Positions 1 to 64,000 of a stretch of DNA of 64,000 nucleotides are shown in pieces; positions within the stretch are counted from its first letter, which is position 1; the number at the start of each line of letters is the position of its first letter. Origin of the DNA: Gemmatimonadota bacterium (lineage in GTDB: Bacteria; Gemmatimonadota; Gemmatimonadetes; Longimicrobiales; Gaopeijiaceae). A program made the translations under genes and the position numbers. Under the pieces are notes generated by a model, which did no database searches, was not told the DNA's origin, and saw only the letters and a program-made list of their open reading frames with translations. Where the stretch lies: the NCBI GenBank assembly GCA_030827315.1, contig JAURER010000010.1, positions 24,121 through 88,120 of the forward strand, read 5' to 3'.

Positions 1-1
1 T

Positions 2-400
2 CTGCACCGGTTCGACCAGTCGAAGAAGTTCTCGACCTGGATCTATACCATCGCCAGCAATCTCGCGAAGAACGAGCTGCGTAACCGGTCTCGGAACCCG
101 CTGGTGCTCTTTCAGACGCTCAAGAAGAACTGGGATGCCGACCACCGGCCCCTCGAGTGGGAGGACACCCAGTACAAGCCGGACGACCTGTTTCGGAAGC
201 GTCACCTTCGCGAGCGGGTCGAGGAGGCCGTGGCCCAGCTCCCCGAGCACCACCGGATCGTCTTCGTCCTCCGCGAGATGGAAGGGAAGACCTACGAGGA
301 GATCGCGGACATCACGGGCTGCAATCTCGGAACGGTGAAGAGCCGCCTGAACCGGGCTCGCAACAACTTCGCTCACATCATCGCGCCGATGATCGACTGA
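2..400 (+). CDS. ECF-type RNA polymerase sigma factor (5' truncated by window edge)
   Basis: Frame 2 is open from the window edge: LHRFDQSKKFSTWIYTIASNLAKNELRNR (sigma region 2), then LPEHHRIVFVLREMEGKTYEEIADITGCNLGTVKSRLNRAR (sigma region 4). Confidence 0.92.
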   Translation: MHRFDQSKKFSTWIYTIASNLAKNELRNRSRNPLVLFQTLKKNWDADHRPLEWEDTQYKPDDLFRKRHLRERVEEAVAQLPEHHRIVFVLREMEGKTYEEIADITGCNLGTVKSRLNRARNNFAHIIAPMID

Positions 401-449
401 CCACCGCCGGGGAAGCGGCCGGCTCGAAGGGAGGAAGGGTGGGGTGGTG

Positions 450-481
450 GAGGCCCCCGTCGGTGATCCGGCGGGGGCCTC
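450..481 (+). terminator. GC-rich hairpin between sigma factor and anti-sigma factor; possible terminator/attenuator
   Basis: GAGGCCCCCGTCGG-TGAT-CCGGCGGGGGCCTC: 14-bp stem with one wobble and a 4-nt loop. No clear U tract follows. Confidence 0.5.
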
Positions 482-577
482 GTGCGTCGGGGCTCCCGGG
501 AACCCTGTTCACGACCCGCAGTATGAAATGGGCGAGAGTTTCGGGCCGCTGGCGCCCGGAGTGAGCCTGCGAGACGG

Positions 578-1135
578 ATGTTGATGAACTGTTCCGATGT
601 CGTTGCCCGCTTCAGCGAGTACCTCGACGGTACCGCCCAGGAGTCGGAATCCGCGGCAATCGATCGGCATCTGGGCCAGTGCGAAGCGTGTGTTCGCTAT
701 CGCGACGTGCTGATCCACGGCGCCGCGCTGCTGCGCCAGCTCCCCGCGCCCGAGCTCGGCGAGGACTTCGCACCGCGCCTTCGCCACCGGCTCTACCACG
801 TCGACGACGAGGTCGTGCTGCGTGCGCACGCGGCTTCCGGCGCCTCGGCCGTGACCGTGCTCGGGATCGCGATGCTGCTGACGGTCGTAGCGTGGTCCCC
901 GATGCTCTTGCAGGGCGTGCCGGTGGTGGAGCTCGCGCCCATCGTCGTCGACCGAGCACCGGCCCGCTCGCCCTTCGTGCCGGTCGGCGCACGCCCGGGG
1001 GCGCTCGGCTCGAGGTCCGATTCCGAACTCGAAGAGGAGCTGTTCGAGAACACGCTGCTCTACGACTACTCTCCGCTCTCGCAGCGATACGATCAGCGCG
1101 CACGCGTCCGTCGCGTGAGTCTGTTCGACCGCTGA
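578..1135 (+). CDS. Anti-sigma factor, zinc-finger (zf-HC2-like) with one TM segment
   Basis: N-terminal CSDVVARFSEYLDG...IDRHLGQCEACVRY (HxxxCxxC motif), then a hydrophobic segment; directly downstream of the ECF sigma factor. Confidence 0.8.
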   Translation: MLMNCSDVVARFSEYLDGTAQESESAAIDRHLGQCEACVRYRDVLIHGAALLRQLPAPELGEDFAPRLRHRLYHVDDEVVLRAHAASGASAVTVLGIAMLLTVVAWSPMLLQGVPVVELAPIVVDRAPARSPFVPVGARPGALGSRSDSELEEELFENTLLYDYSPLSQRYDQRARVRRVSLFDR

Positions 1136-1178
1136 CCGGGGAGTTTCGCCGCCCGCCCCCCGTGACCAGATTCGGGGT

Positions 1179-2180
1179 GTGAACGCACGCGCATCGGGCC
1201 CCCTTCCGGGGCGAGAGCTGGGGGGCGTCTTCTACCTGCACGGGGAAGACCAGTTTCGAAAGGACGACCAGCTCCGCGCGCTCGTCGACGCCCACCTCGA
1301 TCCTGCCACCCGGGACTTCAACTTCGATCCGGTGCGTGGCGCGGACGTAGACGCCGAAACGCTGGCTTCGCTGATCGCCACGCCGCCGATGATGGCCGAG
1401 TGGCGCGTCGTCGTGGTGCGAGAGGTCGAGGGGCTAACCGCGTCCAGGCATGCGCGCGACGTCCTCCTGCGCGCTGCGGAGAATCCTCCTCCGGGCCTGG
1501 CGCTCATCCTGAGTTGCACGGTACCGTCGGGCTCCACGGCCAAGTTTTACAAGGATCTGGCGCGGATCGCCCGCTCCGTGGAATTCAAGGCCATCACGGA
1601 CGCGGACGTGCCCGGCTGGATCATCGATCGTGCTCGCGAGGAGCACGACATCGACTTCGAGGTCGACGCCGCGCGCGCGCTCGGCGCGGCCATCGGCCCC
1701 AACCTCGGGGTGCTGTCTCAGGAGGTCGCGAAGCTGGCGGACTTCGTGGGGGATCGGCGCACGATCACCCTCGCCGACGTGGACGCTGCCGGCACCCGGC
1801 TCCCGTCGCAGGACCGATGGCGCTGGTTCGACCTGGTGGCGGAGCGCCGGTTCGACGAGGCCTGCGAGGCGATTCCCGTCCTCCTCACGCAGGGCGAGTC
1901 GACGGTCGGTCTGGTCATCGGGCTCACGACCCACTTTCTCCGGCTTGGCATCGCGGCGGAAAGAGGGATCGGGGGCCTCGAGGCGTCGCTCCCTCCGTAC
2001 CAGCGTTTCGTCGCCAGGCGGATGGCCGGTCAGGTACGTCGATGGACCGTGCCCGAGATCGACCGCGCGCTCGACGGACTGCTCGACGTCGACCGGCTGT
2101 CCAAGGCCAGCTCGCACAGCTCCGAACACTTCCTCGAAACCTGGATCCTCGCGCTACGCGTGCGCGCGGAAGCCGCATGA
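1179..2180 (+). CDS. holA: DNA polymerase III subunit delta
   Basis: FYLHGEDQFRKDDQLRALVDAHL...; length 333 aa and overall pattern of HolA. Confidence 0.85.
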   Translation: MNARASGPLPGRELGGVFYLHGEDQFRKDDQLRALVDAHLDPATRDFNFDPVRGADVDAETLASLIATPPMMAEWRVVVVREVEGLTASRHARDVLLRAAENPPPGLALILSCTVPSGSTAKFYKDLARIARSVEFKAITDADVPGWIIDRAREEHDIDFEVDAARALGAAIGPNLGVLSQEVAKLADFVGDRRTITLADVDAAGTRLPSQDRWRWFDLVAERRFDEACEAIPVLLTQGESTVGLVIGLTTHFLRLGIAAERGIGGLEASLPPYQRFVARRMAGQVRRWTVPEIDRALDGLLDVDRLSKASSHSSEHFLETWILALRVRAEAA

Positions 2181-3106
2181 ACGAGACCCCCTTGATGACC
2201 GATCTCCCGACGTGCCGTACCGTCCGTGCCCGCGGGGCGCGGCTGCCCCGGACCCTGCTCGTCGCGGCGTCCGTCTGCGGGGCGTTCTCACCCAGCGCTC
2301 CCACCGAGGTCTCGGCGCAGGCGTCGCTCGAGCGGGTGGAAGAGCTCACACGGATGGGCCGGACGGAGGAGGCGCGCGCCCTTCTCGTCGAATGGTGGGA
2401 CGAAGACCGGGAAGACGCTCCCCGTCGCGATCTGCAGCGTGGCCTGTGGCTCCGGGGGCGGTTGACCGTCGATCCGGTGCAGGCGGAGCTCGACTTCCGG
2501 CGGCTTGTGGTCCTCTACCCGAGCGGACAGTTCACGCCCGACGCCATCCTGCGCCTGGCGCAGGCCTCGTGGGCCCAGGGCAACGAGGGGGCGGCCAGGG
2601 ACTTCGTGGCGATGCTGCAGCGGGACTATCCCTCCACGCCGGCTCGAGCGGACGCCGACGCCTGGATGGCCGACCCCGGGCCCGTGCCGCCTCCGGGCGA
2701 CACGCCGACACCCGCGCCAGCCGTCGGCCAGGCGCGCCCGGAGCCTACCCGGGCGGAAGCGGCACCGGCCGCCGCTCCCGAGGCGGCGGCGGGTGCGTCG
2801 ATGAACTACTCCGTGCAGCTCGGCGCCTTCGGGGGGGACGAGCGCGCGTTCGCACTCGCGAGGGAAGCCGCCGAGCAGGGAGTCGAGGTCAGGGTCGTGC
2901 GGGTCGAAGGGAGTCGGTTCACCCACGTGCGGGTGGGGCGCTTCGCCGATCGGGCCGCCGCCGTCGAGCTCCTGGAGGCGTTGACCGCCCGTGGCATCAG
3001 CGCGGCGCTCGTGCGCGACGACCGTCCCGAGACGCCGATCGGCAACGAGCCGAGGTCAGAGCGCGTCGATCACCCTCTCGAGTCGCGCCCTCACTTCGTC
3101 GGCTAG
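2177..3106 (+). CDS. Tetratricopeptide-like protein with C-terminal SPOR domain, exported
   Basis: ATG at 2177 overlaps the holA stop (ATGA). Signal-like N-terminus; C-terminal NYSVQLGAFGGDERAFALAREAAEQGVEVRVVRVEGSRFTHVRVGRFADRAAA is a SPOR pattern. Confidence 0.8.
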   Translation: MNETPLMTDLPTCRTVRARGARLPRTLLVAASVCGAFSPSAPTEVSAQASLERVEELTRMGRTEEARALLVEWWDEDREDAPRRDLQRGLWLRGRLTVDPVQAELDFRRLVVLYPSGQFTPDAILRLAQASWAQGNEGAARDFVAMLQRDYPSTPARADADAWMADPGPVPPPGDTPTPAPAVGQARPEPTRAEAAPAAAPEAAAGASMNYSVQLGAFGGDERAFALAREAAEQGVEVRVVRVEGSRFTHVRVGRFADRAAAVELLEALTARGISAALVRDDRPETPIGNEPRSERVDHPLESRPHFVG

Positions 3107-3457
3107 CGGCCCCAGGTCATCGCGTCCGGCGACGCCGAGCTGCAGGACCGGGTCGAGGGCCGCCACCACCGCGGTCCCGGCTTCGTCCCCCTCGTAGACC
3201 ACCACGTTGCACGGGAGCAGGAGGCCGATGTCGACCTCTTCGATCAGGGCCCGATGCGCGAGCGACGGGTTGCACGCGCCGAGAATCCGGTACGGCCTGA
3301 AATCGACACCGAGCTTTTCCCTGAACGCGCCGCGTATGTCGATCTCGGTGAGCACGCCGAAGCCCTCCTCCCTGAGTGCCGCACGTACTCGGGTCTCGGC
3401 CTCCTCGACGGTGCCGCGTACCGTCTTCCTGAATCCGTAGGAGAGCGTGTCGTTCAT
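3056..3457 (-). CDS. DUF302 family protein
   Basis: MNDTLSYGFRKTVRGTVEEAETRVRAALREEGFGVLTEIDIRGAFREKLGVDFRPYRILGACNPSLAHRAL; typical DUF302 pattern. Confidence 0.9.
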   Translation of the reverse strand: MNDTLSYGFRKTVRGTVEEAETRVRAALREEGFGVLTEIDIRGAFREKLGVDFRPYRILGACNPSLAHRALIEEVDIGLLLPCNVVVYEGDEAGTAVVAALDPVLQLGVAGRDDLGPLADEVRARLERVIDAL

Positions 3458-3564
3458 CTCGTCGAAGCTCCTCTGATTCCGATCCGTCCGTCTGGAGCGG
3501 GAAAGCCTGGCTGGATGCCGGGTACGAGCCTTGAGCCGCGTACCGACCTCTCTAACTTCACGCA

Positions 3565-6198
3565 ATGTCCTCCGACGACACACCCCTGATGCAGCAATGG
3601 CGGGAGGCCAAGTCCCGCCATCGGGACGCGCTGCTGTTCTTCCGTGTCGGGGACTTCTACGAGCTGTTCCACGGCGACGCGGAAGAGGGCGCGCGGCTGC
3701 TCGGGCTGACCCTGACCTCGCGCAACAACGGCGCCGCCGCACGCGTTCCGCTCGCCGGTGTGCCGGCCAAGGCGCTGGACGATTATCTGGGCCGGCTGGT
3801 CGGCATGGGTAGGCGCGTGGCGATCTGTGACCAGGTAGAGGATCCGGCGCTCGCCAAGGGCATCGTGAAGCGCGAGGTGACCGAGATGGTCACGCCCGGC
3901 ACGGTACTCGCGGACAGTCTGCTGACGGAGCGGAGGAACAACTACTTGGTGGCGCTGGTCGCGCCCCGGCAGTCGGCCGCACCGGACCGATACGGAGTGG
4001 CGACGCTGGACGTCACCACCGGTGAGCTGACCGTCCAGTCGGTGCCTGCCGGCGAGCTGCGCGCCGAGCTGGGACGTCTCGAGCCGTCGGAGATCCTGCT
4101 GCCGAGGGCTCTGGCCGAAGACGTCGCCGTCGTCGGCGCACTGCCGGGTGGGTTGCCGCGCACCGTCCGCGACGACTGGATGTTCGAGCTCGACGTCGCC
4201 TCGACCGAGCTCCTCGAGGCCTACGGGCTGCAGTCGCTGGACGGCTTCGGCTTCCAGCGCGGGGGCGACGAAGAACTCGTGCGTTCGGCCGGCGCGCTGA
4301 CCCAGTATCTCCGGGAGATCCGCCCGGCCGGCGTGTCTCACCTGAGGCCGGTGGCCATCCGGCGTCCGGGTCGGGTCATGCTCCTCGACGAGATGACACG
4401 CCGCAACCTCGAGCTCATCGAGCCGCTGCGCGGCGGCGAGGAGGGTGGCACGCTCCTCGACGTGCTCGACGAGAGCGTGACCGCCATGGGCGGTCGAATG
4501 CTCCGTCGCTGGGTGCTGGAGCCTCTCGTGTTGGCCGAGGAGATCTGGTCGCGTCAGGAGGCCGTGAGGGAGTTCGTCGAGGGTCCGGAGCTGAGAACTG
4601 CCGTCCGCGAGGCGCTGGGCGGGGTCAGCGACCTCGAGCGCACGGCGGGCAAGATCGGAACGCTCCGGGTGGGGCCGCGCGACCTGTCGGGGCTTCGGCG
4701 CTCGCTCGGGCGGCTTCCCGTGTTGCGGGAAGCGGCGGCCTCCGCCTCTTCCGGGCTCGTCCGCTCCATGGGGGCGGAGCTCGACTGCCTCGAGGACGTG
4801 CGCGATCTCCTCGACCGGGCGGTCGCAGACGATCCGCCCGCAACGCTCCAGGAGGGTGGCGTGATCCGGGCCGGGTGGTCTGACACCCTGGACGACCTGC
4901 GCGCGGTGCGTGACGGAGCGAGGGACTTCATCGCGCAGCTCCAGGTGCGGGAGCGCGAACGCACCGGCATCGGCTCGCTCAAGGTCGGTTTCAACAAGGT
5001 GTTCGGGTATTACCTGGAGGTGACGAAGGCGAACCTCGATCGGGTACCCGACGACTTCGTCCGGAAGCAGACCCTCACCAACGGCGAGCGGTATTTCACG
5101 CCGGAGCTGAAGGAGTGGGAAGAGAAGGTCTTCGGCGCCGAAGATCGCATCGCGCAGCTCGAGATCGAGCTCTTCTCGGACGTGCGTGCGCGCGTTGCCG
5201 AGGCCGTCGCCCGCCTGCAGCGGACGGGTGCCCGGGTGGCCACGCTGGACGTGCTCTCCGGGCTGGCGCACGTCGCCGTGCGTCGCGGCTACGTGCGCCC
5301 CGAGCTGCATACCGGTTTCGAATTGGAGATCCAGGCGGGTCGCCACCCGGTGGTCGAGACGATGATGCCCCGCGAGGAGTTCATTCCCAACGACCTGACG
5401 CTGGACGACGCGGGTCGCATCGTGGTGCTCACGGGCCCGAACATGGCGGGCAAGAGCACCGTGCTCCGCCAGATCGGCCTCATCCAGCTCCTCGCTCAGA
5501 TGGGCGCGTTCGTGCCGGCCGACTCGGCCCGCCTCCCCGTGGCGGACCGGATCTTTACCCGGGTGGGCGCGTCCGACAACCTGGCCCGCGGTCAATCGAC
5601 GTTCATGGTCGAGATGAGCGAGACGGCCGCGATCGTCCACGGAGCGACGGAGCGCTCGCTGATCCTCCTGGACGAGATCGGGCGTGGCACCTCCACCTAC
5701 GACGGCGTTTCGATCGCGTGGTCGGTGACCGAGCACATCCACGAGCACATCGGGGCAAAGACCGTCTTCGCCACGCACTACCACGAGCTTACGCAGCTCG
5801 GCGACCTGCTCACCGGCGTGAAGAACATGAACGTCTCGGTGCGGGAGGTCGGAGACGAGATCGTCTTCCTTCGCCGGCTCGCGCCCGGCGGTGCCGACCG
5901 GTCCTACGGCATCCAGGTCGCGCGGCTGGCCGGGCTTCCCGATGGCATCGTGCTCCGGGCACGGGAACTTCTGGCGGAGCTGGAGGGAACACATACCGGC
6001 GGCGGCGAGGGCCTCGGGAGGCACGGGGCCCACCGCCCGAGTTCGGAAGGGTCGCCCGAACAGCTGTCGATGTTTCAGGTCGAACACCCGGTGGTCGCGC
6101 GCCTTCGGGCCCTCGATCCCGACGGGCTCACGCCCCGGGATGCGCTCCGGGTCCTCTACGAGCTGGCCATGATGACGCAGGCAAGGAAGAGCGAGTGA
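3565..6198 (+). CDS. mutS: DNA mismatch repair protein MutS
   Basis: 877 aa; PLMQQWREAKSRHRDALLFFRVGDFYELF mismatch-binding motif and GPNMAGKSTVLRQ Walker A. Confidence 0.98.
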   Translation: MSSDDTPLMQQWREAKSRHRDALLFFRVGDFYELFHGDAEEGARLLGLTLTSRNNGAAARVPLAGVPAKALDDYLGRLVGMGRRVAICDQVEDPALAKGIVKREVTEMVTPGTVLADSLLTERRNNYLVALVAPRQSAAPDRYGVATLDVTTGELTVQSVPAGELRAELGRLEPSEILLPRALAEDVAVVGALPGGLPRTVRDDWMFELDVASTELLEAYGLQSLDGFGFQRGGDEELVRSAGALTQYLREIRPAGVSHLRPVAIRRPGRVMLLDEMTRRNLELIEPLRGGEEGGTLLDVLDESVTAMGGRMLRRWVLEPLVLAEEIWSRQEAVREFVEGPELRTAVREALGGVSDLERTAGKIGTLRVGPRDLSGLRRSLGRLPVLREAAASASSGLVRSMGAELDCLEDVRDLLDRAVADDPPATLQEGGVIRAGWSDTLDDLRAVRDGARDFIAQLQVRERERTGIGSLKVGFNKVFGYYLEVTKANLDRVPDDFVRKQTLTNGERYFTPELKEWEEKVFGAEDRIAQLEIELFSDVRARVAEAVARLQRTGARVATLDVLSGLAHVAVRRGYVRPELHTGFELEIQAGRHPVVETMMPREEFIPNDLTLDDAGRIVVLTGPNMAGKSTVLRQIGLIQLLAQMGAFVPADSARLPVADRIFTRVGASDNLARGQSTFMVEMSETAAIVHGATERSLILLDEIGRGTSTYDGVSIAWSVTEHIHEHIGAKTVFATHYHELTQLGDLLTGVKNMNVSVREVGDEIVFLRRLAPGGADRSYGIQVARLAGLPDGIVLRARELLAELEGTHTGGGEGLGRHGAHRPSSEGSPEQLSMFQVEHPVVARLRALDPDGLTPRDALRVLYELAMMTQARKSE

Positions 6199-6569
6199 AG
6201 CGCATTAGGTTCGCCGCGGTGCTCTGCGGCGGTGTCGCGGTGATCGCGTGCGCCGGCGACGGTGACATCGAGCAGCCCCGGCCGCTGTTCGCCGAAGTTC
6301 CGATCGAATACCCGCTCCACATGTGGGACCAGGACATGGAGGGCGAGACGCTCCTCCGTGTCCGCGTCGGCGACACGGGCGGCGTCGACAGCGTCGAGGT
6401 CGTCGAATCTTCGGGGTACGCGTCGTTCGATTCCGCCGCCGTCGAGGGCGCGCAGCGGCTTCGCTTCGAACCTGCCCGGAAGGGAGGCAAGCGCATCGAG
6501 GTATGGGCGGAGGTGCCGGTGCACTTTTCGAAACGGCCCCGGCCCGACACGTTGGGCGTCACCCCCTGA
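6195..6569 (+). CDS. Small exported protein with TonB C-terminal-like domain
   Basis: GTG start overlaps the mutS stop. MKRIRFAAVLCGGVAVIACAG lipobox-like signal; GETLLRVRVGDTGGVDSVEVVESSGYASFDSAAVEGAQRLRFEPARK is a TonB-C pattern. Confidence 0.75.
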   Translation: MKRIRFAAVLCGGVAVIACAGDGDIEQPRPLFAEVPIEYPLHMWDQDMEGETLLRVRVGDTGGVDSVEVVESSGYASFDSAAVEGAQRLRFEPARKGGKRIEVWAEVPVHFSKRPRPDTLGVTP

Positions 6570-6625
6570 CCCCCGCGGATCCCGGACGTCGGGGTCCCGT
6601 CAGAATTCCAGATTTCGGAGCCCTG

Positions 6626-8011
6626 ATGGCCAAGCGCCACCCCCGCCCCTACGACAGCGCCCTGGACCTCATCGGCTGGACGCCCATGGTCCGGCTGAAC
6701 CGTGTCACGGACGGCTGTCGGACGCCGGTCTACGCCAAGTGCGAGTTCACCGGTCCCGGTGCCTCGATCAAGGACCGTATCGGCGTCGCCATGATCGCGG
6801 CGGCCGAGGCGGACGGCTCGCTCCAGCCGGGGGGCACGATCGTCGAGGCCACCGGGGGAAACACGGGTCTCGCGCTCGCGATGGCGGCGTCGGTGAAGGG
6901 GTACCGGTGCATCTGTACGATGCCCGACAAGATGAGCACCGAGAAGGTCAAGCTCCTGCGCGCCTTCGGTGCGGAGGTCGTGATCACCCCGACCGCGGTC
7001 CCCCCGGATCACCCCGAGCATTACCTGAACAAGGCGCGCTCGATCACGGCGGAGATCCCGGGCGCGGTCATGGCCAACCAGTTCTACAACGAAGCGAACC
7101 CCGACGCGCACTACGCCACCACGGGACCCGAGATCTGGGAGCAGAGCGAAGGTCGCGTCACGCACTTCGTCGCGTCGGCGGGCACCGGTGGCACGATCAC
7201 GGGCGTGGGTCGCTACCTGAAAGAACAGAACCCCGACGTGCGGATCGTCGGCATCGACCCTTCCGGCTCGATGATCGCCACCTACTTCAATACCGGCGAG
7301 AAGATCGAGGGGCACCCGTACAAGGTGGAGGGGATCGGCAACGACAAGATCCCCGGCACGCTCGACCTCGACGTCGTGGACGACTTTCGGTCGTGCAACG
7401 ATCGCGACGCGTTCCGGATGGCCCGGCGGATGGCGCGCGAGGAGGGAATCTTCGCCGGTGGGTCCGCGGGGCTCCTGGTGCACGGCGCGGTTCAGCTCGC
7501 CAAAGAGCTCGACGATCCGGACGCGTTCGTGGTCACGCTCGCGTGCGACTGGGGGGAACGGTACCTGAGCAAGGTCTACGACGACGACTGGATGCGGGAC
7601 AACGGCTTCGTGGAGCGGCCGCGGCGGTCGACGGTGCTGGACACGCTCGAACGCAAGCGAAGCCGGGTGTCCGGTCTGGTGACCGTCGAGCCCGCCACGC
7701 CGGTGCGGCTCGCGCTGTCGGCGATCACCGCCCACGACATCGGTCAGCTTCCGGTGGTGAAGGACGGAGCCTGCATAGGATCCGTCACCGAAACCCAGCT
7801 GCTGACGCAGATCATCGAGGATCCCGGGCTGCTCGACCGACCGACGGACTCCGTGATGGGCCCGCCGTTCCCGGTCCTGGACGGCCACGTCGACGCCGAG
7901 GAGATCCGGCCGCTCCTGGCGCGCGACAACGCGGCCTGCCTGGTGCGGGACGGTGACCGGCTCGTCGGCATCGTCACCCGGTACGACGTGGTGCGGGCAC
8001 TGATCGCGTGA
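6626..8011 (+). CDS. PLP-dependent cystathionine beta-synthase / cysteine synthase with C-terminal CBS-pair domain
   Basis: NRVTDGCRTPVYAKCEFTGPGASIKDRIG, GGTIVEATGGNTG and two CBS repeats near the C-terminus. Confidence 0.92.
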   Translation: MAKRHPRPYDSALDLIGWTPMVRLNRVTDGCRTPVYAKCEFTGPGASIKDRIGVAMIAAAEADGSLQPGGTIVEATGGNTGLALAMAASVKGYRCICTMPDKMSTEKVKLLRAFGAEVVITPTAVPPDHPEHYLNKARSITAEIPGAVMANQFYNEANPDAHYATTGPEIWEQSEGRVTHFVASAGTGGTITGVGRYLKEQNPDVRIVGIDPSGSMIATYFNTGEKIEGHPYKVEGIGNDKIPGTLDLDVVDDFRSCNDRDAFRMARRMAREEGIFAGGSAGLLVHGAVQLAKELDDPDAFVVTLACDWGERYLSKVYDDDWMRDNGFVERPRRSTVLDTLERKRSRVSGLVTVEPATPVRLALSAITAHDIGQLPVVKDGACIGSVTETQLLTQIIEDPGLLDRPTDSVMGPPFPVLDGHVDAEEIRPLLARDNAACLVRDGDRLVGIVTRYDVVRALIA

Positions 8012-9024
8012 GGATCGCGGTCCTGCTCGGGGGGACGTCCGACGAACGCGACGTCTCGCTGGCGTCCGGGGCGCAGGTGGTCGTCGCGCTGCGGGAGGCC
8101 GGACACGACGTGGTGGCGGTGGACACGGTGCGCGGCATCCTCGGACGCGACGAGGAGACACGGCTCCTCGCGGGCGCGGTGCGCCTGGATCCTCCCGGGT
8201 CGGCGGAACTCGCGTCACTCGACGAAGGGCACACGGTGGCACTGGTCAGGGAGCCGACGCTGGCGGACGTCGACGTCTTCTTCCTCGCGCTGCACGGCGG
8301 GAGCGGAGAGGACGGAACCATCCAGGCGCTGCTCGACGTGTCCGGCGTGGCCTACACCGGGAGCGACCGGCTCGGCTGCTCGCTCGCCATGGACAAGGAA
8401 GTGACGAAACGCCTGCTGCGGGACGCGAACGTGCCCACGCCCGACTGGCTCACGGGCCCGGTGACGGCCGAACAGGTCGAGGCTGCGCTGGGCCTTCCGG
8501 TGATCGTCAAGGCGTCCGGGGGCGGGTCGTCGCTGCGCCTCGTCCTGGCGCACGACCGTAGGGAGCTCGACGACGCCATCGCGCAGAGCGCGACGTGGGA
8601 CGACGTCGTTCTCTTCGAGCGCTACCACGCCGGGCGCGAGTTCACGGTGGGTGTCGTGGGCGACGAGACGCTCCCGGTCGGAGAGATCGTGCCGAAGCAC
8701 GAGATCTTCGACTACGCGTGCAAGTACCAGCCCGGGCTCGCGAGCGAGATCTTCCCGGCGGAGATCCCCGACGCTCTCTCCGAGCGGCTGCGGGCGCTCG
8801 CGCTTCACGTCCATCGGGCCCTGCGCCTGCGGGACTATTCGCGCGTCGACTTCATCGTCGACGACGCGGGGCGCCCGTGGTGTCTGGAGGCCAACGCCCT
8901 TCCAGGCATGACGGCCAACAGCCTTCTGCCGAAGGGCGCGCGGGCGGCCGGTATCTCCTTTCCTGAGCTGTGCGACCGGATCGCCCGGCTCGCGTCGGAG
9001 CGGCGCGCGGCCCATTCTACCTGA
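8008..9024 (+). CDS. ddl: D-alanine--D-alanine ligase
   Basis: VLLGGTSDERDVSLASG; ALHGGSGEDGTIQALLDVSGVAYTGSDRLGCSLAMDKEVTKRLL; EANALPGMT. Confidence 0.95.
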   Translation: MRIAVLLGGTSDERDVSLASGAQVVVALREAGHDVVAVDTVRGILGRDEETRLLAGAVRLDPPGSAELASLDEGHTVALVREPTLADVDVFFLALHGGSGEDGTIQALLDVSGVAYTGSDRLGCSLAMDKEVTKRLLRDANVPTPDWLTGPVTAEQVEAALGLPVIVKASGGGSSLRLVLAHDRRELDDAIAQSATWDDVVLFERYHAGREFTVGVVGDETLPVGEIVPKHEIFDYACKYQPGLASEIFPAEIPDALSERLRALALHVHRALRLRDYSRVDFIVDDAGRPWCLEANALPGMTANSLLPKGARAAGISFPELCDRIARLASERRAAHST

Positions 9025-9127
9025 CCCGAGTCGGGGCGTCCGCAGCGCCGCCGCGGCTCAGGAACCTGCCCCGGGCGCGGGGGTTGGATACCGTCCTCCC
9101 GCGCCACCACCACGACGTCGGCCATCC

Positions 9128-9982
9128 ATGCGCTACCAGACCAGCTACGGCTTCGACTCCTTCGGCATGGGGCTCAGCCTCACGCTGATGGTGAAGCGGC
9201 TGCTGATCGCGAACGTGGTGGTCTTCGCGGTGCAACTGATCCTGCCCGCGTTCGTATTCGACTGGTTCGCCTTCCAGCCGGGCGAAGTCGTTTTCAAGCC
9301 GTGGGGTTTTGTCACCTACACGTTCCTGCACGGGGGAGCCTGGCACCTGTTCGGGAACATGCTCTTTCTCTTCTTCTTCGGCCCGCCCCTCGAGGCGCGC
9401 TGGGGCGCGCAGGAATTCCTGAAGTACTACATGATCTGCGGCTTCGGCGGGGCGCTGCTGAGCTTCGCGTTCATGCCGGATTCGATCATCGGTGCGTCGG
9501 CGGCCGTGTACGGGGTCATGCTCGCGTTCGCCATGAACTGGCCGGAGGCCCCGATCTACGTGTTCGGCATCTTTCCGGTCCAGGCCAGGTACCTCGTTGC
9601 GTTCCTCGGTGTGGTCGCGCTGCTCAGTGCCGCCGACAGCACGACCGGCGGGGGCGGCGTCGCCCACCTCGCGCATCTGGGCGGACTGGCTGCCGGCTGG
9701 ATCTATTTGAAAGCGGACTTCCGGCGCGGTCGCGCGCTCGAGGGCCTCCGGCGTTCGGTCGGCCGCCGCCGGCACATGGCCGCCGTGCAGGGTGAGGGCG
9801 ACCAGGACGCGCCGCCACGCGCGGCCCGGAAGCGGCGCGGAGCGGTGGTGCGTGAGGATTCGGCGCTCTACGACCGCGTCGACGCGGTGCTCGACAAGAT
9901 TTCTGCCGAAGGGATGGCGTCGCTCACGGAAGCGGAGCTCGCTCTCCTGGACGAAGTTTCCAGGAAGCACCGCACGAACTGA
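9128..9982 (+). CDS. Rhomboid family intramembrane serine protease
   Basis: GGAWHLFGNMLFLFFFGPPLEARWG, IIGASAAVYGVMLAFA (catalytic Ser context), VAHLAHLGGLAAGW (catalytic His). Confidence 0.9.
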   Translation: MRYQTSYGFDSFGMGLSLTLMVKRLLIANVVVFAVQLILPAFVFDWFAFQPGEVVFKPWGFVTYTFLHGGAWHLFGNMLFLFFFGPPLEARWGAQEFLKYYMICGFGGALLSFAFMPDSIIGASAAVYGVMLAFAMNWPEAPIYVFGIFPVQARYLVAFLGVVALLSAADSTTGGGGVAHLAHLGGLAAGWIYLKADFRRGRALEGLRRSVGRRRHMAAVQGEGDQDAPPRAARKRRGAVVREDSALYDRVDAVLDKISAEGMASLTEAELALLDEVSRKHRTN

Positions 9983-9987
9983 TCGGA

Positions 9988-10188
9988 ATGGCCCGAGGTG
10001 GACAGGTGGCCGGGAGCATCGGAAACAGCTTCGCGCTGGTGACGTCGAGCATCAATGTCCTCTTCCTCGCGCTTGTGGGATCGACCCTCGGCGGGATCTG
10101 TCGGGCTGCTCTGTACCGGTATGCCATGACCGGTTACACGGGCTATTTCGACCCTGCCATCATGGGGAACGCATTTCGCCCGAAGTGA
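9988..10188 (+). pseudogene. Probable 3' remnant of a DUF6159-like membrane protein
   Basis: 66-aa ORF: VAGSIGNSFALVTSSINVLFLALVGSTLGGICRAALYRYAMTGYTGYFDPAIMGNAFRPK. It resembles only the C-terminal end of a longer membrane protein family (recognition from memory). Confidence 0.5.
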
Positions 10189-10385
10189 CGCCGAAACCCT
10201 CCGCACGAGGCGTCCAGGAGCCTGTCGCTCAAGCGGTTGCCGAGGCCAGGGGGGCTCCCTACAATCGGTGAATCCCCAGGACGCGACGGTCACCGAGCCG
10301 TCTGCCGGGACCATGTGCATGGGCCGGCATCGGCCCAAGGCGAGCCGGTGGCGGGCCCTCATTCATCGGCTATCGGAGGAGCGAC

Positions 10386-12488
10386 ATGGCATCGGCCAAG
10401 GAGTACACCACGGACCGCATCCGTAACGTCGCGGTTCTGGGCCATGGAGGCTCGGGGAAAACCACGCTCATCGACGCGCTCTGTTACGTGTCGGGTACCT
10501 CGAAGCGGCTCGGGAAGGTGGACGACGGCTCCGCGCTGACCATGCACGCTCCCGAAGAGCATGCGCACGGAATCTCGATTCAGCTGACCCCGGCGTATGC
10601 CGAGCACATGGACACCAAGGTGAACCTGCTCGACACCCCGGGCTATCTGGACTTCACGGGCGAGGCTCTCTCGGCGGTGCGGGTCGCGGACGCCGCCATC
10701 ATCGTCGTGAGCGCGACCTCGGGCGTCGAGGTCGGAACCGAGCGGGTGTGGCGCTACTGCGAGGAGCGGGGGATCCCGCGGATCTTCTTCGTCTCGATGA
10801 TGGACAAGGAGCACGCCGACTTCGAGGGCGTGTGGTCCCAGATCAGGAACCGGCTGACCGAGCGCGCCCTGCCCGTCGAGATTCCGGTCGGGGAAGGCGC
10901 CGACTTCCACGGAATCATCAACCTGTTCAGCGAGAAGGCCCACATCTACAGGCCGGGTACGCAGAAGGGCGAGTACGACGAAACCGACATCCCCGCCGAG
11001 CTCAAGGACAAGGAAGCCCAGTGGGAGACCGAGCTCCAGGAAACCCTGGCCACCATGGACGAGCAGCTCCTCGAGTCGTACCTGGAGGGAGGAGCGATCT
11101 CGCGCGAAGAGGCCATCGAAGCGATGGCCCTCGGCATGGCGCGCAACGAGGTGTTTCCCGTCTTCTGCGGCGCCGCCCAGATGACCTATGGCGTGCGGGC
11201 GCTGCTCAAGAAGCTCGTGGAGCTCTGTCCGAGTCCGTCGGAGGCGCAGCCGGAGGCCGTCGACGGTCAGGAGTACGCCGCGCGTGACGACGGCCCGCTG
11301 GCCGCTCTCGTCTTCAAGACCGCTTCGGAGCCCCACGTCGGGGAGCTGTCGTACTTCCGGATCTTCTCCGGGAAGGTCTCCAACGGCGCGGAGGTCATGA
11401 ACGCATCCGACCGCCAGTCCGAGAAGCTGAATCACCTCTCGATTCCGCTCGGAAAGGAGCGCTTCGAAGTCTCCACGCTGCACGCGGGCGACATCGGCGT
11501 AGTCGCCAAGCTCAAGCACACGCACACGAACGACACGCTGTACGACGGCGATCGCACGGTCGCGCTCGGCAAGATCGACTTTCCCCGGGCGGACATCTCG
11601 ATCGCGATCAAGGGGGTCACCCGGGGGGACGAAGACAAGCTCGGCGAGGTGATCCCGAAGCTGCACGAGGAGGATCCCACCTTCACCGCCGCGTTCAACC
11701 CGGAGCTGCATCAGACGATCGCGCGGGGCGTCGGCGAGCTCCACCTCGACGTCCAGTTCGAGCGCATGGAGCGCAAGTACGGCGTCAGGGTCGAGACCGA
11801 GCAGCCCAGGATCGCGTACCGCGAGACGCTCACGAAGCAGGCCGAAGGGCAGGGCCGGCACAAGAAGCAGTCCGGGGGGCGGGGGCAGTTCGGCGACTGC
11901 TGGATCCGGCTGCGGCCCCAGCCGCGCGGTTCGGGCTACGAGTTCATCGACGCCATCAAGGGTGGCGTCATTCCCGGCAAGTACGTTCCGTCCGTGGACA
12001 AGGGCATCCGCGAGGCGGCGGAGCGGGGCATCGTGGCCGGCTTCCCGCTCGTGGACTTCGCGGCGGAGTGCTTCGATGGCTCCTACCACTCGGTCGACTC
12101 GTCGGACATCGCATTCAAGCTGGCCGGCTCGCTCGCCTTCCGCGCCGTGGTCGAAAAGTGCGGCCCGATCCTGCTCGAGCCGGTGATCGAGGTCGGAGTG
12201 GTTACTCCGGACGAGTACGTCGGCGACATCATGGGCGACCTGACGTCCCGGCGTGGGCGGGTTCAGGGGATGGAGCCCACCGACGGACGCACGACGGTAC
12301 GCGCCCTCGTGCCGGAGTCCGAGCTCTACAAGTACGCTGCGACGCTGCGCTCGCTCACGCACGGCAGGGCACATCACACTCGCAGGCTCGCGGGGTACGA
12401 GCCCGCGCCCGACCACGTTGCGCAGAAGGTACGGGCGGAACGCGAGGCCGAGGAAGCTCGTTTGCGAATGGATCGAAAAGACATATGA
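10386..12488 (+). CDS. Elongation factor G-like GTPase (EF-G2/FusA2-like paralog)
   Basis: GHGGSGKTTLIDAL (G1), DTPGYLDFTGE (G3), SMMDKEHADF (G4 position), then EF-G domains II-V. Confidence 0.9.
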   Translation: MASAKEYTTDRIRNVAVLGHGGSGKTTLIDALCYVSGTSKRLGKVDDGSALTMHAPEEHAHGISIQLTPAYAEHMDTKVNLLDTPGYLDFTGEALSAVRVADAAIIVVSATSGVEVGTERVWRYCEERGIPRIFFVSMMDKEHADFEGVWSQIRNRLTERALPVEIPVGEGADFHGIINLFSEKAHIYRPGTQKGEYDETDIPAELKDKEAQWETELQETLATMDEQLLESYLEGGAISREEAIEAMALGMARNEVFPVFCGAAQMTYGVRALLKKLVELCPSPSEAQPEAVDGQEYAARDDGPLAALVFKTASEPHVGELSYFRIFSGKVSNGAEVMNASDRQSEKLNHLSIPLGKERFEVSTLHAGDIGVVAKLKHTHTNDTLYDGDRTVALGKIDFPRADISIAIKGVTRGDEDKLGEVIPKLHEEDPTFTAAFNPELHQTIARGVGELHLDVQFERMERKYGVRVETEQPRIAYRETLTKQAEGQGRHKKQSGGRGQFGDCWIRLRPQPRGSGYEFIDAIKGGVIPGKYVPSVDKGIREAAERGIVAGFPLVDFAAECFDGSYHSVDSSDIAFKLAGSLAFRAVVEKCGPILLEPVIEVGVVTPDEYVGDIMGDLTSRRGRVQGMEPTDGRTTVRALVPESELYKYAATLRSLTHGRAHHTRRLAGYEPAPDHVAQKVRAEREAEEARLRMDRKDI

Positions 12489-13288
12489 AGACAATCGCCG
12501 TACTGGGCGGGGGTAACCTGGGCCGGGCTCTGGCACTCGGCTGGGTGGCGGCCGGGCTCGCGCCTCCGTCGGCGATCCGACTGACCCGGCGCCAGGTGTC
12601 GAAGCTTTCGGACCTCGCAGACGCCGGCTTCGGCGTTGGCGCTGACAACCGGGACGCGGTGGAGTCGAGCGAGATCGTGGTACTGGCTGTTCAGCCCCAG
12701 CAGTTAGACGCCCTGCTCGGAGAGATAGCGCCCGCGCTGGATTCGGGGCGGCACCGAGTGGTGTCGGTGGTGTCCGGTGCGTCCATCGCACGACTCCGTG
12801 ATGCACTCGGGCCGGACGTGCCCGTGGTGCGTGCGATGCCGAACACCGCCGTGTCCATTGGGGAGTCCATGACGTGTCTGAGCGCGGAGGAGGGCGCCGA
12901 GTCGGCCCTCGAAGAGGCTCAGACGCTATTCGATGCTGTGGGGCGCACCCTGGTGATCCGCGAGGAGATGATGGTCCCGGCGGCCGCCCTCTGCGCGTGC
13001 GGTGTGGCGTTCTTCCTGCGCTGCATCCGAGCGGCGTCGCAGGGTGGTATTGAGATCGGATTCCATCCGGAGGAAGCCCTGCTACTCGCAGGCCAGACGG
13101 CCCGCGGCGCCGCTGCGCTCTCCCTCAAGGAGGATACCCACCCCGAAGGCGAGATCGACCGCGTGACGACGCCTCGGGGCTGCACGATCGCGGGACTCAA
13201 TGAGATGGAACACCGTGGACTCAGCTCGGCGCTCATCAAGGGACTGATCGTGAGCGCACGCGCCGCCGAGGGGCTTTACAGGGAGTGA
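12485..13288 (+). CDS. proC: Pyrroline-5-carboxylate reductase
   Basis: ATG overlaps the previous stop. MKTIAVLGGGNLGRALALGW; VRAMPNTAVSIGESMT; EGEIDRVTTPRGCTIAGLNEME. Confidence 0.93.
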   Translation: MKTIAVLGGGNLGRALALGWVAAGLAPPSAIRLTRRQVSKLSDLADAGFGVGADNRDAVESSEIVVLAVQPQQLDALLGEIAPALDSGRHRVVSVVSGASIARLRDALGPDVPVVRAMPNTAVSIGESMTCLSAEEGAESALEEAQTLFDAVGRTLVIREEMMVPAAALCACGVAFFLRCIRAASQGGIEIGFHPEEALLLAGQTARGAAALSLKEDTHPEGEIDRVTTPRGCTIAGLNEMEHRGLSSALIKGLIVSARAAEGLYRE

Positions 13289-13423
13289 AGTCGCCGGGGC
13301 ACGGACAGGCGTCCGGCCCCTCCGCGGTCAGCGTTCCAGTTTGAGCCGATCGGGCTAGATTATGCCGGCTGTCGAGACAGCCGGGATCGTTGCTCGAACC
13401 CTGCAATTCCGCCTGGAGCCGCA

Positions 13424-14113
13424 ATGCGCCGCGTGGCGACACTCTACCGAACGACCGTCGGTAAAAAAGTCCTGATGGCCGTCTCGGGCGTCGTGCTGTT
13501 TGGATTCGTTTTCGTCCACATGCTGGGAAACCTCAAGATGCTGTTCCCGGCCGCGGACGGGCACTACGCGATGGACGTATATGCGGAGTTCCTGCGCGAA
13601 GTCGGATATCCCCTCCTTCCGCACGAAGGCGTTCTCTGGTTGGCGCGGTTCGTTCTGCTCGCGGCCGTGGGCGTGCACGTCGTGTCCGCGGTCCAGCTGA
13701 CGCGGCTGAGCCGGGCGGCACGCCCCGCCGGCTATGCGAAGGAGGAGAGCCTGAGCCTCTCGTACGCCTCGCGCACCATGCGGTGGGGCGGGGTGATCCT
13801 CCTGCTCTTTATCGTCTACCACCTCCTCCACTTCACCACGGGCCAGGCCCATTCGACGTTCGTGGCCGGGGCCGTGCATCAGAATTACGTGGCCGCCTTT
13901 CGCAGCCCCCTGGTCTTCGGGGTCTACTTCGTGGCCCAGGCCGCGCTCTGCCTGCACCTCTACCACGGCGTGTGGAGCTTCTTCCAGACCCTCGGGCTGA
14001 GCCACCCCAGGTACAACCACCTGCGCAGGCCGTTCGCCGCGGGCTTCGCCCTGGTCGTCTTCGTCGGATTCCTCACGCCTCCGGCGCTGGTCCTGGCCGG
14101 CGTCATCTCCTGA
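13424..14113 (+). CDS. sdhC: Succinate dehydrogenase cytochrome b subunit
   Basis: [32 protein letters not shown], several TM segments, immediately upstream of sdhA. Confidence 0.9.
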
Positions 14114-14150
14114 CGGCGCCCCCCGGCGTCGCGGAAAGGTCCATTCAGCC

Positions 14151-16064
<1,914 letters not shown>

Positions 16065-16065
16065 C

Positions 16066-16836
16066 ATGAAGCTGACCCTCCATGTCTGGCGCCAGGACGG
16101 TCCGAACGACAAGGGCCGCCACGAGCGGTACGAAGCCGACGACGTCTCCGAGCACATGTCCTTCCTCGAGATGCTCGACGTGGTCAACGAGCGGCTCACG
16201 GAGCAGGGGAAGGAGCCTATCGCCTTCGAGCACGACTGCCGCGAGGGGATCTGTGGCTCGTGCGGCATGATGATCAACGGCGTACCGCACGGTCCGAAGT
16301 CGCTGACCACGGCGTGCCAGCTCCACATGCGCACCTTCCACGACGGCCAGGAGATCTGGATCGAGCCTTGGCGCGCCACCGCGTTTCCGGTCATCAAGGA
16401 CCTGGTGGTGGATCGGGCCGGCTTCGACCGGATCATCGCCTCGGGCGGGTACATCTCGATCCGCACCGGAAGCGCCCCGGACGGCAACGCCATCCCGATT
16501 CCGAAGGCCGATTCCGACGCGGCGTTCGACGCGGCCACCTGCATCGGCTGCGGGGCGTGCGTGGCGGCGTGCCCGAACGCGTCGGCCATGCTGTTCACTT
16601 CGGCGAAGGTGGCCCATCTCGGTCTGCTGCCGCAGGGCCAGACCGAACGGTGGGATCGCGTCCTCGCGATGGTGGACCAGCACGACGCCGAGGGCTTCGG
16701 AAACTGCACCAACCACGGCGCGTGCCAGGAAGCCTGCCCGAAAGGGATCAGCATCGATTACATCGCGCAGCTCAACCGCGATCTGATTCGGGCGACGCTG
16801 AGAGCGAAGCCGGTCGAGGCAGGCAAGGACGCCTGA
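16066..16836 (+). CDS. sdhB: Succinate dehydrogenase / fumarate reductase iron-sulfur subunit
   Basis: [43 protein letters not shown] cysteine clusters. Confidence 0.96.
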
Positions 16837-16986
16837 TTCCGGTCGCCGGGACGCGGATGCGACAGAGATCGCCCGGATCCCGGAAACCACCCGAAGCCGC
16901 CGTCGGGCCGCCCGCGACCTCGGGGCGGCTGGCGGTGGCTTTTCCGCGCCTGCACGTTGAGTGCCTCCTCCACCCTCGATGAGACG

Positions 16987-19542
16987 ATGATGCCCAGTTC
17001 AGCTTCCCGGCTCTTCCCGACCGCCCTGGTCCTCCTGCACGGCTTCGCGATGGCGTCCGACCCGGCCCCGGCGGCCGCGCAGACGACGCACCGCCTCGTT
17101 GCCGGACCCGCCACGGTCGCCTTCGGGCATTACGACCCCGCGAAGCCCGGTGTGCTGCGTATTCGACCCGGCGACGTCGTCGAGGTCACCACGATGCTCA
17201 CCAGCAGCCCGACGCGTCTGGTCGAGATGGGCCTTCCGGCCGAAGAGGTCCAGCCCAACCTGGCCGCCATCTACGACCAGGTGACCGACCGGGGACCCGG
17301 CGGGCATATCCTGACGGGGCCGATCCACGTGGAGGGTGCCGAGCCGGGCGACGTGCTCGAGGTGCGCATCCTGTCGGTGGACTACTCGATTCCCTATGGC
17401 TACAACGGGTGCAGCGGCTTCGTGCGCGATCTGTGTGACGCGGATCGACGTTCGCGCCTGATCCGCATCGACACGAAGAATCACCGGGCGCAGATCGCGC
17501 CCGGGGTGACCGTGCCCCTGCGGCCGTTCTTCGGGAGCATGGGGGTGGCGCCTCCCCCGGACTCGGGCCGCGTCAGCTCGGTGCCCCCGGGGCGTCACGC
17601 CGGCAACATGGACCTGAAGGATCTGGTCGCGGGGACGCGCCTCTTCGTGCCGGTCTGGGTCGAGGGGGCGCTCTTCGAGGTGGGCGACGGGCACGCGGCC
17701 CAGGGCGACGGGGAGGTCAACCAGACCGGGCTGGAGACGTCGCTCGAGGGTCGTCTCGAATTCCGGCTCCACAAGCGGGGCGGACTCGACTGGCCACGGG
17801 CGGAGACCGATACGCACCACATTCTCATGGGCTTCGCGCCGGATCTCGAGGAGGCGACGGAAATCGCGATCCGCGAGACCGTCGAGTTCCTTCAGGAGCG
17901 ACTCTCTATTTCTCAGGGGGAAGCGTACTCCGTCGTCTCGATGGCCGTCGACCTCCGGATCACGGAGCTCGTCGACCAGAACGTCGGCGTGCATGCGATG
18001 GTCGCGAAGACGCTTCTCGGCGAGATTCCCTCGGAGGTCGACGTCCTCATCCGTGGCGGCATGGTCTATGACGGCTCCGGTTCCGAGGGCGCCGTGCGCG
18101 ACGTGGGCGTCAGCGCCGACCGCATCGTCTTCGTGGGTGACGCGGCCGCGGCCGGGGTGAGCGGGCGCAGGGTCGTCGACGCCGCCGGACTGATCGTCTC
18201 ACCCGGCTTCATCGATCCGCACGCCCACGCGCAGGAGGACCTCACGTCGGCCGAGCGCGAGCGCCGCGAAAACGTCAACTACCTCATGCAGGGGGTAACC
18301 ACCGTCGTGGTCGGCAACGACGGTCACGGCACCTGGGACGTGGCCGCCGAGCGCACCGCCATGGAGAGGCAGGGCATCGGGACGAACGCCGCGCTGCTCG
18401 TTGGCTTCGGCTCGGTGCGCGGCGAGGTCATGGGCATGCGTGACGAGGCTCCGACGCCCCGGGAGCTCGATCGAATGAAGGACCTGGTGGATCAGGCGAT
18501 GCGTGACGGAGCCGTCGGCCTCGCCACCGGGCTCTTCTACGCCCCGCAGAGCTTCTCGACCACCGAAGAGGTCGTCGAGATGGCGAAGGTGGCGGCCGCC
18601 CGCGGCGGCGTCTACGACTCGCACATGCGCGACGAGAGTTCCTACACCGTCGGCCTGACGGGTGCGGTCGACGAAGTCATCGAAATCGCCGAGCGCGCCG
18701 GAATTCGGGCCAACATCTCCCACATCAAGGCGCTGGGCGTCGACGTCTGGGGACAGAGCGCCGACGTCGTCGAGAGAATCCGCGAGGCCCGGATGCGCGG
18801 CCTGATCGTGACCGCCGACCAGTACCCGTATGAGGCGAGCGGGTCTTCGCTGAGCGCTTCGCTGCTTCCCCGGTGGGCGCAGGCGGGCGGACAGGACGCC
18901 CTGCTCGCTCGCTTCGACGACGCGGCGACCCGGGAGCGGCTCGAGGCCGACATGCGGGACAACATGCGACGCCGCAACGGCCCCGGCGCCATGCTCATCA
19001 CGGGGGGGCGGGACGCGTCGATCCGCGGGATGACGCTCGCCGAGGTGGCCGAGGCACGCGGGCTCGATCCCATCCGTGCCGCGATCGAGATCATCCGCGA
19101 CGGCGGAGCCGGCATCGGGTCGTTCAACATGGACGAAGGCGACATCCGCACCTTCATGCAGGCAGAGTTCGTCATGACCGGGTCGGACGGCTCCGACGGG
19201 CACCCCCGCAAGTACGGGACCTACGCCAGAAAGCTCCGGACGTACGTGCTCGACGGCGACGTGATCTCCATGGCCCGGATGGTCCGGGCGTCGAGCGCGC
19301 AGCCCGCCGAGGTGTTCGGGCTCACGGACCGGGGGCGGATCGCGGTGGGGGCGTACGCCGACCTGGCGGTCTTCGACCCCGCGACCGTCCGCGATCGGGC
19401 GACCTTTCTCGAGCCGACACTGCTGGCGACCGGGATGCGCTACGTTCTCGTCAACGGCAGCTTCGCAGTTGACGGGGGAGAGCCGACCGGCAGCATGGAC
19501 GGAAGGGTTCTCCGAAAGGACGGGCGGCCGGTCTCGCAATAG
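16987..19542 (+). CDS. Exported fusion: acetamidase/formamidase (FmdA/AmdA-like) domain + N-acyl-D-amino-acid deacylase domain
   Basis: Signal peptide MMPSSASRLFPTALVLLHGFAMASDPAPAAAQ. FmdA part: GGHILTGPIHVEGAEPGDVLEVRI, AGNMDLKDL, GDGEVNQTGLE. D-aminoacylase part from about nt 18030: VDVLIRGGMVYDGSG, SPGFIDPHAHAQED, YDSHMRDES, ISHIKALG, DQYPYEASGSSL, GSDGSDGHPRKYGTYARKL. Confidence 0.9.
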   Translation: MMPSSASRLFPTALVLLHGFAMASDPAPAAAQTTHRLVAGPATVAFGHYDPAKPGVLRIRPGDVVEVTTMLTSSPTRLVEMGLPAEEVQPNLAAIYDQVTDRGPGGHILTGPIHVEGAEPGDVLEVRILSVDYSIPYGYNGCSGFVRDLCDADRRSRLIRIDTKNHRAQIAPGVTVPLRPFFGSMGVAPPPDSGRVSSVPPGRHAGNMDLKDLVAGTRLFVPVWVEGALFEVGDGHAAQGDGEVNQTGLETSLEGRLEFRLHKRGGLDWPRAETDTHHILMGFAPDLEEATEIAIRETVEFLQERLSISQGEAYSVVSMAVDLRITELVDQNVGVHAMVAKTLLGEIPSEVDVLIRGGMVYDGSGSEGAVRDVGVSADRIVFVGDAAAAGVSGRRVVDAAGLIVSPGFIDPHAHAQEDLTSAERERRENVNYLMQGVTTVVVGNDGHGTWDVAAERTAMERQGIGTNAALLVGFGSVRGEVMGMRDEAPTPRELDRMKDLVDQAMRDGAVGLATGLFYAPQSFSTTEEVVEMAKVAAARGGVYDSHMRDESSYTVGLTGAVDEVIEIAERAGIRANISHIKALGVDVWGQSADVVERIREARMRGLIVTADQYPYEASGSSLSASLLPRWAQAGGQDALLARFDDAATRERLEADMRDNMRRRNGPGAMLITGGRDASIRGMTLAEVAEARGLDPIRAAIEIIRDGGAGIGSFNMDEGDIRTFMQAEFVMTGSDGSDGHPRKYGTYARKLRTYVLDGDVISMARMVRASSAQPAEVFGLTDRGRIAVGAYADLAVFDPATVRDRATFLEPTLLATGMRYVLVNGSFAVDGGEPTGSMDGRVLRKDGRPVSQ

Positions 19543-19563
19543 GCCGTCACGACCCGCGGCATC

Positions 19564-19998
19564 CTACCACGGGTCACAGGGGTCCCGTTCCGTCTGCCCT
19601 CGCCCGTCCAGCCCCACCCAGAGCATGAGCGTCGTGTCCCGGGGCTCGCTCCAGCGGAAGTCGAAGTCGACCTGGGCCGTCATGCCGAAGTCGTGGTCGA
19701 AGGGCACGCCCACCCCGGGTTCGGCTTCGATCGTGAGCCGGGAGCCGAGCACGCGTTCTCGGGCTTCGATGACCCACGCCCCGCTGTGTCCGTACCAGAC
19801 GTTTACGCATCCTGAAAGGCTCATGGCCGCGGTGGGCAGGGTGACGGTGCGGAACGTCCCGTGACCCTTCACGATCGGTATCGCGATCCACCCGCCGCCG
19901 TCGCGGATCCCGGTCATGACCTGGGCGATCGCCTGCCCCCGGGCGGGGGAGGGGAGCGTGAGCACGAGCACGGTGAGCGCGGTGAGGACGAGCCGCAT
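19564..19998 (-). CDS. Hypothetical exported protein
   Basis: MRLVLTALTVLVLTLPSPARGQA signal peptide followed by a beta-rich 120-aa domain; no family recognised. Confidence 0.6.
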   Translation of the reverse strand: MRLVLTALTVLVLTLPSPARGQAIAQVMTGIRDGGGWIAIPIVKGHGTFRTVTLPTAAMSLSGCVNVWYGHSGAWVIEARERVLGSRLTIEAEPGVGVPFDHDFGMTAQVDFDFRWSEPRDTTLMLWVGLDGRGQTERDPCDPW

Positions 19999-20101
19999 TG
20001 GAGTCGGAGCCGGGCGTGGAACGGTGCGGAGTCGACCGTTCCGGGACGACTCCGTCTGAGCACCTACTACGATCGAACGCCTCCGGAGGGTCCGCGGCCG
20101 G

Positions 20102-21775
20102 TCACAGGGGTAAGGCGACGGCACTTCGCATCTCGACTACCCGGGCGCGGGCCTCGTCGAGGATCCGGTCCACGGTGGGCGTGAACGCGGGATCCGTGCG
20201 TACCGGCGCGAACAGCTCGGAGCCGAGCAGCCGGTCGTCGACTCCGGACGGAGAGCGCTCGAACGCGGCCCGGATCCAGCGCATGGTCTCGGACGCGTTG
20301 CCGACCAGGCCGTAGTAGGTCGCCAGATCCTGGATGACGACCTCGGGAAGGTAGTCCTCGAGCGCGGCCGTACCGTCCGTGATCCTGCCGGCCGCCTCTT
20401 CCGCCAGCCGGTCCGCATCCCCGCTCCGCCCGAGCGCGTGGAGGCAAAGGGCCCGGACCAGAGCGTAGACGCCGAGATCGAGCCGCAGGCACTCCTCCCC
20501 GCGGCCGGTCATGGCGAGCGCCCGTCCCTCGAAGGCCCGGGCCAGCGACAGCTCCTCCTCCAGCCGGTGTGCCTCTCTGGACTCCTCGATGGTCACGGCA
20601 TAGTCCCCGAGCTGGAAGCCCAGCGACGCCAGGGCAGTCCGGCGACCCGCCTGCAGCGGGTCCAGATCGCGGGCACGGCGCGCCTCCCGGTACGCCTGAT
20701 CGACGAGCCCCTTGCCGGCCAGGATCCGCGCCGACCAGCTCGGTCCGTTGGGCGCGTTGGGGGCGAGTTCGTCGGCCCGGGCGAAGTCCTGCTCGGCCTC
20801 GTCGAGCTCGATCCCGATCAGGGCGCGGATGTAGCCGCGAGCCGAGTACCCGTTGGCCACGTCGGGGTCGAGCGCGATGGCGGAGTCGGCGGCGACGAGC
20901 GAGCGGGCCGCGAGGTCGTACGAGGGCACCCCGACGTCGTACTTGTAGTAGAGCGCGAGGGCGTACGCCGACGAGAGTGCGGCGAGCGCGGCAGCCGAGG
21001 TGGGCTCCAGGCCGATCGCGTCACGGTAATGCCCCACGGCCTCGCGCATCCCTTCCGGCGTGCGCCGCCCCAGGGCCTCGTTGCCCGCGAGGAAGGCGTC
21101 TCGCCCCGGGCCGATGACCGAGCCCCCCGGGTCGAATCGGTCCTCCAGGCCCACGTCCGCGAGGAACGAGCGTGTGACCGTGCCCGCGAGCGCGACCTGC
21201 TGGACGTCGACCCGGGCCGGGTCCAGGCGGTGGCGGGTGCGCAGCGAAAGGAATCCGTCACGGTCCGAATCGGACACGTTCACGACCAGGTCCGCGCCGC
21301 GCGCCTCGATGTAGCCGTGGATGATGTGCTCCACGTTGAGCGTGTCGAGAAGGCGCGGCGTGCCCAGGCTGTCCTTCATGAGCGAAGCGGCCGTGTACGA
21401 GTCGATGACTCGCACCTCCGACACGGTGGTCAGGCGACTGATGACTTCCTCGGCGAGCGAGCGCCCCAGGTTGTCGAAGGCCGGGTCTCCCGTCCGGTTC
21501 TCGAACGGCATCACGGCCACCGAGACCTTCCACGGGTCCGGGGCGTCGCCGGAGGTCCATGCCCGGAGCCCGAGGCCCGCGGCGAGGAGCGCGAGCGCGC
21601 CCAGCGCGACGCGGACGGCGAGGCCGGCGGAAGCGTGGGGTACTTCGGACACGAAGTCGGTTCGGGTCGGTGGTGGACGTGGGCCGCTCCGGAGGGTGTC
21701 GATCCCCCGGCTCCGGAAGCTCACCCGACGAACCGGTCGCCGCCAGAGCGGGGGCGGTTCGATCGCGCCCCGCAT
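20102..21775 (-). CDS. Membrane-anchored TPR protein with FlgO-like N-terminal domain
   Basis: TM segment VRVALGALALLAAGLGL, then KVSVAVMPFENRTGDPAFDNLGRSLAEEVISRLTTVSEVRVIDSYTAASLM and TPR-like helices. Confidence 0.75.
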   Translation of the reverse strand: MRGAIEPPPLWRRPVRRVSFRSRGIDTLRSGPRPPPTRTDFVSEVPHASAGLAVRVALGALALLAAGLGLRAWTSGDAPDPWKVSVAVMPFENRTGDPAFDNLGRSLAEEVISRLTTVSEVRVIDSYTAASLMKDSLGTPRLLDTLNVEHIIHGYIEARGADLVVNVSDSDRDGFLSLRTRHRLDPARVDVQQVALAGTVTRSFLADVGLEDRFDPGGSVIGPGRDAFLAGNEALGRRTPEGMREAVGHYRDAIGLEPTSAAALAALSSAYALALYYKYDVGVPSYDLAARSLVAADSAIALDPDVANGYSARGYIRALIGIELDEAEQDFARADELAPNAPNGPSWSARILAGKGLVDQAYREARRARDLDPLQAGRRTALASLGFQLGDYAVTIEESREAHRLEEELSLARAFEGRALAMTGRGEECLRLDLGVYALVRALCLHALGRSGDADRLAEEAAGRITDGTAALEDYLPEVVIQDLATYYGLVGNASETMRWIRAAFERSPSGVDDRLLGSELFAPVRTDPAFTPTVDRILDEARARVVEMRSAVALPL

Positions 21776-21813
21776 CGCTCGTCCTCCAGCGTGCGTCCGG
21801 GCACGAAGAAGTC

Positions 21814-21851
21814 TTGACGGTGAGAGACGTACAAATAGTTTACTGGTCAAC
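21814..21851 (+). promoter_or_regulatory. Candidate promoter with overlapping operator-like imperfect palindrome upstream of yceI
   Basis: TTGACG (21814-21819), 16-nt spacer, TAGTTT (21836-21841). GTTTACTGGTCAAC (21838-21851) is an imperfect inverted repeat in an AT-rich island. Confidence 0.4.
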
Positions 21852-21898
21852 CAATGACATGGCAGGCGACGGCCTGTGACCCATCTGGGAGGTACCAC

Positions 21899-22453
21899 AT
21901 GGACAACACGACCTGGAAGATCGATCCGGCTCACACCGCGGTGGAGTTCGGCGTGAAGCACATGATGTTCACCACCGTCCGGGGGAGCTTCGGCGCCTTC
22001 GACGGCGAGGTGTCGCTCGACCTCGAGAATCCTTCGAACTCCGCGGTTCAGGTCGAGATCGACGCCGCGAGTATCACCACCGGCGTCACCGATCGTGACG
22101 AGCATCTCCGGTCCGGCGACTTCTTCGACGTGGAGAACTTTCCGCGGATCACCTTCCGCAGCACGCGCGTGTCCGGCCCGATCGTCGAGGGCGAGTCGTT
22201 CGAGGTGGTCGGTGAGCTGACCATCCGCGACGTGACCCGGGACGTGGTGCTCGAGGCTACCTTCGGCGGCACGGGCACGGACCCCTGGGGCGGGACGCGT
22301 TCCGGGTTCGGCGCAACGACGAAGGTCGACCGTCGAGACTTCGGGCTCACCTGGAACCAGGCGCTCGAAACCGGTGGCGTGCTCGTCGGACACGACATCG
22401 CCATCACCCTGCAGGTCCAGGCCGTCCTGAAGGAGGAACTGGCGGGCGTCTGA
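21899..22453 (+). CDS. YceI family protein
   Basis: MDNTTWKIDPAHTAVEFGVKHMMFTTVRGSFGAFDGEV; GDFFDVENFPRITFRSTRV; WGGTRSGFGATTKVDRRDFGLTWN. Confidence 0.95.
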   Translation: MDNTTWKIDPAHTAVEFGVKHMMFTTVRGSFGAFDGEVSLDLENPSNSAVQVEIDAASITTGVTDRDEHLRSGDFFDVENFPRITFRSTRVSGPIVEGESFEVVGELTIRDVTRDVVLEATFGGTGTDPWGGTRSGFGATTKVDRRDFGLTWNQALETGGVLVGHDIAITLQVQAVLKEELAGV

Positions 22454-22471
22454 CGCCCTCGCCGGCAATCA

Positions 22472-22509
22472 CAAGACCCCGCCCGGGCATCGTCCCGGGC
22501 GGGGTCTTG
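22472..22509 (+). terminator. Strong intrinsic-terminator-like hairpin
   Basis: CAAGACCCCGCCCGGG-catcgt-CCCGGGCGGGGTCTTG: perfect 16-bp stem with a 6-nt loop, followed by CCTTATTGT. Confidence 0.8.
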
Positions 22510-22565
22510 CCTTATTGTCAGGTGGGCCGACTCGGGGTCGACCGACGGCCGACCGGAGGAACCCC

Positions 22566-22928
22566 GTGCGCAATTTTCTGATCCGACTCTTCGTCAACGC
22601 TCTCGCCCTCTCCGCGGCGGCGTGGCTCGTCGGCGGCATCACCCTCAGCGGCGGCTTCGGACAGGTGCTGCTCGTGGCCCTCGTGTTCGGGATCCTGAAC
22701 GCGATCCTCAAGCCCATCCTCGTCGTCTTCTCCCTGCCGTTCATCGTGCTGACCCTCGGCCTCTTCGCCCTGGTGGTCAACGGGGTCATGCTCCTGGTGA
22801 CGGCGCGTCTGACCGAACACCTCGCCGTGTCCGGTCTCGGCTCGGCGGTGCTCGGCAGCATCGTGATCTCCGTCGTCACCATCGTTCTGGGCGGCGTCCT
22901 GAAGGACGGAGAGAAGGAGAAGCGCTGA
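22566..22928 (+). CDS. Phage holin family / Mycobacterial 4 TMS-type membrane protein
   Basis: MRNFLIRLFVNALALSAAAWLVGGITLSGGFGQVLLVALVFGILNAILKPILVVFSLPFIVLTLGLFALVVNGVMLL; typical small 4-TM family. Confidence 0.85.
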   Translation: MRNFLIRLFVNALALSAAAWLVGGITLSGGFGQVLLVALVFGILNAILKPILVVFSLPFIVLTLGLFALVVNGVMLLVTARLTEHLAVSGLGSAVLGSIVISVVTIVLGGVLKDGEKEKR

Positions 22929-22977
22929 CGCGCGGGCGGGTGTGGCTGGCTGCCCGGGGCCGGCACCCTCTCCTGCG

Positions 22978-23943
22978 CTACGCCTCGGCGGTCATGTCGC
23001 TCAGCCGTTCGAAGACCGCCCCGACCGACACCAGATGGTTCAGCACCTGGTCGATCGAGGCGAGGAAGCGATCCCGCGCACCCGCGTCCGCCACGAACGG
23101 CGTCGCGCCCGGCAGGATCGTGCAGGAGTGGAACGAGAGCTGAAGTACGGCGTTCGCGGAACGACTCAGGCGGCGGTCGACGACCCGCACCATGTCGTCG
23201 CGGGTCGCCGTCTCGGGCGAGAGCCATCGCTCCCAGAGCAAGCCGCTTCGGTCCAGCAGGCCCACGACCTTGAACCGAGCCAGTGGGCTGGCCTCGAGGT
23301 ACCGTCGCAGACGCGCGGTACGGCGTGGGTTGCCGTGCATGTGTTCGATCGTGACCGGCACCTCGAGCATCGAGCCGGCCGGGTCCACCACGAAGGGCCG
23401 TTCCGGGTCAAAGCGGTAGGGAAGGTGCGGCACCTCGCAGTAGTCGGGACCTCCTTGGCTTCTCCAGTCGAAGAACGGACTCACCGAGCAGTCAACCGTG
23501 AAACCCGCCGCATGCAGGGCACGCGTGACCGTCGGCCCCGTCCCCCACCTGCCCGCCCGGAAGGAGGTCGGTCTAACCCCGAGCTCAGAGACGCACCGGT
23601 CGCGGACCGCCTCGATCTTGGCCCGGTTCACCTCCTCGGGGAAGCGATGCATCCACGAGTTCTCCTCGCCTCCCGGGGTCTGCGGCGGCGTTTTCCACGG
23701 GTGGCAGTGTGCGCCGATCTCGACGTCGGCCCGCGCCGCCAGGTCGCCGAGGATCCGGACCGATTCGGCGTCGACGAGCGGAGCATAGTTGACCAGGTAT
23801 GTGGGCTTCGCCCCATGCCGGTCGAAGATCTCCTGCACCCGTGACAGCTCCCCGATGTTGCGCACCGTGGCCCCTTCAAAGGTGTAGGAGCCCCAGTTGT
23901 CCTCTTCGGTGTCGATCGTGACGACGACGACAGGTCTGCTCAA
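22978..23943 (-). CDS. Polysaccharide deacetylase family protein (start uncertain, TTG)
   Basis: SRPVVVVTIDTEEDNWGSYTFEG, EIGAHCHPW, FRAGRWGTGPTVTRALHAAGFTVDCSVSP, LSFHSCTI. Confidence 0.8.
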   Translation of the reverse strand: MSRPVVVVTIDTEEDNWGSYTFEGATVRNIGELSRVQEIFDRHGAKPTYLVNYAPLVDAESVRILGDLAARADVEIGAHCHPWKTPPQTPGGEENSWMHRFPEEVNRAKIEAVRDRCVSELGVRPTSFRAGRWGTGPTVTRALHAAGFTVDCSVSPFFDWRSQGGPDYCEVPHLPYRFDPERPFVVDPAGSMLEVPVTIEHMHGNPRRTARLRRYLEASPLARFKVVGLLDRSGLLWERWLSPETATRDDMVRVVDRRLSRSANAVLQLSFHSCTILPGATPFVADAGARDRFLASIDQVLNHLVSVGAVFERLSDMTAEA

Positions 23944-24110
23944 CGCTTGCTCCTCGAGACGAGCATCGGGAGGGCGAGCCGCATGCCCCCAACGGACGCG
24001 GGGATCGACACCTCCCAGATCAACTTCGCCCCCCCGCCACCTGGTTCCAAGACGTGCGATCGCGCGGACACCCCTTTCACCATCCGACCTCACGCCGGTA
24101 GCTTCCCCAT

Positions 24111-26041
<1,931 letters not shown>

Positions 26042-26103
26042 GCAGCGCCCGGCTGGCCGGATTCGCAGGGCCGCGGCCGGCCTGATCCACCCGGACACGA
26101 AGA

Positions 26104-26135
26104 AGCCCCCGGTCGCCTCGTGGCGGCCGGGGGCT
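26104..26135 (+). terminator. Intrinsic terminator downstream of thiC
   Basis: AGCCCCCGGTCGCC-tcgt-GGCGGCCGGGGGCT, 14-bp stem with one wobble, followed by CCCTTTCTC. Confidence 0.75.
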
Positions 26136-26171
26136 CCCTTTCTCACTCCGCGGAGGTGGCGAGCCGCGCGG

Positions 26172-26792
26172 CTACCTCACCCAGACGACGCCGAACGACA
26201 CGCCGCGCGGGCCGTCGGCCACGCCGAAGCTCGTGCGCAGGTCGACCGCGTCGGCGATCTCGAAGTCCAGGCCGAGTCCCAGACCGAAGTCGAGACGAGT
26301 CTCGTCGTTTCCTGAGGCGTCCGCGCTCGCCGTGGTCAGGAAGACCGTGGGCTGACCGTAGGCGACGAACTCGAATCCGTCGAGGTCGACGCGCCGGCCC
26401 AGGGAGATGCCGGCCGACGGGTGCACCCAGCGGTCGAGGCCGTACGTCCCGACGCCGAGCACGACCGCCCCATCGAGAGGAAAGTTCCTTTCCGTGTGGT
26501 CGACCACACGGAACCGGGCTTCCACCCCCGCCACGCCCCTGGTGTCATCGACGCCGTCGGCGATGCCGACCTTCACACCGATGTCGAACCTGCCCTTGCC
26601 GAACCGGTACTGGCCCTCCACGGCGAAGTCCGTATCGCCTTCCGGAAAGCTGACGACCCCCCCGAACTCGTGGCTCTCGAAGGCCCGGTAGGGAGCGTTG
26701 TACGCGGGCGTGAAGGACGCCTGGGCGGCCGACTCGGCGACGCAGGCCGCGAAGGCCACGGCCGTGAGCCCGAGGGAGCGACGAAGAACCAT
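26172..26792 (-). CDS. Outer-membrane beta-barrel-like protein
   Basis: Signal peptide MVLRRSLGLTAVAFAACVAESAAQA; alternating beta-strand pattern and aromatic/Arg C-terminus (SFGVVWVR). Confidence 0.65.
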   Translation of the reverse strand: MVLRRSLGLTAVAFAACVAESAAQASFTPAYNAPYRAFESHEFGGVVSFPEGDTDFAVEGQYRFGKGRFDIGVKVGIADGVDDTRGVAGVEARFRVVDHTERNFPLDGAVVLGVGTYGLDRWVHPSAGISLGRRVDLDGFEFVAYGQPTVFLTTASADASGNDETRLDFGLGLGLDFEIADAVDLRTSFGVADGPRGVSFGVVWVR

Positions 26793-26959
26793 GGTGGGAC
26801 TCCTTTGCTTGGAGTTGCGCGCGCGGGGTAAGGCTCTGCCGCGTCGCTGAACCATGTGCATAATCTATCTACGGCGGGGCACGCGAGGCAGGACTGCCCG
26901 CCTCGTCGTCCGGGCGACGATCCCCGGACCGGCACCCACGCCCGGTGGCCGCCCCGGCG

Positions 26960-28258
26960 TCACTCCTGCGAGATGGGGTTGCCCGTCAGGAAGTCCACGG
27001 CCAGGCTCGCCAGCGCCCGGACGCCGATGGGCAGTGCGCGCTCGTCGGCGTAGAAGTACGGCGAGTGGTTCGGGTGGACGAGCGAAGGGTCGTCCGCGCC
27101 CACGCCGAGCCCGATGAAGAGCCCTGGGGCTTCCTCCGCGAAGTAGGAGAAGTCCTCGGCGCCGGTGGAGGCGGGAAGAACCTGCGCCCCCTCGCCGGCC
27201 ACGCGCCGCAGGGTGGGCACCATCCGGTTCGTCAGCGCCGGATCGTTCACCGTCACCGGGTAGCCGCGGTCGATCGTGACCTCCGCCTCCGCGCCGTTGG
27301 CCGCGGCGATGCTTTCGGCGAGCCGGCGGACACGCTCGTGCACGCGCTCCCGAATGTCGGGGTCGAGCGTGCGGATCGTGCCGATCATGAGCACGGTGTC
27401 CGGAATGATGTTACCCCGGTTTCCGCCCTCGATCTGCCCGATGGTGACGATGGCTGCGGAGTTCGTGAGGTCCACCTGGCGGCTCACGACGGTCTGCAGC
27501 CCGTTGATGATCTGGGCCGAGGTGACGATCGGGTCGACACCACCCCAAGGCATGGCGCCGTGCGTCTGGACACCGCGGACGACGATCCGCAGCCCGTCGG
27601 CGGCGGCGAGCATGCCGCCCGTGCGGTACGCGATCGTGCCCACCGGCGTCGGGAAGACGTGGAGGCCGAACACCGCGTTGACCCCCTCCATGGCGCCGTC
27701 GGCGATCATGGGGGCCGCTCCGCCCGGGCCTTCCTCTGCCGGCTGGAAGAGGAACTTCACCGTACCGGGCAGGTCGCCGCGCATGCCGGCGAGCACCGAT
27801 GCGACGCCCATGAGGATGGCGACGTGGTTGTCGTGTCCGCACGCATGCATCACGCCGACCTCACGGCCCTGCCACTCCGCCCTGACCTTCGACGCGAACG
27901 GGACGTCTGCGAGCTCGGTCACCGGCAGGCCGTCCATGTCCGCGCGCAGCGCGACCGTGGGGCCGGGCCGTCCGCCTCTCAGAACGCCGACGACGCCGGT
28001 GCCGCCCACACCCGTCTCGACGTCGATCCCCAGCGAACGCAGGTGCTCCGCGACGAGGCCGGCCGTGCGGAACTCCTGCATCCCCAGCTCCGGGTTGGCG
28101 TGGACGTCGCGGCGCCAGGCGACCACGTCGTCGTTGATGGCGGCCGCCAGCTCGTCGAGCTGGGCATGCAGGATCGACGCGTCCTGGGCGGACGCGGGCG
28201 CGGACGCAGCGACGGCGTAGGCGACGGTGAAGGCGCCGATGCGGATGATTCGCAGCAT
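26960..28258 (-). CDS. Exported M20 family amidohydrolase (hippurate/IAA-amino acid hydrolase type)
   Basis: Signal peptide to ASAQ; RDVHANPELGMQEFRTAGLVAEHL, ALRADMDGLPVTE, HACGHDNHVAILMGVA, GAEDFSYFAEEAPGLFIGLG. Confidence 0.93.
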   Translation of the reverse strand: MLRIIRIGAFTVAYAVAASAPASAQDASILHAQLDELAAAINDDVVAWRRDVHANPELGMQEFRTAGLVAEHLRSLGIDVETGVGGTGVVGVLRGGRPGPTVALRADMDGLPVTELADVPFASKVRAEWQGREVGVMHACGHDNHVAILMGVASVLAGMRGDLPGTVKFLFQPAEEGPGGAAPMIADGAMEGVNAVFGLHVFPTPVGTIAYRTGGMLAAADGLRIVVRGVQTHGAMPWGGVDPIVTSAQIINGLQTVVSRQVDLTNSAAIVTIGQIEGGNRGNIIPDTVLMIGTIRTLDPDIRERVHERVRRLAESIAAANGAEAEVTIDRGYPVTVNDPALTNRMVPTLRRVAGEGAQVLPASTGAEDFSYFAEEAPGLFIGLGVGADDPSLVHPNHSPYFYADERALPIGVRALASLAVDFLTGNPISQE

Positions 28259-28516
28259 GATGGGGCGTATCGGAGGGAGTGTGGATGGACTCGGACCAAT
28301 GCAACCGTAACGGCGCCCGCCGAGCGCCGACAAGCTGCCTCCGCCGCGGGGTCGCTTCGCCGACCTCCGGGGCGGGGCGAACCGATGGCGACCCCCGGTG
28401 CCGCAGCCCCGGCGCGCGCGCCCGATCCCTTGTACATTCCCGCCGCCCCAAAGGCCGTTCCGACCGCGCGTCGGACGACCTCCTTCAAACCTTCGGGCCC
28501 CGGAGAACGTCTGCCC

Positions 28517-29455
28517 GTGAAGCGAATTCTCGTGACCGGAGCCGGAGGCCAGATCGGCTCCTGGCTCGTGCCGCGCCTCCGCGAGGTGTACGGCTCCTCG
28601 GCCGTGCTGGCCACGGACCTGCGGCAACCGCCCGCCGATGCCCTGGAGGCGGGACCCTTCCGCGTGCTGGACGCCACCGACGGGAGCGCGGTGGGCGAGG
28701 CGGTCGCGTCCCACCGGGCCGACACGGTGTACCACCTCGCCGCGATCCTGTCCGCGGTGGGGGAGCGTGACCCGCTGCGCGCATGGAAGATCAACATGGA
28801 CAGTCTCGAGGCGGTGCTCGAGGTCGCCCGCGAGCGCGGCTGTGCGGTGTTCACGCCGAGCTCGATCGCGGCCTTCGGGGCCGGCGTGCCGGACCCCGCG
28901 CCCCAGGACACGATCATGCGTCCGTCGACGATCTACGGGATCAGCAAGGTGGCCGGCGAGCTGCTCTGCGACTACTACCACAGGCGCTGGGGCGTCGACA
29001 CACGCGGCGTGCGCTTCCCGGGCCTCATCTCGTACGGTTCGCCGCCCGGCGGCGGCACGACGGACTGGGCCGTAGACATCTTCTACCAGGCCGTGGAGAA
29101 GGGGAGCTACACGTGCTTTCTCGGGGCCGATTCCCAGCTCGACATGATGTACATGCCCGACGCCGTCGACGCGCTTCTGCAGGTCATGGAGGCGGACGCA
29201 TCGAGGCTGGTGCATCGTAACGCGTTCAACGTCACCGCCATGCAGCTCTCCCCGGCGGTGCTGGCCGACGAGATCCGCAAGCACCTCCCGAACTTCACCA
29301 TCGCCTACGACATCGATCCCGTGCGGCAGGCCATCGCGAACTCGTGGCCCGACCGCATCGACGATTCGGCCGCGCGCGCCGAGTGGGGCTGGAGCCCGTC
29401 CTTCGACATGGCGTCGATGACGGCCGACATGCTCCAGCACGTCCGCGAGGGCTGA
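28517..29455 (+). CDS. NAD-dependent epimerase-type L-threonine 3-dehydrogenase
   Basis: MKRILVTGAGGQIGSWLVPRLREVYG; TPSSIAAFG, PSTIYGISKVAGELLCDYYHRRWGVDTRGVRFPGLISY. Paired with a Kbl-like gene. Confidence 0.85.
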   Translation: MKRILVTGAGGQIGSWLVPRLREVYGSSAVLATDLRQPPADALEAGPFRVLDATDGSAVGEAVASHRADTVYHLAAILSAVGERDPLRAWKINMDSLEAVLEVARERGCAVFTPSSIAAFGAGVPDPAPQDTIMRPSTIYGISKVAGELLCDYYHRRWGVDTRGVRFPGLISYGSPPGGGTTDWAVDIFYQAVEKGSYTCFLGADSQLDMMYMPDAVDALLQVMEADASRLVHRNAFNVTAMQLSPAVLADEIRKHLPNFTIAYDIDPVRQAIANSWPDRIDDSAARAEWGWSPSFDMASMTADMLQHVREG

Positions 29456-29507
29456 GCCGCCCCGCTCCCACGCACCTGAACTCAGCACGAACAGCACGGA
29501 GAAGCCC

Positions 29508-30749
29508 ATGCCGGTCGATCGCCTGACCACCGTTCTCGAACACCATGTCGCGGGGCTGCAGGAGGCAGGCACCGCCAAGGGCGCCGAGAAGGTCGTCGTC
29601 GAAGTGCGCCCCGCCCGAGGGGGCCGCGGCCCCCGTTTCCTCCTCGAAGGGCAGGGGGACAAGGAGTTCATCCGCATGAACTCCAACTCCTATCTGGGGA
29701 TGGGGCTTCGCCCCGAGGTGATGGAGGCGGAGGAGAAGGGTACGGCCAGGTACGGAGCCGGGCCCGGGGCGGTCCGCTTCATCTCGGGCAGCTACGCGCC
29801 CCACCTCGCGCTCGAGCGCGAGCTCGCCGCGTTCCACGGACGAGATGCGGGGATGATCTTTTCGTCGGCGTACGCCACGATCGTCTCGACCATCGTCCCG
29901 CTGGTGACGCCGGACACGGTGCTGATCTCCGACGAGCTGAATCACAACTGCATCATCAACGCGATGCGGCTCGCGCGTCCGCAGGGCAAGGCGGTCTATG
30001 CGCACAACGACATGGCGCAGCTCGAGGCCGCCCTCAAGGATTGGAGCGGGAAGGCGAAGCGCGCGCTCGTCGTGACCGACGGGATCTTCTCGATGCGCGG
30101 TGATCACGCGCCGCTCGACGAGGTCATGGCGCTGTGCGCGAAGTACGACGCCGGCTTTGAGGAGAACGCGGTCTGCGTCGTCGACGACTCGCACGGCGTC
30201 GGAGCATTCGGCCGCACGGGCCGCGGCGTCGAGGAGTACACCGGCGCCCCGAAGGTCGACATCCTGGTCGGCACCCTCGGCAAGGCGTTCGGCGTGAACG
30301 GTGGGTACGTCGTCGGCAATGCCGCGACGATCGCCTTCCTGCGCGAGTCGTCGCCGATGTACATCTACTCCAACCCCATCACGGTCGGCGAAGCCGAGGC
30401 CGCGCGGGCTGCACTCCGGATCGTCGCGAGCCCCGAGGGCGAAGCTCTTCTCGAGCGGCTGCGCGGGCTCACGCGGCGCTTCGAGGAAGGGCTCGGCCGG
30501 GTCGGCATCGAGACGATCCCGGGCGAACATCCGGTGGTTCCGCTCATGATCCGCGATACGAAGAAGACGCACGACCTGGTGCGGCACCTCTTCGAGCACG
30601 GCGTGCTGGTCACCGGGCTGGCCTTCCCCGTCGTGCCGCGCGGCGACGAGGAGATCCGCGCTCAGGTGAACGCCGACCACACCGAATCCGACATCGACTA
30701 CGTGCTCTCGGTCCTGGAGGCCTATCGGCGCGTGGAGGGACTCGCATGA
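29508..30749 (+). CDS. kbl: 2-amino-3-ketobutyrate CoA ligase / glycine C-acetyltransferase-like aminotransferase
   Basis: MNSNSYLGMGLRPEVMEAEEKGTARYGAGPGAVRFISGSYAPHLALERELAAFHGRDAG; VDDSHGVGAFGRTGRG; VGTLGKAFGVNGGYV. Confidence 0.87.
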   Translation: MPVDRLTTVLEHHVAGLQEAGTAKGAEKVVVEVRPARGGRGPRFLLEGQGDKEFIRMNSNSYLGMGLRPEVMEAEEKGTARYGAGPGAVRFISGSYAPHLALERELAAFHGRDAGMIFSSAYATIVSTIVPLVTPDTVLISDELNHNCIINAMRLARPQGKAVYAHNDMAQLEAALKDWSGKAKRALVVTDGIFSMRGDHAPLDEVMALCAKYDAGFEENAVCVVDDSHGVGAFGRTGRGVEEYTGAPKVDILVGTLGKAFGVNGGYVVGNAATIAFLRESSPMYIYSNPITVGEAEAARAALRIVASPEGEALLERLRGLTRRFEEGLGRVGIETIPGEHPVVPLMIRDTKKTHDLVRHLFEHGVLVTGLAFPVVPRGDEEIRAQVNADHTESDIDYVLSVLEAYRRVEGLA

Positions 30750-31918
30750 CCGACTTCATCTCCCGGCGCACGCTTGTGCGCGGTGCCGCCACGGCCGCGG
30801 GCGCCGCCCTCGCCGCGCCGTTCCTCAACCTCGGGCGGCATCGCCTCTTCGCGTGGAGCGAGCAGGAGTACACGCGCCGCTGCATCGACCTGGTCGAGGG
30901 GTCGCTCGTCATCGACATGCTCGGACTCACGACGCTGTCCGGTGAGCGACGGCAGAAGTGGGGTCCGGACTACGCCGGCCTCACCGAAGCCGACGCGACC
31001 GAGTTCCGTATGTCCGGCATCGACGTCTTCCACATCGCCAGCGGCGTCGGAGGCCGGACGAGCGAGCAGGCGTATCAGAACGTGCTGGCGTGGTGTGCCT
31101 CGTGGAACGGCGTCGTCGCCGGCCGACCGGATCTGTTCGTGCGCATCGACTCGGCCGCCGACCTGGCTTCCGTGCACGGGTCCGACCGCGTGGGCCTCCT
31201 CGTCGGCGTCCAGAACTCCGCGCATTTCCGTGACGCGGCCGACGTCGAGACGTTCCACGCGCTCGGGCAGCGGGTGAGCCAGCTCACCTACAACAGCCGG
31301 AACATGATCGGGAACGGATCCACGGAACGGGTGGACGGCGGCATCAGCGACTTCGGCGTCGCAGTGGTCGAGGAGATGAACCGCGTCGGCATGGCGGTCG
31401 ACGTATCGCACTCGGGTGACCGCACCACGCTCGACGCATGCGAGGTGTCGAGGGCGCCCGTCCTGTACACGCACTCCAACGCGCGCGCGCTCAACCCCGG
31501 GCACCCTCGCTGCAAGACGGACGAGGCGATTCGCCAGATGGCCCGGACCGGCGGCGTCATGGGCATCACCGGCGTGCGGAACTTCGTGACGAAGGAAGAG
31601 CCGACCACCGTCGAACACTACATCGACCATTTCGACCACGTCCGGGATCTGGTCGGGGTCGAACACCTCGGCATCGGGTCGGACATCGATCTGCACGGCT
31701 ACGACGACATGCCGCCTGCGGAGTACGACGGTCTGAAGGCTGCCTATAAGGGTTCCTACGCGTTCCGCGACAAGATCGACATCGACGAGATCGCCCACCC
31801 GAAGCGCGTCTTCGACGTCACCGACGGGCTGATCCGGCGGGGGTACACGGACGAGCACATCCGCGGGATCCTGGGCGGCAATTTCCAGCGCGTCCTCGGA
31901 GAGATCTGGGGGGCATGA
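30746..31918 (+). CDS. M19 family (membrane-type) dipeptidase, exported
   Basis: TAT-like N-terminus SRRTLVRGAATAAGAALAAP; VIDMLGL, VGVQNSAHF, VDVSHSGDRTTLDACEVSRAPVLYTHSNARALNPHPR-type motifs. Confidence 0.88.
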   Translation: MTDFISRRTLVRGAATAAGAALAAPFLNLGRHRLFAWSEQEYTRRCIDLVEGSLVIDMLGLTTLSGERRQKWGPDYAGLTEADATEFRMSGIDVFHIASGVGGRTSEQAYQNVLAWCASWNGVVAGRPDLFVRIDSAADLASVHGSDRVGLLVGVQNSAHFRDAADVETFHALGQRVSQLTYNSRNMIGNGSTERVDGGISDFGVAVVEEMNRVGMAVDVSHSGDRTTLDACEVSRAPVLYTHSNARALNPGHPRCKTDEAIRQMARTGGVMGITGVRNFVTKEEPTTVEHYIDHFDHVRDLVGVEHLGIGSDIDLHGYDDMPPAEYDGLKAAYKGSYAFRDKIDIDEIAHPKRVFDVTDGLIRRGYTDEHIRGILGGNFQRVLGEIWGA

Positions 31919-32763
31919 GGCCGGGGCGCTCGCGCCCCCTCGGCGCGCTCGTGAGGGGGTGGGCTTTGGTCGGCTGCCTCGTCGCAGCGGGCTGCTCGAG
32001 CCCGGCGCCGATGGACTTCGCGGCCGTGTTCGACGGCACCGCCGGGCGCTGGATCGACCTGTCCTGGTCGTTCGGACCCTCGACCATCTACTGGCCCACG
32101 GACACGCTGGGCTTTCGACTGGCGGAGCTGGCCTACGGACGTACCGAGGCCGGCTACTTCTACTCGTCGTACGAGCTCGGAACCGCCGAGCACGGCGGTA
32201 CACACCTCGATGCGCCGATCCACTTCGCGGAGGGCGGCCTTCCCGCCGACGAGATCCCTCTGGCGGGCCTCATCGGGCCCGCGGCGGTGGTGGATGTCCA
32301 GGAGCGGGCACACCCGGACTATCTCGTCACGGTCGTCGACCTCGAGGGGTGGGAGGCCCGGCACGGCGAGCTTCCCGACGGGGGCATCCTGCTACTCCGC
32401 ACGGGCTGGGGCTCGCGCTGGGGCGATCGGACGGCGTACCTGGGCACGGAGGCGACCGGTCCCGACGCGGTCCCGCAGCTGCACTTTCCGGGACTCGCGC
32501 CCGAGGCGGCGGAGTGGCTGGTGGACCGCCGGGGCATCGTGGCGGTCGGCATCGACACGCCCAGCATCGACTACGGGCAGTCGGCAGACTTCCGTTCGCA
32601 CGTCACGCTGTACTCCGCCAACATCTCCGGGTTCGAGAACGTCGCGAACCTCGAGCTCATGCCGGAGAGCGGCGCGTTCGTCGTGGCGCTGCCCATGAAG
32701 ATCGAGGGGGGCAGTGGCGGTCCCCTGCGCATCGTCGGCTTCGTCCCGTCCCCGGGCCGCTGA
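31915..32763 (+). CDS. Cyclase family / kynurenine formamidase-like lipoprotein
   Basis: Lipobox LVAAGCSS; ELGTAEHGGTHLDAPIHFAEGG (HxGTHxDxPxH metal motif). Confidence 0.88.
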   Translation: MRPGRSRPLGALVRGWALVGCLVAAGCSSPAPMDFAAVFDGTAGRWIDLSWSFGPSTIYWPTDTLGFRLAELAYGRTEAGYFYSSYELGTAEHGGTHLDAPIHFAEGGLPADEIPLAGLIGPAAVVDVQERAHPDYLVTVVDLEGWEARHGELPDGGILLLRTGWGSRWGDRTAYLGTEATGPDAVPQLHFPGLAPEAAEWLVDRRGIVAVGIDTPSIDYGQSADFRSHVTLYSANISGFENVANLELMPESGAFVVALPMKIEGGSGGPLRIVGFVPSPGR

Positions 32764-32808
32764 GAGCCCGGAGCTCGGGACGAAGCCGCGAGCGGAAGCG
32801 CTGAAGCG

Positions 32809-33273
32809 TCAGTTCGCCGGGGCGCGGTAGGGGTTGTGACACGCGCCACAGGTGGCGCGGACGGCCTGGGCCGCCGAGCCGATCTGCTCGGCGTCTCCCG
32901 TGCGCGAGGCCGTGACCAGGCGCGCGGCTGCCATCTGGATGGCGGTCACCTTGTCCATGAAGTCACCCCGGTTCTCCCAGATCGCCGGCAGGGCCCGGGA
33001 GCCGGGGCCGCCCGATCCTTCGGGAAAGACGTTGGCGAGGGCCTGCGCCATGCGCTCGAAGGCCACGGCATGGTATTCGGCGTGCCCGATCGGCGCGGTG
33101 CCCGCGGTCGCCGCGGTCACGCCCCCCATGTGGATGCGTAGCGCGTCCATGAGCCCCTTCCGGTACTCGACGACGGGCGAGGCGTCCTGCGCGTGCGTGC
33201 CGGTCGGGACGAGGGCGGCGAAGCCGGAGGCGATGAAGAAGGCGGCTGCGAGGTGTCGGTGCAGGCGTTTCAC
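32809..33273 (-). CDS. Cytochrome c (c'/c556-like), exported
   Basis: Signal to THAQ; VVEYRKGLMDALRIHMGGVTA; C-terminal ATCGACHNPYRA heme motif. Confidence 0.85.
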   Translation of the reverse strand: MKRLHRHLAAAFFIASGFAALVPTGTHAQDASPVVEYRKGLMDALRIHMGGVTAATAGTAPIGHAEYHAVAFERMAQALANVFPEGSGGPGSRALPAIWENRGDFMDKVTAIQMAAARLVTASRTGDAEQIGSAAQAVRATCGACHNPYRAPAN

Positions 33274-33370
33274 GGTTGTCTCCGCGTTGGGACCGGGACG
33301 GGTCGGTCCGTGTCGATGATCTCGCCCGACCGCGGGCCGGAGCCGGCGCCGCGGTCGGGAGCGCGCCACA

Positions 33371-35317
33371 TTAGCGGGCGCCCGCGGGGAGCGCGAGCGC
33401 CACGAGCCGCCCCGAGGTGTTCCGGTCGCCGATGGCCACCACGATGAACTGACGGCCGTCGGCGAGATACGTCATGGGCGCCCCGCTCGTACCGGCGTCG
33501 AGCCTCGTCTCCCAGACGACGTCACCGGTGGTCTTGTCCCACGCCCGGAAGGCCTTTCCTCCCGCGAGGGGAAGGATCGACAGTGCGTCCTCCGTGCCCT
33601 CCCCGAGGAAGAGGAGCGTCCGGGTGAGCAGCGGCGCCGGGCGGCCCCGCTGACCGAGCCACGGAAGCTGCAGATCCGCGATGGCCGGGTGATCGCGGGG
33701 CCCGGGGCCGTTGGGGCGCATCCAGAGATGTTCGCCGGTGTTCATGTCGATCGCGGTGATGCGGCCGTACGGCGGCTTGAGCAGGGGAAGCCCGCCGGGC
33801 ATCGGGACCTCGCGGGGGAGGCCACGGATGTAGCGATGGTCGGAGCTGTCGGGCAGCGGCGGCGGGACGAGCGCCGTGACGTTGGGCGACGTGACCGAAG
33901 GCACGTACAGGACGCCGGTCTCCGGGTCCGCCGCGGCCCCGCCCCAATTTGCTCCACCGACCCATCCGGGCATGAGGATCGTGCCCTGCTTGCCGTCCAC
34001 GCCCTTCACCGTGGGCGGCGTGAACATCGGTCCGTACACGAAGTCCTCGAGGATCTCTTCCGCCTCCGCACGGAGCCCGGGGGTGAAGTCGATGAGGTCG
34101 TCTTCCGTGATCCCCTGGTGGTCGAACGGCAGCGGCCAGGTGGGGAAGGGCTGCGTCTCCGCGGCCACCTCGCCGGGTACCGGTGAGGGCGGGACCGGCC
34201 TCTCCTCGATGGGCCAGATGGGCGCTCCGGTCTCCCGGTCGAACGCGAAGACGAAGGCCTGCTTCGTGACCTGGGCGATCGCCTTGACGGGGCGCCCGTC
34301 GACGACGACGTCGATCACGTTCGGCGCCGCGGGCGGGTCGTAGTCCCAGATGCCGTGATGCACCATCTGGTAGTGCCAGATGCGCTCGCCGGTCTCGACG
34401 TCGACGGCCACCACGGACTCGCCGTAGAGGTTGTCGCCCGGCCGCGCGCCGCCGTACCAGTCGTTGGTCGTGGTCTTCGTCGGCAGGTAGACGTGACCCA
34501 GCTCCTCGTCGGCGCTCATCAGCGTCCAGACGTTCCCGTTGCCACTGTAGGCCCATGACGAATCCGCCCACGTCGCGACGGCCGGGTCGCCCGGCTCCGG
34601 AATCGGGTTGAAGCGCCAGCGGAGCTCGCCCGTCCGGACGTCGTACGCGCGCACGTACCCCGGAGGGGCCGTCGTCCAGTTCCGGTTGGGGACCATCGCC
34701 GTCGTCCCGACGATCACCACGTCACGCACCACGAGGGGCGCCGACGTCCACTCGTACGTCAGGACCCGCGGGTCGGGGTCATCCGCCAGGTCGACGGCGC
34801 CCCCGTCGCCGAAGGCGGGATCGGGGAGTCCGGTCCCGGCATCGATGGAGACGAGAAATCGTCCCGAGCCGAGAAGGATCCGCTCCCGGCTTCCGTCCGA
34901 CCAGTAGGCGACGCCCCGGTTCGCGCGGCCGGACGGCGTGTCGCGCAGCCCGGACGCGTACGGATCGTACCGCCAGATTTCCCGGCCCGTCGAGGGGTCG
35001 AGCGCCGCGGCCTGCCCGAGGTTCGTCGACGTGTAGAGCCGGTCGCCGATCTTGACGGGTGTCGCCTGGTAATTCGGGTTCACCGGCGCTCCCTCGTGCT
35101 CGCCGGTGAGCCGGTAGTCGGCCGACTCCCACGTCCAGGCGATCTCGAGTTCGCCCACGTTGCCCGCGTCGATCTGCGCGAGGGGAGAGTACTTCGTGGC
35201 GGCCAGGTCCCGGGCGTAGTGGGGCCAGTCGGCGCCGTCGTCGGTAGAGGACGGGCCGCAGCTTGCCGCCACGACGGCGGCCGTCACGAGTACGGGCAGG
35301 CTCCAGGGGCGATCCAT
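33371..35317 (-). CDS. PQQ-dependent dehydrogenase (quinoprotein), lipoprotein-like
   Basis: Lipobox AVVAASCGPSS; DWPHYARDLAATKYSPLAQIDAGNVGELEIAWTW; GRPVKAIAQVTKQAFVFAFDRETGAPIWPIEERPVP. Confidence 0.9.
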   Translation of the reverse strand: MDRPWSLPVLVTAAVVAASCGPSSTDDGADWPHYARDLAATKYSPLAQIDAGNVGELEIAWTWESADYRLTGEHEGAPVNPNYQATPVKIGDRLYTSTNLGQAAALDPSTGREIWRYDPYASGLRDTPSGRANRGVAYWSDGSRERILLGSGRFLVSIDAGTGLPDPAFGDGGAVDLADDPDPRVLTYEWTSAPLVVRDVVIVGTTAMVPNRNWTTAPPGYVRAYDVRTGELRWRFNPIPEPGDPAVATWADSSWAYSGNGNVWTLMSADEELGHVYLPTKTTTNDWYGGARPGDNLYGESVVAVDVETGERIWHYQMVHHGIWDYDPPAAPNVIDVVVDGRPVKAIAQVTKQAFVFAFDRETGAPIWPIEERPVPPSPVPGEVAAETQPFPTWPLPFDHQGITEDDLIDFTPGLRAEAEEILEDFVYGPMFTPPTVKGVDGKQGTILMPGWVGGANWGGAAADPETGVLYVPSVTSPNVTALVPPPLPDSSDHRYIRGLPREVPMPGGLPLLKPPYGRITAIDMNTGEHLWMRPNGPGPRDHPAIADLQLPWLGQRGRPAPLLTRTLLFLGEGTEDALSILPLAGGKAFRAWDKTTGDVVWETRLDAGTSGAPMTYLADGRQFIVVAIGDRNTSGRLVALALPAGAR

Positions 35318-35438
35318 GGTTTCTCCGGTTCGGGTCAGCCGCGCAACATGTCGCGGGGCAGCGGCGGACGGCAACGCCGTTGGGTACCTTGCACCCTCAG
35401 GCGTTGCTCGGTGGAAACACGAGGAGACGAGGAATACG

Positions 35439-38228
35439 ATGGACAGGATCACGCGGCGACCGGTGTCTCGACGGCTCGGCACCCTGGCGGCGCTGGCGGC
35501 CGGCGGGCTCCTGGCTGCGCAGACGGCGAGCGCGCAGCTCTCGACGCTCACCCCCGGGGATTACGGTCGATGGGAGCGCCTCGGCGCCTTCGAGCTCGAC
35601 CCCTCCGGTCGCTGGCTCGTCGCGGCGATCACCCGCATGGACGACACGTCCGAGCTCCGCCTCCGACGGTCCGACGGCGACGGCGACGTGCTCGTGATGG
35701 AGTTCGGTACGGCACCTGCCTTCGGCGCGGACGGGCGCTTCATGGCGTACCGGAAAGGCGTTCACCCCGAGGCGCGCGAAGCGGCCGACGAGCCAGTGGC
35801 CGATCGGCTGGGGCTCGTCGAGCTCGGGGCTTCGCGGGATACGGTGCTCTTCGACGTGACCGGCTTCGCCTTCCGCGACGACGGTCGGTGGCTCGCTGCG
35901 CACGCGGTCGCGCCCTCCGACTCGGTCGGCGGCGACCTGGTCGTCATGGACCCGGCGTCCGGAGCCCAGACCGTGATCGGCAACGTCTCCTCCTTCGCCT
36001 GGCAGGACGAGGGCTCACTGCTGGCGGCGACGCTGCGCACGGCGTGGGGCACGTCCAACGGTGTGGTCCTGTTCGACCCCGACGCGGGGACTTTGCGCAC
36101 GCTGGAATCGGGCGACGCGCAGTACGTCGCGCTCGCGTGGCGAGACGACTCGGCCCAGCTCGCCGTGATGCGGTCGTTCGAGAACGAGGACCGGCGTGAA
36201 GCCTCGCACGACGTGCTCGTGTGGAACGACGTGCGGGCGGGTGGCCCCACGGTCCTTGCCGCGCTGGAGCACCCGGCGCTGGGGCGGGACGTCCGCATCA
36301 CGCCCTTTTCCGGCATCTCGTTCTCCCAGGACGGGCGCACGCTCTTCGTTGGCGTGCGGCCATGGGAGCCCCGCCCGGAAGCCGGAGACGGGGACGATAC
36401 GGACGAGCTGGAGGCAGGCGAGGAGGACGACGCGGGGAATTCCGAGGCCTCGGACGACGTTGAGCCCGCCGACGTCCAGGTGTGGCACTGGAACGACGAC
36501 CAGGTCCTGCGCGCCCAGGAATACGGCGCGGGGCGCATCGCCCGGCAGACGATGCTCGCGGCCTGGCATTCCGACGACGGCCGCTTCGTCCTGCTGGGCG
36601 ACGACCTGGACGAGCCCGTGACGGTGGTCGCGGGTGGCGCGTGGGGCGTCGTCCCGGACTACGGCCCGTACCTGTTCGAGCGGCGCTTCGGTTCGCGCGC
36701 CGCCGACTGGTACAGGGTCGACGTCGCCACCGGTGCCCGCGCCCTGATCGGGGAGCGCCTCGACTTCGGTCTGACCTCGCACGCCGATCTCGCCGTCCTG
36801 ATGCTGTACCATGAAGACCGTTGGTCGTTCGTCGATCTCGCGACGCTCGACGCAACGGTCGTGGGCGAGGGTCGAAGCTTCACGCAGCCGCTGAAGGACT
36901 ACGACTACCCCGGTCCGCGTCCGTCGTGGGGCTTCGGCGCGTGGCTCGACGACGGCTCCGCGGCGCTCGTCTACGACCGCAACGACGTCTGGCGTGCCGA
37001 TGTCCGGACCGGAGCGCTGACACGGCTGACCGACGGGGCGGAAACGGGGCGGGAGTACCGCGTGACCGACCCGGAGGCCGAAGGCGGCTTCCGATCCGGC
37101 GTGGATCCGCTCCGGCCGGACGCGCCGGTCTGGTACGCCGTTCGTGACCTGACCACGAAGGCTTCGGGCTACGCGCGTGGCGTGAGCGCCGGTGGCGTCG
37201 AGGTTCTTCGGATGGAGGATGCGCGGGTGGCCGGGCTCGCGCGGGCCCGCGACGCCGATCGTTACGCCTTCCGGTCGGAACGCTGGGACGACTCGCCGGA
37301 CGTCTTCGTGTCCGGCGACGGGCTCCGCGACCCCCACCAGGTGACCGAGACCAACCCCTTCCAGTCGGACTTCGCCTGGGGGCGCACCGAGCTCCTCGAC
37401 TACACGACGGACGCCGGTCACGATCTCCAGGCGATCCTCGTCTATCCCGCTGGCTTCGAGGAGGGCCGCCGCTACCCGCTGATCCTCTATCAGTACGAGC
37501 GGCTCTCCGACGGGCTCCACGCATATGACCCGCCCAGCGAGAGGGACTATTACAGCTACCAGGTCTGGTCGCAGCAGGGGTACTTCGTGCTGATGCCCGA
37601 CATCGTCTACGAGCCGGGCCGACCCGGGCCGTCCGCCCTCGACGCCGTCGACCACGCCCTCGATGCCGCGGTCGCCACCGGGCACGTGGATCCGGAACGC
37701 ATGGGCCTGATCGGCCACTCCTGGGGGGGATACCAGGCCACCTACCTGCCGACACGGACCGACCGCTTCGCGGCGTCCGTGGCCGGTGCGGCCATCACGA
37801 ACTTCCTGAGCTTCATGGGCGCCGTGCACTGGAACGGCGGTCTCCCCGAGACCGGCCACTGGGAAACCGGCCAGGCGCGGATGGCCGCGCCGTACTGGGA
37901 CGACATGGAGGGACATCTCGAGAGCTCGCCGGCAAACTTCATCGCGGATCTGGAGACGCCGATGCTGCTCATGCACGGCGACGCCGACGGCGTGGTCGAC
38001 TTCTACCAGGGGCTCGAGTTCTACAACTACGCGCGCCGGGCCGGAAAGGAGGTCGTGCTCCTCGTCTACCCCGACGCCGATCACGGTCTCACGGAACGGA
38101 CGCAGCAGGTCGACTACCACCGGCGGATCCTCCAGTGGTTCGGGCACTGGCTGAAGGGTGAGCCCGCAGCGCCCTGGATCACCGAGGGAGAGAGCTGGGT
38201 CGAGCGGGAGCGAAGACGGGGCGGGTGA
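35439..38228 (+). CDS. S9 family (prolyl oligopeptidase-type) peptidase, exported
   Basis: Signal-like N-terminus to ASAQ; beta-propeller; catalytic MGLIGHSWGGYQATYLPTRTDRFAASVAG, HGDADGVVDFYQGLEFYN, DADHGLTE. Confidence 0.92.
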   Translation: MDRITRRPVSRRLGTLAALAAGGLLAAQTASAQLSTLTPGDYGRWERLGAFELDPSGRWLVAAITRMDDTSELRLRRSDGDGDVLVMEFGTAPAFGADGRFMAYRKGVHPEAREAADEPVADRLGLVELGASRDTVLFDVTGFAFRDDGRWLAAHAVAPSDSVGGDLVVMDPASGAQTVIGNVSSFAWQDEGSLLAATLRTAWGTSNGVVLFDPDAGTLRTLESGDAQYVALAWRDDSAQLAVMRSFENEDRREASHDVLVWNDVRAGGPTVLAALEHPALGRDVRITPFSGISFSQDGRTLFVGVRPWEPRPEAGDGDDTDELEAGEEDDAGNSEASDDVEPADVQVWHWNDDQVLRAQEYGAGRIARQTMLAAWHSDDGRFVLLGDDLDEPVTVVAGGAWGVVPDYGPYLFERRFGSRAADWYRVDVATGARALIGERLDFGLTSHADLAVLMLYHEDRWSFVDLATLDATVVGEGRSFTQPLKDYDYPGPRPSWGFGAWLDDGSAALVYDRNDVWRADVRTGALTRLTDGAETGREYRVTDPEAEGGFRSGVDPLRPDAPVWYAVRDLTTKASGYARGVSAGGVEVLRMEDARVAGLARARDADRYAFRSERWDDSPDVFVSGDGLRDPHQVTETNPFQSDFAWGRTELLDYTTDAGHDLQAILVYPAGFEEGRRYPLILYQYERLSDGLHAYDPPSERDYYSYQVWSQQGYFVLMPDIVYEPGRPGPSALDAVDHALDAAVATGHVDPERMGLIGHSWGGYQATYLPTRTDRFAASVAGAAITNFLSFMGAVHWNGGLPETGHWETGQARMAAPYWDDMEGHLESSPANFIADLETPMLLMHGDADGVVDFYQGLEFYNYARRAGKEVVLLVYPDADHGLTERTQQVDYHRRILQWFGHWLKGEPAAPWITEGESWVERERRRGG

Positions 38229-38372
38229 CCGCGCCGTGACCGGGCGCTTCCCGGCGCAACGCACGTCTTCGCCTTGCCGGCCGCGCCGCGTCCCCGCATC
38301 CTGACGCCTCCCGATCGGGTGGCCGCACGCTCGCCACCCCGCAGCAGCCCGCACGTGCCCCGGAGACGTATC

Positions 38373-40022
38373 ATGCGACGCACCGTCCTTGCCCTCGCGG
38401 CCCTCGCCGCGGGCCTCGCCCACGCTGTTCCTGCGCGCGCGCAGGCCGACCCGCGCCTCGACGCCCTCAAGGACGAGGCCCTTCGGATGGTCGAAGCCGA
38501 CGCGAAGCAGGTTCAGGAGATCGTCGACATGCTCTTCAGCTTCGGCGAGCTCGGCTTCCAGGAGTTCGAGACGCAGCGCTACCTGACGGGCCTGCTCGAG
38601 GACGCGGGCTTCGAGATCGAGCTCGGTGTGGCAGGCATGCCGAGCGCGTGGACCGCCCGCTGGTCCAACGGGACCGGGCGTCCGGTCATCGCGCTCGGGT
38701 CCGACGTCGACGGCATCCCGCAGTCCAACCAGAAGCCGGGCGTCGGCTATCGCGAGGCGATCCTCTCCATGGCTCCGGGCCACGGGGAGGGCCACAACTC
38801 CGGGCAGGCCGTGAACATCGTGGCCGCGCTCAACGTGAAGGAGCTGATGGAGCGCGAGAACATCGACGGCACGCTGCTCATCTGGCCGGGCATCGCGGAG
38901 GAGCAGCTTGGCTCCAAGGCGTTCTTCGTGCGCGACGGCGTGTTCGACGGGGTCGACGTGAACCTGTTCACGCACGTGAGCTCCAACTTCAACGTGTCGT
39001 GGGGACAGGGCGGCGGAAACGCGCTCGTCTCCGCGCAGTTCCGCTTCACGGGGGAGACGGCCCACTCCGCGGGCTCGCCGTGGCGGGGACGCTCGGCGCT
39101 CGACGCGGTGATGCTCATGGCCCAGGCCTGGGAGTTCAAGCGCGAGCACCTGCGCCCGCCGCAGCGCTCGCACTACATCATCGTCGACGGGGGCGACCAG
39201 CCGAACGTGGTGCCGCAGACGGCGACCATCTGGTTCTACTTCCGCGAGGTGGACTACGAGCACGTGGTGGAGATGTACGACGCGGCAAGGCTGATGGCGC
39301 AGGGTGCGGCGCTCATGACCGGGACGCAGATCGACACGATCATGACCGTGGGCTCCGCGTGGAGCCGTCACTTCAACAAGCCGGTCGCCGAGGTGACGTA
39401 CGGCAACGTTCAGCGGGTGGGGCTGCCCGACTGGACCGAGGACGACCACACTCTGGCCAACGGGCTCCAGCGCGAGCTCGGGCAAGAGGAGCGGGGCATG
39501 CCCACGGAAATCGACGAGCTCGAGGGCCCGGTCGACCTCTCACGGTCGCTGGGCGGCGGCTCCGACGACATCGGTGACGTCTCGTGGAACATGCCCACCG
39601 TCACGCTGCGCTTTCCGGCCAACATGCCGGGTGGGCCGGGACACAACTGGGCGAACGGGATCGCCATGGCGACGCCGATTGCCCACAAGGGCTCGCTCGC
39701 TGGCGCCAAGGTCCAGGCGCTGACCCTCCTCGACCTCTTCCTCGACGGCGAGACCGTCGACGCGGCCTGGGACTACTTCAACGACGTCCAGACGGCCGAG
39801 ACGACCTACACGCCGTTCATCACGCCGGACGACAGGCCCGCCATCTGGCTCAACGCCGACATCATGCAGCAGTGGCGCGAGCAGATGCGCCCGTTCTACT
39901 ACGATCCCGACCGGTACGACACGTACCTCGAGCAGCTCGGCATCGAGTATCCGACCGTGCGCACGCGGCCGGTCAGCGAGCAGGATCGTGACGGCGGCGC
40001 CCATCCGGGTGGTGGCGCGTGA
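38373..40022 (+). CDS. Exported M20 (AbgB-like) amidohydrolase, copy A
   Basis: Signal to ARAQ; FSFGELGFQEFETQRYLTGLLEDAGFEIELGVAGMPSAWTARW; GHGEGHNSGQAVNIVAA; GETAHSAGSPWRGRSALDAVMLM. Confidence 0.92.
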   Translation: MRRTVLALAALAAGLAHAVPARAQADPRLDALKDEALRMVEADAKQVQEIVDMLFSFGELGFQEFETQRYLTGLLEDAGFEIELGVAGMPSAWTARWSNGTGRPVIALGSDVDGIPQSNQKPGVGYREAILSMAPGHGEGHNSGQAVNIVAALNVKELMERENIDGTLLIWPGIAEEQLGSKAFFVRDGVFDGVDVNLFTHVSSNFNVSWGQGGGNALVSAQFRFTGETAHSAGSPWRGRSALDAVMLMAQAWEFKREHLRPPQRSHYIIVDGGDQPNVVPQTATIWFYFREVDYEHVVEMYDAARLMAQGAALMTGTQIDTIMTVGSAWSRHFNKPVAEVTYGNVQRVGLPDWTEDDHTLANGLQRELGQEERGMPTEIDELEGPVDLSRSLGGGSDDIGDVSWNMPTVTLRFPANMPGGPGHNWANGIAMATPIAHKGSLAGAKVQALTLLDLFLDGETVDAAWDYFNDVQTAETTYTPFITPDDRPAIWLNADIMQQWREQMRPFYYDPDRYDTYLEQLGIEYPTVRTRPVSEQDRDGGAHPGGGA

Positions 40023-41416
40023 GACCCTCCCGCCGCCGGGCGGCCGCGGTCGCGGTCGCCGTCTTCGCCCTCACGGCCGCTCCCGCGGCGGGCCAGAACT
40101 GGGACCGGGCGCGGGACGAGGCGGTCGAGATCCTGCGGAGCATGATCCGCATCGACTCCAGCGATCCGGCCAACGGTGGAGAGACGAAGGTCGTGGAGTA
40201 CGTCCGCGACCTGTTGGCCGCGGAAGGGATCGAGTCGCGCATCTACGAGATGGAGCCCGGGCGCGGCAACCTCGTGGCCCGGATCCGGGGTAACGGCTCG
40301 AAGAGGCCCATCCTTCTGATGGGGCACATCGACGTCGTGGGCGTGGAGCCCGACCTGTGGTCGGTCGACGCCTTCGAGGGAATCGTCAAGGACGGCTACG
40401 TCTGGGGGCGCGGCGCCCAGGACGACAAGGGGATGTCCGCCGTCGCGCTGCAGGTCTTCATCATGATCAAGCGCTCCGGCGTGGAGCTCGACCGGGACGT
40501 CATCTACATGGCGAACGCGGGAGAGGAGGGCAGTCCGCGCGTCGGCATCGAGTACATGATCCGCGAGCACTTCGACGAGATCGACGCCGAGTTCGCGCTC
40601 AACGAGGGGGGCTCCACGACGGTCCAGGGCGGGCGGCACGTCGTAGGTGTCGCCACCACCGAGAAGGTGGGGCGCGGCATGCAGCTCGTGGCGCGCGGAA
40701 CGTCCGGGCACGGCTCCCGGCCGAGGCCGGACAACCCGATCGTCCACCTCGGCGCGGCCGTGGGCAAGCTCGGTACCTGGCAGCCGCCCATGCGGCTCAA
40801 CGACACGACGCGCGAGTGGTTCCGGCGCATGGCCGAGGTTCTTCCGCCCGAGCACGCCTTTCTCTACCGGAACGTCGAGGATCCCGACCTCACCGAGATG
40901 ATCCAGGAGAAGCTGCGGCTTACGGACTTCACCGCCAATTCGACGCTCAGGACCTCGATCTCCCCGAACATCATCGAGGGAGGTTTCCGCAGCAACGTGA
41001 TCCCCGGCGACGCGACGGCGCGCCTCGACATCCGTGCGCTCCCCGACGAGGATGTCGCCTGGCTCGTCTCCGAAATCGAGCGGGTCATCGACGATCCGCT
41101 CGTCGAGGTCATCCCGCCCAGCGGGCCCGGCCGGCCGGTGAGCCCGCCCATGCCCATGGACTCCGAGATGTTCCGGGCGCTCGAGAACGCCCAGAAGGCG
41201 GTGTTCCCGGGTGGTGTCACGGTCCCCGTCATGCTCACCGGCGCGACGGACTCCGCCCAGCTGCGGGCGGCCGGGGTGCTCACGTACGGGATCGGTTCGG
41301 TGATGGGGGACGAGGGAGCCCTCGCGCACGGCAACGACGAGCGCGTCTCGGTGGAGGGTGTCGGGCAGTTCGTGCGCTTCCTCCACCACGTGGTCATCGA
41401 GGTCGCCGGCTCCTGA
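40019..41416 (+). CDS. Exported M20/M25/M40 family metallo-hydrolase
   Basis: Signal to AAGQN; LRSMIRIDSSDPANGGETKVVEYVRDLLAAEGIES; LLMGHIDVVGVEPDLWSVDAFEG; WGRGAQDDKGMSA. GTGA overlap with the upstream gene. Confidence 0.93.
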   Translation: MRPSRRRAAAVAVAVFALTAAPAAGQNWDRARDEAVEILRSMIRIDSSDPANGGETKVVEYVRDLLAAEGIESRIYEMEPGRGNLVARIRGNGSKRPILLMGHIDVVGVEPDLWSVDAFEGIVKDGYVWGRGAQDDKGMSAVALQVFIMIKRSGVELDRDVIYMANAGEEGSPRVGIEYMIREHFDEIDAEFALNEGGSTTVQGGRHVVGVATTEKVGRGMQLVARGTSGHGSRPRPDNPIVHLGAAVGKLGTWQPPMRLNDTTREWFRRMAEVLPPEHAFLYRNVEDPDLTEMIQEKLRLTDFTANSTLRTSISPNIIEGGFRSNVIPGDATARLDIRALPDEDVAWLVSEIERVIDDPLVEVIPPSGPGRPVSPPMPMDSEMFRALENAQKAVFPGGVTVPVMLTGATDSAQLRAAGVLTYGIGSVMGDEGALAHGNDERVSVEGVGQFVRFLHHVVIEVAGS

Positions 41417-41469
41417 GGGACGGAAGGTTCGCTTCGGGGCTCGAGGCGCGGCGCCGCCACCCCGAGCTG

Positions 41470-42132
41470 ATGGACGATCCGGGACTCGACTCCGCCCGGC
41501 ACGTCCATGCCCTGGTCGCGCTGCGGGCCGTCAACGCGGTCTCGCTGGCCGGGGTACGCGTATGGCGCGAGGTGTCGAACCTCGAAAAGACGCTCGGGCG
41601 TTCCGTGCGCGTACTCGACCTCGCGTGCGGGGGCGGAGACGTCCTCCACGACGTCGCCCGGCGCGCCCGTGGGGCACGCACGCAGGTCGAACTCCACGGA
41701 TGCGACGTGAGTCCGGTGGCGCTCGCTGAGGCCCGGCGGCGTGCGCCCGCGGGCTCGTCCATGCGCTTCTTCGAGCTCGACGTCCTGCGCGAAGACATCC
41801 CGGAAGGATACGACCTCGTCACTTCGTCTCTCTTCCTGCATCATCTCGACCGCGCCGAGGTCGTCTCGCTCCTGCGCCGCACGGCCGCCGCCGCCGGGTC
41901 CGGGATCCTCGTGCAGGATCTGCGTCGGACGAGGCTCGGTTACGTGTTCGCGTGGGTGGGGCTCCACACGCTGACGACGTCGGAGATCGCGCGCCACGAC
42001 GGACTCCTTTCCGTGCGCGCTTCCTTCACGATTCCGGAGATGACGGCCATCGTGCGCGAGGCAGGGCTTGGGGGTGCCACCGTGCGGGCCGTCTGGCCTC
42101 AGAGGTTCGCGCTCCGGTGGGTGCGTCCGTGA
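41470..42132 (+). CDS. Class I SAM-dependent methyltransferase (true start probably upstream, possibly CTG at 41413)
   Basis: VRVLDLACGGGDVLHDVARRARGARTQVELHGCDVSPVALAEARRR; DLVTSSLFLHHLDRAEVVSLLRRT. Confidence 0.88.
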   Translation: MDDPGLDSARHVHALVALRAVNAVSLAGVRVWREVSNLEKTLGRSVRVLDLACGGGDVLHDVARRARGARTQVELHGCDVSPVALAEARRRAPAGSSMRFFELDVLREDIPEGYDLVTSSLFLHHLDRAEVVSLLRRTAAAAGSGILVQDLRRTRLGYVFAWVGLHTLTTSEIARHDGLLSVRASFTIPEMTAIVREAGLGGATVRAVWPQRFALRWVRP

Positions 42133-43271
42133 GCGACCTGGACTTCGACGTGGTGGTCGCGGGCGCCGGCCCGGCGGGTAGCCTCGCGGCGCGCGGACTG
42201 GCCCGTCGGGGGGCGAAGGTCCTGCTCGCCGACCGAAGCTCCTTCCCGCGGTGGAAGGTGTGCGGTGCCTGTCTCGGTCCCGGCGCGAGCGCGGCACTCG
42301 AAGCCACCGGCCTCTCCGCGATTCCCCGGATCCTTGAGGCCGTTCCGCTCGCACACCTCACGCTCGTCTCCGGAGGACGGCAGGCGAGGGTGGCCCTCCG
42401 CGGCAATCGGGCGCTCTCGAGGGAGTCGCTCGACGCCGCGCTCGTGGAGGCCGCGGTGGCGGCGGGGGTGGAGTTCCGCGCGGGGTGCCGGGTGTCGCTC
42501 GCCGAGCCCGTCGGGGGAGGCGGCCTGGAGGTGGTGCTCCGGGGAGCGTGGGACGGGAGCGTCCGCGTGGGCGCGCTCGTGGACGCGACGGGGCTGGCCG
42601 GCGGGCTGTGTGGTCCGCCGCCCGACGTGTCGGTGCGGTCGAGGGTCGGACTGGGCGCCGTCTTCGAGGGCGCGCCTCCCGATCTCAGGGCGGGGGACCT
42701 CCGCATGGTGGTGGCGCCCTCCGGGTACGCGGGATTCGTCCGTGACGAGCGAGATCGACTGACGGTGGCGGCCGCGGTGGATGCGCCGGCGCTTCACGGT
42801 CGCTCCCCGGCCGACGTCGTGACGGACATTCTTCGAGCGTCGAGCGCGTCCGGCGGTGCCGCGGCGGCGGGGGCCTTCGACCTTTCGTCGCCTCTGCACG
42901 GGTGGAAGGGAACGCCGCTGCTCACCCGGCGGAGGTCCCCTCCCGCGCGGCCGGGCATCTTCCGCGTCGGAGACGCCGCGGGATACGTAGAGCCCTTCAC
43001 CGGCGAGGGCATGGGGTGGGCGATGGGATCCGGTCTGGCCGTCGTCCCATTCGTCGAGTCGTGGCTCGTGGGGCGAGCCGACGCCGGCCGGGCCTGGGTC
43101 CGGGCTTACGAGGCGCAGGCGGCTGCAGCCCAGCGCTTCTGTCGGGCCGTCTCCTGGGCACTGCGGCGTCCGTCCCTCGTGGACACCTCCGTCCGTCTGC
43201 TGCGCCGCCGTCCGTCGCTCGCCGCCCCCTTCGTTGCGGCGGGCTCCGTCCCCTCCCACGGCTTCTCATGA
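42129..43271 (+). CDS. FAD-dependent oxidoreductase (geranylgeranyl reductase/halogenase-like flavoprotein)
   Basis: FDVVVAGAGPAGSLAARGLARRGAKVLLADRSSFPRWKVCGACLGPG; FRVGDAAGYVEPFTGEGMGWAMGSG. Confidence 0.9.
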   Translation: MSDLDFDVVVAGAGPAGSLAARGLARRGAKVLLADRSSFPRWKVCGACLGPGASAALEATGLSAIPRILEAVPLAHLTLVSGGRQARVALRGNRALSRESLDAALVEAAVAAGVEFRAGCRVSLAEPVGGGGLEVVLRGAWDGSVRVGALVDATGLAGGLCGPPPDVSVRSRVGLGAVFEGAPPDLRAGDLRMVVAPSGYAGFVRDERDRLTVAAAVDAPALHGRSPADVVTDILRASSASGGAAAAGAFDLSSPLHGWKGTPLLTRRRSPPARPGIFRVGDAAGYVEPFTGEGMGWAMGSGLAVVPFVESWLVGRADAGRAWVRAYEAQAAAAQRFCRAVSWALRRPSLVDTSVRLLRRRPSLAAPFVAAGSVPSHGFS

Positions 43272-44365
43272 CGATGCACGTCGCCGGAATCGGCACGGCG
43301 CTGCCGGAGCACCATCTCACGCAGACCGATGCGGTCGAGCTGCACGCGCGCTTTTGCCGCATCGACGATGCCCGTGCGCGAACGCTGCGTGCCCTCTACC
43401 GGCGCTCGGGAATCGAAGCCCGTCGGTCCGTCTTGCTCACTCGTTGCGACGGACCACTGGAGCTTCGGCAGTCCTTCTATCCACCGGCCGCGCACGAGGA
43501 GGATCGCGGCCCCGCCACCGAGGCCCGGATGCGGGCGTATGCGAGGCACGCGCCTCCACTGGCGCAGACGGCGGCGGCCCGGGCGCTGGAGCGGGCGGGC
43601 ATCTCCGGAAACGAAGTCACGCACCTGGTGACCGTGTCCTGCACCGGCTTCGTCTCGCCCGGCGTGGACGCGGCGCTCATCGAAGGGCTCGGGCTGCCGC
43701 GCTCGGTCGAGCGCACCAACGTCGGCTTCATGGGCTGCCACGGGGCGCTCAACGGACTGCGGGTCGCGAAGTCGTTCGTGGACGGCGACGCTGCTGCCGT
43801 TCCGCTCGTATGCGCCGTGGAGCTCTGCACGCTGCACTTTGCGTACGGCTGGGACCCGGAGATGCTCGTGGCCAACGCGCTCTTCGCGGACGGCGCGGCG
43901 GCGCTGGTGGGGCGTGCCTCCGGGGTCGCCACCGGACCGCCCGCGTGGCGCATCGCGGCCACCGGGACACTGCTCATGGACGGGTCGGCCGAGGCGATGA
44001 CGTGGCGTGTGGGCGACCACGGTTTCCGCATGACGCTCTCGGCCGAAGTCCCGGTGCTCATCGAGACGCACCTTCGTGACTGGCTCCAGGGGTGGCTGGC
44101 GGGGCAGGGGCTGGGCCTCGACGACGTGGCCTCGTGGGCCGTTCACCCCGGAGGGCCGAGAATCCTGGGCGCGGTGGAGCGGGCACTGGGGCTGACCCGG
44201 GAGGAGACGGCCCCGGCCCGGGCCGTGCTGGCGGAATGCGGCAACATGTCCTCGCCGACCATCCTCTTCATTCTCGACCGGATGCACAGCGCGGGTGCGC
44301 CCGCGCCCTGCGTGGCCCTCGCGTTCGGGCCGGGGCTCGTCGTGGAGGCCACCCTCTTCCTGTAG
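43268..44365 (+). CDS. Type III polyketide synthase
   Basis: VTVSCTGFVSPGVDAALIEGLGLPRSVERTNVGFMGCHGALNGLRVAKSFVD; WAVHPGGPRILGAVERALG; AECGNMSSPTILFIL. Cys-His-Asn residues present. Confidence 0.94.
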   Translation: MTMHVAGIGTALPEHHLTQTDAVELHARFCRIDDARARTLRALYRRSGIEARRSVLLTRCDGPLELRQSFYPPAAHEEDRGPATEARMRAYARHAPPLAQTAAARALERAGISGNEVTHLVTVSCTGFVSPGVDAALIEGLGLPRSVERTNVGFMGCHGALNGLRVAKSFVDGDAAAVPLVCAVELCTLHFAYGWDPEMLVANALFADGAAALVGRASGVATGPPAWRIAATGTLLMDGSAEAMTWRVGDHGFRMTLSAEVPVLIETHLRDWLQGWLAGQGLGLDDVASWAVHPGGPRILGAVERALGLTREETAPARAVLAECGNMSSPTILFILDRMHSAGAPAPCVALAFGPGLVVEATLFL

Positions 44366-44538
44366 CGCCCGCTCCGCGGGTCGCGGCCCGGTTGAGGTTC
44401 CCGGAGATCGATCTCTCCGTACCGGTCGAGCGCTGCGCCGGCGCGATCCGCCTCCGCGCCCGATTACCCTCACCCCGCTTGCCGACTCCGCCCTCGTCCG
44501 GCATCCTCTGCGGCCGAACCCGCACCGGAGGAGTGCCC

Positions 44539-46209
44539 ATGGAAACGTCTGGAAACGAAGCGCCACTTCTGCGCGCGCTCGGGAGGCTCGAGCGGCGCGA
44601 CTTCCTGCGGGCGGCGGCCGCGGCGGTCGCCTCGGGAGCGGCGTCGCCCGCAGTGCTGCTCGCCGCCGAGCCGGACCCGGTCCGGCGTGAGGAGCTCGCC
44701 CGGACGATCCTGCCCCAGTCGCAGGAGGGGCCGCCGCCCGTACCGCTCGGCAACGGGGAGCATCCGGCGCTCGTGTACCAGGCGTACCCGGGCGGCACGG
44801 GCTCGCTCTACCGGAAGTGGCACGACGAGGGGATCGATCCGTTTGTGCGTCACCCGGTGCCGATCGCGCCGTGGGAAGGCGCCGTTCCCGGCGATCCGAC
44901 GGAGATCGCGTTCCTTCCCGTGCACCGCCTGGCCGCACTCATCCGGGAGCGGCGCATCACGTCGGTCGAGCTGACCGAGATCTATCTGGAGCGCATGAAA
45001 CGCTACGACCCGGTGCTCCTGTGCGCGGTGTCGATCCTGGAAGGGCGGGCGATGGAGGAGGCCCAGCAGGCCGACGCCGACCTACGGGCGGGTACCTGGC
45101 GCGGCCCCCTGCACGGGATCCCGTACGGCGTGAAGGATCTTTTCTCCGTCGACGGGACGAGGACCACGTGGGGCTCGGCGGACTTCCAGGACCAGATCAT
45201 CAACGTCGACGCCGACGTCGTCGTGCGCCTGCGTGACGCCGGTGCCGTGCTCATCGCGAAGCTCGCGACGGGCGAGTTCGCATCCGGAGACGGCTGGTTC
45301 CGGGGTCGTACCCGCAACCCCTGGAACACGGAGGAGGGGTCGAGCGGCTCCTCGGCCGGGCCGGGCTCCGCGACCGCGGCCGCCACCGTGGCGTTCGCCA
45401 TCGGAACCGAGACCCAGGGCTCGATCGTCTCTCCCGCCCGGCGCAACGGGCTGAGCGCGCTGCGTCCGACCTTCGGTCGCGTCAGCCGCCACGGGGGCAT
45501 GGTCCTGTCGTGGAGCATGGACAAGACCGGCCCCATGTGCCGGAATATCCTCGACTGCGCGCTCGTCTTCAACGAGATCCACGGAGCGAGCGACAACGAT
45601 CCCGCGTCGCTCACGGCTCCGTTCCGCTTCGATCCTGAGGCGGACATCGGCGCGTACCGGATCGGGTACGACGAGGACGCGCCCGAGGAGTTCCTCACCC
45701 AGCTCGCCGACATGGGCGTGGAGCTCCGGGAGATGAACCCCGTACCTCAGGGTGGGTCGAACTCCCTCGGAGTCGAGTCGTCGGCCGCCTTCGACTTCCA
45801 CGTGGCCCCCGACGGAGTCGAGCCCGAGCCGGTGCAGGAAGGCCTCGATCCGGCGGAGGAGCGGCGGCGGACCCGCTTTCGGCGCGGTCGTGACACGCGG
45901 GCGCTCGAGTACGTCCAGAGCCAGCGTCGTCGGCTCCTCGTCATGAAGGAGATGCAGGAGGCGATGGAGGGCTTCGACATGTTCGTGTCGGGGTCGGGCC
46001 ACGTCGGGCTAACCAATCAGACGGGACACCCTGCGGCCGTGGTCCAGTACGGCTTCGGAGTGCGGGACCCGGAGGCGGACGCTCCGACCACGATGCCGCT
46101 CACGACGACGCTGCTGGGTGCTCTCTTCGCGGATGACCGGATCCTCGAGGTGGCCCACGCCTTCCAGAAGCGCACGGACTGGCACCTGCGGCGACCTTCG
46201 CTCGACTGA
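44539..46209 (+). CDS. Amidase-signature family amidase, TAT-like export signal
   Basis: ERRDFLRAAAAAVASGAASPAVLLA; LHGIPYGVKDLFSVDGTRTTWGSADF; EEGSSGSSAGPGSATAAATVAFAIGTETQGSI. Confidence 0.9.
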   Translation: METSGNEAPLLRALGRLERRDFLRAAAAAVASGAASPAVLLAAEPDPVRREELARTILPQSQEGPPPVPLGNGEHPALVYQAYPGGTGSLYRKWHDEGIDPFVRHPVPIAPWEGAVPGDPTEIAFLPVHRLAALIRERRITSVELTEIYLERMKRYDPVLLCAVSILEGRAMEEAQQADADLRAGTWRGPLHGIPYGVKDLFSVDGTRTTWGSADFQDQIINVDADVVVRLRDAGAVLIAKLATGEFASGDGWFRGRTRNPWNTEEGSSGSSAGPGSATAAATVAFAIGTETQGSIVSPARRNGLSALRPTFGRVSRHGGMVLSWSMDKTGPMCRNILDCALVFNEIHGASDNDPASLTAPFRFDPEADIGAYRIGYDEDAPEEFLTQLADMGVELREMNPVPQGGSNSLGVESSAAFDFHVAPDGVEPEPVQEGLDPAEERRRTRFRRGRDTRALEYVQSQRRRLLVMKEMQEAMEGFDMFVSGSGHVGLTNQTGHPAAVVQYGFGVRDPEADAPTTMPLTTTLLGALFADDRILEVAHAFQKRTDWHLRRPSLD

Positions 46210-46302
46210 GGCATGAGGGGCTCACGGGCGCGGTGGCTCGACCGGCGGGTCACCTCGACTTATTGTGGCGCCAGTCATTCACCGCCGACTCGGAGAAACT
46301 CA

Positions 46303-47973
46303 ATGCGGCGTGCAATCTTGGGTGCCGTGGCTTCCGCCATGGCTCTCACCTTCCTTCCCGGCACGGCTGCGGCCCAGGCCGATGCCCGCCTCGAATCCCT
46401 CAAGGAGGAAGCCCTCCAGATGGTCGAGGCACGTTCGAAGCTGGTGCAGGAGATCATCGATCACCTCTTCTCGTTCGGTGAGCTCGGAATGCAGGAGTTC
46501 GAGACCCAGCGCTATCTGACGGGCCTCCTGGAGGACGAGGGCTTCGACATCGAGCTGGGTGTGGCCGGCATGCCTTCGGCCTGGACCGCGCGCTGGTCGA
46601 ACGGGTCCGGCGAACCGGTTATCGCGCTCGGTTCCGACGTCGACGGCATCCCGCAGTCCAATCAGAAGCCGGGCGTCGCCTATCGGGATCCGATCCTCGG
46701 GCTCGCCCCCGGCCACGGCGAAGGGCACAACTCGGGACAGGCCGTGAACATCGTCGCCGCGATCGCCGTGAAGGAGCTCATGGAGCGCGAGAACATCGAT
46801 GGGACGCTCATGCTCTGGCCGGGCGTCGCCGAGGAGCAGGTCGCCTCGAAGGCGTACTTCGTGCGCGACGGCGTCTTCGACGACGTAGACGTGAACCTCT
46901 TCACCCACGTCGGGTCGGGGCTGGGCGTCAGCTGGGGTCAGGCCGGCGGCAACGCGCTGTGGTCCGTCCAGTACAAGTTCAGCGGCGAGACCGCGCACTC
47001 CGCCGGATCCCCGTGGCGCGGCCGTTCCGCGCTCGACGCGATCATGCTCATGGCCCAGGCGTGGGAGTTCAAGCGTGAGCATCTCGAGCCCGCGGCGCGC
47101 TCGCACTACATCATCGTCGACGGAGGTGACCAGCCGAACGTCGTCCCGCAGCGTGCGACGATTTGGTTCTACTTCCGCGAGCGCGATTACGAGAAGACGA
47201 AGGCGATGTACGACGCGGCCGCTCTCATGGCGGAGGGCGCCGCGCTTATGACCGGGACCACGCTCGATACCATCATGACGGTCGGCTCGGCGTGGGGTCG
47301 CCACTTCAGCAAGCCGGTGGCGGAAGTCACCCACGCCAACATGCAGAGGGTCGGCATGCCCGAGTGGAGCGCGGACGACGTCCGCTTCGCCGAGGCGTTC
47401 CAGGCCGAGATGGGCGTCGAGGTCAGCGGGCTCGAAACCGAGGTCGGGGAGCTCGGCGGGCCGGTCGACCTTTCCCGCTCGCTCGGCGGCGGTTCGGACG
47501 ACATCGGTGACGTGTCGTGGAACATGCCGACGGTGACCATGAGCTTTCCGTCCAACATGCGTGGGGGGCCCGGCCACAACTGGGCCAACGGCATCGCCAT
47601 GGCGACGCCCATCGCCCACAAGGGTGGTGTCGCGGGCGCCAAGGTTCAGGCCCTGACGCTTCTCGACCTCTTCCTGGACGGTCAGACGGTCGACGCGGCC
47701 TGGGAGTACTTCAACACCGTGCAGACGGCCGAGCAGGAATACATCCCCTTCATCACGGAATACGATCAGCCGGCGATCTGGCTGAACGAAGGGATTATGG
47801 CGCAGTGGCGGGAGCAGATGCGCCCCTTCTACTACGACGCCTCCAGGTACGAGACGTACCTCGAGCAGCTCGGCATCGAGTACCCGACCATCCGGACCCG
47901 CCCGGTGTCGGAGCAGGACGATCAGGACGGTGCGCTCACCCCGGACGCGGAGCGCGGCCCGGGTGGCGCATAG
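46303..47973 (+). CDS. Exported M20 (AbgB-like) amidohydrolase, copy B (paralog of 38373-40022)
   Basis: FSFGELGMQEFETQRYLTGLLEDEGFDIELGVAGMPSAWTARWSNGSGEPVIALGSDVDGIPQSNQKPGV; near-identical domain blocks to copy A. Confidence 0.92.
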   Translation: MRRAILGAVASAMALTFLPGTAAAQADARLESLKEEALQMVEARSKLVQEIIDHLFSFGELGMQEFETQRYLTGLLEDEGFDIELGVAGMPSAWTARWSNGSGEPVIALGSDVDGIPQSNQKPGVAYRDPILGLAPGHGEGHNSGQAVNIVAAIAVKELMERENIDGTLMLWPGVAEEQVASKAYFVRDGVFDDVDVNLFTHVGSGLGVSWGQAGGNALWSVQYKFSGETAHSAGSPWRGRSALDAIMLMAQAWEFKREHLEPAARSHYIIVDGGDQPNVVPQRATIWFYFRERDYEKTKAMYDAAALMAEGAALMTGTTLDTIMTVGSAWGRHFSKPVAEVTHANMQRVGMPEWSADDVRFAEAFQAEMGVEVSGLETEVGELGGPVDLSRSLGGGSDDIGDVSWNMPTVTMSFPSNMRGGPGHNWANGIAMATPIAHKGGVAGAKVQALTLLDLFLDGQTVDAAWEYFNTVQTAEQEYIPFITEYDQPAIWLNEGIMAQWREQMRPFYYDASRYETYLEQLGIEYPTIRTRPVSEQDDQDGALTPDAERGPGGA

Positions 47974-49579
47974 CCGAATCGTGGCGGGGTCGGCAGTCGC
48001 GGCGCTGGTCGCCGCGCTGTCGGCCCCCTCCGCCGCTCCGGCCCGAGCCCAGGAGCTCCACGTCGTCGAGCTGACGACCGAGGATGTGCTGGCCGGATAC
48101 GCGGCCGGACGCTTCTCTGCGGTGGAGCTGACCCGCGCGTTCCTCGACCGGATCGCACGATACGAGCCCTACTACAACGCATTCATATCGATGAACCCGG
48201 ACGCCCTCGCGACCGCGGCGGCGCTCGACCTGGAGTACGCGGGGTCGGGCCCCCGCGGGCCGCTCCACGGCGTGCCGGTGGTGATCAAGGACAACATCGA
48301 CTACGGGGGGCTCGTGACCACCGCGGGGTGGGAGGGCTTCTCGAGCGCCACGGGTGGCGTCGACATGGTGCCCCAGGACGACGCCGCGGTCGTGACGCGG
48401 CTGCGCGAGGCCGGCGCGATCATCCTCGGCAAGACGAACCTCCCGGACTTCGCGGGTCACGGCACGCGCACCAACAGTTCGGTGGCGGGGATGACGCTGA
48501 ACCCGTACAACGTCGACAAGGTGCCCGGTGGCTCCAGCGGTGGCACCGCGACCGCGGTGAACGCGAGCTTCGCGGTGCTGGGGCTCGGCACGGAGACGGG
48601 CGGCTCGATCCAGAATCCGTCCTCTGCGCAGGCGCTGGTCGGCCTGAAGCCCACCTACGGTCTGGTGCCGCTGGAGGGGGTGGTCCCGCTCAGCGGAACG
48701 TACGTGGACGTGGTCGGACCGATCGCGAGGACCGTGTACGACGCCGCGGCGACGCTCGACGTGCTCGCCGGCCCCACGGTGGAGGACCTCGCGACCTTCG
48801 CGTCGGAGGGACACCGGCCCGACGGCGGGTATGCCGCTGCACTTGATGCCGCCACGCTCGAGGGAAAGCGCTTCGGGCTCGTCGGGACGGGATGGCGGGA
48901 CGACTTCGTCCCGCTCGATCCGGACACCGAAGAGCAGTACCGGCGGGCGATCGATGTGCTGAAGGGGCTCGGCGCGGAGGTCGTCGAGGATCCCTTCGCG
49001 GGAACCGGCTTCGTCGACCTGTACGACGAGCAGCCGCGTGTCCCGACGCAGGGCGCGCACGACATGCTCGTCTACATGCAGGGCCTCGGCCCCGGCGCCC
49101 CGTTCGACTCCATCGAGGAGTGGGAGATGCTCAGCGGGCGTCCCTACACCCGTGGGCAGGGCAGGGGCGACGCGCCGCCACCCGCGCCGGCCCGCCCGAG
49201 CGCGACGGAAGAGGGCGACGCATATCAGGCGTGGCGCCACGCCATCCGGAACCTCTTCCGCGGCGTGCTCCGGGAGCACCGGCTCGATGGTCTTTTCTTT
49301 CCGCAGTCCGGCGTACCCAGCCGCCCGGTCGTCGAGGATCCCGAGCGGCCGGACTACGCGCCGAACAACTGGGCCGAGATCCCCAGCAACATCATCAACG
49401 ACCTGGGAATCCCCACGGTGACCGTCCCGTCCGGGTGGTTCGAGGACGGTACGCCCTTCGTGGTCGCGTTCGTGGGTGACTCGTGGACGGAGGCGGAGCT
49501 GCTCGGGTACGCCTACCGGTTCGAGCAGGCCACGCGAGCGCGTCGTCCGCCGACTCTTTCGGATCCTCCTACCAACTGA
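47930..49579 (+). CDS. Amidase-signature family amidase, exported
   Basis: Signal to ARAQ; GPLHGVPVVIKDNIDYGGLVTTAGW; VPGGSSGGTATAVNASFAVLGLGTETGGSIQNPS. Confidence 0.92.
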   Translation: MRSPRTRSAARVAHSRIVAGSAVAALVAALSAPSAAPARAQELHVVELTTEDVLAGYAAGRFSAVELTRAFLDRIARYEPYYNAFISMNPDALATAAALDLEYAGSGPRGPLHGVPVVIKDNIDYGGLVTTAGWEGFSSATGGVDMVPQDDAAVVTRLREAGAIILGKTNLPDFAGHGTRTNSSVAGMTLNPYNVDKVPGGSSGGTATAVNASFAVLGLGTETGGSIQNPSSAQALVGLKPTYGLVPLEGVVPLSGTYVDVVGPIARTVYDAAATLDVLAGPTVEDLATFASEGHRPDGGYAAALDAATLEGKRFGLVGTGWRDDFVPLDPDTEEQYRRAIDVLKGLGAEVVEDPFAGTGFVDLYDEQPRVPTQGAHDMLVYMQGLGPGAPFDSIEEWEMLSGRPYTRGQGRGDAPPPAPARPSATEEGDAYQAWRHAIRNLFRGVLREHRLDGLFFPQSGVPSRPVVEDPERPDYAPNNWAEIPSNIINDLGIPTVTVPSGWFEDGTPFVVAFVGDSWTEAELLGYAYRFEQATRARRPPTLSDPPTN

Positions 49580-49657
49580 CCGTCGCGCGAGCCCAGCGCC
49601 ACGGGATTCGGCGCCCGTTCGCGGGCAGGAGGCCTCTCAACCAATTGGCGCGGAACC

Positions 49658-51085
49658 GTGTCGTTGCCTCGGACCCCGGTACCACAGGTCCTCCGGCTCC
49701 TGCTCACCGACAAAAAAAGGATCGTCACCATTTTCTCCCGCCGATCTTTTCCGGCTCGTCCGGGCCGTGTCCTGGCACTCCTCCTCGTGCTGGTCGCCGG
49801 ATCTTCCGGCGAGGCACACGCACAGGAGGCCACGGGCCGACCGAAGGTGTTTCTCGACTGCAACGGTCGGGACTGCAATTCTGAATATTTCCGTACCGAG
49901 ATCGCCTGGGTGAACTGGGTCAACGACCGTGAGGTCGCCGATGTGCACGTGATCTTCACGAGCACCTCGACGGGCGCCGGCGGCAACGAGTACCAGATCG
50001 ATCTGCTCGGCCGTGCTGCGCAGGCCGGGTACTCCGATGCCATGCGGTACCAGTCACTTCCGACGGACACCGAACGCGAGCGGCTGGATGCCATCGCCGA
50101 CGCGCTCGCCATCGGCCTCGCCCGTTTCGCGTCGGGTGCGGGGTACAGGGGTCTGGTCCGGATCGAGGGAGTCGAAGAAGAGGGGTTCAACCCTCGCGCT
50201 CGCGTGGTTTCCCAGGACGAGGTCGAAGACCCGTGGGACCTCTGGGTCTTCCGCATCAACGTCGGCGGAAACCTCGAGGGGGAGTCGAACAGCCGGGAGG
50301 AGCGTCTGAACGCCGGCTTCAATGCCTCGAGAGTGACGCCGACGTGGAAGTTCAGCATCGGTTCGAACGTGAACTACAACGAGCGGCAGTTCGACCTGGA
50401 GGACGGGGGCGTCTTCTTCGACCGGCGCACCGACTGGGGCGCACGGCCCTACCTGGTCTACGCGGTCGCCGATCACTGGTCGGTGGGCGTGCGTGGTGAG
50501 GCGGCCCGGATGACGCGATTCAATCAGGACTTCCGCCTCGAGGTCACGCCGGCGCTCGAATACAGCGTCTTTCCGTACGAGGAGGCGACACGCCGGGCCC
50601 TGACGATGTCTTACCGGATCGGACCGGCGTACCGGCGCTACATCGAGGAGACCCTCTTCGCCCAGACCGCGGAGACGCGCTGGGAGCAGTCGGTCGAGGT
50701 CGACCTTTCCCAGCGGCAGACCTGGGGCGAGGCCGGCGCATCGATCTCGGCGTCCAACTTCCTCTTCCTTCCGGACACCGATCTCTACACGGACGGGCTG
50801 TACAACATCTCCCTGAGCGGTGACATCCAGTTCAGGATCATCCGTGGGCTGAGCGTGGAACTCAACGGCAACATCGGCTGGGTTCAGGATCAGATCTATC
50901 TGTCCGCGGGCGGAGTCTCCGACGAGGAGCGCCTGCTCAGGCTGCAGCAGCAGCAGACGGACTTCCAGTATGGAGTCCGGGTGGGATTTTCCGTCCAGTT
51001 CGGATCGATCTACAACAACGTGGTGAACAATCGGTTCAACCGCGCTCAGGGCTTCGGTGGATTCGGAGATTGGCGCCGGTTCTGA
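49658..51085 (+). CDS. Uncharacterised exported, probably outer-membrane beta-barrel protein
   Basis: Signal region LALLLVLVAGSSGEAHAQ; CNGRDCNSEYFRTEIAWVNWVNDREVADVHVIFTST N-terminal domain, then repeated amphipathic strands; C-terminus GFGGFGDWRRF. Confidence 0.65.
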   Translation: MSLPRTPVPQVLRLLLTDKKRIVTIFSRRSFPARPGRVLALLLVLVAGSSGEAHAQEATGRPKVFLDCNGRDCNSEYFRTEIAWVNWVNDREVADVHVIFTSTSTGAGGNEYQIDLLGRAAQAGYSDAMRYQSLPTDTERERLDAIADALAIGLARFASGAGYRGLVRIEGVEEEGFNPRARVVSQDEVEDPWDLWVFRINVGGNLEGESNSREERLNAGFNASRVTPTWKFSIGSNVNYNERQFDLEDGGVFFDRRTDWGARPYLVYAVADHWSVGVRGEAARMTRFNQDFRLEVTPALEYSVFPYEEATRRALTMSYRIGPAYRRYIEETLFAQTAETRWEQSVEVDLSQRQTWGEAGASISASNFLFLPDTDLYTDGLYNISLSGDIQFRIIRGLSVELNGNIGWVQDQIYLSAGGVSDEERLLRLQQQQTDFQYGVRVGFSVQFGSIYNNVVNNRFNRAQGFGGFGDWRRF

Positions 51086-51138
51086 CGGGTCGGCGCGGGG
51101 CGGTTGACGAGGGTCGGGCGCAGAGGTACACTGGTCGC

Positions 51139-51157
51139 GAGATTGAGAATCAGTCTC
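51139..51157. promoter_or_regulatory. Fur-box-like palindrome upstream of PepSY gene
   Basis: GAGATTGAGAATCAGTCTC: 14 of 19 positions match GATAATGATAATCATTATC by manual comparison; inner TGAGA-ATCAG-TCTCA inverted repeat. Confidence 0.6.
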
Positions 51158-51200
51158 ATTCGTCTGTGGTCCCTCAAACTGTGCACCGGGCTCGACGTCC

Positions 51201-52433
51201 TTGCGAACGCTGTTGTTCTGGATCCACCTCGCCTGCGGGGTTACCTGTGGCGCCGTGATCCTCGTCATGTCCGTGACGGGGGTGATGCTGACGTATCAGA
51301 AGCAGGTGACCGAGTGGGCCGATCGCGAGTTTTGGGTGGCTCCGGCCCTGGCAGGATACCGCGCACCCCTGTCGGACGTCGTCAGCACTGCCCGCGCGTG
51401 GGCTCCCGACGCGGAGGTTTCTTCGGTCGTGATCTGGTCCGATCCGGACGCGCCGGTGGCGGCTGCGCTGGGCGGGGGACGCACCCTTTTTCTCGATCCG
51501 TCCACGGCCGAGGTCCGTGGGGAGGGGAGTCGCCGGGTTCGTGGCTTCATGTCCTGGAACGTGGCGATGCACCGCTGGTTCGGAGCTTCGGGCGAGGGCA
51601 GGACGGCTGCCCGGGCGGTGACCGGGTGGAGTAACCTCGCCTTCCTCTTCCTCGTGCTCAGCGGCCTCGTGCTGTGGGCGCCGGCTCGCTGGACCCGGCA
51701 GCATCTTCGCCCCATCCTGCTGCTCGATCGCACGGCGCGCGGCCGAGCCCGCGACTTCAACTGGCACCACGTCTTCGGCTTCTGGGCGGCGATCCCGCTG
51801 GCCGTGGTCGTGGCCTCCGCCACCGTGATCTCATTCCCATGGGCGAGCGATCTCGCCTATCGCCTCGCCGGGGACGAACCCCCTGCCCGTCGGACGGTAT
51901 CCGCCTCGCGTCTGCCCCCGCCCGGCGCTTCGCCTGCCCACGCGCCGGGTCTGCCCGGGGCGAGCGGGCTGCTCGGGGCCGTGCCCACCGCGCCGGTCGC
52001 GGCTACGGTCCCGGCGGTCGAACTGGCACCCTTCGACATCACACTTCTCGATGCCGTCGTCGAGCCGGCCACGAGGCGCCTCGCCGAGTGGCGGACGCTG
52101 TCCATCAACGTTCCGGAGCATGCCGGAGTGCCCGTGCAGGTCCGCGTCGATCAGGGGTGGGGTGGCCAGCCGACGAAGCGGTTCACGGGGCAGTACGATG
52201 CCGCGACGGGAAGGGAGATCTCGTGGGAATCCTTCGGAGATCAGTCACGCGGACGGCGTTTCCGCACCTTCCTCCGCTTCGCGCACACGGGAGAGTACTT
52301 CGGGATCGCCGGTCAGACGCTTGCCGGCGTGGCCTCCCTGGCGGCCGTGCTCCTCGCCTGGAGCGGGCTCGCACTGGCCTGGCGCAGGCTTGTCCTGCGC
52401 CCGCTCAGGCGTCGACTGGAGACAGCCGCCTGA
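51201..52433 (+). CDS. PepSY-associated TM helix domain-containing protein
   Basis: RTLLFWIHLACGVTCGAVILVMSVTGVMLTYQKQVTEW; FMSWNVAMHRWFGA; RARDFNWHHVFGFWAAIPLAVVVASATVISFPWASDL; LRFAHTGEYFGIAGQTLAGVASLAAVLLAWSGLALAWRR. Confidence 0.92.
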   Translation: MRTLLFWIHLACGVTCGAVILVMSVTGVMLTYQKQVTEWADREFWVAPALAGYRAPLSDVVSTARAWAPDAEVSSVVIWSDPDAPVAAALGGGRTLFLDPSTAEVRGEGSRRVRGFMSWNVAMHRWFGASGEGRTAARAVTGWSNLAFLFLVLSGLVLWAPARWTRQHLRPILLLDRTARGRARDFNWHHVFGFWAAIPLAVVVASATVISFPWASDLAYRLAGDEPPARRTVSASRLPPPGASPAHAPGLPGASGLLGAVPTAPVAATVPAVELAPFDITLLDAVVEPATRRLAEWRTLSINVPEHAGVPVQVRVDQGWGGQPTKRFTGQYDAATGREISWESFGDQSRGRRFRTFLRFAHTGEYFGIAGQTLAGVASLAAVLLAWSGLALAWRRLVLRPLRRRLETAA

Positions 52434-52448
52434 CCTTCCCGATACCCG

Positions 52449-52847
52449 TCAGTTGCAGGTGACGGCGCCGGGGGCGTTCGCGGGGGTGGCACCACTCGGG
52501 TTCGCGTCGCCGAAGTAGAAGCCGCATTGGCGTCCCGCCCCCGACAGTCCGGAGTGCGTGCCCGTGGCCGCCCAGCCCGATCCGGTGGCCTCGTTGATGA
52601 CGATCGTCACCCGGTCCGTGATCGTGATGGTCAGGTCGTCGACGTCGCTCGCGTACGTGAAGTTGTCGCTCAGGTAGATCTCCTGCTGACTCGCCACGTT
52701 CTTGAGGTCGGACGTGACGGCGGCGACGTATGACTTCTCGCGCATCGCGGAGAACTTCGGGATCGCGATCGCGGCGAGGATGCCGATGATGACGACGACG
52801 ATCAGGAGCTCGATCAGCGTGAACCCGTCTCGGGCAGGGCGCATCAT
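52449..52847 (-). CDS. Type IV pilin-like (major pilin) protein
   Basis: MMRPARDGFTLIELLIVVVIIGILAAIAIPKFSAMREKSYVAAVTSDLKNVASQQEIY; prepilin G|FTLIE cleavage motif. Confidence 0.93.
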   Translation of the reverse strand: MMRPARDGFTLIELLIVVVIIGILAAIAIPKFSAMREKSYVAAVTSDLKNVASQQEIYLSDNFTYASDVDDLTITITDRVTIVINEATGSGWAATGTHSGLSGAGRQCGFYFGDANPSGATPANAPGAVTCN

Positions 52848-53061
52848 GGCAGGTCCTTGGCGTGCGCGATGTCCAGCGATGGCCCGGACCGGGCGCATCG
52901 GAAAGTTGCCGGGCATAAGGCAACGGATCACAATCACGCTACGCTGGTGGACCCGCGGGAGCAAGCGGGTCGTCGAGGCCCGGCAGGACCGATTGAACGG
53001 GATTACCGCCGGCCCTACTTTTCCGGCCTGACCCCCGCCCGCAGCACCGCTCGGAGGACTC

Positions 53062-53808
53062 GTGGCTGGCCATAACAAATGGTCGAAGATCAAGCGCAAG
53101 AAGGGCGTCAACGACGCCAGGCGCGGCGCGCTCTTCACCAAGCTCATTCGAGAGATCACCGTCGCGGCCCGCGAGGGTGGCGGCAGCGTGGACTTCAACG
53201 CTCGGCTCCGTCTGGCCGTGGACACGGCCAAGGCCGCCTCGATGCCGCAGGAGAACATTGACCGGGCCATCAAGAAGGGCACGGGCGAGCTGGAGGGCGT
53301 CGACTACCAGGAGACCACCTACGAGGGGTACGGTCCCGGGGGCGTCGCGCTCTTCATCGAGTGCCTCACGGACAACACCAACCGGACCGTTGCGGACGTC
53401 CGGTTCGCTCTGTCGAAGAACGACGGGAGCCTCGGGACCGACGGCTCGGTCGCATGGCAGTTCGATCGCAAGGGGCAGCTCGTGATCGACGCCACGAGGT
53501 ACGACGAGGACACCGTCTTCGAGGCCGCCATCGACGCCGGCGCCGAGGATGTCGCGGGCGACGGGGAGGAGTTCGTGATTACCACGGAGCCGTCCGCGTT
53601 CGCGGCGGTGCAGCAGGGACTCCGTGAGGCGGGCATCGAGGTGTCCTCCGCGGAGCTGACCCGCGTCGCCAAGAACGAAGTCTCGGTGAGCGGGCAGGAA
53701 GCCGAGAAGCTCCTCAGGCTCATGGAAATGCTCGACGACCTCGACGACGTCCAGAAGGTCCACTCGAACGCCGACATCGACGAAGCGGTTCTCGCCGAGG
53801 CGATGTAG
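53062..53808 (+). CDS. yebC: YebC/PmpR family transcriptional/translational regulator
   Basis: MAGHNKWSKIKRKKGVNDARRGALFTKLIREITVAAREGGG. Confidence 0.97.
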   Translation: MAGHNKWSKIKRKKGVNDARRGALFTKLIREITVAAREGGGSVDFNARLRLAVDTAKAASMPQENIDRAIKKGTGELEGVDYQETTYEGYGPGGVALFIECLTDNTNRTVADVRFALSKNDGSLGTDGSVAWQFDRKGQLVIDATRYDEDTVFEAAIDAGAEDVAGDGEEFVITTEPSAFAAVQQGLREAGIEVSSAELTRVAKNEVSVSGQEAEKLLRLMEMLDDLDDVQKVHSNADIDEAVLAEAM

Positions 53809-53816
53809 CACCCGGC

Positions 53817-54353
53817 GTGCGAGCGAGCGCCGACGGAGAGAGGGCGGGTGGCACCGACCGGCCCGACGAGGTGCTGGTGCTCGGCATCGACCCGGGTACC
53901 GCCACGACCGGGTACGGGGTGGTCCGGCGCTCGGGCGTCGCTCGGGTCGCACTCGTGGAGTGCGGCGTGATCCGCACTTCGGCGGCTGAGCCGCTGCCGG
54001 TGCGGATCCGCGAGATCTATGATTCGATCGTCGGGCTCATCGAGCGCCACCGTCCGTTCGCCGTGTCCGTGGAGGAGGTGTTCCACGGAAAGAACGCGCA
54101 GAGCGCGCTCAAGCTGGGGCACGCCCGGGGCGCCATCCTTCTGGCCGCCGCGCACCACGACGTTATGATTGCCGAGTACGCCCCGCGGCAGATCAAGAAG
54201 GCCGTCGTCGGCACGGGAAACGCAACCAAGGATCAGGTGGGCTTCATGGTCATGCAGCAGCTTCGCCTGCGACAGGCCCCGGCGCCCGCCGACGCGGCGG
54301 ACGGTGTGGCCGCCGCGCTGTGCCACTGCATGATCGGAAGCTTCCCCCGGTGA
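53817..54353 (+). CDS. ruvC: Crossover junction endodeoxyribonuclease RuvC
   Basis: VLGIDPGTATTGYGVV; VEEVFHGKNAQSALKLGHARGAILLAA; QIKKAVVGTGNATKDQVGFMV. Start codon uncertain. Confidence 0.95.
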   Translation: MRASADGERAGGTDRPDEVLVLGIDPGTATTGYGVVRRSGVARVALVECGVIRTSAAEPLPVRIREIYDSIVGLIERHRPFAVSVEEVFHGKNAQSALKLGHARGAILLAAAHHDVMIAEYAPRQIKKAVVGTGNATKDQVGFMVMQQLRLRQAPAPADAADGVAAALCHCMIGSFPR

Positions 54354-54931
54354 TCTCCCGGCTCCGCGGCACCGTCCTGACGCGCGATGCCGAGCGCGTC
54401 GAGGTCGAGACTTCGGGCGGCGTCGTCTACGAAGTGGAGGTCCCGCTCACCGTCCTGCAGCGCCTTCCCTCGCCCGGGGGAGCCGTGGAGATCCGCACGG
54501 TGCAGGTGGTGACGGAGAACTCGGTCGCGCTGTACGGTTTCGTCGACGCGCACGAGCGGACGCTCTTCCAGCGGCTGCTCACCGCGTCGGGTGTGGGTGC
54601 GAAGGTGGCACTCGCCATGATGTCGACCTTCTCGGCGGAGCGTCTCGCACGGGCCCTGGTGGAAAAAGACCTCACGGCGCTGCAGCAGGTCAGCGGCATC
54701 GGACGCAAGAAGGCGGAGAAGATCGCCCTCGAGCTGGCCGACCGGGTGGCCGATCTGGCCATCGTCACGCCCCGCGCTCCGGGGCAGTCCAGCGGGGCCC
54801 AGGAAGCGGTCCAGGCGCTCGTCGCCCTCGGCTACTCGTTCGCCGATGCCGATCGCGCGGTGCGCGAGGTGCTGGAGGCCGGCACTCCCAAGACCACCGA
54901 CGAGCTGATCCGAAAGGCGCTGGCGGGGTAG
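54350..54931 (+). CDS. ruvA: Holliday junction branch migration protein RuvA
   Basis: VISRLRGTVLTRDAERVEVETSGGVVYEVEVP; GVGAKVALAMMSTFSAERLARALVEKDLTALQQVSGIGRKKAEKIALEL. GTGA overlap with ruvC. Confidence 0.94.
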   Translation: MISRLRGTVLTRDAERVEVETSGGVVYEVEVPLTVLQRLPSPGGAVEIRTVQVVTENSVALYGFVDAHERTLFQRLLTASGVGAKVALAMMSTFSAERLARALVEKDLTALQQVSGIGRKKAEKIALELADRVADLAIVTPRAPGQSSGAQEAVQALVALGYSFADADRAVREVLEAGTPKTTDELIRKALAG

Positions 54932-54940
54932 GGAGGAGCG

Positions 54941-56002
54941 ATGACGGAACACACGCACATCACCACACCCGACCCGATCGACGACGACGCCCAGGCCGAG
55001 CCGTCGCTCCGGCCCAGCCGGCTGGCCGAGTTCATCGGTCAGGCCAGGGTGCGCGAGGCGCTCTCGATCGCGATCGAGGCCGCCCGCCAGCGCCGGGAGG
55101 CGCTCGACCACATCCTCTTCCATGGCCCCCCCGGCCTGGGCAAGACCACGCTCGCCTCCCTGCTCGCGCGGGAGATGGGCGTGAACATCAAGACGACCTC
55201 CGGCCCCGTACTCGAGAAGCCGGCGGACCTCGTCGGGATTCTCACGAACCAGCGGGAGGGTGACATCCTCTTCATCGACGAGATCCATCGTCTTCGGCCG
55301 ATCATCGAGGAGTTCCTGTATCCGGCCATGGAGGACTGGCAGGTCGATATCCGTCTCTCCGACGGGCCCAAGGCCCAGACGATGACGATGAAGATCGAAC
55401 GCTTCACCCTCGTCGGTGCGACGACCCGGTTCGGCGCGCTCACCGCCCCGATGCGCGCGCGATTCGGGATCGTGCAGCGGATGCACTACTACCCGCCGGA
55501 GGAGCTGGTCACCATCGTGCGTCGCTCGGCCGACATCCTCGGCGTGGAGACGAGCGGGGACGGCGCTCTCGAGATCGCGAAGCGGTCGCGCGGTACACCG
55601 CGTGTGGCGAACCGGCTGCTGCGGCGCGTGCGTGACTTCGCACAGGTTCGGGCGGACGGACACATCGACGGGCACGTGGCCCGTGACGCGCTCGAGCTCC
55701 TCGACGTAGACGAGTACGGGCTCGACGAGATGGACGTGCGCGTGCTCAGAACCCTCATCGAGAAGTTCGAGGGAGGGCCCGTGGGGCTGAACTCGCTGGC
55801 CGTCGCCATGGGGGAGGACGCGACCACGCTCGAGGAGGTCTACGAGCCCTTCCTGATCATGGAGGGCTTCCTGCAGCGGACGCCGCAGGGGCGGATCGCG
55901 ACGCCTCGGGCCTTCCGTCGCTTCGGCTACACCCTGCCGAAGAAGCATGGCGACGACCACGGGGGTACCGGCACCCAGGCGTCGCTCTTCGTCGAGGAAT
56001 GA
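54941..56002 (+). CDS. ruvB: Holliday junction branch migration DNA helicase RuvB
   Basis: [71 protein letters not shown]. Confidence 0.97.
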
Positions 56003-56530
56003 TGCGGCGGACTCTGCACGCATCGGCGGCCGACTCCCTGCGGCTGGCCGTGGCGTGCGCGGACGCGAATCGCCGACTTCCGGTACTCGAGTCCGCGGAG
56101 GTGGTGCTGCCCGCCCGGGACTCGGCGACGGTCCTCCTCCTCGACGGAACCGGTGCGGTGCGCGATGCCTCGGGCACGCGGGTGGTCGAAGCGGGCCTCA
56201 CCGACTGGCGCGCCGTGGGAGACTTCGGTCAGGATGGCGCCAGCGAGGCGATCGACGTCGTGTGGAGTTCCGGCGGCGGGAGCGTGACCTCGATGGAGCT
56301 GGCGCTCTTCGCGCTGGAGCACGGGGGGTGGATGTCCGACGACGTGTGGCGGTGGCGCGCGTCGGCTCCGCTGGGAGATCGGGTGCGCGTGCGGGCGCTC
56401 ACGGGGGACCGCGAAATCGTGGAGGTCCACCTGACCCGGCACGGTCCGGGCGACCTCTCCTGCTGCCCCACCCACGAGGCCGTGCTCTGTTTCGTCGTGA
56501 CGGGCGGCGGGGTGGAGGAGCGCTCAACCC

Positions 56531-56541
<11 letters not shown>
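55999..56541 (+). CDS. Hypothetical protein between ruvB and queA
   Basis: ATGA overlap with ruvB and overlap with queA. 180 aa, [14 protein letters not shown]... [20 protein letters not shown]; no family named with confidence. Confidence 0.65.
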
Positions 56542-59129
<2,588 letters not shown>

Positions 59130-59132
59130 GGC

Positions 59133-59654
59133 GTGGCGATTCGCGACATCGTCCTGATGGGCGATCCGGTGCTGCGACAGGAGGCCGAAGACGTCACCGT
59201 CTTCGACGCCGCGCTCCGGGCGCTGGTCCGCGACATGTACGAGACGATGTACCACGCCGACGGCATCGGCCTGGCCGCCCCGCAGATCGGCATCGCGAAG
59301 CGGGTGCTCGTGGTCGACCTGCGCCGTGCCGACGAGGACGATGACGAGCCGCCCAAGGTTGCTCTGATCAACCCGAAGATCGTCTGGTCGAGCGACGAGA
59401 CGTACAGGGCGTCGGAGGGGTGCCTCTCCATCCCCGGAATCGAGGAGATCGTCGAGCGTCCGTTCGCCATCCGCGTCGAGGGGCGCGACGTGAACGGCAA
59501 CGAGGTCGTCGTGGAGGCCGAGGATCTCTTCGGACGCGCGCTCCAGCACGAGATCGACCACCTCGACGGCATCCTCTTCCTGGATCGGGTGAGCGCGCTG
59601 AAGCGGAAGATACTGCTCAAGAAGTGGAAGAAGCTCGAGCCCGAGCGGGTGTGA
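59133..59654 (+). CDS. def: Peptide deformylase
   Basis: HADGIGLAAPQIG; EGCLSIPGI; LQHEIDHLDGILFLDRVS (metal-binding HEIDH). Confidence 0.96.
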   Translation: MAIRDIVLMGDPVLRQEAEDVTVFDAALRALVRDMYETMYHADGIGLAAPQIGIAKRVLVVDLRRADEDDDEPPKVALINPKIVWSSDETYRASEGCLSIPGIEEIVERPFAIRVEGRDVNGNEVVVEAEDLFGRALQHEIDHLDGILFLDRVSALKRKILLKKWKKLEPERV

Positions 59655-59661
59655 CGGCGCC

Positions 59662-60654
59662 ATGAGGATCCTCTTCTGGGGCACGCCGGAGTTCGCGGTT
59701 CCGTCGCTCCGCGCGCTCGACGCCGAAGGCTTCGACCTCGTGGGTGTCGTCACGCAGCCCGATCGTCCCGCTGGTCGCGGCCGGCGTCTACGTCCGTCCG
59801 CCGTCCGGGAGGAGGCGACGGAGCTCGGGCTTCCGGTACTCACCCCGGAGCATCCCCGGACCGAGGAGTTCACGGGGGCGATCCGTGCCCTGCGGCCCGA
59901 CGTGTCGGTGGTCGTCGCCTACGGACACATTCTGCGGCCGGAGGTGCTCGCGATCCCGCGACTTGGCTCGATCAACGTCCATGCGTCTCTCCTCCCGGCG
60001 CTCCGCGGGGCCGCGCCGATCAACTGGGCGATCGCCCGTGGCCACACCGAGACCGGCGTGACGATCATGCGCATGGTCGAGGCGATGGACGCGGGCCCCG
60101 TCCTCCTGCGCGTTCGCGAGCCGATCCTCCCCGGCGAATCCGCCGGCGAACTTTCGCTTCGCCTCTCCGAAGTCGGGGCGGCGGCGCTCGTCGAGACGCT
60201 CCTGCTTCTCGACGCCGGCGTCGCCGAGGAGGTCGAGCAGGACCACGCCGCGGCGACCTTCGCGCCGAAGGTGGATCGTTCGTCGGCCCGCATCGACTGG
60301 AGCCTTCCGGCCCCGGAGGTCGCGGCGCTGGTGCGCGGCATGGACCCCGTCCCGGGTGCCTGGGCGGAGCTTGGCGCGGATCCCGTGAAGCTCTTCCGTC
60401 CCTCTGCCTGGTCGGCCGCGGAGGTCGCCTCGCTCGAGGCGGACGGGACACCGACCAACGGTGGGCCGCGAAGGCGGGGTGACTCGCCACGCCCGGGGCT
60501 GGTCCTGGCGGCGAACGCGGACGTCGGGGTGCTGGTCGCAACGGGCGTCGGTGGGGTCGCGTTCGCGGAGGTCCAGCCTCCTGGCGGGCGCCGGATGAGC
60601 GCCGCGGACTGGGTGAACGGCCGCGGCGTCGAAGCCGGACAGCGCTTCGCGTGA
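59662..60654 (+). CDS. fmt: Methionyl-tRNA formyltransferase
   Basis: MRILFWGTPEFAVPSLRALDAEGFDLVGVVTQPDRPAGRGRRL; INVHASLLPALRGAAPINWAIARGHTETGVTIMRM. Confidence 0.96.
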   Translation: MRILFWGTPEFAVPSLRALDAEGFDLVGVVTQPDRPAGRGRRLRPSAVREEATELGLPVLTPEHPRTEEFTGAIRALRPDVSVVVAYGHILRPEVLAIPRLGSINVHASLLPALRGAAPINWAIARGHTETGVTIMRMVEAMDAGPVLLRVREPILPGESAGELSLRLSEVGAAALVETLLLLDAGVAEEVEQDHAAATFAPKVDRSSARIDWSLPAPEVAALVRGMDPVPGAWAELGADPVKLFRPSAWSAAEVASLEADGTPTNGGPRRRGDSPRPGLVLAANADVGVLVATGVGGVAFAEVQPPGGRRMSAADWVNGRGVEAGQRFA

Positions 60655-61322
60655 CGGCGCGCGCCGCCGGCGTGCTCCCCCCGTTGCACGTCGTCACCGA
60701 CGACCGGATCCTCGCCGCGGACGACTGGGTGACCCGCGCACGGGCGGTCCTCGACGCGGGCGCCGACGGTTTGATGCTGCACGTCCGTGGCCCCGGGACC
60801 TCGGGCCGGCGACTCTTCGACCTCGCACGGATGCTCGCTCCCGGAGCGGCGGCCTCGGGTGCGGTGCTGACGGTCAACGACCGTGCCGACGTGGCGCTCG
60901 CGGCGGGGCTGCGGGCGGTGCATCTCGGTGCGCGGTCGCTGACGCCTTCGGACGCACGGGGCCTGCTGGGTGCGGAGGCGCGGATCGGGCTTTCCTGTCA
61001 CGCGCCGGCCGATCTCGCCGGGGCACGCACCGGCCGCGTGGACTACGCGTTCGCGGGCAACGTCTTTCGCACGTCCTCGCATCCGGAGCTGGAGGCGAAG
61101 GGAACGGCCTGGCTGGGCCGCATGGTCGCGGAGGCGGGGAAGATTCCGGTCTTCGCGATCGGGGGCGTGACGCCCGACGCCGTGGCCCCGCTGATCTCCG
61201 CCGGGGCCGCGGGGGTGGCCGTGATGGGTGGCGTCTGGGGATCGCCGGATCCCGCCGCGGCCGCGGCCCACTACATTGCGACGATCACGCGCGCATTCGA
61301 GGAGGCGCACGGTGGCGACTGA
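60651..61322 (+). CDS. thiE: Thiamine phosphate synthase (ThiE/TenI family)
   Basis: VTDDRIL...; LHVRGPGTSGRRLFDLA; LTVNDRADVALAAGLRAVHLGARSL; GGVTPDAVAPLISAGAAGVAVMGGVW. Confidence 0.88.
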   Translation: MTARAAGVLPPLHVVTDDRILAADDWVTRARAVLDAGADGLMLHVRGPGTSGRRLFDLARMLAPGAAASGAVLTVNDRADVALAAGLRAVHLGARSLTPSDARGLLGAEARIGLSCHAPADLAGARTGRVDYAFAGNVFRTSSHPELEAKGTAWLGRMVAEAGKIPVFAIGGVTPDAVAPLISAGAAGVAVMGGVWGSPDPAAAAAHYIATITRAFEEAHGGD

Positions 61323-61533
61323 TACGGCAACGATTCGAGTTCGGGTGAACGGCAAGGACAGGGAGATCACACGCGGGCTGACGGTGCGTGGTCTCCTCGA
61401 GAGCCTTGAACTGCACCCCGGCATGGTCGTGGTGGAGCTGAACCGCGAAATCCTGGAACGAGACAGCTATGGCGAGACGGACGTGTCCCCAGGAGACACG
61501 CTCGAGCTCGTACACTTCGTCGGAGGAGGTTGA
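61312..61533 (+). CDS. thiS: Sulfur carrier protein ThiS
   Basis: IRVRVNGKDREITRGLTVRGLLESLELHPGMVVVELNREILERDSYGETDVSPGDTLELVHFVGGG; C-terminal Gly-Gly. Confidence 0.93.
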   Translation: MATDTATIRVRVNGKDREITRGLTVRGLLESLELHPGMVVVELNREILERDSYGETDVSPGDTLELVHFVGGG

Positions 61534-61536
61534 GGC

Positions 61537-62343
61537 ATGAGCGATGCGACGATCGCGGAGTCGAGGAAGCTCGACGGGCCGCTCGTCATCGGGGACGTGA
61601 CGTTCACCTCGCGTCTGATCGTGGGTACCGGGAAGTACACGACCAACGAGGTCATGATCGACGCGATCCGGGCTTCGGGCGCCGAGATGGTGACGGTCGC
61701 GGTGCGGCGGGTGGACCTCGACCGCACCCGTGAAGAGGGGATCCTGCACCACCTGAGTCCCGATGAGTTCTTCCTCCTCGCGAACACCGCGGGCTGCTAC
61801 ACCGCCGAGGATGCCGTACGCTACGCCCGCCTGGCGCGTGCCGCGGGCTTCAACGAGTTCGTGAAGCTCGAGGTCATCGGTGACGAACGGACGCTTCTGC
61901 CCGACGTGCACGCCACGCTCGAGGCCGCGAGGACCCTGGCGGACGAAGGCTTCAAGGTGATGGCCTACACCAACGACGATCTGATCACCGCGCTGCGTCT
62001 CGAGGACGCCGGATGCGTCGCCGTCATGCCACTCGCCAGCCCCATCGGAAGCGGGCTCGGGGTGGTGAACCCGTACTTCATCCGGGAGATCAAGCGGCGC
62101 CTCGAGGTGCCCGTCATCGTCGACGCGGGCGTCGGCACCGCGTCCGACGCATGCGTGACGATGGAGCAGGGCGTGGACGGGGTGCTCATGAACACGGCGC
62201 TGGCCGCGGCGGATGACCCGGTCCGGATGTCCCACGCCATGAAGCATGCGGTCGTCGCCGGAAGGCTCGCCTTCCTCGCCGGTCGCATGCCGTCTCGCGA
62301 GATCGCGGTCCCGTCCTCGCCGACCACAGGGATGCTGGGCTGA
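61537..62343 (+). CDS. thiG: Thiazole synthase ThiG
   Basis: VIGDVTFTSRLIVGTGKYTTNEVM; NTAGCYTAEDAVRYARLAR; VMPLASPIGSGLGVVNPYFI; VDAGVGTASDACVTMEQGVDGVLMNTA. Confidence 0.96.
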   Translation: MSDATIAESRKLDGPLVIGDVTFTSRLIVGTGKYTTNEVMIDAIRASGAEMVTVAVRRVDLDRTREEGILHHLSPDEFFLLANTAGCYTAEDAVRYARLARAAGFNEFVKLEVIGDERTLLPDVHATLEAARTLADEGFKVMAYTNDDLITALRLEDAGCVAVMPLASPIGSGLGVVNPYFIREIKRRLEVPVIVDAGVGTASDACVTMEQGVDGVLMNTALAAADDPVRMSHAMKHAVVAGRLAFLAGRMPSREIAVPSSPTTGMLG

Positions 62344-63647
62344 GCCGGGTCGGTCCCGGCCGCTCGGCAGCGCTTGCGGTCCGGCTCGAGGCGGAGCGGG
62401 GGCGACGTCTCGATCGCGCCTTCGCCGGCACCGCGTCCGCCCTCGCGGAACGTGACCGGGCATTCGCGCACGAGCTCGCGTACGGGGTGACGCGGCTGCG
62501 CGGGCGGCTCGACCATCTCGTGGGCCCGCACGTCCGGCGGGGTCTGGACAGCGTCGATCCGTCGATTCTCGAGGTGCTGAGGCTCGGGACGTACCAGCTC
62601 TTTCTCATGGGCGGCGTGCCTGCCTATGCCGCGGTGGCCGAGTCCGTCGAGCAGGCGCGTGACGTCGCCGGCCCGCGGGTGGCCGGCTTCGTGAACGCGG
62701 TGCTCCGGCGCGTCGCCGAGGCGGGAGACGGTACCGAGCGCTTCCCCGCGGAGTCGTCCGACCCGGCCGGATTTCTCGCCAGCTGGGGTTCCCATCCCCG
62801 GTGGCTCGTCGATCGCTGGCTTCAGAGGTGGAGCGCCTCGGAGGTTCGGCGCCTCGTCGAGGTCGACAACCGCCGGCCCGCCGTGTTCCTCGTGCCCCTC
62901 GGCTCGACGGCCGGGGAAGCCGTCATACGCCTGGCCGGCGCGGGGATCGGCGCAGAGGTCGTGGGCCTCGGCACGGGCTGCGTGCGCCTGGACGAGGGCG
63001 TGGCGGTCGGGGCCGCGCTCGACGTCGCGGGGCCGGCGATCGTGCAGGATCCCGCCGCGAATCTCGTCTCGACGTACGCGGATGTTCCATCGGGCACGAT
63101 CGTTGCTGATCTTTGTGCGGCACCCGGCGGAAAGGCCCTCGCCCTGCCCGCCCCAGACCTCAGGATCTTCGCCGCAGATCGTTCGGAGTCGCGTATCCGC
63201 CTGCTCAGAGACAACGCCCGCCGTACGGGCCGCTCGGTCGCCGTCGCCGTCGCGGACGCCACGCGTCCGCCGATCCGGGCCGCGGACGTCGTCATGCTCG
63301 ACGTGCCGTGCACCGGGACGGGCACGCTCGCACGGCATCCGGACGCCCGCTGGCGGCTGCGCCCCGATTCGATCGCGCAGATGACCGCCCTCCAGGACCG
63401 CATGCTGGCGGCCGCGGCCGACGTCGTCGTGCCGGGAGGACTGCTCGTCTATTCGACATGCTCTCTCGAGCCCGAGGAGAACGGCTTACGCGTGCGCGCC
63501 TTCCTGGCGTCCCGCCCGGACTTCGTGCTCGAGCCGTCGGACGCGGTGTCGCCCGACCTGCTCGATGCGGACGGATGTCTGTCGATGACGCCACAGGCTC
63601 AGGGCTTCGACGGGTCCTACGCGGCCCGGATGAGGAGGGCCCGGTGA
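62340..63647 (+). CDS. rsmB: 16S rRNA (cytosine(967)-C(5))-methyltransferase RsmB (NusB-like domain + SUN-type MTase); start probably CTG at 62340
   Basis: Frame 0 from 62340 encodes LSRVGPGRSAALAVRLEAERGRRLDRAFAGTASALAERDRAFAHELAYGVTRLRGRLDHLVG, the expected NusB-like N-terminus. The track's GTG at 62487 would delete it. Then ADLCAAPGGKALAL, DVPCTGTGTLARHPDARWR, YSTCSLEPEEN. Confidence 0.85.
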   Translation: MSRVGPGRSAALAVRLEAERGRRLDRAFAGTASALAERDRAFAHELAYGVTRLRGRLDHLVGPHVRRGLDSVDPSILEVLRLGTYQLFLMGGVPAYAAVAESVEQARDVAGPRVAGFVNAVLRRVAEAGDGTERFPAESSDPAGFLASWGSHPRWLVDRWLQRWSASEVRRLVEVDNRRPAVFLVPLGSTAGEAVIRLAGAGIGAEVVGLGTGCVRLDEGVAVGAALDVAGPAIVQDPAANLVSTYADVPSGTIVADLCAAPGGKALALPAPDLRIFAADRSESRIRLLRDNARRTGRSVAVAVADATRPPIRAADVVMLDVPCTGTGTLARHPDARWRLRPDSIAQMTALQDRMLAAAADVVVPGGLLVYSTCSLEPEENGLRVRAFLASRPDFVLEPSDAVSPDLLDADGCLSMTPQAQGFDGSYAARMRRAR

Positions 63648-64000
63648 AGCTCGGGGATTCGGTCGGGCGCAGTCGTCGCCGAGGCAAGGCGGGCAATGAG
63701 CCTGGGGCTACCCGGGGCGCCGGCGCCGCGAGCGAGCGGATTCAGGGCCGGAGCGGACGCTCCGCCCGGATGCGCGGCCGCGGGTTCGTCGGCGTCCTGG
63801 CCGGCCTGGCCTTGGCCGGGTGGCTCGTGGGCTACGTCATCTCCACCCGCGTGGTCTTTCCCGCGCCCCCTCCCCCCGGAGATCTGTTCGAGGTCCCCGA
63901 TCTTCGCGGCCTCGGCCTCGCGAGCGCGACCGAGCGGCTCGCGGGCTTCGGGCTGGACCTGGGGCCCGTCGACTCCCTTCAGCACCCGTCCGTCGCGGCC
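63644..64000 (+). CDS. Membrane protein with PASTA domain (truncated by window end)
   Basis: GTG overlaps the rsmB stop (GTGA). Manual translation: MKLGDSVGRSRRRG...GFVGVLAGLALAGWLVGYVISTRVVFPAPPPPGDLFEVPDLRGLGLASATERLAGFGLDLGPVDS. Not in the supplied ORF track. Confidence 0.8.
   Translation, partial: MKLGDSVGRSRRRGKAGNEPGATRGAGAASERIQGRSGRSARMRGRGFVGVLAGLALAGWLVGYVISTRVVFPAPPPPGDLFEVPDLRGLGLASATERLAGFGLDLGPVDSLQHPSVAA

Follow-up and report, generated by a model that had tools for sequence, protein, structure and literature searches.

A derived fusion of an FmdA/AmdA-type amidase with a D-aminoacylase-like amidohydrolase in Gemmatimonadota

The fused gene and its domains

The window analysed here, by which we mean the whole stretch of 64,000 nucleotides from one Gemmatimonadota contig, contains at positions 16987-19542 of the + strand a single gene in which an acetamidase/formamidase (FmdA/AmdA) domain is joined to a D-aminoacylase-like amidohydrolase domain. 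Its translation comprises 851 codons without a stop, so that the uninterrupted frame described by the first-pass annotation stands, and the two halves are alike in composition (GC 69-70% in both; GC3 0.87 in the FmdA half and 0.90 in the deacylase half). All features of the gene given below lie on the + strand. The protein begins with a signal-peptide-like N-terminus (aa 1-32, 17082 being its last nucleotide and 16987 its first), recognised by sequence inspection and hydropathy, with the hydrophobic core ALVLLHGFAMA and an Ala-rich end before QTTHRLV. By the same means this region is seen to diverge freely in sequence while keeping its hydrophobicity in each of the three fusion-bearing species and in standalone relatives, in keeping with the earlier claim of an exported polypeptide. 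The FmdA/AmdA domain follows (aa 33-345, 17083-18021), then a junction of about four residues, IPSE (18022-18033), and the D-aminoacylase-like domain (aa 350-847, 18034-19527). Measured against the ends of standalone FmdA proteins and the starts of standalone deacylases the joint reads LLGE-IPSE-VDVLIRGG, with almost no linker between the domains, which refines the domain start previously placed at about nt 18030.

The N-terminal half belongs to Pfam family PF03069 (FmdA_AmdA; E 7e-33, 114.5 bits against a gathering cut-off of 27) and a sequence search of the PDB matches aa ~107-345 to the acetamidases 2F4L, 2II1, 3TKK, 5UBU and 3B9T. The family motifs are present as HAGNMD (aa 204-209) and GDGHAAQGDGE (aa 233-243). 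The domain is thus complete, as had been proposed, and in its motifs and fold it resembles other members of the family, including the Thermotoga maritima (2F4L) and Bacillus halodurans (2II1) proteins, the Methylophilus methylotrophus formamidase and the haloarchaeal Amd3. Unlike these it carries a putative export signal and a C-terminal deacylase, and it scores 69.2 bits against the formamidase equivalog NF045496, below the curated cut-off of 500, so that 'formamidase' is here the name of a family and not of an activity.

C-terminal to this domain, PF07969 (Amidohydro_3) is matched with an E value of 4e-24, and in the PDB sequence search aa 351-846 correspond to the Alcaligenes faecalis D-aminoacylase (AfDam; 1RJP, E 5e-65, and 1M7J) as well as to the N-acyl-D-glutamate deacylase 3GIP and to OngB (9KB1). 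An AlphaFold2 model built from an alignment of 28 sequences (mean pLDDT 85.5, pTM 0.68) recovers both claimed folds when searched with Foldseek, with TM scores on the target of 0.87 for D-aminoacylase 1M7J and 0.87-0.89 (about 0.88) for acetamidase 2F4L; residues 243-245, in the GDGE motif of the FmdA half, have pLDDT values below 50. Family match, sequence match and fold together bear out the earlier description of a complete D-aminoacylase domain.

The active site of the deacylase half

The roles of the metal-binding, catalytic and carboxylate-anchoring residues have been described for the D-aminoacylase/OngB enzymes (PMC12017989), and nearly all of them have a counterpart in the fused protein. 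The HAH motif at aa 412-414 (18220-18228) corresponds to H67/H69 of AfDam in the alpha-metal site, His546 in SHMRDE (18622-18624) to the metal ligand H220, and the segment His579 to Lys581 (18721-18729) to the metal ligand H250 and the carboxylate anchor K252. Tyr613 (18823-18825) and Arg741 in GHPRK (19207-19209) are equivalent to Y283 and R377 and complete the alpha-carboxylate anchor of the group, and Asp734 in GSDG (19186-19188) is the equivalent of the catalytic D366. The exception is Asp445 (18319-18321), which occupies the position of Cys96 in AfDam. A Cys/His/His site defines subtype V amidohydrolases and is reported to be strictly conserved in AfDam-, BbDam- and OngB-like enzymes (PMC12017989); the two histidines are found here and the cysteine is not. 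The metal-site-like motifs listed by the first-pass annotation are accordingly kept, with the subtype V Cys ligand as the one element that differs.

This replacement is not peculiar to the fused protein. Nearly all of about 60 relatives compared within the phylum have Asp at the Cys96 position, as do relatives encoded on Pseudoalteromonas and sphingomonad plasmids; a few phylum relatives have Glu or Asn, most of these also being without HxH, and a Haladaptatus D-aminoacylase retains the Cys. Such wide conservation in the phylum and on the plasmids argues that Asp445 is a stable variant of the deacylase metal site and not a product of decay. Set against the D-aminoacylases AfDam (1M7J), Bordetella bronchiseptica BbDam (3GIP) and the Klebsiella pneumoniae enzyme 9G5M, the deacylase half is alike in fold, HxH motif, two His ligands, catalytic Asp and Lys/Tyr/Arg anchor, and unlike them in the Asp for Cys, in its predicted export and in the amidase domain in front of it. 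OngB of Pseudoalteromonas prydzensis (9KB1) shares the fold and the carboxylate-anchoring residues; it keeps its Cys97, is more distant in sequence, and as a 2-acetamido-gluconate deacetylase illustrates that the D-aminoacylase fold also serves a substrate other than an N-acyl-D-amino acid. The residues that govern side-chain specificity (L298 in AfDam, R295 in BbDam, Q298 in OngB) lie in an insertion loop that has no reliable alignment to the deacylase half.

Conservation and rarity of the fusion

The same fusion is present in one frame in two further genomes, G001 (80% identity over aa 29-851) and G013 (75% identity over aa 8-850), and in a third, G007, the deacylase part (74% identity) sits at the edge of a contig and shares its neighbours with the window locus. 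Purifying selection acts on both halves, with Nei-Gojobori pN/pS among the fusion-bearing species of 0.15-0.16 in FmdA and 0.22-0.35 in the deacylase. The signal region, at 0.72-0.77, and the junction (aa 340-352), at 0.47-0.58, are relaxed by comparison. Two independent genomes at 75-80% identity with the junction in frame rule out an assembly error or frameshift near nt 18030, the very point at which the fusion had been thought open to challenge. At least three species have kept the joined frame intact, with purifying selection acting on it.

The architecture is rare, and the earlier view that the two enzymes are normally separate agrees with its distribution. Among 399 Gemmatimonadota genomes searched with a piece straddling the junction (aa ~229-449), it is spanned in three alone, namely the window's genome (G000), G001 and G013, all of one genus of uncultured bacteria, and a search of the family's 126 genomes gave these three again and no others; sister genera carry two genes. 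None of 1,263 matching plasmid records covers 80% of the fused protein, and a peptide-pattern scan of 85,462 GTDB species, from which records near the window may be absent, returned standalone FmdA relatives and no closer fusion. A search of the open literature found no paper on an FmdA–D-aminoacylase fusion. What is new is the combination of domains; both families are already known.

Origin of the fusion

The fused gene lies 150 bp downstream of sdhC-sdhA-sdhB (13424-16836, +), the conserved upstream neighbour of FmdA in the group, and upstream of thiC (24275-26041, +), which marks the downstream side of the locus; the names of these genes are assigned by sequence inspection. An FmdA gene likewise sits between an sdh cluster and thiC in G006, which belongs to the same genus, and in G250. 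The sdh cluster beside FmdA in G001 and G006 (L045:10576-13894 and L047:8865-12159) is of another type, 26-30% identical to that of the window and G013, which suggests that one sdh type has replaced another at a conserved locus.

Standalone FmdA orthologues with 75-85% identity are encoded by G006 and by other genera, and standalone deacylase orthologues, with about 70% identity and a signal-like N-terminus of their own, by G271 and G216. In G271, G301 and G250 both orthologues are present and not adjacent, lying about 355 kb apart on one contig in G301. Since these sister genera hold both as separate, unlinked genes, the fusion is the derived state: the FmdA gene between sdhCAB and thiC acquired at its 3' end a deacylase gene that lost its own signal peptide. 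In the deacylase tree the fused copies group together (100/98), with G271 and G216 as their neighbours. In the FmdA tree the standalone G006 protein falls beside the fused G013 protein (90/92), a grouping that makes a later loss of the deacylase half in G006 possible; a tblastn search downstream of the standalone FmdA gene of G006 for a deacylase remnant, the sign of such a fission, found none.

Genomic company and related fusions

Both families enter other fusions in the phylum. In G064 a member of the deacylase clade is fused to a complete penicillin acylase (PF01804) in a protein of 1223 aa (L123:3194-6865, -), the sole case among the 399 genomes, and in G301 and G250, two species of one genus, the deacylase carries a C-terminal Sortilin-Vps10/BNR propeller (1370 aa; L096:8866-12978, +, and L098:8681-12793, +); the genome sample held no further cases of either kind. 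G334 encodes an FmdA with a C-terminal alpha/beta hydrolase (641 aa; L103:7113-9038, +). The deacylase fusions differ from the window's protein in that their partners are other domains and are placed C-terminal, whereas here the partner is N-terminal. Unfused members of the clade also keep recurrent company and share operons with amidase and TonB-receptor genes: in G222 the gene order is AS amidase, deacylase, TonB receptor, one further protein and penicillin acylase, in G378 an AS amidase precedes the deacylase as a pair, and in G077 and G263 TonB or SusD-like genes adjoin it. This repeated linkage to penicillin acylase, AS amidase and TonB/SusC-type receptors, seen in chosen loci of genomes in which amide hydrolases are common, makes it plausible that the fused protein would take part in coupled amide hydrolysis outside the cytoplasm. 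The earlier interpretation is borne out in part, with D-amino acid derivatives, N-formyl compounds, peptidoglycan and non-ribosomal peptides as candidate substrates of a protein whose metal site departs from Cys/His/His.

On a Sphingobium plasmid (L131:724-5536) the neighbours of an Asp-type deacylase relative are dgcN-dgcA, annotated as N-acetyl-D-Glu racemase, a TonB receptor and a penicillin acylase, and such surroundings offer a lead to the natural substrate of this relative. The DgcN/DgcA N-acetyl-D-glutamate pathway was considered as a context for the fused gene and rejected, as no dgcN homologue turned up in G000 or the other f1 genomes tried; a literature search on DgcN/DgcA found no papers. 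The surroundings of the fused gene hold no D-amino-acid operon. Further along the window, positions 26960-49579 are crowded with enzymes that cleave amides and peptides: M20 hydrolases (26960-28258 and 40019-41416), M20-dimer proteins (38373-40022 and 46339-47973), an M19 dipeptidase (30746-31918), a PF04199 cyclase (32011-32763), an S9 peptidase (35463-38228) and two AS amidases (44653-46209 and 47981-49579). Besides the fused gene, the window's genome has ten D-aminoacylase-like genes (E<=1e-60) and one more FmdA. According to a published comparison, marine Gemmatimonadetes are enriched in E3.5.1.81, amiE and abgB (PMC11596202).

A proposed function and its alternatives

Genes that are fused in one lineage and separate in its relatives are a classical sign of functional linkage. 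Our preferred reading, in which we place moderate confidence, is that this real and derived fusion yields a secreted bifunctional amide scavenger, a single exported protein in which each half has an active site that hydrolyses amides. From the residues and motifs that are conserved we infer that both active sites are functional, outside the cytoplasm. In the C-terminal half the metal would be bound through His412/His414, Asp445, His546 and His579, while Lys581, Tyr613 and Arg741 would hold the alpha-carboxylate of an N-acyl amino acid and Asp734 would activate a metal-bound water that cleaves the N-acyl bond. The N-terminal half, as its family membership predicts, would release ammonia from a small primary carboxamide and leave the acid. 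Action of the two halves in series outside the cytoplasm is a more tentative proposal: an N-acyl amino acid amide might first be deamidated by the amidase half, and from the resulting N-acyl amino acid the deacylase half might next release a carboxylic acid and the amino acid, freeing nitrogen for uptake, the amidase acting first because the deacylase needs a free alpha-carboxylate. Taken in this way, the fusion suggests joint use of both reactions in nitrogen scavenging. Against action in series stand G006, of the same genus, which has the same FmdA alone, and the sister genera, in which the two enzymes are unlinked. A more specific form of the proposal, which is speculative and in our estimate doubtful, is a bifunctional exoenzyme of an undescribed kind that would remove first the amide and then the acyl group from N-acyl amino acid amides, such as amidated and N-acylated residues of cell wall or peptides, and whose deacylase belongs to an Asp-type D-aminoacylase clade with several different amide-hydrolase partners in Gemmatimonadota.

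The strongest alternative, possible though rather unlikely, holds that two active but uncoupled scavenging enzymes were joined by chance and kept since one signal peptide and promoter serve both, with no shared substrate or channelling. The separate, unlinked genes of the sister genera fit this as well, as do the relaxed junction without a linker, the high redundancy of both families in the genome and the Vps10/BNR propeller that G301 and G250 have joined to a member of this deacylase clade. Against it, the repeated linkage of the clade to amide hydrolases, albeit in chosen loci, looks more than random. It is improbable that the FmdA half has lost its catalytic role and serves the deacylase as a scaffold for secretion and oligomerisation: FmdA does occupy the ancestral locus and is the source of the signal peptide, its crystal entries contain 4-8 chains and model confidence is low at aa 243-245, but its motifs are fully kept, it is the more constrained half and standalone orthologues share 84% identity with it. 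More improbable still is a deacylase half that is inactive or of changed chemistry through the loss of its Cys ligand, an idea to which the reported strict conservation of Cys/His/His in AfDam-, BbDam- and OngB-like enzymes lends some weight (PMC12017989). The presence of Asp in nearly all of the phylum relatives and on the Pseudoalteromonas and sphingomonad plasmids speaks against it. A carboxylate at the Cys96 position works in other amidohydrolases, such as the Glu in NagA. An artefact of assembly or frameshift joining two genes, for which the 99 contigs of the window's assembly might be cited, has a negligible chance in view of the same in-frame fusion in G001 and G013 and the coding selection in both halves.

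The fusion links the FmdA amidases, about whose natural substrates little is known, with N-acyl amino acid deacylases, and thereby puts forward a testable class of substrates for both. It also draws attention to how widely Asp replaces Cys in the metal site of D-aminoacylase-like proteins, which annotation pipelines name without comment, and serves as a pointer to modular amide scavenging in a little-cultured and largely marine lineage.
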